From Chitinophagaceae bacterium PMP191F (GTDB lineage: Bacteria > Bacteroidota > Bacteroidia > Chitinophagales > Chitinophagaceae), in contig LGYU01000011.1 of the NCBI GenBank assembly GCA_001302245.1, positions 1-64,000 on the forward strand: a stretch of DNA of 64,000 nt, given 5' to 3'. The position numbers were made by a program, and so were the translations under genes. The notes beneath the pieces are model-generated. The model did no database searches, was not told where the DNA came from, and saw only the letters and a program-made list of their open reading frames with translations. Positions 1-64,000 of this stretch are shown here, piece after piece; positions within the stretch are counted from its first letter, which is position 1; every line of letters starts with the position of its first letter.

Positions 1-142
1 GTACAAACTAAGGGTTTCAGCTTTTGAGGTGTAAAAGAAAACCGGAACAAAGCTCAGGGAATAATGCCGGAATTATAACGCAGCCTGACTGCTTTACCCC
101 GCATCCTGTATCCCCTAACCGGTACCCAGAATCACATTCTTT

Positions 143-171
143 TTTGTATTGTTAAAAAAATTAGTATTTTG
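143..171 (+). promoter_or_regulatory. Bacteroidota-type promoter of the S24 regulator
   Basis: TTTG at 143-146, an 18-base spacer, then TATTTTG at 165-171, one base short of the usual TAnnTTTG. The start codon follows 18 bases later. The match is visual and untested. Confidence 0.5.
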
Positions 172-189
172 CGCTAAACTTATTAGTCT

Positions 190-939
190 ATGTCATTAGC
201 CGGAAAAAATCTGAAGCATCTGCGTAAACTACGTGGATGGACACAGGAAGAATTTGCGGTACGGTTGGGCATCAAACGTTCACTATTGGGCGCATACGAA
301 GAAGAGCGTGCCGAGCCGCGCATTGATGTACTGGAAGTGGTGAGTGAGTTATTCAAACTGTCGCTGGACGAATTGTTGCTGCAGAACCTGTCTGACAGCC
401 AGGGCGGATACCTGGCCAAACGCCGCGCGCAGAAAATGGCATCCGGAGTGGCAGAAATTCAATTTGTTCCGGTAAAAGCTGCAGCCGGTTACCTGGCGGG
501 CTATGCAGATCCGGAGTTTATTGATGAGCTGAATACGTTTACTTTGCCCATGTTGTCATCGGGATTTTACCGTGCTTTTGAAATAGTGGGAGATTCAATG
601 TTGCCCACACCCAGTGGATCTGTAATAGTAGGTGAAAAGGTGGATGATATGGATGATGTGCGCAACAGCAACACTTATATAGTGATATCACGTAGTGAAG
701 GCATTGTATATAAAAGAGTGATGAAGAGCAATCGCTCCAAAAACAAATACACCCTGATCAGTGATAACCCGGCTTACCAGCCTTACAATATCAATGCAGA
801 AGATGTTATTGAAATGTGGAAGGCATCACTGGTAATAGCTAAGGCCAATGTACAGCAGCGTTGGGATGTAAATCAACTGGCATCACTGGTAAGCAATCTG
901 CAGGACCAGGTAAGTACGTTGAAAAAGAAAATGAACTAG
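190..939 (+). CDS. XRE-family regulator with S24 (LexA/CI-like) C-terminal domain
   Basis: This 249-residue protein has a helix-turn-helix domain at about residues 5-60 and a LexA/CI-type S24 domain at about 95-200. The S24 part shows the nucleophile motif GDSM (Ser136) and a matching lysine in VYKRV (Lys175). An Ala-Gly pair at 99-100 lies where a self-cleavage site could be. The last 25 residues look like a short coiled coil, which would suit dimerisation. By family it is a DNA-binding repressor that may be inactivated by self-cleavage under stress. No operator or phage gene is visible beside it, so its targets are unknown. It stands alone and is followed by a repeat-rich gap. The start is supported by the promoter at 143-171. 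Confidence 0.85.
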   Translation: MSLAGKNLKHLRKLRGWTQEEFAVRLGIKRSLLGAYEEERAEPRIDVLEVVSELFKLSLDELLLQNLSDSQGGYLAKRRAQKMASGVAEIQFVPVKAAAGYLAGYADPEFIDELNTFTLPMLSSGFYRAFEIVGDSMLPTPSGSVIVGEKVDDMDDVRNSNTYIVISRSEGIVYKRVMKSNRSKNKYTLISDNPAYQPYNINAEDVIEMWKASLVIAKANVQQRWDVNQLASLVSNLQDQVSTLKKKMN

Positions 940-981
940 GGTAGTAGTGAGTTGTGAATGATGGATAGTCGGTTTTATTAG

Positions 982-1051
982 GCTCCGGAGCTACCCGCTG
1001 ATAGTAATTTGATTGCAGTATTCAGCTCCGTCAGGAGCCTCCTGACGGAGC
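982..1051. repeat. REP-like palindromic element
   Basis: A perfect 10-base palindrome GCTCCGGAGC (982-991) is followed 33 bases later by a near-perfect inverted repeat: GCTCCGTCAGGAG at 1025-1037, one central base, then its exact reverse complement at 1039-1051. Both share the GCTCCG word. It lies in the 586-base gene-free gap 940-1525 and resembles dispersed REP-type elements. Only one copy is present in this window. Confidence 0.6.
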
Positions 1052-1202
1052 CGGGAAACATAAAAATGCATGTTCCTATTAACAGGCGGTCAAGATATGC
1101 CCTGGCCTGGTTCAATGGCCTATAAAAGTGAAGAATACTTACTGCTGCTAACTGCTAAAGGCTGTCCAATTTCTAATCCCTCTCTTTGTGGTTCAAAAAG
1201 CT

Positions 1203-1356
1203 GCGAGCAAATACAAGTTCGGAAGAGAAATAGCGCAGGCAGGTTGGTAGGTTGAAAAGTTAACAAGTAATCGTTCACAGCTAACACCTTTCTTCGTGTT
1301 CCTTTGTGCCTCTGTGGCTCAAAAAAAGTCCGGAATACCGGAAGTCGGAAAATCCG
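1203..1356. repeat. Degenerate intergenic repeat words, copy 1
   Basis: This part of the 940-1525 gap carries no convincing gene. Bases 1245-1320 match 19073-19175 at low divergence: GGTTGAAAAGTTAACAAG, then GTTCAC and GCTAACA words, then CTTTCTTCGTGTTCCTTT. Bases 1203-1216 (GCGAGCAAATACAA) recur exactly at 49974-49987. Bases 1327-1356 hold GTCCGGAATACCGGAAGTC, the same word as near 9550 and 19020. The 61-codon frame at 1070-1255 looks like chance. Confidence 0.65.
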
Positions 1357-1375
1357 GTAGAAATTAACACAATAA

Positions 1376-1400
1376 GCTTCGCTCCAGGCGGGGCTTTTTT
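1376..1400 (+). terminator. Weak intrinsic terminator
   Basis: A seven-pair stem with two G-U pairs (GCTTCGC 1376-1382 with GCGGGGC 1388-1394) is followed by six T. It would stop transcription arriving from the repeat region or the regulator at 190 before the TonB receptor. Confidence 0.4.
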
Positions 1401-1455
1401 ATTGTCATTACCTCTTCTCAGCGCTTAAAATATCTCAGTGACACACCTTTAAACT

Positions 1456-1486
1456 TTTGCCTATTTAAATTGAATGACTATATTTG
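1456..1486 (+). promoter_or_regulatory. Promoter of the TonB-dependent receptor
   Basis: TTTG at 1456-1459, a 19-base spacer and TATATTTG at 1479-1486 match the Bacteroidota consensus exactly. The leader would be about 30-35 bases. No riboswitch fold is visible. Confidence 0.65.
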
Positions 1487-1525
1487 GCTAAATATTAATT
1501 TAGACAAGACTAAAAATTAATTTAA

Positions 1526-3814
1526 ATGTGCATAATTATACGTGTTGTAAAACTGGTTTTAATATCGTGTGTGCCTGTTGTACTGACTGCCCAGACAATT
1601 ACAGGTACAGTATGGGATAGTTTTAGCGGTGAACGGCTGACAGGTGCTGTTGTTACTGCAGGCAACACATCTGTGCTTACCAACGAACAGGGGCGTTTTG
1701 TATTGGAAAATATTACGTTGCCGGTTACGCTTGTTACCAGTATTACAGGTTATCGTACTGATACGCTGCAGGTAACAGATAACAAAATGTCGCTGCATAT
1801 AAAAATGACATCATTATCGCGACAACTGGATGATGTGGTAGTGACAGGTACCATGAAAGCAGTATCCAGGACCAATAGTCCTGTTCCGGTAGAAGTATAC
1901 ACACCGCAGTTCTTCCGCAGAAATCCTACGCCTTCCATATTTGATGCCTTGCAACAGGTAAACGGGGTTCGTCCGCAATTGAATTGCAACGTATGTAACA
2001 CCGGCGATATCCACATCAACGGACTGGAGGGTCCTTACACCATGGTATTGATTGACGGTATGCCTATTGTAAGCAGTCTGTCTACGGTGTATGGTTTGTC
2101 AGGCATTCCCAATTCATTGGTAGAAAGGATTGAAGTGGTAAAAGGTCCGGCCTCATCATTGTACGGCTCTGAAGCTATTGGCGGACTGATCAATATCATT
2201 ACAAAAAATCCGGCCAAAGCACCGCTGGTATCTGTAGATGTAATGGCTACTTCATGGCAGGAATACAATGTGGATGCGGCAGCCAAATACCAGCCTTTTA
2301 AAAAAACAAGCGCTTTGCTTGGCATGAATTATTTCAGCTTTAATAAGATCTATGATAAGAACGGTGACAACTTTACCGATGTAACGCTTCAGAACAGGAT
2401 TTCCATATTTAATAAATACCAGTTTGAACGTGCCGGCAATCGTGCAGCAGGTATTGCTATCCGGTATATTTATGAAGACCGCTGGGGTGGTGATGTTCGA
2501 TGGAATAAACAATTCCGCGGCGGTGATAGCCTGTATGGTGAAAGTATCTATACGGCCAGATGGGAATTGATTGGTAATTACCAGTTGCCGGTACGGGAAA
2601 AGATCATGTTCTCCTATTCTTACAATAACCATCGTCAGCGTTCGGCATACGGCACGCATTTGTACAATGCATTGCAACAGGTTGCCTTTGGACAACTCAC
2701 CTGGGATAAAACAATCGGGCGTCATGACCTGCTGGCAGGTGCCGTGTTCCGGTATACCTGGTATGATGACAATACTACAGCTACCATGGATACCATTACC
2801 CTGCAAAACAGGCCGGATAAAACACCATTACCCGGTATACTGTTGCAGGACCAGATAAAACTGACCGGCCGGCAGGAACTCTTGCTGGGTGCCCGTTGGG
2901 ATCATCACCCGGTACATGGGCATATTTTTACACCCCGGGCTGCGTGGAAATATACGCTTTCACCCAATGATATAATCCGTGTGAATGCCGGTACAGGATT
3001 CCGCGTGGTGAATTTATTTACGGAAGATCATGCTGCCTTGACCGGTGCGCGTGCAGTAGTGATCCGGTCAACCCTGAAACCAGAACGCAGCTATAATGCC
3101 AATATCAATTATGTAAAAAAGATCTACACTACCAACTGGTGGCTTACGCTGGATGCCAGTGTATGGTATACTTATTTCACCAACCGTATTTTACCGGATT
3201 ATACCACCAATGTTAACCAGATCATTTATGATAACCTGAACGGACATGCTGTTTCAAAAGGGATCAGCCTGGCCGCTGAATTTGGTTTTACCAATTCATT
3301 GCGCGGGCATATCGGCAGCACATTCATGGATGTGAAGATCACCAATACCGATCATGATGGTAACCGGCAAACATCAAGACAATTGCTCACCGAACGGTGG
3401 AGTGGTACCTGGTCATTGTCTTATACCTTCCGGCCGCTGGCAATCAATATTGATTATACCGGTAATATTTATGGCCCAATGTTGCTGCCGTTGTTATCGC
3501 CCCTGGATCCACGTAAACCCCTATCCCCGGTGTGGAGTATCCAGAATATACAGTTCAGTAAAAAACTGGGTGCTTCATGGGAGGTATATGCAGGTATCAA
3601 GAACCTGCTGAACTGGACACCTGCAAAAGGAACGCCTTTCCTGATTGCACGCACCAATGACCCGTTTGATAAACATGTACAGTTTGATGGCAATGGACAG
3701 GCTATTCCAACACCGGATAATCCGTACGGGCTGACCTTTGATCCAAACTATGTATATGCACCCAACCAGGGCATGCGCGGGTTTGCAGGCGTGCGTTATA
3801 CGCTAACGAAATAA
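1526..3814 (+). CDS. TonB-dependent outer-membrane receptor with carboxypeptidase-like N-terminal domain
   Basis: This 762-residue protein has a signal peptide (about 1-22), a carboxypeptidase-regulatory-like domain (about 24-95), a plug (about 105-230) and a long beta-barrel ending in GVRYTLTK. Plug landmarks are DDVVVTGT, VLIDGMPIV, VERIEVVKGP and YGSEAIGGLINIITKNP. It takes up a ligand across the outer membrane using TonB energy. It lacks the length of SusC proteins and has no SusD partner, so a siderophore, heme or metal ligand is more likely than glycan. The plug carries an unusual cysteine pair, NCNVCNTGD, just before the channel-loop motif. The gene is transcribed alone from the promoter at 1456-1486, and a strong hairpin follows. 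The substrate is unknown. Confidence 0.85.
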   Translation: MCIIIRVVKLVLISCVPVVLTAQTITGTVWDSFSGERLTGAVVTAGNTSVLTNEQGRFVLENITLPVTLVTSITGYRTDTLQVTDNKMSLHIKMTSLSRQLDDVVVTGTMKAVSRTNSPVPVEVYTPQFFRRNPTPSIFDALQQVNGVRPQLNCNVCNTGDIHINGLEGPYTMVLIDGMPIVSSLSTVYGLSGIPNSLVERIEVVKGPASSLYGSEAIGGLINIITKNPAKAPLVSVDVMATSWQEYNVDAAAKYQPFKKTSALLGMNYFSFNKIYDKNGDNFTDVTLQNRISIFNKYQFERAGNRAAGIAIRYIYEDRWGGDVRWNKQFRGGDSLYGESIYTARWELIGNYQLPVREKIMFSYSYNNHRQRSAYGTHLYNALQQVAFGQLTWDKTIGRHDLLAGAVFRYTWYDDNTTATMDTITLQNRPDKTPLPGILLQDQIKLTGRQELLLGARWDHHPVHGHIFTPRAAWKYTLSPNDIIRVNAGTGFRVVNLFTEDHAALTGARAVVIRSTLKPERSYNANINYVKKIYTTNWWLTLDASVWYTYFTNRILPDYTTNVNQIIYDNLNGHAVSKGISLAAEFGFTNSLRGHIGSTFMDVKITNTDHDGNRQTSRQLLTERWSGTWSLSYTFRPLAINIDYTGNIYGPMLLPLLSPLDPRKPLSPVWSIQNIQFSKKLGASWEVYAGIKNLLNWTPAKGTPFLIARTNDPFDKHVQFDGNGQAIPTPDNPYGLTFDPNYVYAPNQGMRGFAGVRYTLTK

Positions 3815-3821
3815 TCAGCTC

Positions 3822-3845
3822 ATCCGGCGGTGACCACCGCCGGAT
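3822..3845. terminator. Strong hairpin after the TonB receptor gene
   Basis: ATCCGGCGGTG at 3822-3832 pairs perfectly with 3835-3845. No T-run follows, so it may act as an mRNA 3' stabiliser rather than a classical terminator. Confidence 0.45.
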
Positions 3846-3978
3846 AAATGTATCAAACCAGCATGGTTATATGCAAAGGAATATGCATGTGTTGGCGGTA
3901 ATGCAGCAGTTTTAACAACTCTATAAGTAATCCCCATCTGTGGGTAACGTTAATGAGGAAAGCGAGGTGGTATTTATA

Positions 3979-3986
3979 TATTTTTG
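3979..3986 (+). promoter_or_regulatory. -7 box upstream of the small secreted protein
   Basis: TATTTTTG fits TAnnTTTG and lies 14 bases before the ATG at 4001. It would lie inside the coding region if the longer frame from 3953 were used, so it supports the 4001 start. Confidence 0.5.
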
Positions 3987-4000
3987 TAAAAACTAACCCA

Positions 4001-4600
4001 ATGAAAAATCTAACCCGCCTGTTCACGGCATGTACTGTCGTGCTTACCATGCAGGCACAGGCTCAGAAAGCTGCTGAAAAGAGCACCACTTCTACGCCAT
4101 CGTTCATTACGGCAGTAGAAAAGATACTTGGTGATTTCCCTTTCAATTACAAACACATTTCGGGTGAACTGGTATTGGCAGAAGGCGATTTTGAAAGATA
4201 TGCTTCTACTGTCCGTTTACCAGGCTCTACCAATTGCGAGGTGGGGTTGTACCATTCTGCATTGGATACTACCGCAAGCTGGCAGGCTACCATGTTGCAA
4301 AGCGAGGATTTTGGCAAAGCTTCCAAAGAGTACAAACGCCTGTACCAGCAATTGAAAAACTGCCGGTTGAAAATGGTAGACGGCAGTGCTTATTACCTTA
4401 CCGGTGATTATGATCCTGCTTCAGAAGAGAAGGATTTTGTAGTAACTACTTTTACTATACAAACTGCAGATGAAAGATACAGGAACTTTAAAGTAGAACT
4501 GGAAATGTTATATCGCCTGGATGGCTGGTTGATCAATATAAATATGATCAGCAGAAAGAAAGACAGCGATATGCGTCCGGACTGGATGGAAACCAAATAA
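4001..4600 (+). CDS. Secreted protein of unknown function
   Basis: I do not recognise this 199-residue protein. It starts with a clear signal peptide (MKNLTRLFTACTVVLTMQAQ, cleavage likely after AQA). The mature part is hydrophilic, mixed alpha/beta in composition, with a single pair of cysteines about 45 residues apart (near TNCEV and KNCRL) that could form a disulphide. It has no lipobox and no membrane segment, so it is probably periplasmic. A frame open to 3953 exists, but the signal peptide and the -7 box both point to the ATG at 4001. It is monocistronic, followed by a long-stem terminator at 4620-4666 and the convergent cupin gene. Confidence 0.75.
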   Translation: MKNLTRLFTACTVVLTMQAQAQKAAEKSTTSTPSFITAVEKILGDFPFNYKHISGELVLAEGDFERYASTVRLPGSTNCEVGLYHSALDTTASWQATMLQSEDFGKASKEYKRLYQQLKNCRLKMVDGSAYYLTGDYDPASEEKDFVVTTFTIQTADERYRNFKVELEMLYRLDGWLININMISRKKDSDMRPDWMETK

Positions 4601-4619
4601 GCTGAAATAGATAAAGTAC

Positions 4620-4666
4620 AAGGAACAAAGTGCAAGGGCTGAAGCCTTGTACCTTGTTCCTTTTTT
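4620..4666 (+). terminator. Intrinsic terminator built from the GTACAAGG repeat word
   Basis: An 18-base stem (4620-4637 with 4645-4662, one mismatch and one G-U pair) has a 7-base loop and a T-run at 4661-4666. The arms read like the intergenic words AAGGAACAAAGTGCAAGG and CCTTGTACCTTGTTCC, so a repeat element seems to serve as a terminator. Confidence 0.75.
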
Positions 4667-4674
4667 GTCTGATC

Positions 4675-4992
4675 TTATATTTTATAATCTTCTCTTACGG
4701 GATGGAAAGCGTCCAATACCCTGCATTGGGTAAGGGCTGTGGCACTGTGGGGTGTATTACCTGGTATTACATATACACTACCGGCAGTTAATACCATTTT
4801 TTCACCACCAATGATCATTTCCAGTTCTCCTTCCAGTATATGGGTAATCTGTTCGTGCGGATGACTGTGTTCCGGTAAACTTTTTCCCTGTTCAATGTCT
4901 ACAAATGATAATGTCATTGTTTCACCGTGTACAAAACGACCAAAATAACCGGGAACGATCTCTTTCCCTTTAATATCTGATAAGTGTGGCAT
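4675..4992 (-). CDS. Small single-domain cupin protein
   Basis: This 105-residue protein is one cupin barrel. Cupin motif 1 reads PEHSHPHEQITHILEGELEM, giving metal-ligand candidates His42, His44 or His46, and Glu47 or Glu55. Motif 2 reads GSVYVIPGNTPHSA with His82. Such small cupins bind a divalent metal and act as isomerases, dioxygenases or sugar/metabolite sensors. The sequence does not say which. The frame is open to 5058, but the first 22 codons are not conserved-looking and a -7 box sits at 5015-5022, so the ATG at 4990-4992 is the likely start. It lies just downstream of the LytTR/LytS pair on the same strand but has its own promoter. Confidence 0.8.
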   Translation of the reverse strand: MPHLSDIKGKEIVPGYFGRFVHGETMTLSFVDIEQGKSLPEHSHPHEQITHILEGELEMIIGGEKMVLTAGSVYVIPGNTPHSATALTQCRVLDAFHPVREDYKI

Positions 4993-5014
4993 AATAGCGT
5001 TGATTGATGTATCC

Positions 5015-5022
5015 CAAATATA
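5015..5022 (-). promoter_or_regulatory. -7 box of the cupin gene
   Basis: On the minus strand this reads TATATTTG, an exact TAnnTTTG match about 22 bases before the chosen start at 4992. No good -33 element is seen. Confidence 0.45.
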
Positions 5023-5072
5023 GAGATTGACATTGAGATGCAGCCGGTAGCTACACAAGCGGCAGTTTCAGG

Positions 5073-5765
5073 TTATTTTTGTAATGCTTTCTCCAGCGGA
5101 TTCCTATAGCTATCACTGACAGGGATCTTTACATTGTCTATATCAACAAAATTCTTCCCCTTTATGTTAATGGCGGCCAGTGAAATAATATAAGAACGAT
5201 GCACACGCACAAACTGTTTTTCTGGTAACAATGATCCGATATACTTCATGGTCATGTGTGTAAGGAAACTGTTGTTTTTCGTTACCAGTTTCAGGTAATC
5301 TTTCCTTGCCTGTATGTACAGAATATCCTGGTGAAAGATCTTTATCAGATTGTTATCTGCTTTAATGAACAAATAGTTTGTTGCATTATCTGCTCTTTTT
5401 ACCGGGGGATTTATTTTCAATACCTTTTCAATACTTCTGTAAAAGCGTTCGTACGAAAAAGGCTTTAATAAATAATCAACCGCATTAAGGTCGTAGCTTT
5501 CTGCAGCATATTCTGAAAAAGCAGTGGTAAAGATCACCGCAGGAGGCTGTTTTAATGACCGCAGAAAGCGGATTCCATCAATACGTGGCATTTTAATATC
5601 CAGAAAAAGAATATCAACCATCAGCTCCTGTTCCTGTAAAGTACGGTAAGCATCTACCGCATTATTGCAAATAGCAGTCAGTAGCAGCAAAGGTGTACGA
5701 GAAATATAACTCTCCAATACCTGTCGTGCCAGTGGTTCATCGTCAACAATCAGGCAATTCAACAT
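5073..5765 (-). CDS. LytTR-family response regulator (pair 1)
   Basis: This 230-residue regulator has a receiver domain (about 1-120) with the acidic pair Asp8/Asp9, phosphoacceptor Asp56 in LFLDIKMP and Lys101 in LLKPF. A LytTR DNA-binding domain follows (about 130-230), with VRVHRSYIISL as its signature. Its start codon overlaps the stop of the upstream histidine kinase by one base (TGATG), so the two are translationally coupled. By family the kinase phosphorylates Asp56 and the LytTR domain then binds direct repeats near target promoters. No target is certain; the adjoining thioredoxin-domain gene is divergent from the pair and shares its promoter region, so it is a candidate. Confidence 0.93.
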   Translation of the reverse strand: MLNCLIVDDEPLARQVLESYISRTPLLLLTAICNNAVDAYRTLQEQELMVDILFLDIKMPRIDGIRFLRSLKQPPAVIFTTAFSEYAAESYDLNAVDYLLKPFSYERFYRSIEKVLKINPPVKRADNATNYLFIKADNNLIKIFHQDILYIQARKDYLKLVTKNNSFLTHMTMKYIGSLLPEKQFVRVHRSYIISLAAINIKGKNFVDIDNVKIPVSDSYRNPLEKALQK

Positions 5766-6835
5766 CAGGCTAAAGATAGATTTAAATATACCGAATATTG
5801 GTGTTCTGTATCTGTTATGAGCAATTTGTGTTTGTCTGGATGCAGTAAGGCCAGTCTTTTCTGAACATTACTTAACCCCACACCTTTATGATTGACAGTA
5901 TCAGTTGCAAACTGTGGTTTGCTGTTCTTCACGGTCATTGTTAATTCACCCGGTTCTGTTACTATAACGATCTCTGTAAATCCATTTCCCGTTTCATTAT
6001 CAATCCCGTGCTTAAAAGCATTTTCCACAAACGGCAGTAATAAAAATGGGGCAATGGTAACACCTTCTGCTTTTCCCTGAAAATCAAAACTGATGTGCAC
6101 ATTGTCGTCATGACGTAATTGTTCCAGCGAGATATAGTTACTGATAAAATCAATCTCCTGTTGCACGGGAACTGCAGAAGCATCGGACAGGTAAAGCATA
6201 TAACGCATCATGGCTGCCAGTTTGTTTACAACAGGGGCAGTTGCTGCTGAACGCTGCAGTGCCAGCGAATAAATATTGTTGAGGGTATTAAAAAAGAAAT
6301 GCGGGTGAAGCTGGGCTTTTAATGCATCCAGTTCCATGCGTAGCTGTTGTTGCTGTAACTGCTGTACCTGCCGCTCCTTACGTAATACCTGTGTAAAAAA
6401 GGCTACTGCAGTAACACTTAACAGGTTTGTAATGGTAAGCGTAATACTTTGTCTTATCCAGTCCGCTCTTTTAAAGGCGCCTTTTGCAATTTTTCGTACC
6501 CCATCCGGTAAGAAAGACATTTTAGAGATGCCCAGATCTGTAACGTAGCGGATATACAGATCATAGGCAACAATAAATAATAGTAATGCGCAGACAAATA
6601 ACAAATATCTGCGGGTAAAAAGGTAACGGGGCACTATTACCTTATAATAGAACAGAAAAGGAAAAATAGTCAGTAAACCACCGGTGGTATGATAAGAAAA
6701 GGTTTCAAAAAAAACCTGATTGTCATAGAGTGACCTGTACTGTAGTCCGGTAATAAGGGGAAATATCATGAAAAAGAAGACAAAGAATAATGCTTCCTGC
6801 CATGTTAAGAATAAGTGCTTTTTCTTTAATTCCAT
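5765..6835 (-). CDS. LytS-like sensor histidine kinase (pair 1)
   Basis: This 356-residue kinase has four predicted membrane helices (about 15-32, 48-66, 77-95 and 130-150), a short coiled coil rich in glutamine (about 155-170), the His_kinase motif LHPHFFFNTLNNI with His179, and a GHKL ATPase domain with ENAFKHG and GVGLSNVQKRL. It lacks a periplasmic sensor domain, so the signal is probably sensed within the membrane. It leads a two-gene operon with the LytTR regulator. A promoter lies at 6846-6875, ten bases from the ATG, so the leader is only a few bases. Confidence 0.92.
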   Translation of the reverse strand: MELKKKHLFLTWQEALFFVFFFMIFPLITGLQYRSLYDNQVFFETFSYHTTGGLLTIFPFLFYYKVIVPRYLFTRRYLLFVCALLLFIVAYDLYIRYVTDLGISKMSFLPDGVRKIAKGAFKRADWIRQSITLTITNLLSVTAVAFFTQVLRKERQVQQLQQQQLRMELDALKAQLHPHFFFNTLNNIYSLALQRSAATAPVVNKLAAMMRYMLYLSDASAVPVQQEIDFISNYISLEQLRHDDNVHISFDFQGKAEGVTIAPFLLLPFVENAFKHGIDNETGNGFTEIVIVTEPGELTMTVKNSKPQFATDTVNHKGVGLSNVQKRLALLHPDKHKLLITDTEHQYSVYLNLSLA

Positions 6836-6845
6836 ACAATGCTGT

Positions 6846-6875
6846 CAAAGCTAAAGGTATGTTTGTGCCATACAA
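6846..6875 (-). promoter_or_regulatory. Promoter of the LytS/LytTR operon
   Basis: On the minus strand TTG (6873-6875), a 19-base spacer and TAGCTTTG (6846-6853) match the consensus. The start codon at 6835 is ten bases downstream. Confidence 0.6.
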
Positions 6876-6960
6876 TTCCATTCGACCAATGCCCACTATT
6901 TTTAGACCAGTCCTTTTATCCGGGCATCTGTCTAAATAATAAATGCATCAGGCTAAGCTT

Positions 6961-6992
6961 TTTGCAGGCAGATAATGCAGCCAATAATTTCG
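6961..6992 (+). promoter_or_regulatory. Promoter of the thioredoxin-domain gene
   Basis: TTTG at 6961-6964, a 20-base spacer and TAATTTCG at 6985-6992 (one mismatch to TAnnTTTG), 14 bases before the ATG at 7007. It is back to back with the LytS/LytTR promoter. Confidence 0.5.
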
Positions 6993-7006
6993 TATAAAAG
7001 TAAGGC

Positions 7007-8161
7007 ATGAAAAAAATATTTATTGCTGTTGCAATGCTGGTAACAATAACGGCAAATGCACAAAAAACAGACAGTATTGAGGCCATAGAGCTTTTACGCA
7101 AACTGGAGCAGAAATATAATTCATTGAGCAATCTGACCTACCATTCACTGTACAGAAGTGTATATAATATTAAGGCCGATTCTGTTTTTGAAGCAACCGG
7201 TACCGTATGGCTGGAACCAAGACCACAGGATTCTATCTTTGGTGCCATATTTCATTTACAGGGAGCTTACCAGAAAAGAACATTTGAATATTATTATGAT
7301 GGCAACCGCAGTTTTGAAGTAGATCATGATGATAGTTGTGTAAGGGTATTCAATCCTTATGCTTATGAAAACAATGCAAACAACCCGGCAAAAGCAAGGA
7401 TGGCGTTGTTACCGTTTCAAACGCTGCTGGTAAAAAAGCAAATGCTCGGTTTTTTACTGAAGCAAAAACCTGCTATACAGTTGCTGGATAGTAGAGATCA
7501 TCAGATCATTGTACTGGCATATCCATTGAACAGTATTAATGAACTTACCACCGATACGTTGTACCTGGACAAAGTTTCCGGTTTTCTTGTACGGACAGGA
7601 CGTATCTGTTACTGGAACGGCACGGTATTCAAGGCATCTTACCAGTTGAGCAATATAGTTGTGAATATTCCTCAAATGCATGATAACATTATACTTTCCA
7701 GCGCATGGAATGCTTATAAAACACTGGAGTATAAAAGACCTGTTTCAAAAGATACTGGTTTTATGATAGTAAAGACAGGCATCAGTGCGCCAGATTTCAG
7801 CTATGCGACCTTTAATGGTGATACTGTTTCTTTAAGAAATATGAGAGGTAAATATGTATTGCTGGATTTCTGGGAAACATGGTGTGGCTATTGCATTCTG
7901 GCATTACCTAAAATAACAGCCCTCTACAATCAGTATCATGCAAAAGGACTCGAAGTAATAGGTATGACCACTGAAAATGAAAAACATATAGCACGGATCA
8001 TTGAGGCCAACCAGTTGCCTTATATACATGCCAAAGGAGACAAGGCTGTTCTGAAAAACTATAATGTCTCCGGACGGCCAGCGTATGTGCTGATCGATAA
8101 AGAAGGCAAAGTAATAACTACCCGATGGGAGGAAATTGAAAAGTTCCTGGGCATGCTATAA
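7007..8161 (+). CDS. Exported TlpA-like thioredoxin protein with long N-terminal domain
   Basis: This 384-residue protein has a signal peptide (about 1-18), a domain of about 230 residues that resembles lipoprotein-carrier-like beta sheets found in Bacteroidota TlpA proteins, and a C-terminal thioredoxin fold (about 255-384). The redox motif is WCGYC with Cys293 and Cys296, and the cis-proline region reads SGRPAYVLID. The usual CPPC/CxPC is replaced by CGYC. It likely reduces or shuffles disulphides in the periplasm. Divergence from the LytS/LytTR pair makes it a candidate target of that system, which is inference. It ends seven bases before a convergent gene. Confidence 0.85.
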   Translation: MKKIFIAVAMLVTITANAQKTDSIEAIELLRKLEQKYNSLSNLTYHSLYRSVYNIKADSVFEATGTVWLEPRPQDSIFGAIFHLQGAYQKRTFEYYYDGNRSFEVDHDDSCVRVFNPYAYENNANNPAKARMALLPFQTLLVKKQMLGFLLKQKPAIQLLDSRDHQIIVLAYPLNSINELTTDTLYLDKVSGFLVRTGRICYWNGTVFKASYQLSNIVVNIPQMHDNIILSSAWNAYKTLEYKRPVSKDTGFMIVKTGISAPDFSYATFNGDTVSLRNMRGKYVLLDFWETWCGYCILALPKITALYNQYHAKGLEVIGMTTENEKHIARIIEANQLPYIHAKGDKAVLKNYNVSGRPAYVLIDKEGKVITTRWEEIEKFLGML

Positions 8162-8167
8162 TGATCA

Positions 8168-9364
8168 TTACCGCTCAAAATAGCAAACGGTACCACCCAC
8201 CCAGGTTTTATCCTTATTATAGCGTACACCGATCATTTTACCCTTGCTGAGGCGTGCCAGGTTAATAGCTGGTTTCGGACGGGCCCAGCCATCTTTCCAC
8301 CAATACATCATCCTTATTTCTGCTTTGGCAGGAATATCAGGTGTTTCAATAATATCGGCGTACTGCACTTTACGTTGCAGTATCCAGTTGTGCGGGTCTG
8401 TTATTTTATCTATGTCTTTCTGCGTTACATCAATCACCACACCTTGTCCGGCAAACGAGAACAGAGGTTTCAATACATAATTTTCCAGGTCGTGCGGAAC
8501 CTGTTTGATCTCGTCCAGAAAGAAAGTGGACGGTACATATGGGTGACGGATAAATGGCAATGTGTATTTGCTGATGCGGTAAAACCAGTTGGGGTGCGGT
8601 ATCCATTCCACATCCAGTTCCTGCGTAATGTCAACAAATGATCCCAGTTGATCCTTTTGTGCGTTCAGTTCATCAAAGATCACCCGGTTGTATATGCGTT
8701 GTACGGCTGTTTTTACACCATCACGCATATAGAATAATTTTTTTCCCTCCTGTATTAGTTCTGTAATGCAAACAGGACGAATGCCGGTGATGGTTTCGGT
8801 ACAGTAAAAATCAATTCTTGTTTTCTGTTGGTGTGGTTTTATTTCCAGCAGGATCACGTTTTCTGCCGGTCTATTGCCGGTAAGAATACTACGCAGATCG
8901 TCACGGTAAGTATCCCTGGTGTAATTGCCCAGGTACTGCGTATAGTTTTCTGGTATGGAAAAGAACTGCCGCTGTATATCGGGAAACCAGCTTTGAAAAC
9001 CAAACAGGGTAGGAAATCCCTGCATTTCAATCAGTCGTGGTTCATGCTCACCTGTTTCTTCATTAACACATACACCAAAATCAAAAGCGATCATATGGGC
9101 ATGATCATTTTCACCCGGTACGCTGTCTTTGGCCGGAATGGCATTTTCGGTAAGGGTTTTAAATGCCGGATCAAGAATGATATCAACAATGCTTTCACAT
9201 GCATCGATCAGTTTATTGCCAAATGCCTTATCAATAAAAACAGGTGTTTCCGCTATTTTAAAATCAATGGCGCCGGGATATTCACTGTTCAGTTTATCAA
9301 CAAATGCATTGTATTGTTCTTCGGTAAATGCGGCGTTGTAGGCTTTGCGCAGACTGGTTACCAT
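8168..9364 (-). CDS. ATP-grasp-like protein, candidate amidoligase component
   Basis: This 398-residue protein has features of a circularly permuted or divergent ATP-grasp enzyme: NYVLKPLFSFAGQGV looks like the ATP-binding lysine and glycine loop (about residues 285-300), and an acidic patch with EIRMMYWW follows (about 355-365). An N-terminal part has IAFDFGVCV and LIEMQGFPTLFG. If correct, it would activate a carboxylate with ATP and join it to an amine. I cannot prove the fold by eye. The frame is open to 9517 but the extra 51 codons are repeat-like noncoding words, so ATG 9362-9364 (MVTSLRKAYN) is chosen. It follows the glutamine amidotransferase gene on the same strand, separated by a repeat-filled gap. 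Confidence 0.65.
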   Translation of the reverse strand: MVTSLRKAYNAAFTEEQYNAFVDKLNSEYPGAIDFKIAETPVFIDKAFGNKLIDACESIVDIILDPAFKTLTENAIPAKDSVPGENDHAHMIAFDFGVCVNEETGEHEPRLIEMQGFPTLFGFQSWFPDIQRQFFSIPENYTQYLGNYTRDTYRDDLRSILTGNRPAENVILLEIKPHQQKTRIDFYCTETITGIRPVCITELIQEGKKLFYMRDGVKTAVQRIYNRVIFDELNAQKDQLGSFVDITQELDVEWIPHPNWFYRISKYTLPFIRHPYVPSTFFLDEIKQVPHDLENYVLKPLFSFAGQGVVIDVTQKDIDKITDPHNWILQRKVQYADIIETPDIPAKAEIRMMYWWKDGWARPKPAINLARLSKGKMIGVRYNKDKTWVGGTVCYFER

Positions 9365-9409
9365 AACCGGTGGTTTATAAACGGAAGGTAATGATAAATA
9401 CAGGAAGTC

Positions 9410-9590
9410 GGAAAACATGAAATTGGAAAGCCAGGAAGATAAGGTACAAGGTGCAAGGTTCAGGGAAAGGCAGAAGTCTGAGGTCTGAAATCTGAAAAGA
9501 ATACCCGACTGGCTCATCCGGGCGGGCGAAATGCAGAGTATGGCGCATTAATAAAAGTCCGGAAGACCGGAAGTCAGGAATAAATGAATA
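9410..9590. repeat. Degenerate intergenic repeat words, copy 2
   Basis: The gap between the ATP-grasp-like gene and the amidotransferase holds GGTACAAGGTGCAAGG (9443-9458), AGTCTGAGGTCTGAAATCTG (near 9475) and GTCCGGAAGACCGGAAGTC (near 9554-9575). Near-identical words occur near 1330, 4620, 19020-19045 and 49929. Confidence 0.65.
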
Positions 9591-9603
9591 TCAGCACTTC
9601 AAA

Positions 9604-10461
9604 TTACACCACATGCTGCGTTTCGCTCAGCAATTGTTCTGTAGCAAGATTCAGGAAATTGGGAATGACATGTGCGTAGGTATACAGTATTTTGTCGGGA
9701 TCGTTCAGTTGTTCGATCATGGATTGCCATTTTTCAAAACCATGATTGTCTACAACGATCTGTTTACGATCATCACGTTGCAGGTACATGCTGGTACCCA
9801 CTGCATCTGCTTCCGGGTGAAACTGCGTTCCCACCATATATTGATTGAAACGTACACCCATAATGGCGCGTTCCAGCGGTACATGCGGACGTTCTTTTTC
9901 AATGGCCAGCAGACTGGCACCCAGTTCCTGCAGTTTGTCGTAGTCGGGTTGTACAACCTGGTAATCGCGGCTGTCCAGCACATAGAAAGGATCCTGTAAA
10001 CCGGCAAAAATGGGTTCATTGGTGCCATCGGGCAACATGTGTACCGGGAAAACACCAAAGGCAGTGGAACGTCTGCGTGTTACTTTGGCTATATTAAAGT
10101 ACCGGCAGGCAAGCTGGAAGGAATGACAGATAAAGAACACATATTTTTTGTGTTGATTTTTGTCATCCTCATTAAACCGGATGGTTTGCTGTATCCAGTT
10201 GAAATAAAGCTGCTCCCATTCGCTGCCCTCACTGTCGAGGGGAGATCCGGGGCCGCCACTGGAAATATAGAGATCGTAGGAAAAGTCTGGTAGCTGTTTA
10301 TGCTGCCGCACTTCAAATTCGTCACATACCAGTTTTAACTGGTGCTGGCGGGCAAACTCCTGTAACAATTCGCGCAAACAACGCATACCCTGGTTGGCAT
10401 GTCCTTCATAAAGGTCCAGGATCGCTACACGGATGGATGGTTGCTGTTCGTTCTTGTACAT
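9604..10461 (-). CDS. Class I glutamine amidotransferase-like protein
   Basis: This 285-residue protein has a type 1 glutamine amidotransferase fold. The nucleophile elbow is FICHSFQLACR with Cys112, and the His-Glu pair is in GTQFHPEAD (His215, Glu217). An oxyanion-region motif SSGGPGSP is at about 68-74. The position after the nucleophile reads His-Ser where most family members have a glycine, a small oddity. It should release ammonia from glutamine, or hydrolyse a gamma-glutamyl bond, for a partner synthetase. The partner is not fused, and the nearest candidates are the ATP-grasp-like protein downstream and the GCS2 and ATP-grasp enzymes at 19-21 kb. A -7 box lies five bases before the ATG. 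Confidence 0.85.
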   Translation of the reverse strand: MYKNEQQPSIRVAILDLYEGHANQGMRCLRELLQEFARQHQLKLVCDEFEVRQHKQLPDFSYDLYISSGGPGSPLDSEGSEWEQLYFNWIQQTIRFNEDDKNQHKKYVFFICHSFQLACRYFNIAKVTRRRSTAFGVFPVHMLPDGTNEPIFAGLQDPFYVLDSRDYQVVQPDYDKLQELGASLLAIEKERPHVPLERAIMGVRFNQYMVGTQFHPEADAVGTSMYLQRDDRKQIVVDNHGFEKWQSMIEQLNDPDKILYTYAHVIPNFLNLATEQLLSETQHVV

Positions 10462-10466
10462 CGCTG

Positions 10467-10474
10467 CAAAATTA
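10467..10474 (-). promoter_or_regulatory. -7 box of the amidotransferase gene
   Basis: On the minus strand it reads TAATTTTG, an exact TAnnTTTG match, ending five bases before the start codon at 10461. This spacing implies a leaderless or nearly leaderless mRNA. Confidence 0.5.
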
Positions 10475-10691
10475 CCAATTTTTACTGTTATAGCGGTCCG
10501 GAGGGGCTTTTATGTGCACTATAAAAGACAGTTTATTGCTGAAAATGCATGATGATTTAATAAAATTTTAAACTGTTCTCCGGGGCTTTTTGCAGTCAGA
10601 AGGTTTTGTCAGGAGCTTTTACTGCTTAATCAGTAACTTTAAAAAGATTGCCTGCCTGTTATTTTCATACACCAAAAACAATGTAAATAAT

Positions 10692-12008
10692 ATGGCTGCA
10701 CCCGCTCCTGCATTAAAAAAAGTATTGAAACCTGTACATCTGTGGGCTATCGCTGTAGGCCTGGTGATCTCCGGCGAATACTTCGGCTGGAATTACGGAT
10801 GGGGCATTGCAGGTACTATGGGACTTCTGATCGCCACATTGATCGTTACCGTTTTTTATATTGTATTTATTTTCAGTTTTACAGAACTGACCGCTGCTAT
10901 ACCACATGCAGGGGGGACTTTTGCCTATGCTTATAAGGCATTGGGGCCAATAGGCGGAATGATTGCCGGGTATGCCACACTTGTTGAGTTTCTGCTGGCA
11001 CCTCCGGCTATTGCTTTTGCACTGGGTAGTTATGTACATTTCCTGTATCCGGCTATACCTGCGTTGACAACCGGCATAGTTTGCTTTGTTGTATTTACAT
11101 TGATCAATCTGCTGGGTATTAAAGAGTCTGCGGTATTTACACTTGTAGTAACCCTGCTGGCAGTGGCTGAGTTATTGTTATTCATGGGTATTGTAGCGCC
11201 TGCTTTTTCCATGAATAATTTTATGCAGCATGCCATGCCGGCCGGCTGGCCTGGTGTTTTTGCTGCAATACCATTTGCGATCTGGTTTTACCTGGCAATT
11301 GAAGGAGTGGCCATGGCAGCAGAAGAGGTAGAGCAACCACAACAAACAATACCACGCGGATACATTTATGGCATCTTTACGTTGGTGGTACTGGCATTGG
11401 GCGTAATGATATTTACCGGCGGTATTACAGACTGGCGTCGATTGAGCAATATTGATTATCCGCTACCGGAGGCAATAGGTATTGTATTGGGTAAACAAAA
11501 CAACCTGACAAAATTATTTGCAGGCATTGGCCTGTTTGGATTGATCGCTTCTTTTCACAGTATTATTGTAGGTTATTCAAGACAGATCTTTGCATTGGCA
11601 AGAAGTGGATATCTGCCTGTTTACCTGGCTGGCGTTAACAAAAAATTCCGTACACCGCACCGCGCGCTGCTGGCCGGCGGTGGTATTGGTATCATTGCAC
11701 TGTGTGCCGGTTCTACCGACAAGGCGATCATCATTGCTGCATTGGGTGCTATCGTATTGTATATTATCAGCATGATCAGCCTGTTTATACTGCGGCGTAA
11801 AGAGCCTGACCTGGAGCGACCTTTTAAAGTGCCCTTTTATCCGTGGTTTCCGCTGATTGCCTTATTGCTGGCAATACTATGTTTAATTGCTATTGTGTGG
11901 TATAACTGGTTATTGAGTGTATTGTTCTTTGCAGGATTGCTGGTGGCAGGATTTATTTTTGTTCTGACCGGCAGGTGGAGGAAGAGCAGCCAGGTTGTAT
12001 CCATATAA
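10692..12008 (+). CDS. eat: Ethanolamine permease (APC superfamily)
   Basis: This 438-residue transporter has about twelve hydrophobic helices and APC landmarks: ISGEYFGWNYGW in helix 1, PHAGGTFAYAYKALGP in helix 2-3, and WFYLAIEGVAMAAEEVEQP in the mid region. These match the ethanolamine permease branch of the amino-acid/polyamine/organocation superfamily. It should import ethanolamine across the inner membrane. It is followed after 28 bases by eutB, so substrate and operon agree. The frame is open to 10590 but those codons do not look like a transporter N-terminus; the ATG at 10692 (MAAPAPALKK) is chosen. Confidence 0.88.
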   Translation: MAAPAPALKKVLKPVHLWAIAVGLVISGEYFGWNYGWGIAGTMGLLIATLIVTVFYIVFIFSFTELTAAIPHAGGTFAYAYKALGPIGGMIAGYATLVEFLLAPPAIAFALGSYVHFLYPAIPALTTGIVCFVVFTLINLLGIKESAVFTLVVTLLAVAELLLFMGIVAPAFSMNNFMQHAMPAGWPGVFAAIPFAIWFYLAIEGVAMAAEEVEQPQQTIPRGYIYGIFTLVVLALGVMIFTGGITDWRRLSNIDYPLPEAIGIVLGKQNNLTKLFAGIGLFGLIASFHSIIVGYSRQIFALARSGYLPVYLAGVNKKFRTPHRALLAGGGIGIIALCAGSTDKAIIIAALGAIVLYIISMISLFILRRKEPDLERPFKVPFYPWFPLIALLLAILCLIAIVWYNWLLSVLFFAGLLVAGFIFVLTGRWRKSSQVVSI

Positions 12009-12036
12009 CGCTGTATAAAACTATAGTACAATACAT

Positions 12037-13404
12037 ATGTCATTTGCAATTACCATAGGTCATTATACTTATCGTTTTCAGGATCTGAAAACACTATTGG
12101 CAAAAGCTTCTCCCCTGCGTTCGGGAGATGTATTGGCCGGGCTGGCTGCAGATAGCGATGAAGAACGTGTGGCGGCCCAGATGGCACTGGCAGATGTTCC
12201 GCTAAAGACTTTTTTACAGGAAACAGTAATCCCCTACGAGCAGGATGAAATTACACGCCTGATCATTGATTCGCATAATAAAGAGGTTTTTACATTGGTC
12301 AGCAGCTTTACCACAGGTGAATTGCGCGACTGGTTATTGAGTGATGCAGCTACTGCTGCCATGTTGCAAACACTGGCACCGGGTTTAACGCCGGAAATGG
12401 TGGCCGCTGTTTCCAAACTGATGCGTAACCAGGATCTGGTGGCGGTAGCACGCAAATGTGAAGTGGTAACAAAGTTCCGTAATACCATTGGTTTGAAAGG
12501 ACGTTTTTCTACCCGCCTGCAACCCAACCACCCTACAGATGATCTGAAAGGTATTGCAGCCAGCCTGGTAGATGGACTATTGTATGGCAGTGGCGATGCA
12601 GTAATTGGTATTAATCCTGCTACCGATAATCCCGCCACTGTTATTGCATTATTACAGATGTTGGAAGAGGTGCGCGAAAAATATGCTATTCCTGTGCAAT
12701 CATGTGTATTATGTCATATTACCACTACTCTGAACATCATACCACGCGGAGCTCCTGTTGATCTTGTGTTTCAATCGATCGGCGGAACTGAAAAAACAAA
12801 TGCGGCGTTTGGCGTAAACATGGCATTGCTGCAGGAGGCTTACGATGCTGCCAATACTTTGCAACGTGGTACTGTGGGTAATCATTTTATGTATTTTGAA
12901 ACCGGGCAGGGTAGTTCTTTATCTGCCAATGCACATGAAGGCGTTGATCAGCAAACCTGCGAAGCAAGGGCATATGCAGTGGCGCGTGCATTTAATCCAT
13001 TACTGGTAAATTCAGTAGTAGGATTCATCGGGCCTGAATACCTGTTCGACGGTAAACAGATCACGCGTGCGGCACTGGAAGATCATTTCTGTGCAAAATT
13101 GTTAGGGCTGCCAATGGGAATGGATATCTGCTATACCAATCATGCGGCAGCAGACCAGGACGATATGGACAACCTGCTGGTATTGATGGGGGTAGCCGGC
13201 TGTAACTATATCATGGGGGTGCCGGGTTCAGATGATATCATGCTCAATTATCAATCTACCTCTTTTCACGATGCTCTTTTTATCAGAAAATTACTGAACT
13301 TACGTCCTGCGCCGGAATTTGAACAATGGCTTATACAGCAAGGTATTATGGATGAGCAGGGAAATCATTTGCCGGTAAATGCCAATCACCGGCTGTTGCA
13401 GTAA
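12037..13404 (+). CDS. eutB: Ethanolamine ammonia-lyase large subunit
   Basis: At 455 residues this is full length for EutB. It forms the TIM-barrel subunit that binds ethanolamine and, with EutC, adenosylcobalamin, and converts ethanolamine to acetaldehyde and ammonia. Recognisable stretches are GLKGRFSTRLQPNHPTDD, FQSIGGTEKTNAAFGVN, YFETGQGSSLSANAHEG and GVAGCNYIMGVPGSDDIML. It lies 28 bases after the permease and is separated from its light-chain partner by a secreted phosphodiesterase gene. No reactivase (eutA), shell protein or aldehyde dehydrogenase gene is in the window, and I see no cobalamin riboswitch upstream of the operon. Confidence 0.95.
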   Translation: MSFAITIGHYTYRFQDLKTLLAKASPLRSGDVLAGLAADSDEERVAAQMALADVPLKTFLQETVIPYEQDEITRLIIDSHNKEVFTLVSSFTTGELRDWLLSDAATAAMLQTLAPGLTPEMVAAVSKLMRNQDLVAVARKCEVVTKFRNTIGLKGRFSTRLQPNHPTDDLKGIAASLVDGLLYGSGDAVIGINPATDNPATVIALLQMLEEVREKYAIPVQSCVLCHITTTLNIIPRGAPVDLVFQSIGGTEKTNAAFGVNMALLQEAYDAANTLQRGTVGNHFMYFETGQGSSLSANAHEGVDQQTCEARAYAVARAFNPLLVNSVVGFIGPEYLFDGKQITRAALEDHFCAKLLGLPMGMDICYTNHAAADQDDMDNLLVLMGVAGCNYIMGVPGSDDIMLNYQSTSFHDALFIRKLLNLRPAPEFEQWLIQQGIMDEQGNHLPVNANHRLLQ

Positions 13405-13468
13405 ACCGTTACTGCATTGCTGAGGGCATGGGTAAGAAATGTATCTGTACTAACGATAAAAATGTATT

Positions 13469-14746
13469 ATGCTGAACAGGTTGCCCCTGATGTTATTGAG
13501 TTGCCTGATGATCGGTACACAGGTAAATGCACAACGTCCCAAGGATACTACACAACACGTGATCATCAACAGGACTAACAGTCCCGATCAGATGAACAAA
13601 CCTTATGTGATCATGATCTCTGCTGATGGATTCCGGTATGACTTTGCACAGAAATATCATGCAGAAAACCTGTTGCGATTGTCTGGAAAAGGGGTAAGGG
13701 CTGATTATATGATCCCTTCTTTTCCTTCTCTTACTTTTCCCAACCATTATTCGCTGGTAACAGGATTGTACCCGGCTCATCATGGTATTGTAAGCAATTA
13801 TTTTTATGCACCATCGGTTGGTAAAAAGTATGCATATACTGTAAATGCTGCAGACAGTGGCTGGTATGGCGGAATACCGCTATGGGTGCTGGCAGAACAA
13901 CAGCAGATGTTATCTGCCAGTTTTTACTGGGTTGGTTCAGAGGCAGCAATACAGGGTGTGAGACCTACCTATTATTATTCGTACAACGAAGATATCGCCA
14001 TTGATAAACGTATTGAAACGCTCAGGAACTGGTTACAGTTACCTCAGGAAAGACGTCCGCATATGATCACGTTCTATTTCCCTGAAGTAGATCATGAAGC
14101 ACATACCTATGGACCAGAAAGTCCGCAGACAGCAGCAGCCGTGCAGTTTGTAGATAAGAGTGTTGGTAAAATGACGGCGATGGTTGATTCGCTGCATTTA
14201 CCGGTTGATTTCGTCTTTGTATCAGATCATGGAATGGCTGCTGTAGATACTGCCAGTCCTATTCCTTTGCCGGCTATTGATACTTCAAAGTTTATTATAT
14301 CTTATGAAGATGTGTTGGTGCAGCTATATGCAAAAGACCCAACGTATGTTCGTGATACGTATGAACAGTTAAAGGCGGGCGTCAGTCATTACAAAGTATA
14401 CCTGCCCGATGAAACGCCTGCTGACTGGCATTATACACGTAGTGATGATAAGTTTCATCGTATCGGCGACATCATACTGGCACCAGAATATCCCAAAGTG
14501 TTTTCTGTACGTAGCGGCAGCCGGATAAAACCAGGTAAACATGGCTATGATCCACGCCAGGTACCTGTAATGCGTTCTACATTTATGGCATGGGGGCCAC
14601 ATATCAAAAAAATGAAACGGCTCAAACCTTTTGAAAATATTAATGTGTACCCATTGGTTGCACAATTGCTGCAACTGATAATACAGGATCCTATAGATGG
14701 AAAACCGGAAGTATTGAAAAAGATCATCCATAAAACAAAGCACTGA
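13469..14746 (+). CDS. Exported nucleotide pyrophosphatase/phosphodiesterase-like enzyme (ENPP type)
   Basis: This 425-residue protein has a signal peptide (about 1-21) and the alkaline-phosphatase-superfamily core. Metal and catalytic motifs are MISADGFRYD (Asp53), PSLTFPNHYSLVTGLYP with nucleophile Thr89, VDHEAHTYGP, FVSDHGM and KPGKHGYDP. ENPP enzymes cleave phosphodiesters such as nucleotide pyrophosphates or glycerophosphocholine in the periplasm or outside the cell. It sits between eutB and eutC with short gaps, so it is probably in the operon. The inference is that it frees ethanolamine-containing head groups for import. The sequence does not show substrate specificity. Confidence 0.88.
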   Translation: MLNRLPLMLLSCLMIGTQVNAQRPKDTTQHVIINRTNSPDQMNKPYVIMISADGFRYDFAQKYHAENLLRLSGKGVRADYMIPSFPSLTFPNHYSLVTGLYPAHHGIVSNYFYAPSVGKKYAYTVNAADSGWYGGIPLWVLAEQQQMLSASFYWVGSEAAIQGVRPTYYYSYNEDIAIDKRIETLRNWLQLPQERRPHMITFYFPEVDHEAHTYGPESPQTAAAVQFVDKSVGKMTAMVDSLHLPVDFVFVSDHGMAAVDTASPIPLPAIDTSKFIISYEDVLVQLYAKDPTYVRDTYEQLKAGVSHYKVYLPDETPADWHYTRSDDKFHRIGDIILAPEYPKVFSVRSGSRIKPGKHGYDPRQVPVMRSTFMAWGPHIKKMKRLKPFENINVYPLVAQLLQLIIQDPIDGKPEVLKKIIHKTKH

Positions 14747-14837
14747 GTTTTCCGGAACGGATAGGCTATTGTATTGGTATTTTTTGCACTGGTACACAGC
14801 GATTGTAAATTGTAATAACAATACCGCAGCTACACTT

Positions 14838-15596
14838 ATGGCAGTTCCTGAAAAATATACCGCAGGTGATCCCTGGCAATCACTAAAAACGTTTACGACG
14901 GCAAGAATTGCGCTGGGACGTACCGGCACCGGACTGCCGCTAAAGCAATGGTTGCAGTTTAAAATGGCGCATGCGCACGCACGTGATGCTGTGTATTCTG
15001 TATTACAAACAGAAAAGATCGTTGCTGAATTGGAAGATACCGGGTTGGCAGTATTGTTGCTGAACAGTCAGGCCACCGGCAGAGACCATTACCTGCAACG
15101 TCCGGATCTTGGTCGCAGATTACATGCTGTTGCTGCTGAAAGATTACAAACATATGCCGGCGACTATGATATTGTTTTTGTGGTGGCAGATGGATTATCA
15201 GCAACTGCCGCAAATCGTCATGCAGCAGCGTTGATTAAAACATTACTTCCATTGTTTCGTGAAAAGGGTTTTACCATGGCGCCGGTTTGCCTGGTACAGC
15301 AGGGACGTGTGGCTGTGGGGGATGATATCGGTACATTGCTGCGGGCAAAGCTGGTGCTGTTGCTGGTAGGAGAGCGGCCGGGTTTAAGTGCTCCCGATAG
15401 CCTGGGCGTATATATAACCTATAAACCTGTTCCGGGATTAACGGACGAATCGCGTAACTGTATTTCTAACATACATGCAGCAGGGTTATCCATAACAGTA
15501 GCCGCACAAAAGATCAACTACCTCGTTACTACTGCATTGCGTTTACAATTATCGGGTGTTTACCTGAAAGATGAATCTGAATTGTTGTACGAATAA
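14838..15596 (+). CDS. eutC: Ethanolamine ammonia-lyase small subunit
   Basis: This 252-residue protein is EutC, the cobalamin-binding light chain. It has TTARIALGRTGTGLP near the N-terminus, KMAHAHARDAVYS, the RPDLGRRL motif, and VLLVGERPGLSAPDSLGVY followed by RNCISNIHAAGL, all typical of the family. Its partner EutB is encoded at 12037. The frame extends to 14769, but ATG 14838 (MAVPEKYTAG) fits the family N-terminus. The stop codon overlaps the T-run of the convergent terminator at 15601-15624. Confidence 0.93.
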   Translation: MAVPEKYTAGDPWQSLKTFTTARIALGRTGTGLPLKQWLQFKMAHAHARDAVYSVLQTEKIVAELEDTGLAVLLLNSQATGRDHYLQRPDLGRRLHAVAAERLQTYAGDYDIVFVVADGLSATAANRHAAALIKTLLPLFREKGFTMAPVCLVQQGRVAVGDDIGTLLRAKLVLLLVGERPGLSAPDSLGVYITYKPVPGLTDESRNCISNIHAAGLSITVAAQKINYLVTTALRLQLSGVYLKDESELLYE

Positions 15597-15624
15597 AAAA
15601 GGCCGGATATTTTACAACCCGGCC
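15595..15624 (-). terminator. Terminator of the amidase-amidohydrolase operon
   Basis: GGCCGG (15601-15606) and CCGGCC (15619-15624) pair around a 12-base loop, and six T on the minus strand follow at 15595-15600. It lies nine bases after the amidohydrolase stop and also touches the eutC stop. Confidence 0.7.
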
Positions 15625-15632
15625 ATCAGCAA

Positions 15633-17255
15633 TTATTTTACTTTTTCACCGCCTACGTAAGTGGCCAGTACTTTTATTGAAAGCAATTCTTCCGGTTTGG
15701 TTTTCATCAGGTCTTTATCGGTAATAATAAAATCGGCCAGTTTACCTTTTTCCAGGCTGCCCTTTTCATGTTCTTCAAAATTTGACCTGGCAGCCCAGAT
15801 CGTCATACCACGCAATGCTTCCTCACGGGTCAGTGCGTTTTCGACCTGGTAACCACCATCCGGCCATCCTTTGGCATCTTTACGTACCACGGCCGCATAG
15901 AAAGTTTTGAAAGGAGAAATATCTTCTACCGGGAAGTCCGTGCCCAATGGAATCCAGCCATTCTGTTGCAGCAATTGTTTGTATGCATAGGCACCTTTTA
16001 CGCGCTCTGCTCCCAGGCGATCTCCTGCCCAATACATATCGCTGGTGGCATGTGTTGGCTGTACGGAAGGTACAATATTGTACTGACCAAATAATGTAAA
16101 ATCGTGCTGGTTCACTACCTGTGCATGTTCAATACGCCAGCGCAGGTCATTCTTTTCCTTCAGGTATTTTGCGTACGTATTCAGTATAATACGGTTGCCG
16201 GAATCACCAATGGCATGTGTGCACATCTGGAACCCGTTTTCATAAATGATCCTGGCAACAGAATCAAAATGTGCAGGGGTACTTAACAGGAAACCCCGCC
16301 AGCCCGGTTTATCATTGTAAGGCTGTAACAAACAGGCCCCTCTTGATCCTAATGCTCCATCTGCATATACTTTGAAAGAACGTACATTCAACCGGCCTGT
16401 TTTTATTTTTCCTTTTTTGAATAAGAAAGTATAATTCTCCGGCGCATCGCTCAGCATGGCATACATACGCATTTTCAGATCGCCTGATTGCTGAATACTG
16501 TCTATAAAACTTACTTCCTGGTGATCCAGGCCACAATCGTCAACAGTAGTAAGCCCTACCGCAAAACAATTTTCCTGTGCAGCCAGCAAAGCGGCTTTCA
16601 TCTGCGCCGGTGTTGGTGCAGGGATAATTTTAAATACAAGCCCTTCTGCATTATCAACCAATATACCGGTAAGCTTTCCGTTTTTAGTTTCTACTGTACC
16701 GCCAGTAAGCTGCATGCCGGGTTTTACACCTGCCATATCAAGAGCTTTCTGGTTGGCAATGGCTGCATGTCCGTCAATTCTTGACAATATCACCGGTCTG
16801 TTGGGGAATAATACATTGAGCTGATCATTGACCGGAAAATCTTTAACAGCCCAGTCGTTCTGATCCCAGCCACGACCGATCAGCCAGCCTTCGGGGTTCG
16901 CAGCAGCAAAGGCTTTCAGTTTATCCAGAATTTCCTGCCAACTGGTTGTTCCTGTAAGATTAGCTGTTCGCAGGCCCAATCCGTAACGGTAAAAATGAGC
17001 ATGTGCATCAATCAGGCCGGGATATATAAAAGCGCCCTTTGCATCATTTTTTGCAGTTGCTTCATACTGCTGTTCAATAGTTTCGTTAGTGCCGGTAGCT
17101 ACTATTTTTCCGTCTTTCACGGCAATGGCAGTAGCAGTAGAAAAAGCGCTGTCTACGGTGTAAACGGTGGCATTGTATACAACAAGATCAACTTTTTCCC
17201 TGGTATTACAGCTTATAATGGCAAGTAATCCAAGTGCTGTGCAGAATCGTTTCAT
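15633..17255 (-). CDS. Exported metal-dependent amidohydrolase (YtcJ-like)
   Basis: This 540-residue protein belongs to the amidohydrolase superfamily (Amidohydro_3, YtcJ/NfdA type). A lipoprotein signal ends in IISC (Cys16). Metal ligands appear in GLIDAHAHFYRYG and later in THAIGDSGN and HAQVVN; the last conserved motif is LGTDFPVE. The family hydrolyses N-substituted amides or formamides, usually of unknown natural substrate. It is 34 bases downstream of the amidase gene and shares the terminator at 15595-15624, so the two form an operon of exported amide hydrolases. They may break down an amide that could feed the neighbouring ethanolamine or amidoligase genes; this is inference. Confidence 0.85.
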   Translation of the reverse strand: MKRFCTALGLLAIISCNTREKVDLVVYNATVYTVDSAFSTATAIAVKDGKIVATGTNETIEQQYEATAKNDAKGAFIYPGLIDAHAHFYRYGLGLRTANLTGTTSWQEILDKLKAFAAANPEGWLIGRGWDQNDWAVKDFPVNDQLNVLFPNRPVILSRIDGHAAIANQKALDMAGVKPGMQLTGGTVETKNGKLTGILVDNAEGLVFKIIPAPTPAQMKAALLAAQENCFAVGLTTVDDCGLDHQEVSFIDSIQQSGDLKMRMYAMLSDAPENYTFLFKKGKIKTGRLNVRSFKVYADGALGSRGACLLQPYNDKPGWRGFLLSTPAHFDSVARIIYENGFQMCTHAIGDSGNRIILNTYAKYLKEKNDLRWRIEHAQVVNQHDFTLFGQYNIVPSVQPTHATSDMYWAGDRLGAERVKGAYAYKQLLQQNGWIPLGTDFPVEDISPFKTFYAAVVRKDAKGWPDGGYQVENALTREEALRGMTIWAARSNFEEHEKGSLEKGKLADFIITDKDLMKTKPEELLSIKVLATYVGGEKVK

Positions 17256-17289
17256 AATTGCTGGTGTATAAGTAAAGTATTGTTACCTG

Positions 17290-18936
17290 TTATTGAAGAA
17301 ATTTCTCCGGATGTTTTTTATTGAACTCCGTATTGTCCTGAAATGCTTTGGCTACAGCCAGTATGGTTGCTTCATCATACAGGTTGCCCAGCAAGGTAAT
17401 ACTGGTGGGTAAACCATTTTGTGTAAAACCAACAGGAAACACTACCACCGGGTGACCGGTAAGATTGGTCATAGCCAGTTGGCTGCCACCAAAGGTAGGC
17501 GTTATTATTACATCGTATTGTTTCGTAAAAGCATTCAGCTTTTCTATCAGTACCGAGCGGTGACGATTGGCATTGATATATTCTACTGCAGGAACAAAAC
17601 GCGCGGTACGGAAACTGTTTGGCCAGAAACCTTTGTCCTGTCTTCTGATCAGGTCATCACGGTTGCTGCGTGTCAGTTCATCAAAAGCTGCGGCAGATTC
17701 TGCATTGATCACCGGTTCCATAATGTTAAAAGGATAAATAGCAGAATCCGGGAAATCAACAGCAGTGATCTCTGCTCCCAGTTTGCGATATGTTTCCAGC
17801 ACGGCCCACTGAGGAGCTGTTTGTGGCAGATTTTTAAAATAGTTGGCTGCATAGGCAATGCGTAATTTTTTCCAGTTTACTTTACCAGTGTAATTGAATG
17901 CACGTACTATTGCACCTGCATCCTTGCCGTCAGTTCCTTTCAGATAATAAAAAACAACAGCTGCATCTTCTGCGCTGCGGCAGATAGGGCCTGCTTTATC
18001 AAGACTCCAGCTTAATACCATTGCACCACTGCGGCTAACAGAACCAAACGTAGGACGCAAGCCTGTGGTGCCACAGACATTGGACGGCGATACAATGGAA
18101 CCATGTGTTTCTGTACCGATTGCAAAAGGCAACAATCCTGCTGCTGTGGCAGAAGCAGAACCTGCTGAAGAACCGCTTGATCCTTGTTTGATATTCCAGG
18201 GATTGCGTGTTCTGCCACCAAACCACAGATCATTAAACGCCAGCTCGCCCAGTGTTAATTTGGCGCAGAGTACAGCACCGGCTTTTTTAAGCTGTGTATA
18301 CACAAAAGCATCTTCTTCAATTACCTGCTCTTTATAAGGAACCGATCCCCAGGTGGTTTTATACCCTTTTACAGCAAACAGGTCTTTTAAGCCGTAGGGA
18401 ATACCATGCAGCGGTCCGTGGTAAATACCTTTTTTCAGTTCATCATCTGCCTGCTGTGCCTGTTGTAATGCCAGGTCTTCTGTGAGCGTGATTACACATT
18501 CCAGTGTGTCGCCCCATTTTTTCAGGCGATCAAGAAAAAAGTGTGTGAGTTCTACTGAACTGATCTTTTTGTTTTTGATCAGTGATGCCAGTTGTATTAC
18601 AGAATAAAACGCCAGATCGTTTTTATTGGCAGGAAGTGATACCGCAGCCGGAATATTCCAATTGATGGTTTCCTGTTTTACAGGTATTACAAATCCTTGC
18701 GGGGCAGGTGTAAATGCAAAAGGATAGGGGATGCTGTTGGGAATGGATTGCTGGTGCATTTTATGGTAGGTACGCACATTGCGTTTTAACCCATCCAGCA
18801 TAGAATCTTTTTCTGCAGGGGTAAATTGCAGATCCAGTAAACGTTCCGCCTGTGAAACGGTAGCAGTATCGATTACAGTTTGTGAAAAGACATGGGTAGC
18901 AAAGCACACGCATATCAGTAGCAGCAGGTAACGCAT
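17290..18936 (-). CDS. Exported amidase-signature enzyme
   Basis: This 548-residue protein has a signal peptide (about 1-18) and a full amidase-signature domain. The Ser-cis-Ser-Lys triad is visible: Lys in HGIPYGLKDLFAVKG, the Gly/Ser-rich loop QGSSGSSAGSASATAAG, and the nucleophile region ETHGSIVSPSN. It hydrolyses a carboxamide or peptide amide in the periplasm. It is close to GatA in fold, but the signal peptide, the absence of gatB/gatC nearby and the export make a tRNA role unlikely. It leads a two-gene operon with the amidohydrolase. Confidence 0.88.
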   Translation of the reverse strand: MRYLLLLICVCFATHVFSQTVIDTATVSQAERLLDLQFTPAEKDSMLDGLKRNVRTYHKMHQQSIPNSIPYPFAFTPAPQGFVIPVKQETINWNIPAAVSLPANKNDLAFYSVIQLASLIKNKKISSVELTHFFLDRLKKWGDTLECVITLTEDLALQQAQQADDELKKGIYHGPLHGIPYGLKDLFAVKGYKTTWGSVPYKEQVIEEDAFVYTQLKKAGAVLCAKLTLGELAFNDLWFGGRTRNPWNIKQGSSGSSAGSASATAAGLLPFAIGTETHGSIVSPSNVCGTTGLRPTFGSVSRSGAMVLSWSLDKAGPICRSAEDAAVVFYYLKGTDGKDAGAIVRAFNYTGKVNWKKLRIAYAANYFKNLPQTAPQWAVLETYRKLGAEITAVDFPDSAIYPFNIMEPVINAESAAAFDELTRSNRDDLIRRQDKGFWPNSFRTARFVPAVEYINANRHRSVLIEKLNAFTKQYDVIITPTFGGSQLAMTNLTGHPVVVFPVGFTQNGLPTSITLLGNLYDEATILAVAKAFQDNTEFNKKHPEKFLQ

Positions 18937-19309
18937 ATACAGTCAGTAGTTGGTTTATTATTGGCAGTTATAATACCGTACCGTATAAAGATAAGGCAGG
19001 CAGTTTGAAGTTGGAAGAAGTCGGGAAGACCGGAAGATAAAAGGTACAAGCGCAGGGTTCCAGGCGTAATTGTTGGTAAGTTGAAAAATTAACAAGGGAT
19101 TGTTCACTGCTAACAGCTAATATCCAATTGCTAATATCTTTCTTCGTGTTCCTTTATGTCTCCGCGTCTTTGGGGTTCTAATAAGTCTGAAATGGCTGTG
19201 AGTCATGAGCAAGGATCGCAACGACCACTCACTATTCACGTTTCATGATTGATGTTTCTCTTTTCACATAATCAGCAATCTGGCATCAGCACCAGAAACC
19301 TGCAACCTC
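18937..19309. repeat. Gene-free gap filled with degenerate repeat words, copy 3
   Basis: This 373-base gap has no convincing gene. Bases 19010-19045 hold GTCGGGAAGACCGGAAG and AAAGGTACAAGCGCAGG. Bases 19073-19175 match 1245-1320, including CTTTCTTCGTGTTCCTTT. Bases 19225-19255 read CACTCACTATTCACG followed by TTCATGATT, and near 19297 is AACCTGCAACCTCT, a word also seen near 43165 and 47800. Confidence 0.65.
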
Positions 19310-20422
19310 TCAGATCCCTACCAGGAACTGACTGGTGATGTAATCAACAACAGATGTAAGATTTTTATTCTGTTCAAATACTTTTAACTGGCGGTCTGCA
19401 CCGGTGCCTTCTTCCATCATGCGGGGAATATGATTGATGGCGTGCCTGCTACCCAGGTGATCCACTACGTCGTCAATAAAATCAAGCAGTTCGTAGATCA
19501 GTACACGGGTGTTGGTCTCTTCTTCTTTGCCAAAATCGATCAGTCGCCCATCAATACCATAACGGCTGGCGCGCCATTTATTTTCATTGATCAGTGCGCG
19601 GGAGTATTGAATGAAGTTGAGATTCTGCGAACGCAGTTTGTAGATCTTGGCACAAACACCCTGGAACAATGCCGCAATGGCAATGGTTTCATTCACCGTC
19701 ATAGGAACGTCGCAGATGCGGAATTCCACTGTATTAAAGAACGGGTGTACACGAAGGTCCCACCATATTTTTTTAGCGTTGTCAATACAATTGGTCTTTA
19801 CCAGCAGCTTGATATAATTGTCGTACGCTTCAATGCTTTCAAATGTTTCAGGTATACCGGTACGGGGAAATTTATCAAACACTTTTGTACGGAAAGATTT
19901 ATAGCCGGTCTGTCTTCCTTCCCAGAAAGGAGAGTTGGTGCTCAGTGCGTAAATATGCGGTAAGAAATAGCGGGTGGAATTGGCAATGTGATTGGCCATT
20001 TCACGGCTTTCCATGCCTACGTGCACGTGCAAGCCAAAGATCAGGTTGCTGCGGGCAGCCTCCTGCAGCTCGTTTACAATTTCATTATAGCGTATATGGT
20101 CGGTGATCAGCTGGCTTTCCCAATGACTGAAGGGGTGTGTACCTGCTGCACCTATACGACAGTCGAGGCTTTCTGCAATACCTGCAATGGTTCTGCGGAG
20201 AACAGATACATCATTGAAGGCCTCATCTACATTCTGGCAGATATCAGTGCCTACTTCCACTACTGCCTGGTGCATTTCGGCCTTTACTTTATCCTTGATC
20301 ACTTTCTGACCTTCAGTTACTATTCTCTGTTCATGGCTTTTGAGCTCGCGCGTTTGCGGATCCAGAACCATGTATTCTTCTTCAATGCCCAGGGTAAAGT
20401 GGTTGTAATTAATGGCAGCCAT
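19310..20422 (-). CDS. GCS2-family carboxylate-amine ligase (YbdK-like)
   Basis: This 370-residue enzyme belongs to the glutamate-cysteine ligase 2 family (COG2170, glutamine-synthetase-like fold). It shows LGIEEEYMVLDP at the N-terminus, VVEVGTDICQNV, the AGTHPF loop, GLHVHVGM and VEFRICDVPM, the usual metal and ATP ligands. YbdK-type enzymes form an amide between a carboxylate and an amine with ATP. Only weak glutamate-cysteine ligase activity is known for some members, so the true substrate is open. It is downstream of an ATP-grasp ligase gene on the same strand, which suggests sequential ligations. With the amidotransferase and ATP-grasp-like protein at 8-10 kb it forms the proposed split cluster. 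Confidence 0.9.
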   Translation of the reverse strand: MAAINYNHFTLGIEEEYMVLDPQTRELKSHEQRIVTEGQKVIKDKVKAEMHQAVVEVGTDICQNVDEAFNDVSVLRRTIAGIAESLDCRIGAAGTHPFSHWESQLITDHIRYNEIVNELQEAARSNLIFGLHVHVGMESREMANHIANSTRYFLPHIYALSTNSPFWEGRQTGYKSFRTKVFDKFPRTGIPETFESIEAYDNYIKLLVKTNCIDNAKKIWWDLRVHPFFNTVEFRICDVPMTVNETIAIAALFQGVCAKIYKLRSQNLNFIQYSRALINENKWRASRYGIDGRLIDFGKEEETNTRVLIYELLDFIDDVVDHLGSRHAINHIPRMMEEGTGADRQLKVFEQNKNLTSVVDYITSQFLVGI

Positions 20423-20475
20423 AATGTTGATGTACAGATTGGTTTGTGTGCAAATTAATCAATGGGCTAATACTG

Positions 20476-20563
20476 ATCTGAAAATTTGAAGATGTGTCAA
20501 ATTGGAAATGGAGCTTTAGTCGCATTCTTATTTTCAAATTTTCAAATTGGTGCATTTTCAGAT
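20476..20563. repeat. Inverted repeat between the two ligase genes
   Basis: ATCTGAAAAT (20476-20485) is repeated inverted as ATTTTCAGAT (20554-20563), which covers the stop codon of the ATP-grasp gene. Between them lie several CAAATTGG/CAAATTTT words. The stem is long and A/T rich, with no clear T-run. Confidence 0.45.
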
Positions 20564-21511
20564 TAACGCTTGTTTCTTCGTGCTTCTTACCACGTACTGA
20601 CCCCATGTAAGGTTGTCTTTACCTGGTGCATACTGAGTAGCTCTTTCAATAGCATAGTTGGCGGCTGTTTCCACCACCCATTCAAAATTTTCATCGCCAA
20701 TACTGGGACGATCAGCATCAGGAGCAGGGTTGCAGAAATCAATGGCATAAGGCACACCGTCGCGTACAGCCAGCTCTACCGTATTGAAATCATATCCCAG
20801 GTATTGATTCAGCCGGATAACAATATCTTCCATCTGTTGCAAACGTTCTGCAGAAGGTGAGAATGAACTTACATACCGCAGATGATGCGGGTTGCGTGGT
20901 TCGTACGGCATAATACGTACATGCTTACCTCCAATGCAGTAGCAACGGTAATATTCTTCAAAAATAATTTCTTCCTGCAACAGCATTACCAGCTGACCGG
21001 TTTCATGATGTTTGTGAAAGAAATCTTCCATGTCGTGCAGCTTATATACATTTTTCCATCCACCGCCGGCAAATGGTTTCATATATGCAGGAAAACCTAC
21101 GTAATTAAAAATTCCTTCCCAGTCGAGCGGGTAAGACAGGTTGGTAAACGATTCATCACTGGTATCGGGTGGTAATTCGCGAGAAGGCAGAATAACGGTT
21201 TTGGGAACCGGTACGCCTATTTTAACAGCCAGGCAGTTATTAAAGAATTTTTCATCGGCACTGAACCAGAAAGGGTTGTTGATCACTGCAGTACCACAGA
21301 TGGCGGCATCTTTCAGGTAGGCGCGGTAAAAAGGCACGTCCTGCGAAATACGATCTACAATAACAGCGTATTCATCTGCTGCGCCCTGGACCACTTTATC
21401 TATACGAACCGGTTCTGCTACAATGTCATTAAGCCCTTTACTGTTTACACGCTCTATAAAAGCCATCGGAAAAGTTCTTTCCTTACCGAACAGGATTCCA
21501 ATCTTTTTCAT
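20558..21511 (-). CDS. ATP-grasp carboxylate-amine ligase (RimK/D-Ala-D-Ala-ligase-like)
   Basis: This 317-residue protein has an ATP-grasp layout: an N-terminal preATP part starting MKKIGILFGKE, PAYMKPFAGGGWKNVY as the lysine and flexible glycine loop (about 145-160), LLQEEIIFEEYYRCY as the hinge and following strand, and VELAVRDGVPYAIDFCNPAPDAD as the metal-binding acidic and Asn motif (about 258-280). It joins a carboxylate to an amine through an acyl phosphate. The substrate is unknown. Its stop is 135 bases before the GCS2 gene on the same strand and its start faces the esterase gene, so it is the first gene of a probable ligase operon. Confidence 0.82.
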   Translation of the reverse strand: MKKIGILFGKERTFPMAFIERVNSKGLNDIVAEPVRIDKVVQGAADEYAVIVDRISQDVPFYRAYLKDAAICGTAVINNPFWFSADEKFFNNCLAVKIGVPVPKTVILPSRELPPDTSDESFTNLSYPLDWEGIFNYVGFPAYMKPFAGGGWKNVYKLHDMEDFFHKHHETGQLVMLLQEEIIFEEYYRCYCIGGKHVRIMPYEPRNPHHLRYVSSFSPSAERLQQMEDIVIRLNQYLGYDFNTVELAVRDGVPYAIDFCNPAPDADRPSIGDENFEWVVETAANYAIERATQYAPGKDNLTWGQYVVRSTKKQALI

Positions 21512-21714
21512 CAGGAAATAGTGCTTTTGGTTGAATAATAAATGATTGCGGGCAGGTAAGCATAGACGGGTACTGATTAAAGATCGTTCTTTTTTAAGCA
21601 GTCGCAGGTCTCTCTCTCAAATTTATCTGAACGGCGTGTAAAAAACAAATCATAACGCAACATTAAAAAAACAGCTCATTTTTTTGTAAAAGATAGCTAT
21701 AAGGTGTTATTTAT

Positions 21715-21722
21715 TACTTTTG
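21715..21722 (+). promoter_or_regulatory. -7 box of the esterase gene
   Basis: TACTTTTG is an exact TAnnTTTG match and ends four bases before the ATG at 21727. The expected start of transcription falls on or next to the A of the ATG, so the mRNA is probably leaderless. Confidence 0.5.
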
Positions 21723-21726
21723 GCCC

Positions 21727-22545
21727 ATGCAAACACCACTAACGATTGATGCATGGGTTGATTCCCATGCCATTTATTCCGTAAAACTGGGTAGAGAAGT
21801 AAAGTTAACTGTGTACCTGCCGGCCACCCCCGCTAATACTGTTACCACGGATCTGTTACTGGTCAACGACGGACAAGATTTGGAAGCAATGGGTTTTGAT
21901 AAAATGATCGGTTACCTTTTGCATGAAGCAACTATTCATCCTGTATTGTGTGTAGGTATTCATTGTGGCGATGACCGCCTGAATGAATATGGTGTATCAT
22001 CAGGCCCCGACTTTAAAGGTCGTGGTGCCAAAGCTGTACAATATCGCCAGTTCATTGCAGAGGAACTGCTGCCCTGGCTGCATGCACATTATGATCAGTA
22101 TACATTTGGTCAAACTGCTATTGCCGGTTTTTCACTGGGTGCATTGAGTGCGCTGGATATTGCCTGGACACTTCCCGGTGTATTTTCAAAAGTAGGTGCG
22201 TTTTCCGGTTCTTTCTGGTGGCGTTCCAAAGACAGGGCCGACAGGGATTTTAATGAGCAGAAACATCGCATGATGCACATAGCCATCCGCGAAGGAAATT
22301 ACCAGCCCGGTATAAAATTCTTTTTTGAATGTGGTGAGCAGGATGAAAAAGAAGATCGTAATAACAATGGTGTGATCGATTCCATTGATGATACCATTGA
22401 TATTATGCGCGAGCTGCTGGCCAAGGGATATAAAGAAGGAAAGGATCTGTATTACCTGCAGTTGAAAGATGGTAAGCACGATGTTGCCACCTGGGCCAAA
22501 GCTCTGCCCATATTCCTGAAATGGGGATGGAGAAAAAGAGCATAG
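21727..22545 (+). CDS. Esterase-D-like alpha/beta hydrolase with a calcium-loop insert
   Basis: This 272-residue enzyme is a putative esterase of the Fes/esterase D type. The nucleophile elbow is AGFSLGALSA and a late GKHDVATW carries the likely histidine; the acidic residue is probably in FECGEQDE. Residues 210-221 (DRNNNGVIDSID) form a perfect EF-hand/dockerin-type calcium loop inserted just after that acid. No signal peptide is visible, so it is cytoplasmic. It is divergent from the ATP-grasp/GCS2 operon, 215 bases away, and could hydrolyse an ester or amide of that pathway's product. A bidirectional terminator follows. Confidence 0.85.
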   Translation: MQTPLTIDAWVDSHAIYSVKLGREVKLTVYLPATPANTVTTDLLLVNDGQDLEAMGFDKMIGYLLHEATIHPVLCVGIHCGDDRLNEYGVSSGPDFKGRGAKAVQYRQFIAEELLPWLHAHYDQYTFGQTAIAGFSLGALSALDIAWTLPGVFSKVGAFSGSFWWRSKDRADRDFNEQKHRMMHIAIREGNYQPGIKFFFECGEQDEKEDRNNNGVIDSIDDTIDIMRELLAKGYKEGKDLYYLQLKDGKHDVATWAKALPIFLKWGWRKRA

Positions 22546-22586
22546 AACAATGCTGAAGATATAACGAAGCACAAATTATTATACAT

Positions 22587-22620
22587 AAAAAAACCGGTTT
22601 CATTTGAAACCGGTTTTTTT
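22587..22620. terminator. Bidirectional terminator between esterase and Oar-like receptor
   Basis: A perfect 15-base stem (22587-22601 with 22606-22620, core ACCGGTTTC) has A7 on one side and T7 on the other. It serves both convergent genes. Confidence 0.85.
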
Positions 22621-22639
22621 ATTGCGATCAATTCAACGA

Positions 22640-25600
22640 TTAGTTGAAGATATATCTTAAACCAAACTGCATGTAGTAAGTAGAGGTCAGAGAGTTGTTG
22701 TCTCTGAAAGTACTTGTTACAGGTTGGTTACGATCTGTCTGTAATCTGAACGTTGGTTTTACTGTACCATTAGGACCTAATGAAGACTGGTTGGTAGGCA
22801 CTAACAGGGCATTCGCATTGATTGTTTTGTAAATACCCCAGTTTTTGTTGATCAGGTTACCAAAGTTGAAGATATCCAGAGTGAACTGCAGGGTGTTGCG
22901 TTTGCCACCAATGTTAGCAAACAGGTCCTGTGCAATACGGATATCTACCTGGTTGCGCCATGGCAGTCTTCCGCCGTTACGTTCAGCGTACTTACCTTTT
23001 CTTGATTTCAGGTATTTGTCCTGCTCGATATATTTAAAGAACAGGTCGCTCTGTTGTTTAGCGGTATAAGTTACACCGTTGTAAGCGAAATCAGTAAAGG
23101 TGATCTCTGTAGCATCTTTAGGAACATAGATCAGGTCGTTTGTCTGACCGTCACCGTTCAGATCGCTGCTGTAAGTGTAAGAGAAACGGCCACCGATAGA
23201 ACCTTCGATGAACAATGATACTGTTGTAGCCAGGTGTTTCAGGTACTCTTTACGATAAGAAATGCTTGCTACCACACGATCAGGTACTACGTAGTTAGCG
23301 TAGCTCATCTCTGGGTTGTTAGCATTGCGAACGATAGGAGTCAGAGACCATGTATTCAACAACTGGTCACCGCTACCATCATACAGGTTTCTGGCTTCGC
23401 TGTGAATGTAAGCCAATGAAGCAGAGAAACCTTTGCTGAATTGTTTATCAACTTTTGCAGTGATAGACCAGTAGTAACCTTTAGATGCGTTGTCCAGTAC
23501 TGCAGGGTTAAATGCTGATGCATCGTTGCTTGAACTGGGTGCAGCACCGCTGGGGGTAGTACCAGGAGAAACTGCCTGACCGTTGATAAGCGGATTCAGG
23601 AATTTGTTTGTGTTATAATAAGGATAGAAAGGTCTTGAATCAGCATATCCACCGGCAACATTTAATGGGCTTGCTGCTGCCAGGTTCGGGTTTCTGCCCA
23701 GTGCCACGTTCAGGTCTTTGTTGTAGATACCTTCCAGTGTACCAGTCATACCCCATGGCAGTTTCACGTCAACAGCCAGGCTGCTTTTCCATGTCTGCGG
23801 GAATTTGAAGTTACGGCTGATAGCGCTGATAGTGCTGGGAATAGCTGTACCGGCTGCAGGAGGTGTAGCAGGACGGTAAGCAGCAGGATCCGGGTTGAAT
23901 TTGCCGGGAGTGTTAGCCTGTCCAGCATAAGTTTGGGTAAACTGCAGCAGACCAGCATCGCCAGACTGAGCAACGATCCAAACTGTTGGTACACGACCGG
24001 TAAAGATACCGGTACCGCCACGCAATTGTACAGAACGATCACCTTTCACATCCCAGTTAAATCCGATACGGGGAGACCATAAAATCCTTGTTTTAGGCAG
24101 GATACCTGTATTCACTTTTTCACCACCTTCAAAACTTAATGCTGCTACCAGCGGATGTGTTTTGATCTCAGGTACTGAAGGGAAAGTAGGCAGGTCTAAA
24201 CGTAAACCGGCTGTTAAACGGAAGTTTTTAGAGATTGAGATTTCATCCTGACCATATACTGAATACTGAACATATTTAACACGGGGGTAAGCCTGTGCAA
24301 AACCAGGTAACAGTGAGTAGGTCAATGCGAAATCACGAGGTTTGGCACCATTTACAAAATCATCCCATGTGTTGAAAGTGTAATAGCTGGTACCAAAACG
24401 CTGGAAACCGTTTTTAGTGTTCTGGATATCAAACTGAACACCTGCTGTGATGTTGTGAATACCTGTCTGCATAGTGATATAGTCAACAAATGAGTAGGTA
24501 GTCACGTCACGCAGGTTTCCGAAAGTGAAAGGCTCATATCCGAAAGAAGTATAAGGAGTACCATCTTTCAGGATGTCTACAAAAGGAAACGTTTTACTAT
24601 CTGAACTGCGGGGGTCATTCTGGTGAGTATAAGTAGCACGTAAAGTGTTAGCTATTTTACCAAAGTTAGAGTTCAACTCTGCAGCCAGTGAATAGAAGTT
24701 AGCGTCCTGGTAGTAGTTAGCGTTTTTGAACCACAAAGCGTTGATGCTGGTACGTCCGGCACTACTTGAATAACCGCTCAGCGGGCTTCTTGAAGTACTT
24801 ACAAAGCTGGGCGAAGTGCTTTCTACCTGGCTGTAACGAACGTTCAGTCTGTGTTTAGGACTGATATTCCAGTCGATACGGGCAACAAAACGTGTGTTTT
24901 TGCTCTGGAAGTCATAACCCTGGTATGAACCTGGGTCATACTGATATGTATTTTTCAGGTAAGTAGCAATATTGTCCAGGTCTGATGCCAGCGGACGTGC
25001 AATATTGGGATCACTGCCATAAGAACCAACACCAGAAGTTGCAGTAGCTGCATAGGTGGTTTGGCCCGGGCTGGTAGTTTTTCCTCTTTCTGCGTTGATA
25101 AAGAAGAACAGTTTGTTCTTAATGATAGGACCACCAACACGGAAACCGTAGGTATTTACCTGCAGGGGTTGTCTGGTGAACGGATCATTATAACCTACTT
25201 TATTACCTTGTTGGTTCTGATTTCTCCAGAAAGTGTAAGCTGAACCAGAGAAGTCGTTTGTACCGGAACGGGTAACTGCGTTGATAGCGCTACCTACAAA
25301 ACCTGATTGTTTAATATCGTAGGGGTTTACGCTTACTGAAATTTCCTCCAGGGCATCAATAGAGATGGGAGAACCGTTTGCAGGAAGGTTGGTTCCGATA
25401 CCGAATGTGTTGTTGAAATCAGCACCGTCTACAGTGATATAGTTCTGACGGTAGTTACCGCCGCCAATAGCACCAGAGTTGGTAGAGGTTGCTTGGGGTG
25501 TTAAACGGGTCAGGTCATTGATGCTACGTGTAATCGTAGGCATGCTCTGGATTTGCTGACGACCGATGTTGGTGATAGAACCTGTGCGGCTGGCATTCAG

Positions 25601-25993
25601 TACGGAGTTGTTCCGACGTCCTGCTGTTACCACCACATTTTCAAGGGTTTTACCAGATGCAAGCCCTGCATCAAGTACGAAAGGCTCACCCAGTTTCACG
25701 TAAACATCACTGGCTGTGAAGGTTTCAAGCCCAACAAAGGTGATTTTTACAGTGTAAGGACCACCAACACGTACGTTAGCCAGTGTATATTGACCGTTTT
25801 TGCTGGCTGTGGTCGTGTAACGGGTTCCTGACGGGGTGTGAACTGCTTCTACGGTAGCGCCTACCAATGCTCCGCCCTTTTCGTCTTTTACATAACCGCT
25901 GATGCTACCAGTTGTTACCTGGGCAAAACCGGTGGATGATTGGACGAGCATAAAGGCGAGCATAACAAAGAAAAAATGAATGACTCTTCTCAT
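22640..25993 (-). CDS. Oar-like TonB-dependent receptor
   Basis: This 1117-residue outer-membrane protein has a signal peptide (MRRVIHFFFVMLAFMLVQSS), a carboxypeptidase-regulatory-like domain (about 28-110), a plug (about 115-240) with NVVVTAGRR and ITVDGADFNNTFG, and a large barrel ending FGLRYIFN. Length and domain order match Oar of Myxococcus and the related Bacteroidota receptors, which include partners of exported proteases and adhesins. It has no SusD neighbour. The frame is open to 26053 but the signal peptide starts at ATG 25991-25993. A bidirectional terminator lies downstream. The cargo is unknown. Confidence 0.88.
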   Translation of the reverse strand: MRRVIHFFFVMLAFMLVQSSTGFAQVTTGSISGYVKDEKGGALVGATVEAVHTPSGTRYTTTASKNGQYTLANVRVGGPYTVKITFVGLETFTASDVYVKLGEPFVLDAGLASGKTLENVVVTAGRRNNSVLNASRTGSITNIGRQQIQSMPTITRSINDLTRLTPQATSTNSGAIGGGNYRQNYITVDGADFNNTFGIGTNLPANGSPISIDALEEISVSVNPYDIKQSGFVGSAINAVTRSGTNDFSGSAYTFWRNQNQQGNKVGYNDPFTRQPLQVNTYGFRVGGPIIKNKLFFFINAERGKTTSPGQTTYAATATSGVGSYGSDPNIARPLASDLDNIATYLKNTYQYDPGSYQGYDFQSKNTRFVARIDWNISPKHRLNVRYSQVESTSPSFVSTSRSPLSGYSSSAGRTSINALWFKNANYYQDANFYSLAAELNSNFGKIANTLRATYTHQNDPRSSDSKTFPFVDILKDGTPYTSFGYEPFTFGNLRDVTTYSFVDYITMQTGIHNITAGVQFDIQNTKNGFQRFGTSYYTFNTWDDFVNGAKPRDFALTYSLLPGFAQAYPRVKYVQYSVYGQDEISISKNFRLTAGLRLDLPTFPSVPEIKTHPLVAALSFEGGEKVNTGILPKTRILWSPRIGFNWDVKGDRSVQLRGGTGIFTGRVPTVWIVAQSGDAGLLQFTQTYAGQANTPGKFNPDPAAYRPATPPAAGTAIPSTISAISRNFKFPQTWKSSLAVDVKLPWGMTGTLEGIYNKDLNVALGRNPNLAAASPLNVAGGYADSRPFYPYYNTNKFLNPLINGQAVSPGTTPSGAAPSSSNDASAFNPAVLDNASKGYYWSITAKVDKQFSKGFSASLAYIHSEARNLYDGSGDQLLNTWSLTPIVRNANNPEMSYANYVVPDRVVASISYRKEYLKHLATTVSLFIEGSIGGRFSYTYSSDLNGDGQTNDLIYVPKDATEITFTDFAYNGVTYTAKQQSDLFFKYIEQDKYLKSRKGKYAERNGGRLPWRNQVDIRIAQDLFANIGGKRNTLQFTLDIFNFGNLINKNWGIYKTINANALLVPTNQSSLGPNGTVKPTFRLQTDRNQPVTSTFRDNNSLTSTYYMQFGLRYIFN

Positions 25994-26577
25994 ATATACA
26001 CGTTTGGTTTTTGAAACTTGGTTTTTATTCGGGAGCCCAAAGAAAGACCACATTACGTAATTATTGCTGCCTTCCCTATATTATGAAATGATTAACACTC
26101 ATCAATTTCAGCAACGGCATAAAGATTTTCAGAACTACTAATGTGCTATTAATGAGAATAAAATGGTTAATGATCAAATGCAATCGCTATGATGTTTTGT
26201 AGGATCGAGGTTTTTCAAATCAATGGCGCTTAGGGCTTTCTGCATTAATAATACCGCCGGCAAATGTATAGGAAAATCACCTTCAAATGAGAAAATAATG
26301 TTAAAAAAAGCTGTCACAGGTTATTCACAGCAACACGTTGATAAAACTACCCAGATACCCCGTGCAGCGCGGGTATACAGGAAATTTTCCGTAGAAGGGA
26401 ATGGGTAAAAAACACATCATGTTATGATTTTCTGTTATTTAAGACGGTATCCGGTCATATCCGGGTAATGAGGCAATGCGAAACAACCAAACGCTGCTTT
26501 CTGCTGTTTTATAGGATAGCCTGTATGTTGCAGGCTTGTATTTTATTGTTGTTAACTTTGCGAAAATAAACGACCCC
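25994..26577. other. Divergent intergenic region with one DnaA-box match
   Basis: The 584-base gap between the Oar-like receptor and ribBA has no convincing gene. TTATTCACA at 26321-26329 matches the DnaA box TTATNCACA exactly but stands alone. The ribBA -7 box TAACTTTG is at 26553-26560, with a TTG 22 bases upstream (26528-26530). No FMN riboswitch fold (no conserved AGGGGC or ACCGGCGGT core) is present before ribBA. Confidence 0.5.
26553..26560 (+). promoter_or_regulatory. -7 box of ribBA
   Basis: TAACTTTG fits TAnnTTTG and lies 17 bases before the ATG at 26578. The upstream TTG at 26528-26530 gives a slightly long spacer of 22. Confidence 0.5.
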
Positions 26578-27780
26578 ATGCTAGATACTATAGAAAGTGC
26601 GATTGAAGACATCAGGAAAGGGAAAATGATCATTGTAGTGGATGACGAAGACCGCGAAAACGAAGGTGATTTTATTGTTGCTGCCCGCTGTGTTACACCA
26701 GAGATCATCAATTTCATGAGTAAACACGGCAGGGGCCTTATCTGTGCTCCTCTTATTGAAGACCGTTGCGATGAACTGCAACTGGATCTGATGGTAAATA
26801 ATAATACTGCCCTGCATGAAACAGCCTTTACAGTGTCTGTTGACCTGCTGGGGCATGGCTGTACCACCGGCATTTCAGCCCACGACCGTGCTAAAACCAT
26901 GCAGGCACTGGTAGATCCCAATACTAAACCCGAAGACCTGGGACGTCCGGGACATATTTTTCCGCTCAGGGCTAAAAAAGGCGGGGTACTGCGCAGGGCA
27001 GGACATACAGAGGCTACTATTGATCTGGCAAGGTTGGCCGGTTTTGAACCTGCAGGCGCATTGGTGGAAATTATGAATGAAGACGGAAGTATGGCCCGTT
27101 TGCCAGAATTGCAGGAGATTGCCAAAAAATTTGACCTGAAACTGATTTCTATCAAAGACCTGATAGAATACCGTTTGCAAAGAGATTCGCTGATCGAAGA
27201 GATCGTGCGTGTGGACATGCCTACAGAACACGGTCATTTTAAACTGGTGGCTTTCCGTGAAAAAAGTACTCAGAATGAACATCTCGCATTAATAAAAGGA
27301 GAGTGGGGGAAAGATGAACCCATACTGGTACGTGTACACTCATCCTGTTTTACCGGCGACATCCTCGGCTCACTGCGTTGCGATTGTGGCGATCAGTTGC
27401 ATGCCGCTATGGAAATGGTTGAAAAAGAAGGTAAAGGTGCTATTATATATATGAACCAGGAAGGCAGGGGTATTGGATTGATGAACAAACTGAAAGCCTA
27501 CAAATTGCAGGAAAATGGCCTGGATACCGTAGAGGCAAATTTGCATCTTGGCTTCCCGATGGATAAAAGAGATTATGGCATCGGTGCCCAGATTATGCGG
27601 TACCTGGGTATTACCAAATTACGCCTGATGAGCAATAACCCTAAAAAACGTGCTGCCTTGCTGGGCTACGGTCTTGAAATAGTGGAAGCAGTTCCTATTG
27701 AAATTGCCCCCAACCCGCATAATGAACGTTACCTGCAAACCAAACGCGATAAACTGGGCCACGAAATACTGAAAGGTTAA
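26578..27780 (+). CDS. ribBA: Fused DHBP synthase / GTP cyclohydrolase II
   Basis: This 400-residue enzyme does two early riboflavin steps. The N-terminal half (about 1-200) makes 3,4-dihydroxy-2-butanone 4-phosphate and shows [23 protein letters not shown] and [11 protein letters not shown]. The C-terminal half (about 205-400) opens GTP and shows the zinc cysteines in [28 protein letters not shown] and LTNNP-like [12 protein letters not shown]. All key motifs are intact, so both activities should be present. The frame runs back to 26536, but [10 protein letters not shown] at 26578 is the family N-terminus and agrees with the -7 box. It appears monocistronic, and no other rib gene is nearby. 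Confidence 0.96.
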
Positions 27781-27892
27781 TTACGGCCCGGGGTTTCAAA
27801 AAAGATTACCCTGTAAACAGTGAGCTATAGGCTGCTGTTTGCAGGATTTTTATTACCTGGAAAATAGGATTAAGCTTAATTGGTGTGGATTA

Positions 27893-30800
27893 TCAATTAT
27901 CGTTCTGTTCTGAATTAACAGTATCCGGTACCGGCACTTTGCTGGTTGTTGAATCCGGTTTTTCAGGAGCTTTTTTCTTTTTGTTACGGTTGCCTCTCCA
28001 CAGGTCGCTGATGCGATCAAATTCACGACGGTAACTGATGGCTGTACCCGAACGGTTCTGGCGGGCACCGGTACCACTGAGATAGTTGTAGGAATCGCGG
28101 TAGAAGAAGGTCAGTACCAGGCGACCGTCCTGCCGTATTTTCCATTCAGCGGTAATATCGGGAAGGAACTGCAGGTTTTTGGTAGCCTGCACCTGTTCGG
28201 ATGATAAACCAAAATCCAGCGCGCTGCCAAATGTAAACGTAAGTCGTTCGTTGAGGAAGCTTTTACCAAAATTGAAGTTAACGTTGGAGCGATCAATATT
28301 AAGACGGTTGCTGTTCAGGTTATCTACAATGTTCGAGCCGTTGTAAAGCTGTGCGTTGATGGTAACCTTGATACTGCGATCATTAAATATCTTCTGGAAA
28401 ATACCGGAAAACTGCTGACTCAGGGTATTGGACAAAATGCCTGATATACTGTTTACCACCACGCCTTCAAATGCAATGTTGGCCAGTCCGCCCTGGTTGG
28501 TAGAACTGGACAGTGGCCCAAAGCTGTTGAATACGATCAGGAATGCCACCTGTTTGTTCAGTTCGTTCACATCACTTTCAATACGCTGCAGGATGGCCTG
28601 TGCATCAGGATCGTTCTTCAACGAACTGTTGGGCGGAAGTTCTATTTCAAAATTGATGGTAGGCTTCAGTAGTTTGTCTGTAAGCTTGGCAATTACTATT
28701 ACCTCACCACGGTATTTACGTACGTTGTTGTTGACCCCACTGCTGGCAGCACCGCTTTGTATGGAAAACTGGTCCAGACCCAGATCACTGAAACGTACAT
28801 TCTCTGCCAGGTATTCGGCACTGATATGCACATCTGCATCGTAAGGATCGCCGGTCCATTGAATATAGTTACCCGCATCTTCACGCAGGGTAAATGGTTT
28901 GCGGAACAATGACTGGAAGGTGAAATTGTATTTTCCTCTTTCAATATCATAGCGGCCGGTAATAGTAAACTCACCGTCGGTAGATGCACGCATTTTAAGA
29001 TTACCGGTACCATTGGCCTGGATAATATCACCGGTCAGCTCGTCCAGTATCACATACACATTGGCGTAGTTGTTGGCATGGATATCCAGCGCAACATTCA
29101 GGTTGCTTTCTTTGGACGAGCGTACATGTGTCATTTCACGACCATACACTTTCCATTCAATAAAATCAGCCTGGCCACTTTCACGTCCTGCACTGGGCCT
29201 GATGAATAGTTTGGAGCTGTCTGCGGGTTCGCCGCGGATATTCAGCCGCATATCTTCCAGCGGACCGCGGAAGGTTACATTGGCTTTGGCAAACACGTTG
29301 CCGTAGTAAATGTCACCCGATGTACCGGTAGTGGCCAGCACCAGCATTTTATTGGTGTTGAGAGCAAAGTCAAAATCCAGGTTATCAAAATCACGGTGCT
29401 TTAATACTCCTTTGGTCAACTGTCCTGCATTACCAAACTCGTCTTTGATGGTGAAGCTGCCAAAGTCAATGGCTGTATCCCTGAAGTTGAAAGTAGCAGA
29501 CGGGATCTTATATAATACATTGGTATATTTTACCCGTAATGTACCGTCCTGCAGACTTACACGGCCAAGATATTTCAGATCATCCGGCGGGCCTTGTATT
29601 TCCAGTTGCCCGGTAGCATTACCCCCCACATCGGTAAACACTGTATTGAGATACTGTTCTAGCAGGTTTATGCGTGTGTTGCGGAAATTGGTTACAATGT
29701 CCAGGTATTCATTGTTGCTGTTACTGTCCGGCAGATTGTACTGGCCTTTCAGATCAAAATCGTAATTCTTGTTTTGTGAAACAGTGGCAAAATGTATTTC
29801 ACCGGTATGCTGATTGTAATTACTGTTCAGTTGTAAAGTGCCGATAGAATCGTTGTCAAGACGGAACATTTCCGCTTCTCCTGACATATCTACCTGCATC
29901 TTGCCAAAAGGATCTACAATGTCTATGCTGGCGTTCAGTAAACCTTCTAACCTGTTTGATTTGACAACATAAGGCACAAAATCGCCAATGTTCAGTTTCA
30001 GCAATTCGATCTTAATATCATTGGTGTTACCAATATCAGAAGGTTGTGTGGTAACAAGTATTTCCTGCTGTCCGTTGTAAATTTTCAAACCATCGGCAGA
30101 TACCAGTTCTTTACTGAGCACCATTTCACCGTCTTTATCAATGGTCCATGTTTTACCATTCAGATCAAAATGCGATTCATCGAATATAATGCGTACACCA
30201 TTGCGCATGGTCTGTACCCTGGCGGAAAGATCGGCGGCATTGATAGCCTGGCTGGCACTGGTACGAATGCTTACCTGCGACATATCATTGGATGAACGGA
30301 TATTAATACTGCTGCCGGGAAAATGCAGGCTGTCGTTAATGTATACATCTGCAATGGAGTTTTCCATTGTAAGGCTATCCAGGTTGCCGGTGCCTTTCAG
30401 GTTGAAGTTGTACAGCAATACATTTTTATAACCAAACTGCGGAATCTCTGCATTCAGGTCCAGCAGGTTTTCGTTGCTGTTGATGCGGCCTGTAATGGTA
30501 CTGTAATTAAAGCCGGAGAGATTTTTGTCAAAAAAGTCGAGGTATTCTTCTACTTTTTTAGTGGTAATAACAAAGCTGAAATTCTCATCTCTGGGAATTT
30601 CCTTTGCCGGTTTAATATAGCTTGGGTAATATTTATTGAGGAAAGTGCTGAAAGCTGCCGGCATGTCTTTAATGGAAAACTCACCTACCAGTGCGGCGTC
30701 AAATTCATTACTTACAGCAGTGATCACTTTGTTGTTGCCCATAGTTTTTGACTCCAGGCTCAGTGAATCGAACGATATACGTTTGCCTTTTTTCATAATA

Positions 30801-32755
30801 GTGGCATCGTATATACGGGCAACACCTAAAAAGTTGTCAATATGATCGCCGGTGAAATTAACCTTTACCTTGCCGGTAAAATCTACGCTGTCTTTCAGCA
30901 GGTTGATGCTGTGTAATTCGGCTTTGGTAAAATCGGCATCAAAATTAAATTCAGGAATTTCCTTGTCAAGGTTCACCAGCCCGTTCATGCTTACCTGCAG
31001 GTGCGGATCGTTCACCACCAACTCTCCATTGAAAAGACGTTTGGTCACCGTTCCTTTTACAATAATATCCTGGTAGGTATAACCTTTTACTTGCAGCGAA
31101 TGAATAGTACCATCCAATCTGGCATTCAGTGTATTTGCTTTTAGTCCTTTGCCATTGATCTTGCCCTGGAAATTAATAATGCCCAACTGTGGTGAACCGG
31201 TAAAACGGCCCAGGTCAAAACCTTCTGTTTTGATATTACCGGCATAACCGGTAGGAGCGTTATCAGGAAAACGCATATTCAGATCGCTCACAATGGTACC
31301 CAGGTTGGTTTTGATAGTACCGTAGGTAACAAAGTTTTTAATGAAACCTGTCAGGTTGCCCCTGAACTGGATGTATTTCAACTCTTCCAGGTGAACCTGG
31401 GTAATATTTTTTAACTCGGGAATGATCCTGATGGCATCAGGATAGGTAGTCCGGAAATCATTGGCTACAAAATCAATAAAGGTTTTATTCATGTCCGGCA
31501 ATCCACGGAGACTGATGTTACCATTCAGGTAGGTATCCTTACCAGCTTCAATGACCAGGTTGCGGGCCGACAGGTTTTCAACAGAGCCTTTTATTTTACC
31601 ATTGATGCGGATCTGTTTTTTCCAGTCTGCCAGTTCCGGAGCAAAATATGCAATATCATCACTGTTCAGTTCCGCATCGGCAAGGTCTGCTTCCATACGC
31701 ACCTTGGATTCAAAGTCCGACATATCATCGAATGTCTCATAGCGCATGGCAAAGAAATGTTTCAGATGACTGCGGTTGGTTATCAGGTCAAGATTGCCAA
31801 ACTCCATGGCTTCGGGATGCATTTTGAAGTTGGCCTGTAATTTCTTTACCTGCAATCCACTGCGTTCCTGGGTGCTGAGTACTACTGCCGCGGTAATGGT
31901 ATCGCGATTGAACAATACATTTTTAAAATTGCCTTTGATTTTGCTGAATTCAATATGGTTGCCGTCGAAAGTGCTGTAAGGCTGACGGGTCATTTGCACC
32001 TCATTCCTGAAAATGCCATCCTGCATGGTTATTTCCCCTACCCGTATTTCCCATTCTCCCGGGTTCCAGCGCAGGTTTTTAGGATCATTTACTATCGGAA
32101 TATGAATGGTTTTGGGGCGTAACGAGTCCGGGCGGTTGCCCTCATAATTGTATACCGTAAAGGAAGGCTTGTCTATTGCAATGGTGTTGATGCGTACCTG
32201 TTTTTTTTGAAGATTCAGTTGGTCGGCATCAATGTCCAGTTTTCCCAGTTGCAGCACCAGGTCTTCACCACGCCAGCCGTCCTGCTGCATCAGTTGCACA
32301 TTTTTAAATTCAACTGTTTTCAGGTTCAACTGGATACTGCTTTTTTTGCCGGATGATTTGCCGCGGCCAAAATAGTCGGCCAGGAAACGGTAATTCCATA
32401 CAGAGTCGGTGCGTTTCAACCGTATCACCGCGTCATCCAGTCCTATATATTTTAGTTCGATATTGTCTTTGAAGAAGAACCAGTCTGTAATATTGACTTT
32501 CAACGTTCCGGCATAGAGGAGGGTATCTTTTTGCCTGTCTTCTACCAGGGTGCCCTCCAGCAGCATTTTGTTGAAGAGGGCAAAATCAACATGTTTGATG
32601 CGAACAGTAGTTTGAAGGTCTTTGGAAAGTCGCCCGGTTATCTGCCGTACCAACCAGTTTTGAACAGGTGTTGTTTGAATTGCCAGCCAGGCCAGCAATA
32701 TCAATGCAATCAAAACCAGTAATACGGTTCGGGATATTTTCCAAAATTTTCTCAG
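27893..32755 (-). CDS. tamB: TamB/AsmA-like giant envelope protein with non-ATG start
   Basis: This protein of about 1620 residues has one N-terminal membrane anchor, then a very long run of beta-strand repeats (translocation and assembly module B type), and a C-terminal DUF490/TamB domain at about 1200-1500 (for example GNLKMRASTDGEFTITGRYDIERGKYNF). It ends with a charged low-complexity tail. TamB-like proteins span the periplasm and move lipids or help insert outer-membrane proteins. No in-frame ATG exists between the upstream stop and the anchor. The first TTG (32713) gives an anchor without the usual basic flank, whereas the CTG at 32755 gives LRKFWKISRTVLLVLI, the normal basic-then-hydrophobic start, and follows a promoter at 32775-32805. 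No tamA partner is next to it. Confidence 0.85.
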   Translation of the reverse strand: MRKFWKISRTVLLVLIALILLAWLAIQTTPVQNWLVRQITGRLSKDLQTTVRIKHVDFALFNKMLLEGTLVEDRQKDTLLYAGTLKVNITDWFFFKDNIELKYIGLDDAVIRLKRTDSVWNYRFLADYFGRGKSSGKKSSIQLNLKTVEFKNVQLMQQDGWRGEDLVLQLGKLDIDADQLNLQKKQVRINTIAIDKPSFTVYNYEGNRPDSLRPKTIHIPIVNDPKNLRWNPGEWEIRVGEITMQDGIFRNEVQMTRQPYSTFDGNHIEFSKIKGNFKNVLFNRDTITAAVVLSTQERSGLQVKKLQANFKMHPEAMEFGNLDLITNRSHLKHFFAMRYETFDDMSDFESKVRMEADLADAELNSDDIAYFAPELADWKKQIRINGKIKGSVENLSARNLVIEAGKDTYLNGNISLRGLPDMNKTFIDFVANDFRTTYPDAIRIIPELKNITQVHLEELKYIQFRGNLTGFIKNFVTYGTIKTNLGTIVSDLNMRFPDNAPTGYAGNIKTEGFDLGRFTGSPQLGIINFQGKINGKGLKANTLNARLDGTIHSLQVKGYTYQDIIVKGTVTKRLFNGELVVNDPHLQVSMNGLVNLDKEIPEFNFDADFTKAELHSINLLKDSVDFTGKVKVNFTGDHIDNFLGVARIYDATIMKKGKRISFDSLSLESKTMGNNKVITAVSNEFDAALVGEFSIKDMPAAFSTFLNKYYPSYIKPAKEIPRDENFSFVITTKKVEEYLDFFDKNLSGFNYSTITGRINSNENLLDLNAEIPQFGYKNVLLYNFNLKGTGNLDSLTMENSIADVYINDSLHFPGSSINIRSSNDMSQVSIRTSASQAINAADLSARVQTMRNGVRIIFDESHFDLNGKTWTIDKDGEMVLSKELVSADGLKIYNGQQEILVTTQPSDIGNTNDIKIELLKLNIGDFVPYVVKSNRLEGLLNASIDIVDPFGKMQVDMSGEAEMFRLDNDSIGTLQLNSNYNQHTGEIHFATVSQNKNYDFDLKGQYNLPDSNSNNEYLDIVTNFRNTRINLLEQYLNTVFTDVGGNATGQLEIQGPPDDLKYLGRVSLQDGTLRVKYTNVLYKIPSATFNFRDTAIDFGSFTIKDEFGNAGQLTKGVLKHRDFDNLDFDFALNTNKMLVLATTGTSGDIYYGNVFAKANVTFRGPLEDMRLNIRGEPADSSKLFIRPSAGRESGQADFIEWKVYGREMTHVRSSKESNLNVALDIHANNYANVYVILDELTGDIIQANGTGNLKMRASTDGEFTITGRYDIERGKYNFTFQSLFRKPFTLREDAGNYIQWTGDPYDADVHISAEYLAENVRFSDLGLDQFSIQSGAASSGVNNNVRKYRGEVIVIAKLTDKLLKPTINFEIELPPNSSLKNDPDAQAILQRIESDVNELNKQVAFLIVFNSFGPLSSSTNQGGLANIAFEGVVVNSISGILSNTLSQQFSGIFQKIFNDRSIKVTINAQLYNGSNIVDNLNSNRLNIDRSNVNFNFGKSFLNERLTFTFGSALDFGLSSEQVQATKNLQFLPDITAEWKIRQDGRLVLTFFYRDSYNYLSGTGARQNRSGTAISYRREFDRISDLWRGNRNKKKKAPEKPDSTTSKVPVPDTVNSEQNDN

Positions 32756-32774
32756 AGTCCGCGTATTAAAATTG

Positions 32775-32805
32775 TAAAATTAGCCAATTGGTGTTGTTGT
32801 GCAAA
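32775..32805 (-). promoter_or_regulatory. Promoter of the TamB-like gene
   Basis: On the minus strand TTTG (32802-32805), a 19-base spacer and TAATTTTA (32775-32782, last base off consensus). It places the transcript start near 32768, just before the CTG at 32755. Confidence 0.5.
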
Positions 32806-33094
32806 TTCAATACCAAGTGAACTGTAATACGTATACTCAGCGCATTTGGTTAGTTGAAACTCACTAAAAACGGTTTTTGGAATAAATTTTAACCGGCTTT
32901 TGGCAATCGGACGGACAAAAACAATACCTGTATGGAATGAATATACGGTTATTAAGTCATCTTCTAACCTGTTTCTGCAGCATCCGGCAACAGGGTAGTG
33001 AATTGACCGGTACCGGCAGCCCAACCTGCAAAATGCGGTTTTTCTGAAAGCTGCCGGTATGATTTATATCAATGAAGAGTATTTTTCTAGCAAA
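32806..33094. other. Intergenic region with nothing recognised
   Basis: This stretch between the TamB promoter and the DUF1572 gene holds no gene I can support. A 90-codon minus-strand frame (32752-33024) has no recognisable features and overlaps the TamB promoter. A short CAGGTTTGCAGGG word occurs at its end. Confidence 0.4.
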
Positions 33095-33655
33095 CTACCT
33101 GCCTGGCAGGTTTGCAGGGTCTTTTACGCCTTCGGCCCGGTTGAAATCTTCTGATTTTCCTTTTTCAATGGACAAACTTTTCCAGTCCCTGCCTTTGAAT
33201 ATTTTGCCGGCATACATGATCTGTCCTACATGGCTGGGATAATGTGCCAACTGGCGATTGATGGCATCTATAACGATCAGCGGTTCTTTACGGATATAGA
33301 TCGTTTTTAGCAGATCGTTTTCTGTAAGCGATTCCAGTGCGCCAATGAAACAGTTCCAGCCCTGTTCCCACAGGTCTGTCAGTTGTACACGCGACAGGTG
33401 TTGTTCTTCAAACTCTGCATCGCGTTGCCGCCATTCTTTTTCACCGTCGGTGGTTAAAAAATCGGTCCAGCGGCTCAGCATGTTACCTGCCATGTGTTGT
33501 ATAATGGTGGCAATACTATTAGAACCTTCAGCTGGCTGCTGGTGCAGCTGTTCGTCGGTTAGCTGCTCCATACTTCTGTCGCCCAGTTGTTTGTAATAAC
33601 GCATGCGTTTGATAGCTGTTTGCAGGTAGGTGGCACCTAACGAATAGACTGTCAT
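33095..33655 (-). CDS. DUF1572 (DinB-like) protein
   Basis: This 186-residue protein is a DinB-superfamily four-helix bundle of the DUF1572 type. Landmarks are ATIIQHMAGNMLSRWTDFLTTDGEK and RQLAHYPSHVGQIMYAGK, which supply the histidines (one in each motif) that bind a divalent metal in this fold. DinB-like proteins include thiol-dependent transferases and hydrolases; the reaction here is not known. It is on the same strand as ggt but separated by 67 bases of repeat-like words, so co-transcription is possible. Confidence 0.82.
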   Translation of the reverse strand: MTVYSLGATYLQTAIKRMRYYKQLGDRSMEQLTDEQLHQQPAEGSNSIATIIQHMAGNMLSRWTDFLTTDGEKEWRQRDAEFEEQHLSRVQLTDLWEQGWNCFIGALESLTENDLLKTIYIRKEPLIVIDAINRQLAHYPSHVGQIMYAGKIFKGRDWKSLSIEKGKSEDFNRAEGVKDPANLPGR

Positions 33656-33722
33656 AACCGGTTAATTTGAGAAATGGTCAATTGAAAATCAACAACTGAA
33701 AAGTCTGCAATGTTCATCTTGC

Positions 33723-35441
33723 TTAGTATCCTGCTGCATGATCCTCTCCGCGATGATCGCCTACAGCCTCAATCTGTCCGTTGGGTAAAATACGGATCAC
33801 TTCGGTACGGCCAATAGCTCCGCGGCTAGTGATCTTATAGCCCATCTTCTGCAATTGCTGCAATACTTCTTTGGGAAAATCTTTTTCTACAGAAATATCA
33901 TCGGGTAACCATTGATGGTGAAATTTGGGTTTGTTCACTGCATCATCAATGCTCATATTAAATTCCAGGATGTCTACCAGTGTCTGAAAAACAGAAGTTG
34001 TAATAGTAGTTCCTCCAGGAGTACCTATTATCAGGTAAGGTTTATTGTCCTTTAATACAATGGTAGGTGTCATAGAGCTCAGCATGCGTTTGCCGGGTGC
34101 AATGGCATTGGCATCTGCACCTACCGCGCCATACATATTGGGTACACCGGGTTTTACACTGAAATCGTCCATTTCATTGTTCAGTAAAAAGCCTGCACCG
34201 CCTACTACGGTTTTGCTGCCATAGCTGCCATTGAGCGTAGTGGTTACAGCCACTGCATTGCCTTCACTGTCGTAGGTATTCAGGTGTGTGGTCTCTTCGC
34301 TTTCCGGAATAACACCTGCCTGCACGTCTTTGCTGGTGCCTGCTTTGGTAGGATCGTAATCTTTCATCCTGGCTTTTACATAGGCATCGCTGGTAAGGGT
34401 TTTAACCGGTACTTTATAAAAATCAGCATCACCCAGGTATCTGGCCCTGTCAGCATATGCCCTGCGTTCTACTTCGGTCATTAGTTGTACTGCCTGTGCA
34501 GACAGGAAACCGTATTCTTTCAAAGGTTTATCGGCAATCATTTTCAACATCTGTGGCAACAGTATGCCGCCGCTGCTGGGTAAGGGCATGGTAACAATGG
34601 TATAGCCTTTATAGTCAAAACTTACAGGCTGTCTTTCTTTGGCTGTATAGTTCTTCAGATCATCCGTAGTAATAATGCCTTTGCCGCGTTGCATTTCTGC
34701 TACGATCAGCCGGGCAGTTTCACCTTCATAAAAACCTTTCTGGCCCTGATCGCGAACCCGTTTCAACGTATTGGCAAGATCGGTCTGGATCAGTGTATCA
34801 CCTGCTTTCCATTTTTCAGCTTTTACAAATGCAGGTGTTACTGTATTGTATTTTACAAATGCATCGTGTTCGGCATTAAGACTTCTTGCTTCAACGGGAG
34901 TCAGTACAAATCCTTTTTCGGCCAGATCAATAGCGGGTTGTATTAATTGTTTAAAAGGCAGTTTGGCATATTTCATTGCTGCAAAGGCACCGGCAATGGT
35001 ACCGGGCACACCCGCAGCCAGGTGCCCGTTCTGGCTTAGGGAAGTAACAGCATTGCCGTTCTGGTCAAGATACATATCGCGTGAAGCATGTCCCGGAGCC
35101 TGTTCCCTGAAATCAATGGTTACATTCTGACCGTTCGCCAGGCGGGCTACCATAAATCCGCCGCCGCCGATATTTCCGGCACCGGGGTATACTACGGCAA
35201 GAGCCAGTTGGGTTGCGATGGCTGCATCTACCGCATTACCACCTTTTTTCATTACAGCAACGCCCACTTCGCTGGCAAGCGGATGTGCTGACACTACCGC
35301 ACCATGGGTGCAGGTAATATTTTTCTGAATATTGTACTGGTAGGGGTTGATGCCAGCAGTATGCAACGCAGACTTATGGCTGGCGCAACCGGCAATCAAT
35401 AATAATAGGAATGAGGCTGGCAGAATATGCTTTCTGATCAT
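33723..35441 (-). CDS. ggt: Gamma-glutamyltransferase lipoprotein
   Basis: This 572-residue enzyme transfers or hydrolyses gamma-glutamyl groups, for example of glutathione, in the periplasm. A lipoprotein signal ends LLIAGC (Cys19). The proenzyme self-cleaves before the nucleophile threonine of ETTHLNTYD (near residue 385), giving large and small subunits. Other motifs are YPGAGNIGGGGFM, DFREQAPG, PLPSSGGI and LLNNEMDDFS, and the small subunit has IGTPGGTTI. All look intact. It may act on gamma-glutamyl or amidoligase products made elsewhere in the window, which is inference. It is followed by DUF1572. Confidence 0.94.
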   Translation of the reverse strand: MIRKHILPASFLLLLIAGCASHKSALHTAGINPYQYNIQKNITCTHGAVVSAHPLASEVGVAVMKKGGNAVDAAIATQLALAVVYPGAGNIGGGGFMVARLANGQNVTIDFREQAPGHASRDMYLDQNGNAVTSLSQNGHLAAGVPGTIAGAFAAMKYAKLPFKQLIQPAIDLAEKGFVLTPVEARSLNAEHDAFVKYNTVTPAFVKAEKWKAGDTLIQTDLANTLKRVRDQGQKGFYEGETARLIVAEMQRGKGIITTDDLKNYTAKERQPVSFDYKGYTIVTMPLPSSGGILLPQMLKMIADKPLKEYGFLSAQAVQLMTEVERRAYADRARYLGDADFYKVPVKTLTSDAYVKARMKDYDPTKAGTSKDVQAGVIPESEETTHLNTYDSEGNAVAVTTTLNGSYGSKTVVGGAGFLLNNEMDDFSVKPGVPNMYGAVGADANAIAPGKRMLSSMTPTIVLKDNKPYLIIGTPGGTTITTSVFQTLVDILEFNMSIDDAVNKPKFHHQWLPDDISVEKDFPKEVLQQLQKMGYKITSRGAIGRTEVIRILPNGQIEAVGDHRGEDHAAGY

Positions 35442-35562
35442 GTGACAGATTAAAAAATGGTGTTAATAAAGTTAATTAAGACGACGCAGATAGGAAAGTA
35501 AAGACGGCTAAACGGAAAAAAGAGGTATAAGAAAGGATACTCCCTGTATCCGGTATATAAAC

Positions 35563-35590
35563 AAAAAAGGTTCCCTTATGAGGAACCTTT
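35563..35590 (-). terminator. Terminator of the initiator tRNA
   Basis: A perfect nine-base stem, AAAGGTTCC (35566-35574) with 35582-35590, has a seven-base loop and T6 on the minus strand (35563-35568). It begins six bases after the tRNA 3' end. Confidence 0.8.
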
Positions 35591-35596
35591 CTGTTG

Positions 35597-35668
<72 letters not shown>

Positions 35669-35801
35669 ATATAATGAGTTTATCTATGCAGTGTTGTAAG
35701 AACTTTAACAGGTTTTTTACTTTCTGTTACCCGCTTTTTGTCTGTTGCGGGGTGCAAAGATAAAGGTATATATCTTTACCACCAAACAAATTTTATTCTT
35801 C

Positions 35802-35809
35802 TACCTTTG
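35802..35809 (+). promoter_or_regulatory. -7 box of era
   Basis: TACCTTTG matches TAnnTTTG and ends eight bases before the era ATG, giving a very short leader. Confidence 0.5.
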
Positions 35810-35817
35810 CAGCTGTT

Positions 35818-36687
35818 ATGAAATCGGGTTTTGTAAGTATTATAGGTAGGCCCAATGCAGGGAAAAGCACGCTCCTCAACGCTTTGCTGGGAGAAAAGCT
35901 GGCTATTGTGTCGCCCAAAGTGCAAACAACCAGGCACCGCATCAAAGGCATTATTACGGAAAATGACTACCAGGTGATCTTTTCTGACACCCCCGGCATC
36001 ATTGAACCGAAGTATAAGTTGCACGAAAAAATGATGTATGCGGTACGCCAGGCACTGGAAGATACCGATGTGGCCGTATTGCTGGTAGATGTGAATGATA
36101 ACCTGGAAGAAGTACATGCTATTTTTTCCAACCTCCGGTTAAAAGCACCTGCCCTTGTGGTGGTTAATAAACTGGATACTGTTAAAGAAGAAAAAAAGCA
36201 GGCGGTTTTCAGTTTTTTTAAAGTGCAGTCGTACTGTAAGGAGATCATTGGGATCTCGGCATTAAAAGGTTTGCAGGTAAAAGAACTGTTGCAGGCTATT
36301 GTTCGTTTATTGCCGGAAGGAATGCCGTTTTTTGACAAGGATGAAATGACAGATCTGCCCACCCGTTTTTTTGTGGCAGAGATCATACGTGAAAAGGTGT
36401 TTCATTTGTACCAGGATGAAATTCCCTATCACACTACCGTAATTGTTACGGAGTTTAAAGAAAAGACAACACTGGTAAAGATTGTTGCAGATATTATTGT
36501 GCAGCGCGAAACACAAAAAGCCATTTTACTGGGTGAAAAAGGTAAAATGATCCGGCAACTGGGCACTGATGCCCGCAAGGATATAGAGCTGTTCCTGGCA
36601 CAGAAAGTTTTCCTGGAGCTGTTTGTGAAAGTGCGGCCGAAATGGCGCGACAACGATTTTATGTTGAAAGAGTACGGATACCATTAA
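35818..36687 (+). CDS. era: GTPase Era
   Basis: This 289-residue GTPase binds 16S rRNA and helps mature the 30S subunit. The GTPase domain (about 1-170) has GRPNAGKST (G1), a switch with KVQTTRH, DTPGI (G3), NKLD (G4) and ISALKG (G5). The C-terminal KH domain (about 205-289) carries ILLGEKGKMIRQLG, the RNA-binding GxxG-type loop. Size and motifs are normal. der follows after 17 bases, forming a ribosome-assembly operon. Confidence 0.96.
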   Translation: MKSGFVSIIGRPNAGKSTLLNALLGEKLAIVSPKVQTTRHRIKGIITENDYQVIFSDTPGIIEPKYKLHEKMMYAVRQALEDTDVAVLLVDVNDNLEEVHAIFSNLRLKAPALVVVNKLDTVKEEKKQAVFSFFKVQSYCKEIIGISALKGLQVKELLQAIVRLLPEGMPFFDKDEMTDLPTRFFVAEIIREKVFHLYQDEIPYHTTVIVTEFKEKTTLVKIVADIIVQRETQKAILLGEKGKMIRQLGTDARKDIELFLAQKVFLELFVKVRPKWRDNDFMLKEYGYH

Positions 36688-36704
36688 AAAATTACAGCAA
36701 GTTT

Positions 36705-38018
36705 ATGGCAGGGTTTACAGTAGCTATAGTTGGAAGACCGAATGTAGGCAAAAGCACTTTTTTTAATCGTTTACTGGAGCAGCGTAAAGCTATTGTAGAC
36801 GATGTGAGCGGCGTTACCCGCGATCGTCAGTATGGCGTGGCAGAATGGAACGGCAAAAACTTTAACCTGATCGATACAGGTGGTTTTGTGCCCCGCAGTG
36901 AGGATGTTTTTGAAAAGGAGATCGGCAAACAGGTAATGATCGCCGTGGAAGAGGCCAATGCCATTATTTTTATGGTAGATGCCGCCACTGGTATTACCGA
37001 CCTGGATGAATCAATGGCCGATGTACTGCGCCGTACAGCCAAACCTGTGTACCTGGTAGTGAATAAAGTAGATAACCACGACCGTTTGCTGGAAGCCACC
37101 GAATTTTATGGGCTGGGCTTTGACAATATTTTCTTCCTGTCGTCTATGTCAGGCAGCGGTACCGGCGAATTGCTGGATGCTATTACCGAACTGGTTCCTG
37201 CCAACGAAGAAGGGGAGACGGAAGCAGCCCCTGTCCCCAAATTTGCCATTATCGGGCAACCCAATGTAGGTAAATCGTCGTTGCTGAATGCACTTATCGG
37301 CCAGGAACGCACCATTGTAAGTGATATTGCCGGTACTACCCGCGATACCATTCATACCCACTATAATCTTTTCCAGAAAGAGTTTGTACTGATCGATACA
37401 GCCGGTATACGCCGTAAGACCAAAGTTGAGGAAGACCTGGAATTTTATTCTGTTATCCGTGCTATTAAAGCTATGGATGAGGCAGATGTGTGTATGCTGG
37501 TGCTGGATGCCGAAAAAGGCATTACGGCCCAGGATCTGAATATTTTTAGCCTGGCAACCCGCAAAGGAAAAGGCATTGTAATACTGGTGAATAAGTGGGA
37601 TATGATGGAAAAAGCCACCAATACAGCCCGCGATTATGAAGAAGAACTGAAAAAAAGGATCGCTCCTTTTTCTGATGTGCCCATCATCTTTATTTCTGCA
37701 CAGGAAAAACTGCGTATCCATAAGGCAATAGAAGTAGCGCTGCAGGTATACGAAAATAAACAACGCAGGGTGCCTACTTCAGAACTGAACGAGGTGATGC
37801 TGAAGGCTATCGAATCGTACCACCCGCCGGTTGTGCGTGGCAATCCTATCCGTATCAAGTATGTAACCCAATTGCCCACCCATGTACCATCGTTTGCGTT
37901 TTTCTGTAATTACCCGGATGATGTCAAACAACCCTATAAAAACTACCTGGAGAACCAGTTACGCCAGCATTTCGTATTTAAAGGTGTACCTGTGAGGTTG
38001 TTTTTCAGGAAAAAGTAA
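36705..38018 (+). CDS. der: Ribosome-associated double GTPase Der (EngA)
   Basis: This 437-residue protein has two tandem GTPase domains and a C-terminal KH-like domain, and acts in 50S subunit assembly. Domain 1 has GRPNVGKST, DTGGF and NKVD; domain 2 (from about 180) has GQPNVGKSS, DTAGI and NKWD. The KH-like part (about 350-437) ends VPVRLFFRKK. The frame runs back into era (36642), but ATG 36705 (MAGFTVAIVG) is the family N-terminus and gives a 17-base gap to era, consistent with one operon. Confidence 0.96.
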   Translation: MAGFTVAIVGRPNVGKSTFFNRLLEQRKAIVDDVSGVTRDRQYGVAEWNGKNFNLIDTGGFVPRSEDVFEKEIGKQVMIAVEEANAIIFMVDAATGITDLDESMADVLRRTAKPVYLVVNKVDNHDRLLEATEFYGLGFDNIFFLSSMSGSGTGELLDAITELVPANEEGETEAAPVPKFAIIGQPNVGKSSLLNALIGQERTIVSDIAGTTRDTIHTHYNLFQKEFVLIDTAGIRRKTKVEEDLEFYSVIRAIKAMDEADVCMLVLDAEKGITAQDLNIFSLATRKGKGIVILVNKWDMMEKATNTARDYEEELKKRIAPFSDVPIIFISAQEKLRIHKAIEVALQVYENKQRRVPTSELNEVMLKAIESYHPPVVRGNPIRIKYVTQLPTHVPSFAFFCNYPDDVKQPYKNYLENQLRQHFVFKGVPVRLFFRKK

Positions 38019-38116
38019 GGGTGAGGGATTTTCCGGGCTTTACACTGGAATATTTCCTGTTTTGGGAGGATACTTTTCATGGAAAAATACTGTGGATATT
38101 CATATTATTCATAGTA

Positions 38117-38148
38117 TTTGCAGGAATTTATGATTAGTTGTATCTTGG
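38117..38148 (+). promoter_or_regulatory. Promoter of the T9SS-exported protein gene
   Basis: TTTG at 38117-38120, a 20-base spacer and TATCTTGG at 38141-38148 (one mismatch). It gives a leader of about 100 bases before the ATG at 38257. Confidence 0.5.
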
Positions 38149-38256
38149 TTCCCGGAACAGACAGAACGCCTGAATACCTGACCACAAACTGATTCCTACA
38201 TAAAACCTCTGGAATCCATTTCCTGTGCATTTATCGTTGAAAATAATTTAATTAGT

Positions 38257-40659
38257 ATGAAGAAATTCTACTTGGCTGTAGTATGCTTTTTCAGCTGCAC
38301 GGTAATGGCTTTTTCACAAACAGATCTTTATTGGGTAGGCCCTTTGAATGGTAACTGGAACAGTACCGCCAACTGGTCTGCAACTTCAGGTGGCAGTGGT
38401 GGTGCAGGTATACCCAATACAACATCTTACAACGCTGTATTTACTACCAACGCTACTGTAAATGTGGACCTGGCCACCTTCAGTATCAACCGACTGTTTG
38501 TAACCAGCTCTTCAGCAGTAAAATTGTATACAGGAAGTGCTCCATCCACCACCATTACACTTACCAGCACCTCCTTAGTATCACGTGCATTGGAAATTTC
38601 TACCGGTAGCTCACTGACAGATAGCGCCAGTGTTATCAATACTATATTCCTGGTATCTTTTGCCAATGATGCCAAAGGCCTTATTAATGGAACATGGGCT
38701 TTCTCCGGTGTGGTTGGTCTCAATACGCCCGTTGATGATGGGTTTGCTTATTTTTCATTACCTCCCACAACAGGACTTGCCAATAACATCCAGATAAACG
38801 GTACTATTCAACTGAATAACTATTCTGCTCCTCCTGATGTGCCTTATAATAGCGGTTACCTCAATTTCAATAGCGGTTCTAATTACTGGCTGAACTGTGA
38901 TGGTGCTGCTGCCCCCAATGCCAACTGGAATGTAAGCTCTAACATACAGGTTACAGGTGTACAGACGAATGCTCCTTCTCTGGACAATATTGGTCAGCCG
39001 GGCAATCTTTTGTACAATAGTGCTGGTATGACTGCCAATGCAGGCTGGAACTGGCCGGCAAATCTTATTATCGGGGGTAATTTCAGTGTACTGAGTACCA
39101 ATAATAAAGTATTGTCTTTGTCTATTAATAACGGTTCAGATGTTAACTATACTATTAATGGTAATGTAAATGTGGGCGGCAATTCTGCTCTGACCTTTGT
39201 ACAGGCTAACCAGGATGTGAACTATACCCTGCAGGTAAACGGTAATTTCAATCTTTCGGGTGGTGTATTTTCGTTGCGCGATGGTCCCCTGCCTGCAGTA
39301 CTTACCGGTACTTCTGCTTTAAAAGTAAAAGGTAATATCAATCATACAGGTGGTACATTCACCAGCAATCATATTGCTGTAAGCACCACCAGTGAATTGT
39401 ACGTGGTTGAAATGAATGGTACTGCTGCGCAGACCATTACTTCTACCGGAAGTTTTAACAATGCTGCTAACCAGGTAACCCTTCGGTTGAACAATGCTTC
39501 AGGAACTACTCTGCTATCTCCGCTGACTGTTGGTAAGCTCAGTTGGAACTCAGCAAACAAAGGTAACCTGATCACTTCCGGTTCTAATTATGTTACCATC
39601 AACAACCCCAGTACTACAGACAATACTGTAGTATATGGTGTTTCCGGTACCGGTTTTGTAAGCGGTCCTGTAGCCCGTGCCACCAATACTACTGTTGCTT
39701 ACAGGTTCCCCACCGGCAAGTCTGGCGCTTACAGGTATGCCGAAGTAATTCCTGCTGCTGCAACTGCTTCTGTGTATGTTTCAGAATATTTCGGAACTGC
39801 TTACAGCGATCTTACCACCAATGGTACTGTAGATGGTGTTTCCAACGTACAGTATTGGAGCATCAACCGTATTTCAGGTGCTGATGCTGCTATCCAGTTA
39901 ACACTGCAGGACGGTGCGGTACCTGGTGCCAATCCCGGCTCCCTGATCACTGTAGCACAGTATGCGCCGATAGCACACTGGAAAAATGCTAACCAGGGTT
40001 CTGGTACCACCTTGCCTTATAATGCTACCACAGGTAGTGTTCGCTCTGCTGTATTAAGCAGTTTTATTACACCTAACTTTACTTTTGGTTATGGTAATAA
40101 TGCCGCATTGCCGATAGAACTGGTTGATTTTGCTGTTAAAAAACAATCCGGTGCCACTGCACTGGTAAACTGGAAGGTTTCTGACAACAGTACACCTGTG
40201 AAGTTTGGTGTACTGCGTTCAGTTGACGGTGTATACTTTACCGGAATAGGGACTGTAGCTGCTGGTGAGAATGTAACAGATTATAACTTTACCGATAACG
40301 CACTGCCCACCGGCACTATATACTATCGCTTACAGATGTATGATAAAGATGGTTCTTACAAACTCAGTAAGATCATTGCGGTTATGAATGGAGTGAAGGG
40401 TATCCTGATCACCGGTATGATGCCAACCATTGTACACGACAGGGCCAGACTGAATGTTGTTTCTTCTGAAAAAGGTACTATACAACTGGTGGTAACTGAT
40501 ATTCAGGGCCGGATTGTATATCAGCAACTGGCTGGTATCAATAATGGCGGTAGCCAGGATATCTGGATGTCACTGTCTGCACTGGGAGCAGGTAATTACC
40601 AGGTAACCGGTTATATGAACAATGAAAGTGTAGGCACCTTCAGGTTCATTAAACAATAA
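38257..40659 (+). CDS. Large surface protein with type IX secretion sorting domain
   Basis: This 800-residue protein has a signal peptide (about 1-21), a long Ser/Thr/Asn-rich region with many repeated beta strands (about 22-600, often of the form NINGNVNVGGNS), a fibronectin-like domain (about 625-700) and a C-terminal domain with LVVTDIQGRIVYQ ending in FRFIKQ. The last 80 residues fit the type A T9SS sorting signal, so it should cross the outer membrane and be anchored or released. The repeat part looks like a beta-helix adhesin or a glycan-binding scaffold, with no catalytic motif seen. It is monocistronic, followed by a perfect terminator. Confidence 0.82.
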   Translation: MKKFYLAVVCFFSCTVMAFSQTDLYWVGPLNGNWNSTANWSATSGGSGGAGIPNTTSYNAVFTTNATVNVDLATFSINRLFVTSSSAVKLYTGSAPSTTITLTSTSLVSRALEISTGSSLTDSASVINTIFLVSFANDAKGLINGTWAFSGVVGLNTPVDDGFAYFSLPPTTGLANNIQINGTIQLNNYSAPPDVPYNSGYLNFNSGSNYWLNCDGAAAPNANWNVSSNIQVTGVQTNAPSLDNIGQPGNLLYNSAGMTANAGWNWPANLIIGGNFSVLSTNNKVLSLSINNGSDVNYTINGNVNVGGNSALTFVQANQDVNYTLQVNGNFNLSGGVFSLRDGPLPAVLTGTSALKVKGNINHTGGTFTSNHIAVSTTSELYVVEMNGTAAQTITSTGSFNNAANQVTLRLNNASGTTLLSPLTVGKLSWNSANKGNLITSGSNYVTINNPSTTDNTVVYGVSGTGFVSGPVARATNTTVAYRFPTGKSGAYRYAEVIPAAATASVYVSEYFGTAYSDLTTNGTVDGVSNVQYWSINRISGADAAIQLTLQDGAVPGANPGSLITVAQYAPIAHWKNANQGSGTTLPYNATTGSVRSAVLSSFITPNFTFGYGNNAALPIELVDFAVKKQSGATALVNWKVSDNSTPVKFGVLRSVDGVYFTGIGTVAAGENVTDYNFTDNALPTGTIYYRLQMYDKDGSYKLSKIIAVMNGVKGILITGMMPTIVHDRARLNVVSSEKGTIQLVVTDIQGRIVYQQLAGINNGGSQDIWMSLSALGAGNYQVTGYMNNESVGTFRFIKQ

Positions 40660-40684
40660 CTTACTGAACATAACGAATGATAAT

Positions 40685-40722
40685 AAAAGAAAAACTCCCG
40701 TAACAGCGGGAGTTTTTCTTTT
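40685..40722. terminator. Bidirectional terminator between the surface protein and DUF4954
   Basis: A perfect 16-base stem (40685-40700 with 40707-40722, core ACTCCCG) with a six-base loop has A-rich and T-rich flanks, so it stops both convergent genes. Confidence 0.88.
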
Positions 40723-40753
40723 ATTGCTTTGTATAGTATGAACTATGATCTTA

Positions 40754-42988
40754 TCAGGCAATCACTGTCTTTCCTGTGAGTTTTAGTTTGCTCATCAATT
40801 GCTGTAATTCCTTTTTATAGGCCAGCAGGCTTTTCTGTTCCTGTTTGATGAAAGCATTTTCAGATAACTTTCCTACTACTTTCTCCATTGACTCCTGGCT
40901 ATTGTATACCATTTTGCGGAAAGGATTTTTGTAGTCTTTAGCCCTGGATTCGTAAATGCCTTTGGCGATCCATTCGCGGGTATCAACGCTTTGTGAAAGC
41001 AGTGCATATAATATTTCAGGAGTAGCCCTTTTCAGTGAAATGCCCTGTACTGTTTTTAATGCAGCCATGGCATGTACCAGTTGTTCCCGGTTATAATTAT
41101 TGCCCTGTTCCTGGTAAAAGGCATGAATATCATTCCATGATTTTACCCTTCCGGAATGTACCTGTTTGATCAATTTTTCTATTTCTGACTGTCTGATCAA
41201 CTGGCCACCGGCATTGCTCCATGCACTCAATGCTACTGATCCCGGCAGACTTTCCTGCAGTTGTGCTATGTTTTTAGGATGGGTAACACGGATATGCTCT
41301 ACCAACTGCTGTGCTGCATATAAGGCTACCAGTTTTTTAAATAACTGGTAAGACTGTAACACTTTAATGATCCTGACAGGTCTGCGGCTGTTTTCAAATC
41401 CTTCGGCAGTAATCACCAGTGTGTTTACCACAGGATCATTATTTTCCAGCAATTGCTTACCTGCAGTAATTGCTTCTTCTGTAGTGATCTTTTTACGCAA
41501 ACCCTGCTGCAGCAACCATGCTTTACCGGTAAACTGTTGTAACAGTGCAAGTGAATCAACTATTTCGTTGATAGTATCCGGTGCCAGGAAATTGAATTCC
41601 AGCGGCTGTGTTTTGTTGATACGTTTATCGCGGTCAATATATTTCCAGGAATTTCTTGCCAGTGCGTACATATTGTACAGGAACCAATAGCCGGGCATTA
41701 CCGTCAGTTGATTGTTGTGTACATCATTACTGATAAGTGCAAAAGGGATTGGGATATTCAGTTCTGACGGGTAATCACCTTTGGCCAGTATAGCGTAGGA
41801 TGCAAATTTTGAATTGTGTTTCAGGCTCACACACAGACCAGGCCAGAAACCGCGTCCGGCAACCAGTTCACCATCCGGACTACGTGAGTTGTGATTGGAG
41901 CCGATAGTAGCGCCGGCTGCCATATTGCTTTGCCCCTGTATCAATGACGCACATAAAAATGAGTTGTTATGGTGCTGTTCGTGTGCAGGAAAAATCAATG
42001 AGTTCAATACTTCGCAACAGGAAATAGTGGAGTTATCGCCCAGGTAAGAGTTGATAAGACGTGCGCCATATTTAAGCTGTGAATGGGACGCCAGGAAAAA
42101 GCGAACTGCTTTTACGCCGTAGAATATACGGCAGCCGTAACCAATGATGCCGTTCACCAATTCACATCCTTCACCCACCTGCGATTTGGCTTCAGCCGAA
42201 GAGTTGATGGTAACATTCTTGATCTTGTTCGCTCCTTTGAGATAGGCATCACTGCCAATATTCACATCTTTTACAATGCGGCAGTTTTTGATCACGGTTC
42301 TGTCGCCGATAACACCATAATATCCGCGTCGTTTATCCGATTGCTTATCGGTAAAACTTTTCAGTTTGTCCATCAGCACATCATCATCCCTGAACTGTGT
42401 CCACAACCAGGCATCGCCGGGCAGCATGCCATTGAAAGGAATGATCTTACGTCCACCGTTTTCGTTACATACTTCCAGCCATATCCGGATATTTTCGTTT
42501 TCTCCTTCTTTCAGAAAGCCATTACCAAATTTTGCATGATCGGTAGTGGCAATTTCATTGATATTTACCAGCATTACATCACTACCGGTAATATAGTGCG
42601 ACAGATAGTTTACGTTATCTACCACTACATTGTCTCCAAAATCACAACTGATAATAGTACTGTTGTATAAGCCAACAGGTCTTTTCAGGTTGTGAAATTC
42701 CAGGTAGTATGGTTCCAGTTTTCCGATGCGTACCAGTCCATAGAATTTACAATGCTGTACTAATTCAGGATTGAAAGCGTCTGATACCAGTATTTTATTC
42801 CAGTCGTCGGAGGTATTGCGATTGCGAACCAGTACTTCAATTTCATACGCAGTAAGCTGCCGGTACCGGATGCCGTTTTTATTCTGCTCATTACGCAGGT
42901 AATACTCATCCTTTCCTTTGGGAAGAAAATCGGGGGGAATAAAATTATACCCTAAAGTATTCAGCAGGCTTTTTTTGATTACGTTCAT
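40754..42988 (-). CDS. DUF4954 family protein with left-handed beta-helix
   Basis: This 744-residue protein belongs to the DUF4954 family of Bacteroidota. The N-terminal half (about 1-360) holds stretches of hexapeptide-like repeats typical of a left-handed parallel beta-helix, as in acyl- and nucleotidyl-transferases acting on sugar nucleotides; GDNVVVDNVNYLSHYI, IGSDAYLKGANKIKNV and LGDNSTISCCEVL are examples. The C-terminal half is helical. Family members are suggested to be sugar-nucleotide enzymes or regulators, but the reaction is unknown. No catalytic residue can be named. It precedes glmS, a UDP-GlcNAc pathway enzyme upstream on the same strand, a mild contextual hint. Confidence 0.8.
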   Translation of the reverse strand: MNVIKKSLLNTLGYNFIPPDFLPKGKDEYYLRNEQNKNGIRYRQLTAYEIEVLVRNRNTSDDWNKILVSDAFNPELVQHCKFYGLVRIGKLEPYYLEFHNLKRPVGLYNSTIISCDFGDNVVVDNVNYLSHYITGSDVMLVNINEIATTDHAKFGNGFLKEGENENIRIWLEVCNENGGRKIIPFNGMLPGDAWLWTQFRDDDVLMDKLKSFTDKQSDKRRGYYGVIGDRTVIKNCRIVKDVNIGSDAYLKGANKIKNVTINSSAEAKSQVGEGCELVNGIIGYGCRIFYGVKAVRFFLASHSQLKYGARLINSYLGDNSTISCCEVLNSLIFPAHEQHHNNSFLCASLIQGQSNMAAGATIGSNHNSRSPDGELVAGRGFWPGLCVSLKHNSKFASYAILAKGDYPSELNIPIPFALISNDVHNNQLTVMPGYWFLYNMYALARNSWKYIDRDKRINKTQPLEFNFLAPDTINEIVDSLALLQQFTGKAWLLQQGLRKKITTEEAITAGKQLLENNDPVVNTLVITAEGFENSRRPVRIIKVLQSYQLFKKLVALYAAQQLVEHIRVTHPKNIAQLQESLPGSVALSAWSNAGGQLIRQSEIEKLIKQVHSGRVKSWNDIHAFYQEQGNNYNREQLVHAMAALKTVQGISLKRATPEILYALLSQSVDTREWIAKGIYESRAKDYKNPFRKMVYNSQESMEKVVGKLSENAFIKQEQKSLLAYKKELQQLMSKLKLTGKTVIA

Positions 42989-42989
42989 A

Positions 42990-43182
42990 GTAATGTAGTC
43001 AATAATGAATGGTCTGTGGTGAATGGACGGGCAGTAAGCGTGAACGGTGAAATGTCAAACGTGAAATTGGCTACAGGTTTAAATTATTGGCTGTTTAGCC
43101 ATGTAATATTTCAGCCTGTAACTGATCTACGTACGATATTCAACTCTCTTCCTTCTATAACCTGCAACTTAAAACCTATAAC
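42990..43182. repeat. Degenerate intergenic repeat words, copy 4
   Basis: The gap between DUF4954 and glmS has GGTGAATGG and GTGAACGGTGAAATG-type words near 43015-43060 and CTATAACCTGCAACTTAAAA near 43156-43175, with AACCTATAACCTATT after it. The last set recurs at 47915-47941 and, inverted, at 59985-60017. Confidence 0.6.
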
Positions 43183-45018
43183 CTATTCTACCGTCACACT
43201 TTTCGCCAGGTTACGTGGTTTGTCTACATCAAGGCCTTTGGCTACACCGATGTAATAAGCCAGTAGTTGCAAAGGAATAACGCTTAATAAAGGCGCTACC
43301 AGTTCATCTGCAGCCGGTACTTCAATATAGTCGTCTGCCATTTTAGGAATGGTTTCATCACCTTCTGTAACAATGGCGATCACTTTTCCTTTACGGGCTT
43401 TGATCTCCTGTATATTGCTCACGATCTTTTCGTGGTAGGAATCTTTGGTGGCTACAAATACTACGGGCAATGATTCATCTACCAGTGCAATAGGACCGTG
43501 TTTCATTTCTGCCGCAGGATAACCTTCAGCATGTATGTAAGAGATCTCTTTCAGTTTTAATGCGCCTTCCAGCGCAACAGGGAAGTTGTAACCACGACCC
43601 AGGTACAGGAAATCACGGGCATCTTTGTATTTTTCTGCCAGTTGCTGTACTGCTGCGCTGGTTTTTAAAGTGGTGGCTACTTTGTCTGGAATTTCCTGCA
43701 ATTCCTTCATTAGTTGCAGATAGCGTTTGTTGTCAATACTGCCTTTTTCACGCGCAATTTTTAATGCGATCATGTTCAGTACAGCCAGTTGCGCTGTAAA
43801 TGCCTTGGTACTGGCAACACCAATTTCCGGTCCGGCATGTGTATAAGCACCTGCATGTGAAATACGTGCAATGGAAGAGCCTACCACATTCACTACTCCA
43901 AAAATGATGGCGCCTTGTTCTTTGGCTTTTTCAATGGCTACCAGTGTATCGGCCGTTTCACCGCTTTGCGAAATAGCGATGATCACATCGCCTTTATTGA
44001 TAACAGGATTGCGATAACGGAACTCCGATGCATATTCTACTTCCACCGGTATACGGCACAATTCTTCAATAACATATTCAGCCACCAGGCCGGCATGCCA
44101 ACTGGTGCCACAGGCTATAATGATGATGCGTTGCGCATGTTTCAATTGCTCAATATGGTTCTGTACTCCTGCCATGGTAATGGTACCTGCAGCCGGATCA
44201 AGACGCCCACGTAAGCAATCGAAAATAGTATGGGGTTGTTCGAAGATCTCTTTCAGCATGAAATGATCATAACCGCTTTTTTCGATGGCGGCTAATTCCA
44301 GGTCCAGCTTTTGTACATAGGGAGTGAGCTTTTCATTACCCAGGTTTTTCAGTATCAGTTCATCCGGGCGTATGATGGCCAGCTCATAGTCATTTACATA
44401 CACTACTTCTTTGGTATATTCAATGATAGGAGAAGCGTCAGAAGCCAGGAAATGTTCCCCTTTACCTACACCAATCACCAGCGGGCTGCCTTTGCGTGCC
44501 GCGATCAGCGTATCCGGATTGTCCTGGTCAATCAGCACAATTACATAAGCACCGGTGATACGTTTCAATGCAATGCGTACTGCTTCTTCCAGTACGCACT
44601 GATTATTTTTCTGAATATCCTCAATAAATTTCAACAGTACTTCTGTATCGGTATCACTGGTAAAGCTGTAACCTTTTTTCAGTAACTCATTTTTGATCTG
44701 TGCATAGTTCTCAATAATACCGTTGTGGATCATTGCCAGTTTGCCATTGGCAGAACTATGAGGATGTGCATTGCGATCGCTGGGTTCGCCATGGGTAGCC
44801 CAGCGTGTGTGCCCGATGCCTGCGTGCGCATGAACATCTTTGCCTATCAGGCTTTCTTCCAGTTGAGCTACTTTTCCTTGTTTTTTATATACCCGCAAAC
44901 TCTGGTTCAACAGCGCCACACCTGCGCTATCGTATCCGCGGTATTCCAGTCTTTTAAGTCCTTTTAAGATAATGGGGTACGCTTCCTTAGGGCCGATATA
45001 AGCAACAATGCCGCACAT
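43183..45018 (-). CDS. glmS: Glutamine-fructose-6-phosphate aminotransferase
   Basis: This 611-residue enzyme makes glucosamine 6-phosphate, the first step to UDP-GlcNAc for peptidoglycan. The N-terminal amidotransferase has the nucleophile Cys2 (MCGIVAYIG) and the GHTRWATHG and SDTDTEVL motifs. Two SIS domains follow (from about 285), with CGTSWHAG, ISQSGETADT, ASTKAFTAQ and EGYPAAEMKHGPIAL. The C-terminus reads NLAKSVTVE as in other GlmS enzymes. Length matches the family (about 609). No glmS ribozyme, which is a Firmicutes feature, is present. Confidence 0.97.
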   Translation of the reverse strand: MCGIVAYIGPKEAYPIILKGLKRLEYRGYDSAGVALLNQSLRVYKKQGKVAQLEESLIGKDVHAHAGIGHTRWATHGEPSDRNAHPHSSANGKLAMIHNGIIENYAQIKNELLKKGYSFTSDTDTEVLLKFIEDIQKNNQCVLEEAVRIALKRITGAYVIVLIDQDNPDTLIAARKGSPLVIGVGKGEHFLASDASPIIEYTKEVVYVNDYELAIIRPDELILKNLGNEKLTPYVQKLDLELAAIEKSGYDHFMLKEIFEQPHTIFDCLRGRLDPAAGTITMAGVQNHIEQLKHAQRIIIIACGTSWHAGLVAEYVIEELCRIPVEVEYASEFRYRNPVINKGDVIIAISQSGETADTLVAIEKAKEQGAIIFGVVNVVGSSIARISHAGAYTHAGPEIGVASTKAFTAQLAVLNMIALKIAREKGSIDNKRYLQLMKELQEIPDKVATTLKTSAAVQQLAEKYKDARDFLYLGRGYNFPVALEGALKLKEISYIHAEGYPAAEMKHGPIALVDESLPVVFVATKDSYHEKIVSNIQEIKARKGKVIAIVTEGDETIPKMADDYIEVPAADELVAPLLSVIPLQLLAYYIGVAKGLDVDKPRNLAKSVTVE

Positions 45019-45240
45019 ATAGATAGTTTAATGATTGATAAAAACACGGGCAGTTGTGAATGTACAACTGAGCGATTGCGCAATTTATCAAAAATAACGC
45101 CAGTACGTATGAATGCTGCTGCAATGCATAAACATTTGCATTTCATATAGATAAATACGGAAATATGCCGGTTTGAATACCGCAAACTGTTGCAGATTCA
45201 GGAAAAAAGATGCAAATAAAGTGGCATAAATGAGGCGGAA

Positions 45241-45277
45241 AATAAAAGACCCGCGACAGTATCGCGGGTCTTTTATT
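45241..45277. terminator. Terminator after the S9 peptidase gene
   Basis: A perfect 16-base stem (45241-45256 with 45262-45277, core GACCCGCGA) has a five-base loop, with A/T tails on both sides. It follows the peptidase stop on the minus strand. Confidence 0.85.
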
Positions 45278-45291
45278 ATGTGTTGGGAGTT

Positions 45292-47763
45292 CTATTTTTT
45301 CAGATGTGTTTCAAACAGTTTGTAAATGCGTTTGTATTCATCGGTCCAGCTACTGGGTTCTACAAATCCATGATCTTCTACAGGATATACTGCCAGTTCC
45401 CAGTCATTTTTACCCAGCTCTATCAGCTTCTGTGACAAACGGATAATATCCTGGAAATGTACATTCACATCTACCATTCCATGACACATCAGCAGATGAC
45501 CTTTTAAACCTGCTGCAAAGTTAATGGGCGAACTTCTGTAATAGGCAATGCTGTCATTGAATGGTTCATTCAGAATGTTGGCTGTATAGCCGTGGTTGTA
45601 ATGCGCCCAATCGGTTACTGAACGCAATGCGCCGCCTGCAGCAAATACATCGGGTTGATTAAACATGGCCATCAGGGTAATAAATCCGCCATAAGATCCG
45701 CCATACAGACCGATGTTCTTTGGATTTACGCCCAGCTTTTCTACCATATATTTTGCACCGTCTACCTGGTCGCTGAGGTCTTTGCCGCCCATGTAGCGGT
45801 AAATACCGGTGCGCCAGTCGCGGCCATAACCAGCACTGCCGCGGTAATCGATGTCCAGTACCGTATAACCGTTATCGGCCAGCATATTGTTGAACATGTA
45901 TTCACGAAAATAGCTGCTCCACCATTTGTGTGCATTCTGCAGGTATCCGGCACCGTGTACAAAGATCACTGCCGGTTTGGAAGGTGCCTGTTGTGCCGGT
46001 TTGTACAAACGTGCATATACAGTAGCACCATCCTGTGCAGGGAAAGTGATCACTTCTGGATCTTTCCATGCATAGCTCTTAAATTCTGTACTTTGTGCCA
46101 GCGTAGTTACCTGCTGCACTTTACCACCGGGTTTGTTTTCCTGTACATACAGTTCCCAGGGTTTATTGCTATAGGAATACAGGAATGCGATCCATTTTTC
46201 ATCCGGTGAAAGACTTACCTGGTTGGCACCGGTCATGGTAGTGATACGTTCTGCTTTACCACCTGTTGCCGGTAAACGGTAGAAATGCTGTTCGCCGGGA
46301 TGTACTTCATTGGTGGTGATGTAGAAGTATTTTTTGTCGTTGGAAAGCGCTACACTTTGTACTTCGTACTTGCCACTGGTAAGCGTTTTCTTTTCCTTGC
46401 TGATCACATTGATCGTGTACAGGTGTGAGTAACCTGTGGCTTCAGACTGGAACCAGAAGTTGGTATTGTCGATCCAGCCGGTATTGCTACCCCCAAAACC
46501 ACTGGTGCCGGGACCTCCGATCCATGCTTCATCACGCTGGCGATCCAGCAGTGATAATTTGCCTGTTGAGTCCAGCAACATGATCCAGCGGTCTTTATTG
46601 TCCTGTGCACGCAATTCTACTACGGCAAAACCTCCGGCGGGCGACCATTGCGGGTTGGTAAATGTCACGGGACGTACAGCAGGATGTTTGCTTTTTTCTT
46701 CATACACAGCAGGATAATCTTTTACATAATCCGGCAGATCGCGGATACCCGGTACGGAATCTGTTTTTATCTGCCATACAGTGTCCAGTTTGGTATCGAA
46801 CAGGAACAGTTCCTGTGTGCTTTGTGTATTGCCTACCTTGGTTCTGCCAGGTATATCTTCTGTAAAACCACTTTCTGTAACGTAGTTGGGAACAATGGTG
46901 TTTTTTGAAATAACAGCGGGTGCTTTGATCAGGCGGTAAGTGATGAAACGACCGTCGGTACTGATGGAAGTACCGGATAATGTTTTGTCTTCGATATTGA
47001 TAGTACGCAATGTTTTTTCCTTCGGAAATAATTTGCGCATGGAATCTGCCTGGTCTCTTTTGGATTTTCTGTTTTGCAGTACCAGTGAATTGGTCAATGA
47101 TTCGGTCTGTAACCATTTATCCTGTGGATTGCCGCTTGCTGCACGGTTATTACCGGCTCCTGCGGCACCGCTACGTACAGGAGGTTGCTGACCACCACCT
47201 CCGCCACGCTGAAAGCCTCCACCTGCAGGTACTACCGGTGCAGCAGTTGCTGCAGATGCCTGGAAATTGGTTAACTGCGTGGTAATGCCGGTGGCAATTT
47301 CCCATGAGTAAAGATTCTGATTGCGGGTGTATACAATTCTGCTGTCATTGAAAGAAAATACAGGATTGTTTTCTGATTCGGCAGTGATGGTGATACGGCG
47401 TTTGGCACCTGTTTTTACATCCACCCAAAAGATATCGCCCAGGTTGCTGTATACATAGCTGGTACGTTTACTGTTATAGCGGATATCATTTTCCCTTAAC
47501 AGGTTTTCGCGAAACGAATACGTTGTTTTAGCGGGTGTTAATGCGGTGGGCGTAATGTAGTACAAGGAATCGGAAGGCGCGTTGTCAGGATTCCAGGAAA
47601 AGAGAATGTATTTGCTGTCTACACTCCAGTATGGTGATCCGGGTGATACGCCTATCCATTTGGGGTCGCGCATAATTTTCTCAACAGTCAGTGAACCCAA
47701 TGACTGGCTGCGTGCTGCAAAAGTGCTCAGCAACAACAGCAAAGGCAGAGTGGATTTTTTCAT
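45292..47763 (-). CDS. Exported S9-family prolyl oligopeptidase/DPP4-like peptidase
   Basis: This 823-residue peptidase has a signal peptide (about 1-18), a beta-propeller (about 20-560) and an alpha/beta-hydrolase domain (about 570-823). The triad is Ser690 in YGGSYGGF, Asp765 in GMVDVNVH and His798 in VEDHGF. DPP4-type enzymes remove Xaa-Pro dipeptides. A DPP4-type double-Glu motif is not evident, so the exact specificity is open. The propeller contains an unusual glycine-rich insert, near residues 175-215 (GGGFQRGGGGGQQPP is part of it). It is monocistronic. Confidence 0.88.
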   Translation of the reverse strand: MKKSTLPLLLLLSTFAARSQSLGSLTVEKIMRDPKWIGVSPGSPYWSVDSKYILFSWNPDNAPSDSLYYITPTALTPAKTTYSFRENLLRENDIRYNSKRTSYVYSNLGDIFWVDVKTGAKRRITITAESENNPVFSFNDSRIVYTRNQNLYSWEIATGITTQLTNFQASAATAAPVVPAGGGFQRGGGGGQQPPVRSGAAGAGNNRAASGNPQDKWLQTESLTNSLVLQNRKSKRDQADSMRKLFPKEKTLRTINIEDKTLSGTSISTDGRFITYRLIKAPAVISKNTIVPNYVTESGFTEDIPGRTKVGNTQSTQELFLFDTKLDTVWQIKTDSVPGIRDLPDYVKDYPAVYEEKSKHPAVRPVTFTNPQWSPAGGFAVVELRAQDNKDRWIMLLDSTGKLSLLDRQRDEAWIGGPGTSGFGGSNTGWIDNTNFWFQSEATGYSHLYTINVISKEKKTLTSGKYEVQSVALSNDKKYFYITTNEVHPGEQHFYRLPATGGKAERITTMTGANQVSLSPDEKWIAFLYSYSNKPWELYVQENKPGGKVQQVTTLAQSTEFKSYAWKDPEVITFPAQDGATVYARLYKPAQQAPSKPAVIFVHGAGYLQNAHKWWSSYFREYMFNNMLADNGYTVLDIDYRGSAGYGRDWRTGIYRYMGGKDLSDQVDGAKYMVEKLGVNPKNIGLYGGSYGGFITLMAMFNQPDVFAAGGALRSVTDWAHYNHGYTANILNEPFNDSIAYYRSSPINFAAGLKGHLLMCHGMVDVNVHFQDIIRLSQKLIELGKNDWELAVYPVEDHGFVEPSSWTDEYKRIYKLFETHLKK

Positions 47764-47784
47764 GTGTATGGTTATGTCAATTTG

Positions 47785-47945
47785 GTAGCAGGTAACAGGT
47801 TGCAGGTTATAAGCTAACTGCTGTATTATATACTTTATGTGCTGGTATTAAACCACTTTATGCAGCATGCTTAAATTTATGAGCAAGGCTGTACCAACAC
47901 GCTGTTCGTTTGCTTATAACCTATAACTTAAAACATATAACTTGT
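47785..47945. repeat. Degenerate intergenic repeat words, copy 5
   Basis: The gap between mgtE and the S9 peptidase holds AGGTAACAGGTTGCAGGTTATAAG (47790-47813, one unit of the family) and TATAACCTATAACTTAAAAC (near 47916-47935). The two halves are near-inverse copies of one another. Confidence 0.6.
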
Positions 47946-47947
47946 TA

Positions 47948-49336
47948 TCACAGCAAAATATTTCGCAGGAACAGGTATGCCATGGAGAAGTAAATCACCA
48001 GACCGGTTACATCCACCAGGGTAGCTACAAACGGTGCAGAGGACGTAGCGGGGTCGGCACCAAGTTTCTTCAATACAATCGGCAACATGGAACCTGATAT
48101 GGTACCCCACAAAACCACTCCGATCAGCGATGAACCTACAGTTATTCCAATCATCACAGTATGCTCTCCGTAAGTATGAAATACCATGTTCCACAATACC
48201 ACACGACAAAAACCTATCAATCCCAGTACGCCACCCAGTAAAAGACCCGATACCAGTTCGCGACGCATTACCCGCCACCAGTCTGAAACTGTAATTTCAC
48301 CAATGGCCATAGCCTGGATGATCAGTGTGGAAGCCTGTGATCCGCTGTTACCACCGCTGGAAATAATAAGGGGAACAAACAATGCCAGCACTACAGCTTT
48401 GGCAATTTCATCCTCAAAATATCCCATGGCGGTTGCTGTAAGCATTTCGCCCAGAAACAAAACTATTAACCAGACTACTCTTTTCTTGAATAATTTGATG
48501 ATAGGCATTTCAAGGTAAGGTTCGTCCAGTGCTTCGGTACCACCGATCTTCTGAATGTCTTCGCTGAACTCTTCCTGTGCTACCCACAGTACGTCATCAA
48601 TGGTAACAATACCCAGCAGGATATTTTTATCGTCTACAACCGGTAAAGCCACGCGGTTGTTCATTTTGAAGATCTGGCTGGCTACTTCCTGGTCGTCATG
48701 AACGTTCAGTGTAATGAATCGGTCGTCAATAATTTCGCCGATCTGTTTATCGGGACTGGCCAGGATGATCTCGCGGATCCGGATATCGTCTACAAATTCC
48801 CCTTTATCGTTGACCACATAAATTACATCAATGGTTTCGCTGTCTTTCCCTACTTCACGGATATGCTCCAGTACCTCCTGTACGGTCCAGTCTATCTGTA
48901 CGGCAATATAGTCCGGGGTCATCAGCCTGCCCACACTGCTTTCGGGATAGCCCAGCAGCGACAGGGTTACTTTACGTTCTTCGGGGTCCAGTAATTTGAT
49001 CAGCTCTTTTACTACTTCACTAGGCAGCTCTTCCAGGAAAGAGGTGCGGTCATCCGCAGGCAGTTCGTTCAGCAGTTCGGCTGTTTTAAACGGGGGAAGC
49101 GCCTGTATAATGGTCTTTTGAGCAGAGAAATCGAGAATTTTGAACACACTGGCAGCACGGTGTATGCTCATGTTGCTGATGATCTGACTTTCATATTCAG
49201 GAAATTCATTGATCAGTTCAGCTACATCACTGATGTTCTGATCATTGAGAAAATCCCTGATCTGAAGCACATCTTCTTTTTGTACCAGTTTTTCAAACTG
49301 ATCTTTTAATTCTTCATTTTCGAACTCCATGCTCAT
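47948..49336 (-). CDS. mgtE: MgtE magnesium channel
   Basis: This 462-residue protein imports Mg2+ across the inner membrane. It has the N domain (about 1-130), with LPPFKTAELLNELPADDRT and the GYPESSVGRLMTPDY linker, a CBS pair (about 135-255) that senses Mg2+, and five membrane helices (about 285-462) with SGGNSGSQASTLIIQAMA as the pore signature. The CBS domains gate the pore when Mg2+ is high. Two in-frame ATGs (49336 and 49330) are possible; the -7 box ends four bases before the first. Confidence 0.94.
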   Translation of the reverse strand: MSMEFENEELKDQFEKLVQKEDVLQIRDFLNDQNISDVAELINEFPEYESQIISNMSIHRAASVFKILDFSAQKTIIQALPPFKTAELLNELPADDRTSFLEELPSEVVKELIKLLDPEERKVTLSLLGYPESSVGRLMTPDYIAVQIDWTVQEVLEHIREVGKDSETIDVIYVVNDKGEFVDDIRIREIILASPDKQIGEIIDDRFITLNVHDDQEVASQIFKMNNRVALPVVDDKNILLGIVTIDDVLWVAQEEFSEDIQKIGGTEALDEPYLEMPIIKLFKKRVVWLIVLFLGEMLTATAMGYFEDEIAKAVVLALFVPLIISSGGNSGSQASTLIIQAMAIGEITVSDWWRVMRRELVSGLLLGGVLGLIGFCRVVLWNMVFHTYGEHTVMIGITVGSSLIGVVLWGTISGSMLPIVLKKLGADPATSSAPFVATLVDVTGLVIYFSMAYLFLRNILL

Positions 49337-49340
49337 GCGC

Positions 49341-49348
49341 CAAATTTA
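49341..49348 (-). promoter_or_regulatory. -7 box of mgtE
   Basis: On the minus strand it reads TAAATTTG, an exact match, with four bases (GCGC) to the ATG at 49336. This predicts a leaderless mRNA. Confidence 0.5.
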
Positions 49349-49466
49349 CAGTACTCCGCGAAAACAGTTGTAAGTTTTCCCGAATGCTTTTGTTATAAGT
49401 TTATTGATCCGGGGAAGCAGGTTTAAAGGAAAAGGTTTAAGGTATATGGAGGAAGGTTGGGCGTGC

Positions 49467-49474
49467 TATCTTTG
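49467..49474 (+). promoter_or_regulatory. -7 box of the SET-domain gene
   Basis: TATCTTTG matches TAnnTTTG about 60 bases before the chosen ATG at 49534. Confidence 0.4.
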
Positions 49475-49533
49475 ACTCATTGCTAAATGGGAATCTGTTC
49501 TTAAATCAGCAATTTTCCTGCTATTTTTATTCC

Positions 49534-49920
49534 ATGATTTTACCTTGCCTGTTCATAGCGCCTTCCGGTAACAGGGGGCGGGGCGTATTTACTTCGGAAA
49601 AAATAAAAAAAGGGACTGTTATTGAAATTGCTCCTGTTATAGTAATGGGACAAAAGGACAGGGGGCTGCTGGATCAAACCCTGTTGCACGATTATATTTT
49701 TGAATGGGGAGAAGAGCGGAATCAATGCTGTATGGCCTTGGGATATGTACCTGTTTACAATCATTCCTATACCTCCAACTGCGAGTATGAAATGGATTTT
49801 GACAGTGAACTGATCTCTGTAAAAACAGTGCGTACGGTGCAGGCCGGCGAAGAACTTTTTATCAATTACAACGGAGACTGGAACGATGCCAAGCCGGTTT
49901 GGTTTGAGGTGAAGGAGTAG
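49534..49920 (+). CDS. Small SET-domain protein
   Basis: This 128-residue protein consists of a SET domain alone. Visible motifs are GNRGRGVFTSEKIKKGTVIE at the N-terminus, VYNHSYTSNCEY (the NHS motif that binds S-adenosylmethionine) and ELFINYNGDW at the C-terminus. SET domains transfer methyl groups to lysine side chains. No pre-SET or post-SET cysteine cluster is seen. The target in bacteria is unknown; a ribosomal or surface protein is possible. The frame is open to 49480, but MILPCLFIAP at 49534 gives the typical SET start. It stands alone, convergent with the DUF4403 gene. Confidence 0.82.
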   Translation: MILPCLFIAPSGNRGRGVFTSEKIKKGTVIEIAPVIVMGQKDRGLLDQTLLHDYIFEWGEERNQCCMALGYVPVYNHSYTSNCEYEMDFDSELISVKTVRTVQAGEELFINYNGDWNDAKPVWFEVKE

Positions 49921-49924
49921 CGGA

Positions 49925-50010
49925 GAAAGGTACCAGGTGCAAGGAAGAAGCTGAGAGCTATAAGCCTCGGGTGGCGAGCAAATACAATAGCGATCACTAC
50001 GATTCACGAT
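49925..50010. repeat. Degenerate intergenic repeat words, copy 6
   Basis: GGTACCAGGTGCAAGG at 49929-49944 differs by one base from 9443-9458. GCGAGCAAATACAA at 49974-49987 is identical to 1203-1216. CACTACGATTCACGATCC follows. Confidence 0.65.
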
Positions 50011-50015
50011 CCTTA

Positions 50016-51434
50016 CTATTTCAACAAACTTGCCGGTGGGGCGCCTACCAGGCTGATATTCCCTCTGATGTATGCCTGTACCTGGATGTAGTCTTTTTGT
50101 GGCAATAAACCTATCAGTTTTATTTCCTGAAAAGTGCCGGTTGTATTCATCCAGTCGGTTACCTGTTGATTGAGCCTGGCTTCAATAGCTGCCTTGTTTT
50201 TCTGGATCAGGGCTGCAATATCCAGTACCGTCTGGTTCTGCAACTGCTTCATGATCTTTTTATGAAATAAATTCTGTGCAATTCTCAGCATCATGTCCTT
50301 GGTGTCCACATCAAAACTGATATCGGGCATGGAAAGCACCTGTCTGGAGGAGTCGAGTAAGGGAGTGCCGCTCAGGTGCAATATACCTTTGCGATTGCCG
50401 GTAAAAGAAACATCTACCTGAACTTTTCCGGTATTGGTGCCGCTTACATTTACATTTTTGATCACAAATGTTCTGCCATCTACCTCAAATGGTTTATTAC
50501 TTAAACTATCGTTCAGCAGTTTGTTGAAGAATTTGTATTCATATACGGCATCGAGATAGGTGCTGATATTACCGTTGTAATCGGTATTGCTGATAGCAGG
50601 CAATGCTGCATGAGTAACCAGCCGGTTACTGTCTGATGAAAACTTAGGACTGCCATTGAAACCCAGTGAGAAAAACAGGGTGTCTTTAACTACATTGAAC
50701 CGGCCGATGCGTAAAGCTGTAGGGTTGAGGTTCAGGAAACCATAATTGCTTACCGGCATTACCCGACTGCCACCATTGCGCCATTGCTGTAACAACGGGT
50801 TGTTGTTAAGTGTTTGTACAAACTGGTCGAATGTAACGCAATAGTTTTGCAGTGAGGCTTTGATGCTGTCCATTACCTGTCCGGTCATATCATTTTGCAA
50901 CAGGGTCACCTGGCATTTGTCAATAGGCGTAACGCTGTTGAGCCGGGTAGTGGTTTGTACCTGGTGGTTGGGTAATACAGACAGTAATGAACTGATTGAA
51001 ATATCTACCCTGCGCATGGTTTCACTGCCAAAACCACAACTGCCGTTTACCCAGGGTGAAACCTGCCTGTTCATTGCACAAACGGTACGACTGCCGGCAA
51101 TCTGGTAATAACCTCTTAACGCAATGGTAACTTTGTTGTTGACGCAACTGAACACAAATGGCGAGCGCACAAACCGGTATTTGTAACGAAAATCGCAGCT
51201 GCTGGGGGAGTAATCGGGCCATTTATCGTTGGTAAATTCTTTGGCGGTGGAGCTGTCCATCATGGCCAGCAACGGACGCATGTAAACTTTTACAGGAATA
51301 TTGATCTCCGAAACAGGCAGTGGCGGCAATAACCGGGCGGCAGTTTCAGCAGTGGCAGTGGTTTTTTTTGAGCTGCCACAGGATACCAGGAAAGCCAGTA
51401 CTGTGCATGCAAGTAAACCCTGTATGTATTTCAT
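50016..51434 (-). CDS. DUF4403 family lipoprotein
   Basis: This 472-residue protein has a lipoprotein signal, LLACTVLAFLVSCGSSKK, with Cys18 as the lipid site. The mature part matches the DUF4403 layout: two related beta-rich halves resembling lipid-binding (BPI/SMP-like) tubular folds, with RPLLAMMDS near the start and DTKDMMLRIAQNLFHKK near 385-400. Its role is unknown; a periplasmic lipid carrier is one guess. The frame is open to 51461, but the lipobox and the -7 box at 51459-51466 favour the ATG at 51434. Confidence 0.82.
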   Translation of the reverse strand: MKYIQGLLACTVLAFLVSCGSSKKTTATAETAARLLPPLPVSEINIPVKVYMRPLLAMMDSSTAKEFTNDKWPDYSPSSCDFRYKYRFVRSPFVFSCVNNKVTIALRGYYQIAGSRTVCAMNRQVSPWVNGSCGFGSETMRRVDISISSLLSVLPNHQVQTTTRLNSVTPIDKCQVTLLQNDMTGQVMDSIKASLQNYCVTFDQFVQTLNNNPLLQQWRNGGSRVMPVSNYGFLNLNPTALRIGRFNVVKDTLFFSLGFNGSPKFSSDSNRLVTHAALPAISNTDYNGNISTYLDAVYEYKFFNKLLNDSLSNKPFEVDGRTFVIKNVNVSGTNTGKVQVDVSFTGNRKGILHLSGTPLLDSSRQVLSMPDISFDVDTKDMMLRIAQNLFHKKIMKQLQNQTVLDIAALIQKNKAAIEARLNQQVTDWMNTTGTFQEIKLIGLLPQKDYIQVQAYIRGNISLVGAPPASLLK

Positions 51435-51458
51435 GGGGGAAATGAATGGTTGCGGACT

Positions 51459-51466
51459 CAAATATA
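51459..51466 (-). promoter_or_regulatory. -7 box of the DUF4403 gene
   Basis: On the minus strand it reads TATATTTG, an exact match, 24 bases upstream of the ATG at 51434. It overlaps the upstream in-frame candidate start at 51461, so that start is unlikely. Confidence 0.5.
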
Positions 51467-51656
51467 GTAGGAAAGTGTGGATCGTAAAACGACAGGCGGC
51501 TGGCTACAGGTATACAGGCGTTTCGCCGGATGTAAACCTGCTTCGATGACTGGTTTTTCCGTTTCCCGGTGATTTGCTTGTTCAGCTTGGCAGGAAGTTG
51601 TCATTTTGCAAACCGGGTGCGTTAACAAATGCGCACGAATGTATATCTTGAGAAAT

Positions 51657-52721
51657 ATGAAACGAGGCTGGAAAACGGATGCGGCGAATTGTGCAAGTTT
51701 CGGGAATTTCAAATATCTCCCGTATGTTATCATTTTCAAATTTACCCTTGCCATTTCTTTTATCAGGTACCTGCTAATAGATGAGTGGACATTGAGCATG
51801 CATGTGGGGGTATTTTTTATACAACTGTGTTTCCTGGTCATTACCTGGAAACTGATCGAACGGCTGAGTTCTTTCCTGGATAAACGTATCCCGTTCAGTA
51901 AAGATCTGCGGAAAAGGGTCATGGCGCAGATCATACTATCGTTGTTATGCCTGGCGCCTTTCGCGTTTCTGGTATTGTATGTTTTCCGCGATTTTATGCC
52001 CAGCTATGCCACGCCACAGTTTATGGTGATGATAGCGGTGCTGTTCCTGATCATTATAGTGCTGGTCAATTTCATTTATTACTTCAAATATTTTTTTGAA
52101 CGCTGGCAGCAATCGGTATTGCACAATGCTGAGCTGCAGGTAAAGGCAGCTCAGTTGGAAAAAGAGAAATCCATTATGCAGTACCATCACCTGAAAAATC
52201 AGGTGAATCCGCATTTTATGTTCAATGCCTTTACATCGCTGGACGGACTGATACAAGTGAATCCTGATCTGGCTTCAGATTTTATCAGGCATCTTTCAAA
52301 AGTGTACCGGTATGTACTGGAACATAAGGAAAACGAAGTAGTGACCGTACAAACGGAATATGGATTTATACAGAACTATATTTCATTGCTGAACATTCGT
52401 TTTAAAGATGCGTTATTTATCCATCTGCATATTTCGCAGAATGGAATGGAAAAAGGTATTGTGATGGTAACGTTGCAAATGCTGATTGATAATGCCCTGA
52501 AGCATAATAAGCTGGAAGAAGCATCTCCGCTTGTGATCAAAGTATGGGATAATGGAGATACCCTTTGTGTACGTAATAACAAACAACTGCGCAAGCATAT
52601 CGAGTTGTCAACCCGACACGGATTGCAGCAACTGAAACAATTATACACTTACCTTAGTACTGTACCGGTAACGGCTACCGACACTGAAGAATATTTTGAA
52701 GTTAACCTGCCTTTGTTATGA
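51657..52721 (+). CDS. LytS-like sensor histidine kinase (pair 2)
   Basis: This 354-residue kinase has four predicted membrane helices (about 22-40, 47-66, 90-111 and 121-143), a coiled coil (about 150-175), the motif LKNQVNPHFMFNAFTSLDGL with His186, and a GHKL ATPase domain with LQMLIDNALKHN. The ATP lid GTGLGL-type motif is degenerate (HGLQQLKQLY), which may lower activity. The frame is open to 51606; MKRGWKTD at 51657 is chosen for a normal cytoplasmic N-terminus, but MYILRN at 51639 is also possible. It overlaps the next gene by four bases (ATGA), so the pair is coupled. Confidence 0.88.
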   Translation: MKRGWKTDAANCASFGNFKYLPYVIIFKFTLAISFIRYLLIDEWTLSMHVGVFFIQLCFLVITWKLIERLSSFLDKRIPFSKDLRKRVMAQIILSLLCLAPFAFLVLYVFRDFMPSYATPQFMVMIAVLFLIIIVLVNFIYYFKYFFERWQQSVLHNAELQVKAAQLEKEKSIMQYHHLKNQVNPHFMFNAFTSLDGLIQVNPDLASDFIRHLSKVYRYVLEHKENEVVTVQTEYGFIQNYISLLNIRFKDALFIHLHISQNGMEKGIVMVTLQMLIDNALKHNKLEEASPLVIKVWDNGDTLCVRNNKQLRKHIELSTRHGLQQLKQLYTYLSTVPVTATDTEEYFEVNLPLL

Positions 52722-53485
52722 ATATCCTGATCATTGAAGATGAGCCGCTGGTAGCTATCAGTCTTGCTAAAATGGTGCGTGAACTGGAACCGAATGCAAC
52801 TATCATGGGGCCGGTGGGCAGCGTGCGTGAATCAAAAATATGGTTGTCTGAGAACCCGCATCCCGACCTGGTATTGTCTGATATCCAGTTGTCGGACGGT
52901 ATCAGCCTGGATATTTTTTCTTCGGGCCAGGTTACCTGCCCGGTTATTTTTACCACTGCCTACAACGAATATGCTGTACGGGCTTTTAAGGTGAACAGTA
53001 TTGATTATTTGCTGAAACCGGTTGATAAAAAAGAGCTGCAGGCCGCGTTACAGAAATTTCACCTTTTGCAACTGAAGTTTTCCAATGAATCTTACCTGCG
53101 CGAGATCGCAGAACTGTTCAGCAATTTCGGGCAGGTGAAAAAATTTAAGGACCGTTTTGCTGTACACGCCGGACGTTCTGTAACACTGGTTACTACGGAG
53201 GATATTGTTTGTTTTATTAAAGAAGAACTCATTTACCTGGTCAATAAAGAAGGGAAAAAGTTTATTACAGACTACCGTTCACTGGATGAAGTGGAGGAGC
53301 TTTTGAACCCCGACCTGTTTTTCCGCGCCAACCGCCAGCACCTGATACAATTGCCTTTTATTGAAAGTTACCGTAGCGATGATACCGGTAAACTGGTGGT
53401 TACATTGCGCAATGCCAAACCCTGCGAAGTGATTGTGAGTAAAGAAAAAGCAGGTGAATTCCGCCAGTGGTTCGAGCAATCGTAA
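52718..53485 (+). CDS. LytTR-family response regulator (pair 2)
   Basis: This 255-residue regulator has a receiver (about 1-120) with Glu7/Asp8, phosphoacceptor Asp55 in LVLSDIQLSDG and Lys in LLKPVDKK (about 101), and a LytTR domain (about 150-250) with FFRANRQHLIQL. It is coupled to the kinase just upstream. The typical divergence (SDIQL rather than LDI.MP) resembles the BaeR/YehT-like subgroup seen in Bacteroidota LytTR proteins with His_kinase partners. The targets are not visible here; a -7 box and terminator at 53570-53916 lie downstream. Confidence 0.92.
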   Translation: MNILIIEDEPLVAISLAKMVRELEPNATIMGPVGSVRESKIWLSENPHPDLVLSDIQLSDGISLDIFSSGQVTCPVIFTTAYNEYAVRAFKVNSIDYLLKPVDKKELQAALQKFHLLQLKFSNESYLREIAELFSNFGQVKKFKDRFAVHAGRSVTLVTTEDIVCFIKEELIYLVNKEGKKFITDYRSLDEVEELLNPDLFFRANRQHLIQLPFIESYRSDDTGKLVVTLRNAKPCEVIVSKEKAGEFRQWFEQS

Positions 53486-53939
53486 GCAATTCATTATACA
53501 ATATCTACTGTTTGGTGGCTGTTTGCCACAATCTGGTCACTATTGTCTTTAACAGGTGATTTTACATAGTAGCTTTGCCTCGTCAAATGGAATTATGGCG
53601 TAGCCGGTATGTACCTGCAAAGCATTTTCCATTGTTATTATCAATATCGTTTGGTTAGCAACTGATGAAGGTATCAGTTATAACATTTTCCGGTTTCTGC
53701 AAGCAGAAGCTTACCCACACAGGAATCAAACGAAGATTGACGGCAGATATCCTTACTAATATACTGCTCTTATTTCCGGGTACCTGGTAACAGGTAACAG
53801 CATGCTATTGCCGAAAAAAAACGCAGACAATAATGCATATATCTTTTTAGAGTTCGTATCAGAGGTTTTCACAGGATTTTGGATGATCCTTCCTTTTCTA
53901 AGGAAGGATTTTTTTTGCATAAGTATAAGCTGATTTAGA
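53486..53939. other. Gene-free stretch that may encode a small RNA or peptide
   Basis: This 454-base stretch lies between the LytTR regulator and the convergent AlkD-like gene. It holds a -7 box TAGCTTTG (53570-53577), a 23-codon frame from ATG 53587 (MELWRSRYVPAKHFPLLLSI and three more), a hairpin AACTGAT...ATCAGTT right after it (near 53661-53680), GTACCTGGTAACAGGTAACAG words near 53780, and a strong terminator at 53886-53916. The parts are consistent with a transcription unit of about 330 bases. No known small RNA family was recognised (no tmRNA, RNase P or SRP core). Confidence 0.35.
53886..53916 (+). terminator. Strong plus-strand terminator
   Basis: ATCCTTCCTT (53886-53895) pairs perfectly with 53900-53909 around four bases, followed by eight T (53909-53916). 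It is 400 bases past the LytTR regulator stop. It could end that operon or a separate transcript. Confidence 0.82.
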
Positions 53940-54605
53940 TTAACCGATGCGTTTCAACGCTTCACGTTTACTCAATGGCGCTAGTGTATGTGTATTAACA
54001 AACTGCTGTACCCATCCGGGATTGGTTTTGGAATATTCACGTAAAGCCCAGCCTATGGCTTTTTGTACGAAGAATTCCTTTGAACGTGCACAATGAAGAA
54101 TATATGCGGATAGTAGTTTGGTATCTGTTTTACTGCGGTAGGCTTTCTGAAAAATGATACTGCTGCGTTGTAACCAGAAGTTATCTGACTGGTTCCATTG
54201 TTTTGTTACCTGTTTTGTTTGTTCCGGAAAACGTAGAAAGTAAGGTCCTGTAATTTCACTGGAAATAGCATCTACTGTATCCCACCAGCTTTTATGGGTG
54301 ATCATGTATTCGGCCAGGTAGATAATATCTTTTTCCCATTCCTTTTTATAAACCGCCAATAGTTCTATGGCAAAATAATGCAGTTCGCGATAAGGTTGTT
54401 GCCATATTGCTTTGATGATTACCGGCAGTTCTTCATATGCCGGCAATTCATTTTTCATGTATGCTTTGCTGGTACTTCTGCGCAGTGGTGTAGGCAATCC
54501 GAAATGTTCAAACTGGTTACGCAGATATGCTTTGGCAGAAGCTGCATGGACAGTATCGGCATGTTTGCGGAAAGCTTTTTCAATGCCTGTAATGTAAACG
54601 TGCAT
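53940..54605 (-). CDS. AlkD-like DNA alkylation repair protein
   Basis: This 221-residue protein is built of HEAT-like helix pairs as in AlkC/AlkD DNA glycosylases, which remove N3- and N7-alkylated purines without base flipping. Landmarks are FGLPTPLRRSTSKAY, ELHYFAIELLAVYKK, TYKSWWDTVDAIS-like THKSWWDTVDAISSEI (with the Trp and Asp expected at the site) and FVQKAIGWALREYSKTNP. Size fits the family. It lies 11 bases downstream of the bestrophin gene on the same strand, so the two probably share a transcript. Confidence 0.88.
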   Translation of the reverse strand: MHVYITGIEKAFRKHADTVHAASAKAYLRNQFEHFGLPTPLRRSTSKAYMKNELPAYEELPVIIKAIWQQPYRELHYFAIELLAVYKKEWEKDIIYLAEYMITHKSWWDTVDAISSEITGPYFLRFPEQTKQVTKQWNQSDNFWLQRSSIIFQKAYRSKTDTKLLSAYILHCARSKEFFVQKAIGWALREYSKTNPGWVQQFVNTHTLAPLSKREALKRIG

Positions 54606-54616
54606 ATTGCAATGGG

Positions 54617-55498
54617 TTAATACAATATCTCGGCTACGTGTTTTTCAATGTTCGATGCTATTTTTCCGGTGGGCAGGTCATTGGGATCATCGCCAAAAGG
54701 TTCTTCAATTTCTTCGGCAATCAATTCCAGGCTGGCCAGTACATAAAATATGATGGTTACAACCGGTATGGCCAGGTAGCCCAGTGAAATAGCAAAGCTG
54801 AATGGCAAGGTAACGGTATACAGGAAAATGAATTTTTTCAGGAATACGCTGTAGGAAAAGGGAATGGGCGTATTCTTGATGCGTTCGCAGGCGCCGCAGA
54901 TATCGGTAAAGGACTGCAGTTCACCATTCAGTATAATTAACTGGTCACCTTTGATTTTTCCTTCTTCGTACATTCTGTTTACCCGGTGAATCATCAGCGA
55001 TGCCACCTGGTTGGGCAGGTGTTTGGTAGAGTCCAGGCGTTTTAGTTCGGGATGTTCTGCATCGTCCAGTGCCAGGCGGGTTTCTTCGGAACCCAGGTGC
55101 TGACTCAGGATAGACGCATACATGGCAATGGTTTTGGCAAAAAAACGTCTGCCGGCTTTATCATTATCGGGCAGCATGCTGTTGAGCTTCATAGCCAGGT
55201 TACGGCTATTATTGACCAGCGCACCCCAAAGTTTGCGTCCTTCCCACCAGCGGTCGTATGCTGTGTTGGTACGGAATACCAGCAGCATGGAAATAGCAAA
55301 ACTGAGCAGGTTGTGCATACTGGAAATATTTTTCAGGTGCTCGTTCTTAGGTAGTCTGAAATACTCTATTTCCAGCCACGATACCAGCCAGCTATAGCCG
55401 GCAATCAGTAACATCAGCGGGGCGAGAGAACGTAAGGTGTCGGCTTTATGAAAGTTGAAAATGAATTTATACCAGTCTTTCGGATTGTAGGAAATCAT
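54617..55498 (-). CDS. Bestrophin-family ion channel
   Basis: This 293-residue membrane protein belongs to the bestrophin/UPF0187 family, pentameric anion or cation channels. It has about four membrane helices, the FRTNTAYDRWWEGRKLWGALVN stretch typical of the family's N-terminal region, and IPFSYSVFLKKFIFLYTVTLPF (near 205-225) lining the neck. GDDPNDLP near the end is also conserved. The transported ion is unknown. The frame is open to 55522, but MISYNPKDWY at 55498 fits family alignments. It is followed by the AlkD-like gene. Confidence 0.9.
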   Translation of the reverse strand: MISYNPKDWYKFIFNFHKADTLRSLAPLMLLIAGYSWLVSWLEIEYFRLPKNEHLKNISSMHNLLSFAISMLLVFRTNTAYDRWWEGRKLWGALVNNSRNLAMKLNSMLPDNDKAGRRFFAKTIAMYASILSQHLGSEETRLALDDAEHPELKRLDSTKHLPNQVASLMIHRVNRMYEEGKIKGDQLIILNGELQSFTDICGACERIKNTPIPFSYSVFLKKFIFLYTVTLPFSFAISLGYLAIPVVTIIFYVLASLELIAEEIEEPFGDDPNDLPTGKIASNIEKHVAEILY

Positions 55499-55585
55499 GG
55501 TGCGTCTATTCTTTGGCCCCAAATAAATGAAAAAAAGGGCTGGCAGTAATAATATTTTTTTGCACAGGGTGGTATAACCGGCAGC

Positions 55586-56182
55586 TTATTCCGTGGCAAG
55601 ACCTTTTTCAAGTTGCTGTATCTGCTGCATAATGGCATCCATTGTTGTACGTTCTTTGCGAATGGTTCGTTTACCTATGATGAACAATGCAATGTACATC
55701 CATGCCAGGTACAGGCTAATAAAGATGATCTTCATTGCCATGGAAAGTGGCATCAGTACTTCTATAAAATACAATGCAAAAGCAATGTTCAGTACACATG
55801 CATAGATCATGATACCACGTGTATTGAACAGGTGACGGTATTTATAATCCTGTCGTAATTTTTCCAGTACCACTGCAGGCTCGTCTTCCAGCCTGATCCT
55901 GCGCAAACGCAATGCCTGGAGTATACGCAGGATACCATAAACCAGCAGACAGAGCAACATTAGCGCAATCCCGATATAGGTGGTGGGCTTTTTAAAATGA
56001 CTGAAAGAGCCAAACCAGCAGATATAGACCATTGTCAGCAGCAGGCATACACCTTGTATGACGGATTTGCGAACAATTTTCTGTTTGTCCTTACGGGCTT
56101 TTTGCAGCACACTGGCAGCATCCGGACGGGGTGCCTGGCCCTGCTGTTGCCACAGCGATTTTATATCGTCAAAGCTGTTCAT
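55586..56182 (-). CDS. Four-helix membrane protein paired with an ECF sigma factor
   Basis: I do not recognise a named family for this 198-residue protein. It has a cytoplasmic N-terminus (SFDDIKSLWQQQGQ, about 1-40) and four membrane helices (about 40-60, 68-90, 123-142 and 145-168) and then a charged C-terminal helix. It starts 14 bases inside the end of the sigma gene, so the two are translationally coupled. By position and topology it could hold the sigma factor at the membrane (anti-sigma role), which is inference. It lacks the zinc-binding HxxxCxxC motif of ZAS anti-sigma factors. Confidence 0.7.
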   Translation of the reverse strand: MNSFDDIKSLWQQQGQAPRPDAASVLQKARKDKQKIVRKSVIQGVCLLLTMVYICWFGSFSHFKKPTTYIGIALMLLCLLVYGILRILQALRLRRIRLEDEPAVVLEKLRQDYKYRHLFNTRGIMIYACVLNIAFALYFIEVLMPLSMAMKIIFISLYLAWMYIALFIIGKRTIRKERTTMDAIMQQIQQLEKGLATE

Positions 56183-56678
56183 GTCTTTTATAAATTTCGT
56201 TGAGTTGTTGTTTGATGCGGTGGATCTTTACGCGCAGGTTGCCTTCTTTAATACCGGTACTTTCCGCAATTTCAGCATATGGTATGTCTTCCAGCACCAT
56301 GGTAATGATCAGCCTGTCGGTAGCAGCCAGTTCGTTGATACAGCGGTACAGCAATTGTATGCGTTGCTCGGTATCAGATTGTTCATCAGCTTTGGTTTCC
56401 AGCATGTGCTCCTGCAATGCATTACCGGGTTTGTTCTTAGGTGATCGCAGGTGACTTAAACAGGTATTGACAGCTATGCGGTAGATCCAGGTACCGGGCT
56501 GTGATGATCCGCGGAAACGGTCCATACCCTGCCATACAGCAATAAAGGTTTCCTGCAGCAGGTCTCGGGCCAGTTCAGGATTGCCCGTATAACCCATACA
56601 CAGGCGCAGCACCTTGCCCGAATAGGCTTCATACAGTTGGGTGAAATCCTGGTCTTTGTGTTTAAAAAAGTTGGTCAT
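56169..56678 (-). CDS. ECF-type RNA polymerase sigma factor
   Basis: This 169-residue protein has sigma region 2 (about 10-75, with DLLQETFIAVWQGMDRFRG and TWIYRIAVNTCLSHLR) and region 4 (about 110-165, with LEDIPYAEIAESTGIKEGNLRVKIHRIKQQL, a helix-turn-helix). It directs RNA polymerase to a small set of promoters. The frame runs back to 56744, but MTNFFKHKD at 56678 is the normal start. It overlaps the membrane protein by 14 bases, so that protein may control it. No recognisable target promoters can be named. Confidence 0.92.
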   Translation of the reverse strand: MTNFFKHKDQDFTQLYEAYSGKVLRLCMGYTGNPELARDLLQETFIAVWQGMDRFRGSSQPGTWIYRIAVNTCLSHLRSPKNKPGNALQEHMLETKADEQSDTEQRIQLLYRCINELAATDRLIITMVLEDIPYAEIAESTGIKEGNLRVKIHRIKQQLNEIYKRHEQL

Positions 56679-56765
56679 CTTGTTCGTAAATAAACTGGTT
56701 GGCTGCTGTTTGGATGCAAAGGAGGTCAATTTGTTACAATACAAGAAAAAAAATGTGTAAATGGA

Positions 56766-57473
56766 TTATAGCAGCCGTTTATTGACCTGTTGCAGAAACC
56801 CGTTGCGGTATTTTTCGCTGATGGGAATGCGTGCGGTGTCAATTAATACGTGGTTGTCTTCAATGCGTTGAATATGATCGCGGTTGATGATGTACGAAAA
56901 ATGTATACGTGAAAAATTACCGGGCAGGCTTTCTTCCAACTCCTTCATGCGTTTGTAAACCAATAGTTTACCTGTAGCAGTGTACAAACAAACATATTCC
57001 TTTACAGCTTCCAGGTACAATATATCATGGTAGGCCACTTTTACGATCTGCTTGCCGGATTTTACAAACATATAAGGCGTTTCCGGGGCTTTCGGTAATG
57101 TTTCGGTGGTGGAAGGAGTAAGCGCCTGTACTTTCTGAATGGCCTGCATAAAACGTTTGAAAGTGATAGGTTTCAGCAGGTAGTCAATCGCATTGTATTC
57201 ATAGCCTTCCAGTGCGTATTCAGAATAGGCCGTAGTGAAAATGATTCGCTGGTCTTTGGATAAAATAGCAGCCAGTTCCATGCCGGTCAGTTGCGGCATA
57301 TTGATATCTAAAAAAATAAGATCGGCCCGGTGTGTTTTCAGAAATTCCAGTGCTTCAAATGCATCATAACATTTCTGCAGCAGTTGCAGGAACGGAACCT
57401 TGTTTACATGATCTTCCAGCAGTTGTACTGCATTGGGTTCATCATCTACTATCAGGCAGGTTATGGTTTTCAC
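56766..57473 (-). CDS. LytTR-family response regulator (pair 3)
   Basis: This 235-residue regulator has a receiver with the acidic pair Asp10/Asp11, phosphoacceptor Asp56 in LIFLDINMP and Lys in LLKPITFKRF (about 101), and a LytTR domain (about 130-235) with FSRIHFSYIINRDHI. It closely resembles the regulator of pair 1. Its start overlaps the kinase stop by four bases, so the pair is coupled. The sigma gene lies just downstream on the same strand (87 bases), so the pair might control it; this is a guess. Confidence 0.93.
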   Translation of the reverse strand: MKTITCLIVDDEPNAVQLLEDHVNKVPFLQLLQKCYDAFEALEFLKTHRADLIFLDINMPQLTGMELAAILSKDQRIIFTTAYSEYALEGYEYNAIDYLLKPITFKRFMQAIQKVQALTPSTTETLPKAPETPYMFVKSGKQIVKVAYHDILYLEAVKEYVCLYTATGKLLVYKRMKELEESLPGNFSRIHFSYIINRDHIQRIEDNHVLIDTARIPISEKYRNGFLQQVNKRLL

Positions 57474-58495
57474 ACCGGTATAGTTAATTGTGCTGTAAAC
57501 TGGTTTTCTTTTTTATCGGTTGTAAACGTGAATTGTTTGCCATACAATAGTTGCAGGCGGTGTGTGAGATTGGGTAGTCCGTTGCCACCGTATTTTGTTT
57601 CCGGAAGCTCATCGTACAGGCTGTTTACTACGGTAATAGCCAGTTGCTGCCGGTCTGTGGTAATATCAATGGCAATGAGATTATCATCGCGTCGTTTGTT
57701 GATGCCGTGTTTAAATACGTTTTCTACCAAAGGGATCATCAGCATCGGTGGTACCTGTATGCCTTCAATATTACCGTGAATATTGAACTGTACCTGCAGG
57801 GGGTGGCGCATGCGTAGTTTTTCCAGCTCAATATAATCCTGTACAAAAGCAATTTCGCGCAGCAACGGAATAGATGGCCTGGGACCTTCATCTACAAAAT
57901 ACCGCATAATATTCGATAGCCTTTCCAGTAAAGAGGCAGTGGCAGGTGATTCTCGCTGTGCTACAAAATAAATATTGTTCAGGGTATTGAACAGGAAATG
58001 AGGTTGTACCTGTGCTTTCAGCAGGTTCAGTTCTGCTTCGGCAGTTCGTTTTTGCAATGCCTGTTGCTGACGCTGTATGCGGAAATAATCCATTGACAGC
58101 CTGAATGCAATACTGAAAATATAGATCAGCAGGTGTGAAAAGAATACCGATACGTATGTTTTGAACGTGGTGGGCATTGGCTTGGTACCCACGGCAAAAT
58201 AAGTATAGTATACATAGTTCTGGATAACTAACCGCAGCCAGGTGCACAGTACCAGTGCAGCCACAACGGTAATAGCATACAGCAGCTTTTTATTGCGCAG
58301 GTACAAACGCGGTATCAGCAACCAGGCATTACCGTAAATGATCAGCGCATAAAAAAGAATATAAAAAAAAGTATTGACCAGTGCCTCCAGCCAGGGATCG
58401 TGGCCCAGCATTACAAAAAACATAACGGTGCTGACAAAAAGCCAGACAATCCATTGCAATTGTACTTCCGTAATGTTTTTCCTGAACAGGTTCAT
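57470..58495 (-). CDS. LytS-like sensor histidine kinase (pair 3)
   Basis: This 341-residue kinase has about four membrane helices (about 13-31, 38-60, 71-92 and 115-135), a glutamine-rich coiled coil (about 140-158), the motif LKAQVQPHFLFNTLNNIYFV with His166 and a GHKL ATPase domain with VENVFKHG and GGNGLPNLTHRL. ATG 58495 is chosen over the TTG at 58504, because the -7 box TACATTTG (58502-58509) covers the TTG. It leads an operon with the LytTR regulator. Confidence 0.92.
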   Translation of the reverse strand: MNLFRKNITEVQLQWIVWLFVSTVMFFVMLGHDPWLEALVNTFFYILFYALIIYGNAWLLIPRLYLRNKKLLYAITVVAALVLCTWLRLVIQNYVYYTYFAVGTKPMPTTFKTYVSVFFSHLLIYIFSIAFRLSMDYFRIQRQQQALQKRTAEAELNLLKAQVQPHFLFNTLNNIYFVAQRESPATASLLERLSNIMRYFVDEGPRPSIPLLREIAFVQDYIELEKLRMRHPLQVQFNIHGNIEGIQVPPMLMIPLVENVFKHGINKRRDDNLIAIDITTDRQQLAITVVNSLYDELPETKYGGNGLPNLTHRLQLLYGKQFTFTTDKKENQFTAQLTIPV

Positions 58496-58501
58496 AAACG
58501 T

Positions 58502-58509
58502 CAAATGTA
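58502..58509 (-). promoter_or_regulatory. -7 box of LytS/LytTR pair 3
   Basis: On the minus strand TACATTTG matches the consensus and ends six bases before the ATG at 58495, so the mRNA is nearly leaderless. Confidence 0.45.
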
Positions 58510-58677
58510 CTGGTTAATCCGGCCATATATACCTCAATTTCAACGGATGACCCTTTTTCTTCAACCGATGGATAGGTGTCCGGAAAACCGGCAGTTGTTA
58601 AAATAAACCGGTCACTGGTTGAAACCGTTTGTCTGTGGCTGCGATAAATAGTCCATTTGCAGTATAAAATTTCATGT

Positions 58678-59403
58678 ATGGACAAATTTCTGTTGCTGGT
58701 TGCCACCTTATTCCTTTCGCACTTTTTGGGTGCACAAACACTTATCAAAGCCGGTGATCCGGCATTGCGTTATGATCTTATCCAATCTTCATCCGAACTG
58801 AACAAGATCACTATGCTTGACTCCTCAGGTAAAGTACTGGCAAATTTTCTAAGCCAGGATGTGATCACTGTAGACAGATCAAAAGGATTACTGTTTCGTG
58901 TTCAATCGAATATACTGCCCGATGGCCGTTTACTGAAAGATTCAACCGTGGCCGATCTGAAAACACTTGCTCCCGTACGTATGCGTATGATCACGTTTCC
59001 GCACTTTATGAATATGCTGCTGGATTTTCAGCCAACACAGGTACATGCCATTGCAGAACGTGGAGGAAAAACAACGGATACCATGCATAACATGACTGCT
59101 GGTTATTTTGATTCCAACCTGATTGAATATGTGCTGGGATTGCTGCCATATAAAAAGGGCTTGCATGTAGTACTCAATGCCTACACGTTTGAGCGCAATG
59201 GTATGGACCCTTATGAAGTGGAGTATGTGGGGGAAGACTGGCTGGTAACTGTAAGCGGTAACAGGGTGGCCTGCTTTCTTGCCAAAACCGGTAGTTCCGG
59301 AAAACCCATGGATGCATTTGTATGGGTGGAAAAATCAACGGGGAAAGTTTTGAAACGTGTGGTACCGATAGGAAGAAACTATTACATGATCACTAAAGTA
59401 TAG
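58678..59403 (+). CDS. Secreted protein of unknown function
   Basis: I do not recognise this 241-residue protein. It has a signal peptide (MDKFLLLVATLFLSHFLGAQ, cleavage likely after GAQ) and a mature domain of alternating strands without cysteine pairs, apart from one lone Cys near residue 203. Motifs such as FEVEYVGEDWL-like PYEVEYVGEDWL and VWVEKSTGKVLKRVV suggest the beta-sandwich found in DUF3108-like/outer-membrane lipoprotein-sorting relatives, which is a loose resemblance. The frame is open to 58657 but ATG 58678 gives the signal peptide. It is followed by a terminator shared with the convergent membrane gene. Confidence 0.7.
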   Translation: MDKFLLLVATLFLSHFLGAQTLIKAGDPALRYDLIQSSSELNKITMLDSSGKVLANFLSQDVITVDRSKGLLFRVQSNILPDGRLLKDSTVADLKTLAPVRMRMITFPHFMNMLLDFQPTQVHAIAERGGKTTDTMHNMTAGYFDSNLIEYVLGLLPYKKGLHVVLNAYTFERNGMDPYEVEYVGEDWLVTVSGNRVACFLAKTGSSGKPMDAFVWVEKSTGKVLKRVVPIGRNYYMITKV

Positions 59404-59424
59404 CTATGAAAAAGGGATAAAGAA

Positions 59425-59459
59425 AAAAGGTCACGCTGGTAATACCAGTGTGACCTTTT
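59425..59459. terminator. Bidirectional terminator
   Basis: AAAAGGTCACGCTGGT (59425-59440) pairs with 59444-59459 (one G-U pair) around AAT, with A and T runs on the flanks. It serves both neighbouring convergent genes. Confidence 0.85.
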
Positions 59460-59483
59460 GTATCGGTTGATTACTGTAATTAT

Positions 59484-59954
59484 TTATTGCATACCGGGGA
59501 AAAGTGGTCTCCCGATAGAACGGAAAGGCCATGGAGTAGCCACCAGAATAAGTATCAGCGCAATGACAAAGAACCAGAACGCTTTTTTGAATTTTATAGT
59601 ATCGGCAACTGGTTTTTTAGACATACCGCGACCAAGTGTAATGAACACAATTGCCAGAATCATGGCAACCGGATGTTCTACCCAGAAGAAACGGTAGAAA
59701 TTGCTTTTCATTACACTGGTACCTTCAGGCAGGGTAGTGGTAAGGATACCATAACGTCCGGCCAGAACCTGGTATAAACCGATCAACAGGGTAATATGTG
59801 CTGCTATCATGGTAAACAGCCAGAGCTTTTTATCGCCGGGAGTAAAGATCCTTTTATTTTGCCAGCCGGTCCAGGCTTTGAAAATAGAAGCGATCAGCAG
59901 AATAAGAATTATCCAGCGAAGCAGATTGTGGAGATGAACCAGTCCAATTGCCAT
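59484..59954 (-). CDS. Four-helix membrane protein, possibly cytochrome-b-like
   Basis: This 156-residue protein has four membrane helices (about 8-26, 43-63, 90-108 and 123-141). Histidines sit in or next to helices: LVHLHNLLRW at the start (His7, His9), AAHITLLIGLY (His53) and VEHPVAMILA (His94). Paired helix histidines are how b-type cytochromes hold heme, and proteins like this are often annotated as cytochrome-b-like in Bacteroidota. Heme binding cannot be shown by eye. A -7 box lies 16 bases before its ATG. Confidence 0.65.
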   Translation of the reverse strand: MAIGLVHLHNLLRWIILILLIASIFKAWTGWQNKRIFTPGDKKLWLFTMIAAHITLLIGLYQVLAGRYGILTTTLPEGTSVMKSNFYRFFWVEHPVAMILAIVFITLGRGMSKKPVADTIKFKKAFWFFVIALILILVATPWPFRSIGRPLFPGMQ

Positions 59955-59970
59955 ATGTACAAATTTGGTG

Positions 59971-59978
59971 CAAAGCTA
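59971..59978 (-). promoter_or_regulatory. -7 box of the four-helix membrane protein
   Basis: On the minus strand TAGCTTTG is an exact TAnnTTTG match, ending 16 bases before the ATG at 59954. Confidence 0.45.
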
Positions 59979-59984
59979 AGGGAT

Positions 59985-60017
59985 ATGTTGTAAGTTTTAA
60001 GTAGTAAGTTATAAGCA
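59985..60017. repeat. Degenerate intergenic repeat words, copy 7
   Basis: GTTGTAAGTTTTAAGTAGTAAGTTATAAG is the inverse of the TATAACCTATAACTTAAAAC words at 43170 and 47916, in the short gap before the beta-propeller gene. Confidence 0.6.
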
Positions 60018-60041
60018 GCACTCTGCTGCCAGCATTTGCTA

Positions 60042-61148
60042 CTATTCTTCCCAATCGGCTATAAACACATTGGTATCGCGTGTGCCGCCATTGTTGCGGT
60101 TGCTGCAGAATACAAATTTCTTTTTGTCGGGGCTGAACATCGGAAACGCATCAAAGCCATTGTCGCGGCTGATCTTTGTCAACCCGGTACCATCTTCATT
60201 GATGGTGTACAGATTGAAAGGAAAACCTCTTTTATACTCGTGATTGGATGCAAAAATGATGCGTTTGCTGTCCGGAAAAAATGCCGGTGCCCAGTTGGCC
60301 TGCCCGTAGTGTGTAACCTGGTGCGGATTGCTGCCATCTGCATTGGCCACCCACACTTCCATGTGTGTAGGCGCTACCAGGTTTTCGGCCAGCAGTTCTT
60401 TGTATTCTTTAATTTCCTCCGGTGTTTGCGGACGTGAAGCGCGCCAGATGATCTTTTTACCATCTGGGCTGAACCATGCACCGCCATCATATCCCAGTAC
60501 ATTGGTAACACGTTTTTCCTTACCGGTTTTCAGATCCATAATGTACAGGTCAATATCACCGTCTTTGGTGCTGGTATAGATCATTTTATTGCCATCGGGC
60601 GATAAAGTAGCTTCTGCATCATAACCTTTGGAATGGGTAAGCTGTTTAACGATCCTACCATTCAGATCGGCCATAAAAATATCGTAGCTGCTGTACAGCG
60701 GCCAGATGTATTTATTGCCGTATTTGGATCTGTCAGGTACCGGCGGACAATCATTGCCACCCAGGTGTGTAGAGGCATAGATAACATGTTTCCCATCTTT
60801 GGTAAAAAATCCGCAGGTAGTACGTCCTTTGCCCGTACTTACCATTTTGTATTCAAATTTTTCATCAGGTTGTGTAGGTACTTTTCCAATAAACATCTGG
60901 TCGCAGGGCAAACCATCTTTGGGATTGGTGCGTTGAAAAATGAGCCATTTGCCATCAAAGCTGAAATAGGCTTCGGCGTTATCACCGCCAGAGGTCAGTT
61001 GCTGAATATTTTTAAAATGTTTTTCACCAGGGTACAAAAGCGTATCGCCGGGTGTTGAAGCAGATGTTTGTTGATGTGTGCTACGGTGAGTAAAGGCTGC
61101 CAGCATCAGGGCTGTTGTAAGCAGTAAAAAGCCTGCGGTCTTTTTCAT
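60042..61148 (-). CDS. Periplasmic TolB-like beta-propeller protein
   Basis: This 368-residue protein has a signal peptide (about 1-22) and six PD40/WD40-like repeats, each with the pattern S-P-D-G-K followed by a strand: SFDGKWLIFQRT, TKDGKHVIYAST, SPDGNKMIYTST, SPDGKKIIWRAS, FPDSKRIIFASN and SPDKKKFVFCSN. This is a beta-propeller as in TolB. No Tol-Pal genes are nearby, so it need not be TolB itself. It may bind peptides or surface polymers. It has its own promoter (61213-61220). Confidence 0.82.
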   Translation of the reverse strand: MKKTAGFLLLTTALMLAAFTHRSTHQQTSASTPGDTLLYPGEKHFKNIQQLTSGGDNAEAYFSFDGKWLIFQRTNPKDGLPCDQMFIGKVPTQPDEKFEYKMVSTGKGRTTCGFFTKDGKHVIYASTHLGGNDCPPVPDRSKYGNKYIWPLYSSYDIFMADLNGRIVKQLTHSKGYDAEATLSPDGNKMIYTSTKDGDIDLYIMDLKTGKEKRVTNVLGYDGGAWFSPDGKKIIWRASRPQTPEEIKEYKELLAENLVAPTHMEVWVANADGSNPHQVTHYGQANWAPAFFPDSKRIIFASNHEYKRGFPFNLYTINEDGTGLTKISRDNGFDAFPMFSPDKKKFVFCSNRNNGGTRDTNVFIADWEE

Positions 61149-61212
61149 ACTGTGTTTTTTGAACGGTTTCTTACCCCTGCAGGGTGGTGCTTTTTATGAG
61201 CCAGGGGCGCGG

Positions 61213-61220
61213 CAAAGATA
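61213..61220 (-). promoter_or_regulatory. -7 box of the beta-propeller gene
   Basis: TATCTTTG on the minus strand, an exact match, 64 bases before the ATG at 61148. Confidence 0.4.
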
Positions 61221-61290
61221 CCTGTTAATACTATAAAACCGGGTATGGTGCATTTTTTGAATTACTGCCAGTCACTTACATAAAAACGGT

Positions 61291-61298
61291 TAGTTTTG
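61291..61298 (+). promoter_or_regulatory. -7 box of the TPR lipoprotein
   Basis: TAGTTTTG matches the consensus, with four bases (GCGT) to the ATG at 61303. The mRNA is probably leaderless. Confidence 0.5.
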
Positions 61299-61302
61299 GC
61301 GT

Positions 61303-62304
61303 ATGAACAGATGGATTTTACCGGTGTGCCTGTTGTTTTTGCTGGCTTCCTGTGATCATGACAGCAGTTCGGGCGGAAAACATTCAAAAAAGATACTGCA
61401 GGCACCGCCTTATGCCGGCGTCACAGACAGTATCAGGGAATTTCCCAAACAAGGGGATCTGTACCTGAGACGTGCTGTGCTGTTGTCGCAACACAATGAA
61501 CATGAACTGGCCAATGAAGATTACAGCAAGGCCTGGTCACTGAACCCCGATGAAAGTACTGCCACATTGTATGTATCCAACCTGCTGATGGTAGAAGATC
61601 TGCGTGGGGCTATTAATCTGCTGGAAGATTGTATCAAGCGTTTTCCCCGCAACAGGGACTTTATGCGCCGGCTGGGTGAAATATATGTACAGACCGGTCA
61701 GCAGGCGAAAGCAATGCGCCAGTTTGATGAACAACTGGCAAAAGATTCTGCTGATTTTGAAGCATGGTATGAAAAAGGTCAGCTATTATCACAGCTACAG
61801 GATACTGCAGGGGCTATCTATGCTTTACGCAAAGCATACAGGCTGCTGCCGATCAATCATACCGGTGTGGCACTGGCCAATATTTATGCTGCTTCACTGA
61901 ATCCTGCTGCGATTACTATTTGTAATGAGTTGATTGCAAAAGATACTGCTGGCATACAAACTGATCCTTTCTTTATCAAGGGAACTTATTATTCTGATAC
62001 GCACCAATACGACTCTGCCCTGAAAGCATTTGAGGAATGTATCAAACGCGACTGGAAATTTACCGATGCCTATATTGAAAAAGGGATCGTGTTGTACGAA
62101 CAGAATCATTACGATACGGCATTGTCTGTATTTGCCATGGCAGCTACCGTTTCCAATACCAATGCTGATGCCTACTTCTGGATGGGACGTTGTTATGAAA
62201 AGAAGGGCAATACAGACGAGGCAATACAAAATTATCAGCGCGCTGTTTCACTGGATAGAAATTTTAAAGAGGCCATGGAAGCGATCAGAAGACTGCGCAA
62301 ATAA
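61303..62304 (+). CDS. TPR-repeat lipoprotein
   Basis: This 333-residue protein has a lipoprotein signal ending LLASC (Cys17) and at least seven tetratricopeptide repeats from about residue 45, for example DLYLRRAVLLSQHNEHELAN and DAYFWMGRCYEKKGNTDEAI. TPR arrays bind other proteins, so it is probably an outer- or inner-membrane-anchored scaffold in the periplasm. A specific partner cannot be named. It is followed by rpe after 58 bases, with its own promoter in between. Confidence 0.85.
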   Translation: MNRWILPVCLLFLLASCDHDSSSGGKHSKKILQAPPYAGVTDSIREFPKQGDLYLRRAVLLSQHNEHELANEDYSKAWSLNPDESTATLYVSNLLMVEDLRGAINLLEDCIKRFPRNRDFMRRLGEIYVQTGQQAKAMRQFDEQLAKDSADFEAWYEKGQLLSQLQDTAGAIYALRKAYRLLPINHTGVALANIYAASLNPAAITICNELIAKDTAGIQTDPFFIKGTYYSDTHQYDSALKAFEECIKRDWKFTDAYIEKGIVLYEQNHYDTALSVFAMAATVSNTNADAYFWMGRCYEKKGNTDEAIQNYQRAVSLDRNFKEAMEAIRRLRK

Positions 62305-62333
62305 TTGCAGAATCGTTTAATCGGTTATTTTTG
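62305..62333 (+). promoter_or_regulatory. Promoter of rpe
   Basis: TTG at 62305-62307, an 18-base spacer and TATTTTTG at 62326-62333, an exact -7 match. The start codon ATG 62363 follows 29 bases later. Confidence 0.55.
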
Positions 62334-62362
62334 TACCATCCTTTCTAACAAATCAAGTGGTT

Positions 62363-63013
62363 ATGCCCATAATTGCTCCTTCATTACTGGCTTCGGATTT
62401 TTTACAGTTACAGAAAGAATGTACTATGCTGAACGAAAGTGAGGCAGACTGGTTTCACCTGGATGTAATGGATGGACGATTTGTACCCAATATCAGTTTT
62501 GGATTGCCGGTAATAGAGCAGATCCGAACGACCACTAAAAAGGTGTGTGATGTGCACTTGATGATCTGGGAGCCGGAAAAATATGCGGAGGCATTTAAAA
62601 AAGCCGGTGCAGATATTCTGACCGTACACGCAGAAGCCTGTGTGCACCTTCACCGCAATGTGCAGCAGATCAAATCGCTGGGCATGCAGGCCGGTGTTGC
62701 CCTTAACCCGCATACACCGGTAGAAAGCCTGAAAGATATACTGCACGATATTGACCTGGTACTGGTCATGAGTGTGAACCCCGGTTTTGGAGGTCAGTCA
62801 TTTATTCCTCATTCCCTGCAAAAGATCCGCGATCTGCGTACAATGATCGATGCAAAAGGACTGGTAACAAAAATTGAAGTAGATGGAGGTATTACAGTAG
62901 AAAATGCCAGATCGGTAATAGATGCTGGTGCGCATGTACTGGTGGCTGGCAGCACTGTATTCAAATCAAAAGATCCTAAGGCCACAATAGCACAGTTAAA
63001 ACATATTGTCTGA
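62363..63013 (+). CDS. rpe: Ribulose-phosphate 3-epimerase
   Basis: This 216-residue TIM barrel interconverts ribulose 5-phosphate and xylulose 5-phosphate in the pentose phosphate pathway. Motifs are IAPSLLASDF (start), HLDVMDGRFVPNISFG (metal histidine and catalytic Asp), DVHLMI, VMSVNPGFGGQSFI (phosphate loop), KIEVDGGI with the second catalytic Asp, and HVLVAGSTVF (phosphate group). All are intact and the length is typical. ATG 62363 is preferred to a GTG six bases upstream. It converges with an uncharacterised gene. Confidence 0.96.
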   Translation: MPIIAPSLLASDFLQLQKECTMLNESEADWFHLDVMDGRFVPNISFGLPVIEQIRTTTKKVCDVHLMIWEPEKYAEAFKKAGADILTVHAEACVHLHRNVQQIKSLGMQAGVALNPHTPVESLKDILHDIDLVLVMSVNPGFGGQSFIPHSLQKIRDLRTMIDAKGLVTKIEVDGGITVENARSVIDAGAHVLVAGSTVFKSKDPKATIAQLKHIV

Positions 63014-63037
63014 TCCCGGTGCTATAGTCATCGTTGA

Positions 63038-63535
63038 TCATTGCTGATCCTGCAGGTTATCCAGCTCACCGGACAGTAATTTTTTTACAAGTTCCAGTTT
63101 CTGCAGATAATCTGTTACGGGTAGCTTTTCAGAAAAAGGCATTTCCTCGATCTGTCTTTCAATTTCGTGATAGGGCCACAAAAATTCTCCTGTATCAACC
63201 AGGAAATAGCGGACCGTTCTGCGCAGGGCATTCAAACGCATGCCGTTCAGAAAATTTGGGATGTCTGTAATTTTCAGGTGAAGATTGTCAATAATATGCA
63301 GCAGAATGTTTTTTCTTGCCTCATCGGTAACGATCTCGTTAAGTTGCATGGATATATTTCCATACGCCAGTGGCAGCGATTCCATGGCCAGCAGCTTTTT
63401 GTATTCGTTTAACCACGGTGAGGTATTGCGATATACCTGGTCGATCTCTTCAAACAGTAATAACAACATGCCTTCCACCAGGCTGTCCTGTGCGTGGAAG
63501 CCGTTTCCCTTAAAACAGATAAAGCTGCTGCTCAT
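63038..63535 (-). CDS. Uncharacterised all-helical protein
   Basis: I do not recognise this 165-residue protein. It looks soluble and alpha-helical: no signal peptide, no membrane segment, with long amphipathic stretches such as LLLFEEIDQVYRNTSPWLNE and NILLHIIDNLHLKITDIPNF. It has one cysteine near its N-terminus. The frame is open to 63598, but ATG 63535 (MSSSFICFKG) is chosen because the upstream 21 codons overlap the small frame at 63561 and look non-coding. It lies convergent with rpe and divergent from ssb. Confidence 0.6.
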   Translation of the reverse strand: MSSSFICFKGNGFHAQDSLVEGMLLLLFEEIDQVYRNTSPWLNEYKKLLAMESLPLAYGNISMQLNEIVTDEARKNILLHIIDNLHLKITDIPNFLNGMRLNALRRTVRYFLVDTGEFLWPYHEIERQIEEMPFSEKLPVTDYLQKLELVKKLLSGELDNLQDQQ

Positions 63536-63560
63536 GCTAAATAATGACTGATAAAGGTTT

Positions 63561-63716
63561 ATGTTCGCTAAAATACTTATTCCGCTGCTTTTACTCACCG
63601 GTATTTATATTTTACTCAGTCGTTTACCCAGGTCGGCGGGTAATTATCCCCATTACCTGAAAGGAGTATTGTCCGGATGCCGGGAAAATGTAAATTGCCC
63701 GCCGAAACAATTTTAA
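63561..63716 (+). CDS. Candidate small membrane protein upstream of ssb
   Basis: A 51-codon frame encodes a hydrophobic N-terminus (MFAKILIPLLLLTGIYILLS) followed by a basic, proline-containing tail with two cysteines. It ends 23 bases before the ssb ATG, and an ATAAAGG-like sequence precedes its ATG. A single membrane helix is plausible. There is no recognised homologue, and short frames arise by chance, so this is only a candidate. Confidence 0.3.
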   Translation: MFAKILIPLLLLTGIYILLSRLPRSAGNYPHYLKGVLSGCRENVNCPPKQF

Positions 63717-63739
63717 GTACGCAGCTAAATTTATTAAGT

Positions 63740-64000
63740 ATGATCAAATTACAAGTAATTGGCAACCTGGGCAAAGATTGTGTTACCAACACGGTAAATG
63801 GCAAAAACGTGATTAATTTCAACGTGGCCCATACCGAGCGTTTCCGCGATGCACAGGGCAACCAGAAAGATAAAACCATTTGGGTGGAATGTGCTTACTG
63901 GACAGACCGTACCGGTATTGCTCCTTATCTGCGCAAGGGTACACAGGTATATGTAGAAGGAAGTCCTGAGGTAAGAACATATGCTAAAAATGACGGAACC
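63740..64000 (+). CDS. ssb: Single-stranded DNA-binding protein (cut by window end)
   Basis: The window ends after 87 codons. The visible part is the N-terminal OB fold of SSB: MIKLQVIGNLGKDC at the start, NGKNVINFNVAHTERF in strand 2-3, TIWVECAYWTD, and KGTQVYVEGSPEVRTYA. It binds and protects single-stranded DNA in replication and repair. The disordered C-terminal tail lies outside the window. Confidence 0.93.
   Translation, partial: MIKLQVIGNLGKDCVTNTVNGKNVINFNVAHTERFRDAQGNQKDKTIWVECAYWTDRTGIAPYLRKGTQVYVEGSPEVRTYAKNDGT

What the first reader, a model, noticed from the sequence alone, without database searches (positions are those of the whole stretch)
8168..22545. Split amidoligase cluster: two ATP-grasp-type ligases, GCS2 ligase, glutamine amidotransferase and esterase
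Seen: a GCS2 ligase and a RimK/D-Ala ligase-like ATP-grasp adjacent on the minus strand (19310-21511), a divergent esterase (21727), and, 9 kb away on the same strand, a class I amidotransferase (9604) and an ATP-grasp-like protein (8168). Known: GCS2 and ATP-grasp amidoligases cluster with amidotransferases and alpha/beta hydrolases in gene-neighbourhood studies of amidoligases, where unknown peptide or amide products were predicted. Inference: the window encodes one pathway for an undescribed amide or short peptide, whose two halves were separated by the ethanolamine and exported-hydrolase genes.
Basis: partly seen in the sequence, partly recalled or inferred. Interest (0 to 1): 0.72.

Follow-up and report, generated by a model that had tools for sequence, protein, structure and literature searches.

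The report
Split amide-ligase cluster of Bacteroidota
Five genes in this stretch of a Chitinophagaceae genome belong to one old set of enzymes that many Bacteroidota keep or lack as a set, and that probably builds an unidentified small peptide or amide; here ethanolamine genes have split the set in two.

Summary
The five genes are there; the 8168 protein starts near 9364 and is an ATP-grasp of the glutathione-synthetase/YgiC fold (Z 25.8). One split pathway is well supported: in 60 Chitinophagaceae genomes (one per genus), 37 have all five genes, 13 none, 10 a part. Seven of 80 fetched records show them side by side as EST< RIM> GCS2> GAT> A2>. Of 70 Bacteroidota genomes with both ATP-grasps, 41 have these within 6 kb on one strand. 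Three loci of two other families add a second esterase. Two revisions: only the ethanolamine block looks foreign (Niastella shares it), while the amidase and amidohydrolase recur at this place in relatives; and the 'amidotransferase' keeps its Cys-His-Glu triad but has an altered cysteine motif (117 of 117), and in two genomes a metallopeptidase fills its slot, so a peptide or gamma-glutamyl hydrolase is more likely than an ammonia supplier. Best reading: a three-ligase, hydrolase-trimmed peptide/amide pathway, product unknown. The main earlier survey (Iyer 2009) could not be read, so prior description is not excluded.

The parts
8168..9364 (-). A2: ATP-grasp ligase of the glutathione-synthetase / glutathionylspermidine-synthase (YgiC) fold; start corrected from 9517
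   Evidence: AlphaFold model pLDDT 91; Foldseek top 3n6x E 3.9e-13; VIA Z 25.8 to YgiC 7uk8, 343 residues, rmsd 3.5; start from alignment A1
9604..10461 (-). GAT: class I glutamine-amidotransferase-like cysteine hydrolase with altered elbow motif FICHSFQ
   Evidence: PF00117 above gathering; model pLDDT 91.5; Z 21-22 tied between TM1158, MetA, DnfC, gamma-glutamyl peptidase 1 and a GMP-synthase subunit; motif in 117 of 117
10590..12008 (+). ethanolamine permease; first gene of the block inserted into the cluster
   Evidence: TIGR00908 513.8 bits, cut-off 381.75; same insertion in Niastella loci L095, L096
12037..13404 (+). EutB, inserted block
   Evidence: PF06751 E 2.2e-218
13469..14746 (+). 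type I phosphodiesterase/nucleotide pyrophosphatase inside the eut block; N-terminus looks like a signal peptide (by eye)
   Evidence: PF01663 E 9.5e-76; eutB and eutC are neighbours in L095 and L096
14769..15596 (+). EutC, inserted block
   Evidence: PF05985 E 1.8e-88
15633..17255 (-). AMH: amidohydrolase, lipoprotein-like N-terminus by eye (not tested); possible accessory member of the cluster
   Evidence: NCBIfam amidohydrolase-type models, best E 1.1e-13, all listed ones below their cut-offs; orthologues directly upstream of GAT on the same strand in 14 distinct pairs; 39 of 60 family genomes at E<=1e-80
17290..18936 (-). AMD: amidase, signal-peptide-like N-terminus by eye (not tested); possible accessory member of the cluster
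   Evidence: NCBIfam amidase models, best E 4.4e-67, below their cut-offs; directly before AMH in 4 distinct pairs; 18 of 60 family genomes at E<=1e-80
19310..20422 (-). GCS2: YbdK-type carboxylate-amine ligase
   Evidence: profile match to YbdK 1r8g E 6.1e-57
20558..21511 (-). RIM: divergent RimK-like ATP-grasp
   Evidence: TIGR00768 E 5.4e-7, below cut-off; profile comparison best with E. coli RimK (196 columns) and GshB (133) among 11 proteins, E about 0.005, low probability
21618..21649 (-). candidate promoter TTTG-N20-TAAATTTG in the divergent RIM/EST intergenic region (21512-21726)
   Evidence: pattern found by script, no chance estimate made; the Bacteroidota consensus is recalled, not from a call
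21727..22545 (+). EST: divergent alpha/beta-hydrolase of the Esterase family
   Evidence: PF00756; divergent next to RIM in 30 distinct pairs

Best explanation
The five genes are one conserved Bacteroidota enzyme module that makes (and trims) a small peptide or amide. SHOWN: the genes are largely co-inherited and often clustered and closely spaced in the genomes examined; three encode proteins of ATP-dependent ligase families (GCS2; a glutathione-synthetase-fold ATP-grasp; a RimK-like ATP-grasp, more weakly supported); one encodes a Cys-His-Glu protein of the class I amidotransferase fold; one or two encode esterase-family hydrolases. INFERRED: GCS2 activates a carboxylate (by analogy the gamma-carboxylate of glutamate) as an acyl phosphate and joins it to an amine; the two ATP-grasps each add a further amide bond the same way; GAT then cleaves a gamma-glutamyl or peptide bond instead of feeding ammonia; the esterases act on an ester of the substrate or product. 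In the window the cluster was opened between GCS2 and GAT by an ethanolamine-use block on the other strand, an insertion shared with Niastella. The amidase and amidohydrolase at the same place are optional partners.
For: Co-inheritance: 37 of 60 genera have all five, 13 none, 10 a part. Phylum: of 247 genomes A2 is in 73, GAT 59, RIM 86, GCS2 79; 70 of 73 A2 genomes have RIM and 68 of 73 have GCS2. Proximity: 41 of 70 genomes with A2 and RIM have them within 6 kb on the same strand (for 45 of them, the other 25 read); A2 within 500 bp of GAT in 67 of 80 fetched records. Spacing of 60 bp or less: RIM-GCS2 33 of 51, GCS2-GAT 20 of 28, GAT-A2 54 of 105 distinct adjacent pairs. EST<|EST2>RIM>GCS2>GAT>A2> in L203, L204, L206. 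Replacements fit ligase and hydrolase roles: an ATP-grasp of another, circularly permuted family sits between RIM and GAT in all 8 loci fetched out of 13 genomes that have RIM and GAT but not A2; an M29-type metallopeptidase sits between GCS2 and A2 in two genomes lacking GAT, L078 and L183. Folds of A2 and GAT.
Against: No substrate, product or activity is shown. The set is not indivisible: in the family set 4 genomes lack RIM and EST (G009, G015, G046, G059), 2 lack EST, 2 lack GCS2, 1 lacks A2 and 1 has only a distant RIM; in the phylum set 24 genomes have A2, RIM and GCS2 without GAT, and only 4 of those 24 have A2 and RIM close together. In 29 of 70 genomes A2 and RIM are not close, and 13 of 80 fetched records show no GAT near A2 although 9 of these have 8 kb or more upstream. 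GAT matches acyltransferase (MetA) and glutaminase folds as well as gamma-glutamyl peptidase, all within 1 Z. The M29 replacement rests on two loci; two other tight clusters without GAT (L079, L085) have nothing in its place. Amidohydrolase and amidase: 33 of 39 and 17 of 18 carriers also have GAT, Fisher p 0.06 and 0.045. The Fisher values ignore shared ancestry.
Confidence: 0.6

Rival explanations
1. Same module, but GAT is a true glutaminase that passes ammonia to one of the ligases, so the product carries a primary amide (glutathione-amide-like).
For: GAT is above the Pfam GATase gathering score; triad conserved, GGPG loop found by pattern in 114 of 117; DnfC, TM1158 and a GMP-synthase subunit are among the best folds.
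Against: The glycines two before and two after the cysteine, usual in glutaminases (recalled), are F/L and S in 117 of 117; a metallopeptidase takes its slot in two genomes; 24 genomes have the three ligases without it.
Confidence: 0.2
2. A glutathione-like low-molecular-weight thiol pathway: GCS2 as GshA-like, A2 as GshB-like, GAT as gamma-glutamyl peptidase, EST as an S-formylglutathione-hydrolase-like thioesterase.
For: A2 has the fold of eukaryotic glutathione synthetase and GspS; [quoted passage not shown] GCS2 and RIM are single copy in nearly every carrier and well conserved.
Against: Bacteroidetes are reported to make bacillithiol or N-methyl-bacillithiol, and that survey lists gshA-B in other groups only (PMC6282198, passages seen). 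EST is closer to enterochelin and siderophore esterases than to S-formylglutathione hydrolase. A third ligase and the peptidases are not needed for a tripeptide thiol.
Confidence: 0.08
3. An amine-use pathway of the PuuA/PuuD type: GCS2 gamma-glutamylates an amine such as ethanolamine and GAT removes glutamate later, which would explain the eut genes inside the cluster.
For: A ligase of the glutamine-synthetase superfamily plus an amidotransferase-fold hydrolase is the PuuA/PuuD logic (established knowledge); eut genes sit inside the cluster here and in Niastella.
Against: Eut genes lie there in only 3 of 80 fetched records, one of them a short piece; EutBC deaminates ethanolamine without glutamylation (established knowledge); Puu-type oxidase or dehydrogenase genes were not among the labelled or scanned neighbours, but were not searched for; the two ATP-grasps stay unexplained.
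Confidence: 0.08
4. No common pathway: a stretch of conserved synteny carrying separate housekeeping genes.
For: Presence is family-structured, so co-occurrence partly reflects ancestry; many genomes have the genes apart.
Against: The genes are neighbours in different arrangements (for example GAT> A2> GCS2< RIM< in L101 and L151) and with replacements in the same slots; when split they are still mostly kept or lost together.
Confidence: 0.04

Closest known systems
YgiC / YjfC and glutathionylspermidine synthetase (ATP-grasp, glutathione-synthetase fold)
   Same: Whole-length fold match of A2, Z 25.8 (YgiC), 25.4 (YjfC), 24.1 (GspS)
   Different: 11-16% identity only; the window protein matches no Pfam model at E<=0.01; neighbours of YgiC/GspS were not compared
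YbdK family GCS2 carboxylate-amine ligase
   Same: GCS2 meets the NCBIfam subfamily and PRK13515 equivalog cut-offs and aligns over 334 columns with YbdK
   Different: Kept in a multi-ligase cluster; substrate not known
Stand-alone class I amidotransferase-fold proteins: gamma-glutamyl peptidase 1, DnfC, TM1158, MetA
   Same: Fold; Cys-His-Glu triad; GGPG loop in 114 of 117
   Different: Elbow motif [FL][IV]C[HY]S[FY]Q instead of G-x-C-x-G-x-Q (canonical motif recalled)
Amidoligase-peptidase gene neighbourhoods (Iyer et al. 2009, not held; Iyer et al. 2008, PMC2588565, passages seen)
   Different: Those passages concern another ligase family; this cluster combines GCS2 with two ATP-grasps, GAT and one or two esterases; whether the 2009 survey lists it could not be checked

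Membership tests
ATP-grasp, glutathione-synthetase/GspS type (protein 8168) | Whole-chain fold | tested here: met
   Predicted model: Z 25.8, 343 of 398 residues, rmsd 3.5 with 7uk8
ATP-grasp, glutathione-synthetase/GspS type (protein 8168) | Sequence match to the Pfam GSP_synth model | tested here: not met
   E 0.064, below gathering; 3 of 29 relatives match at E<=0.01, best 3.6e-4
ATP-grasp, glutathione-synthetase/GspS type (protein 8168) | ATP-dependent amide bond formation | not testable with these tools
   needs enzyme assay
RimK family (protein 20558) | Family score above curated cut-off | tested here: not met
   TIGR00768 29.2 bits against 143.4, E 5.4e-7
RimK family (protein 20558) | Collinear relation to known ATP-grasps | tested here: inconclusive
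GCS2 / YbdK carboxylate-amine ligase (protein 19310) | Family score above curated cut-off | tested here: met
   PF04107 199.6 bits (cut-off 21), PRK13515 524 (371), TIGR02050 292.1 (176.4)
Class I glutamine amidotransferase (protein 9604) | Family score and fold | tested here: met
   31.3 bits against 22.8; Z 21.9 with TM1158
Class I glutamine amidotransferase (protein 9604) | Cys-His-Glu triad | tested here: met
   C112, H215, E217 invariant in 25 sequences; HPE motif found in 116 of 117 by pattern
Class I glutamine amidotransferase (protein 9604) | G-x-C-x-G-x-Q glutaminase elbow (motif recalled) | tested here: not met
   [FL][IV]C[HY]S[FY]Q in 117 of 117
Class I glutamine amidotransferase (protein 9604) | Glutaminase activity / ammonia transfer | not testable with these tools
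   needs assay
Amidoligase-hydrolase gene neighbourhood | Ligases and hydrolases conserved as neighbours across lineages | tested here: met
Glutathione biosynthesis | GshA plus GshB activity on Glu, Cys, Gly | not testable with these tools
   no assay; YbdK relation only
Graspetide (RiPP) cluster | Precursor peptide gene beside the ATP-grasp | not tested
   Gaps inside clusters are often 60 bp or less, leaving little room there; flanks were not scanned for short frames

The most novel reading that the evidence does not exclude
A phylum-wide, undescribed Bacteroidota pathway in which three different ATP-dependent ligases build a small peptide or amide (or amide tag) and an atypical amidotransferase-fold hydrolase, exchangeable for a metallopeptidase, removes a protecting or leaving residue. 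It would be a widespread metabolite or modification of this phylum that has no name yet.
Probability: 0.4. Interest if true: 0.78.

Novelty: new variant of a known kind. Interest (0 to 1): 0.55.

Why it matters
Genes that are single copy in nearly every carrier, 70-88% identical for full-length GCS2 across genera of the family, and largely kept or lost as a set usually mark a real product of general use. No product is known to me, and the searches of the held library listed no paper on this combination, judged by titles and abstract starts. Because the gene set, its order, its replacements and the genomes without it are now listed, knock-out plus metabolomics in one culturable strain could reveal the product directly. 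The work also separates likely cluster members from intruders, which matters for anyone annotating these genomes.

Tried and rejected
Rejected: 'the amidase and amidohydrolase are intruders like the eut genes'. Their orthologues recur at this place in relatives. Strict membership is also rejected: 6 of 39 amidohydrolase carriers lack GAT.

Rejected as main reading: a link to ethanolamine use (eut genes in 3 of 80 fetched records). A plasmid-borne origin found no support: no record of the plasmid collection matches A2 or RIM.

Led nowhere: Pfam scan of RIM and 17 relatives (0 of 18); PDB sequence search for RIM (none); paper searches for this gene combination or its members (no paper on the cluster among the titles and abstract starts listed); passages of PMC3765264 and PMC8939145 do not describe it. 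The survey of Iyer et al. 2009 is not held, so I cannot say whether it lists this cluster. Distribution outside Bacteroidota was not tested, apart from plasmids. Genes in the loci were labelled by best BLAST hit to window proteins (later also to some locus proteins) among open frames of 90 to 150 or more residues (110 in most scripts), so shorter genes are not seen, and the labels 'SusC', 'p1526', 'm5073' and 'TlpA7007' mean large families and were not counted as members. Fold lists do not exclude families that are not listed.

Sampling limits: esterase presence counts only the 40 strong hits (E 1e-69 or better); weaker paralogue hits were dropped, among them those in G006 and G018. A2 in G042 is a 32-residue piece at 2.8e-9 that was counted as present. 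Some partial patterns come from incomplete genomes (G012 is 72% complete). One search computed 45 of 70 genomes; the other 25 were read by eye (other contig or far apart). Counts can hold the same genome twice, once unnamed and once named; one search removed identical pairs only. Of the 13 fetched records without GAT near A2, 9 have 8 kb or more upstream and 4 have less.
Full report
WHAT IS THERE. Call them A2 (8168), GAT (9604), GCS2 (19310), RIM (20558) and EST (21727). GCS2, GAT and EST are above curated Pfam cut-offs. RIM is a remote RimK relative: TIGR00768 E 5.4e-7 but far below its cut-off, and RimK and GshB are the best of 11 comparison proteins in profile alignment, at low probability. 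A2 is hardly recognised by sequence (GSP_synth E 0.064), but its AlphaFold model (pLDDT 91) fits YgiC at Z 25.8, glutathionylspermidine synthetase at 24.1 and eukaryotic glutathione synthetases at about 20-24 over the whole chain. It is therefore an ATP-grasp by predicted fold. Its start is near 9364, not 9517.

CO-INHERITANCE. In 60 genomes of the family, each from another genus, A2 was found in 45 (one of them a 32-residue piece), GAT in 46, GCS2 in 44, RIM in 43 and EST (strong hits only) in 40. By pattern, 37 have all five, 13 none, 4 lack RIM and EST, 2 lack EST, 2 lack GCS2, 1 lacks A2, and 1 has only a 35% RIM relative. Of the 13 genomes without any, 12 are at least 90% complete. In 247 Bacteroidota genomes: A2 73, GAT 59, RIM 86, GCS2 79; all four in 41, A2+RIM+GCS2 without GAT in 24, none in 152. 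Pairwise Fisher p values run from 1e-18 to 1e-42. These values ignore common descent and overstate the evidence.

PROXIMITY AND ORDER. In the family the set is often split: A2 and GAT lie within 15 kb in 29 of 45 genomes, GCS2 and RIM in 38 of 40, but A2 and RIM in only 12 of 41. Yet the order EST< RIM> GCS2> GAT> A2>, with no other labelled or long frame between, exists in G052 (L017) and in seven of 80 fetched records: L129, L130, L131, L154, L157, L159 and L169, titled Ferruginibacter (three), Segetibacter, Chitinophaga pinensis, 'Chitinophagaceae bacterium' and 'uncultured bacterium'. A2 and GAT are within 500 bp in 67 of them; of the other 13, nine have 8 kb or more of upstream DNA without GAT. 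Of 70 Bacteroidota genomes with A2 and RIM, 41 have them within 6 kb and on the same strand (40 of them outside the family); 29 do not, the window's own genome among them at 11.2 kb (for 45 of the 70; the remaining 25 read). In L203, L204 and L206 (two other families) the cluster is EST< | EST2> RIM> GCS2> GAT> A2>, where EST2 is a second esterase-family protein related to EST. Gaps of 60 bp or less occur in 33 of 51 RIM-GCS2, 20 of 28 GCS2-GAT, 54 of 105 GAT-A2 and 15 of 19 EST2-RIM pairs.

WHAT SPLIT IT HERE. Between GAT and GCS2 the window has, on the + strand, an ethanolamine permease, EutB, a phosphodiesterase and EutC, and on the cluster's own strand an amidohydrolase (AMH) and an amidase (AMD) with signal-like N-termini by eye. 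Niastella soli (L095) and N. yeongjuensis (L096) carry EutC, EutB and the permease at the same place, in the same order and direction, and Longitalea luteola (L094) a short EutC piece. The insertion is thus probably inherited from a common ancestor. AMH or AMD orthologues sit between GCS2 and GAT in other relatives (L010, L011, L012, L014, L015, L023), and AMH directly upstream of GAT in 14 distinct pairs. They are better seen as optional partners. In another family an amidohydrolase gene abuts or overlaps A2 in all nine genomes of that family that carry A2 in the phylum sample (L084, L086; L211-L217); Pfam was run on L084 and L086 only, the rest are BLAST labels at 28-32% identity.

REPLACEMENTS. 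Thirteen genomes of the phylum sample have RIM and GAT but not A2. In all eight whose locus I fetched, the gene between RIM and GAT is labelled as one ATP-grasp family. Pfam was run on four (L170, L171, L175, L176): circularly permuted ATP-grasp PF14403, above the gathering score in L170 and L175 and below it in the other two. Profile comparison links it to A2 only weakly (E 0.005, better than the control pairs). Where A2, RIM and GCS2 are tight without GAT in the genome (four genomes), two (L078, L183) have an M29-type metallopeptidase in that slot and two (L079, L085) have nothing there. In Sediminibacterium-like loci an M42 aminopeptidase-family gene precedes GAT (17 distinct pairs; family).

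GAT. The model (pLDDT 91.5) fits, with tied Z of 21-22, the T. maritima amidotransferase TM1158, MetA acyltransferases, DnfC, Arabidopsis gamma-glutamyl peptidase 1 and a GMP-synthase subunit. The cysteine, histidine and glutamate are invariant in 25 sequences. The elbow reads [FL][IV]C[HY]S[FY]Q in 117 of 117 sequences, without the two glycines usual in glutaminases (recalled). With the M29 replacement, this favours a hydrolase of a peptide or gamma-glutamyl bond over an ammonia supplier; neither is proved.

HOW IT PROBABLY WORKS. Ligase families of these kinds form acyl phosphates and then amides (established knowledge). Three ligases, a hydrolase and one or two esterases fit stepwise building of a small peptide or amide with a later trimming step. 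[quoted passage not shown] The fuller 2009 survey could not be read. A thiol cofactor is less likely, because Bacteroidetes are reported to use bacillithiol types (PMC6282198, passages).

VERDICT. The module is found in many families of Bacteroidota, its product is unknown, and some lineages add a second esterase. Its enzyme families are known ones, so it is rated a new variant of a known kind.

Noticed in passing
window 13469-14746: A phosphodiesterase gene lies between eutB and eutC, whereas eutB and eutC are neighbours in Niastella loci L095 and L096. Microcompartment genes were not searched for.
   Followed up: partly
window 22640-26053: An outer-membrane beta-barrel protein with carboxypeptidase-regulatory domain stands beside EST; a protein of that large family stands on the far side of EST in 13 of 32 loci where a gene is visible there. 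It may take up or export the product, or be plain synteny.
   Followed up: partly
L078:8348-9367, L183:5796-6824: M29-type metallopeptidase genes in the slot of GAT in two genomes that lack GAT.
   Followed up: partly
L115:7864-8985 and similar: An M42 aminopeptidase-family gene directly precedes GAT in Sediminibacterium-like genomes (17 distinct pairs); in L115 it follows a 305-aa protein without Pfam match.
   Followed up: no
L182, L189, L190: In one family RIM is next to a histidine-ammonia-lyase-like gene and GCS2 next to a serine carboxypeptidase (S10) gene; could hint at the substrate. L198 has the lyase near RIM too.
   Followed up: no
L211-L217, L084, L086: An amidohydrolase-like gene abuts or overlaps the A2 gene in all nine loci of one family.
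   Followed up: partly
L095:8199-8867, L010:9885-10553: A GDSL-type lipase gene just upstream of GAT in Niastella and a relative.
   Followed up: no
window 5073-6835: A LytTR response regulator and a sensor kinase lie 1.3 kb from A2; a LytTR protein also stands next to GAT in L139.
   Followed up: no
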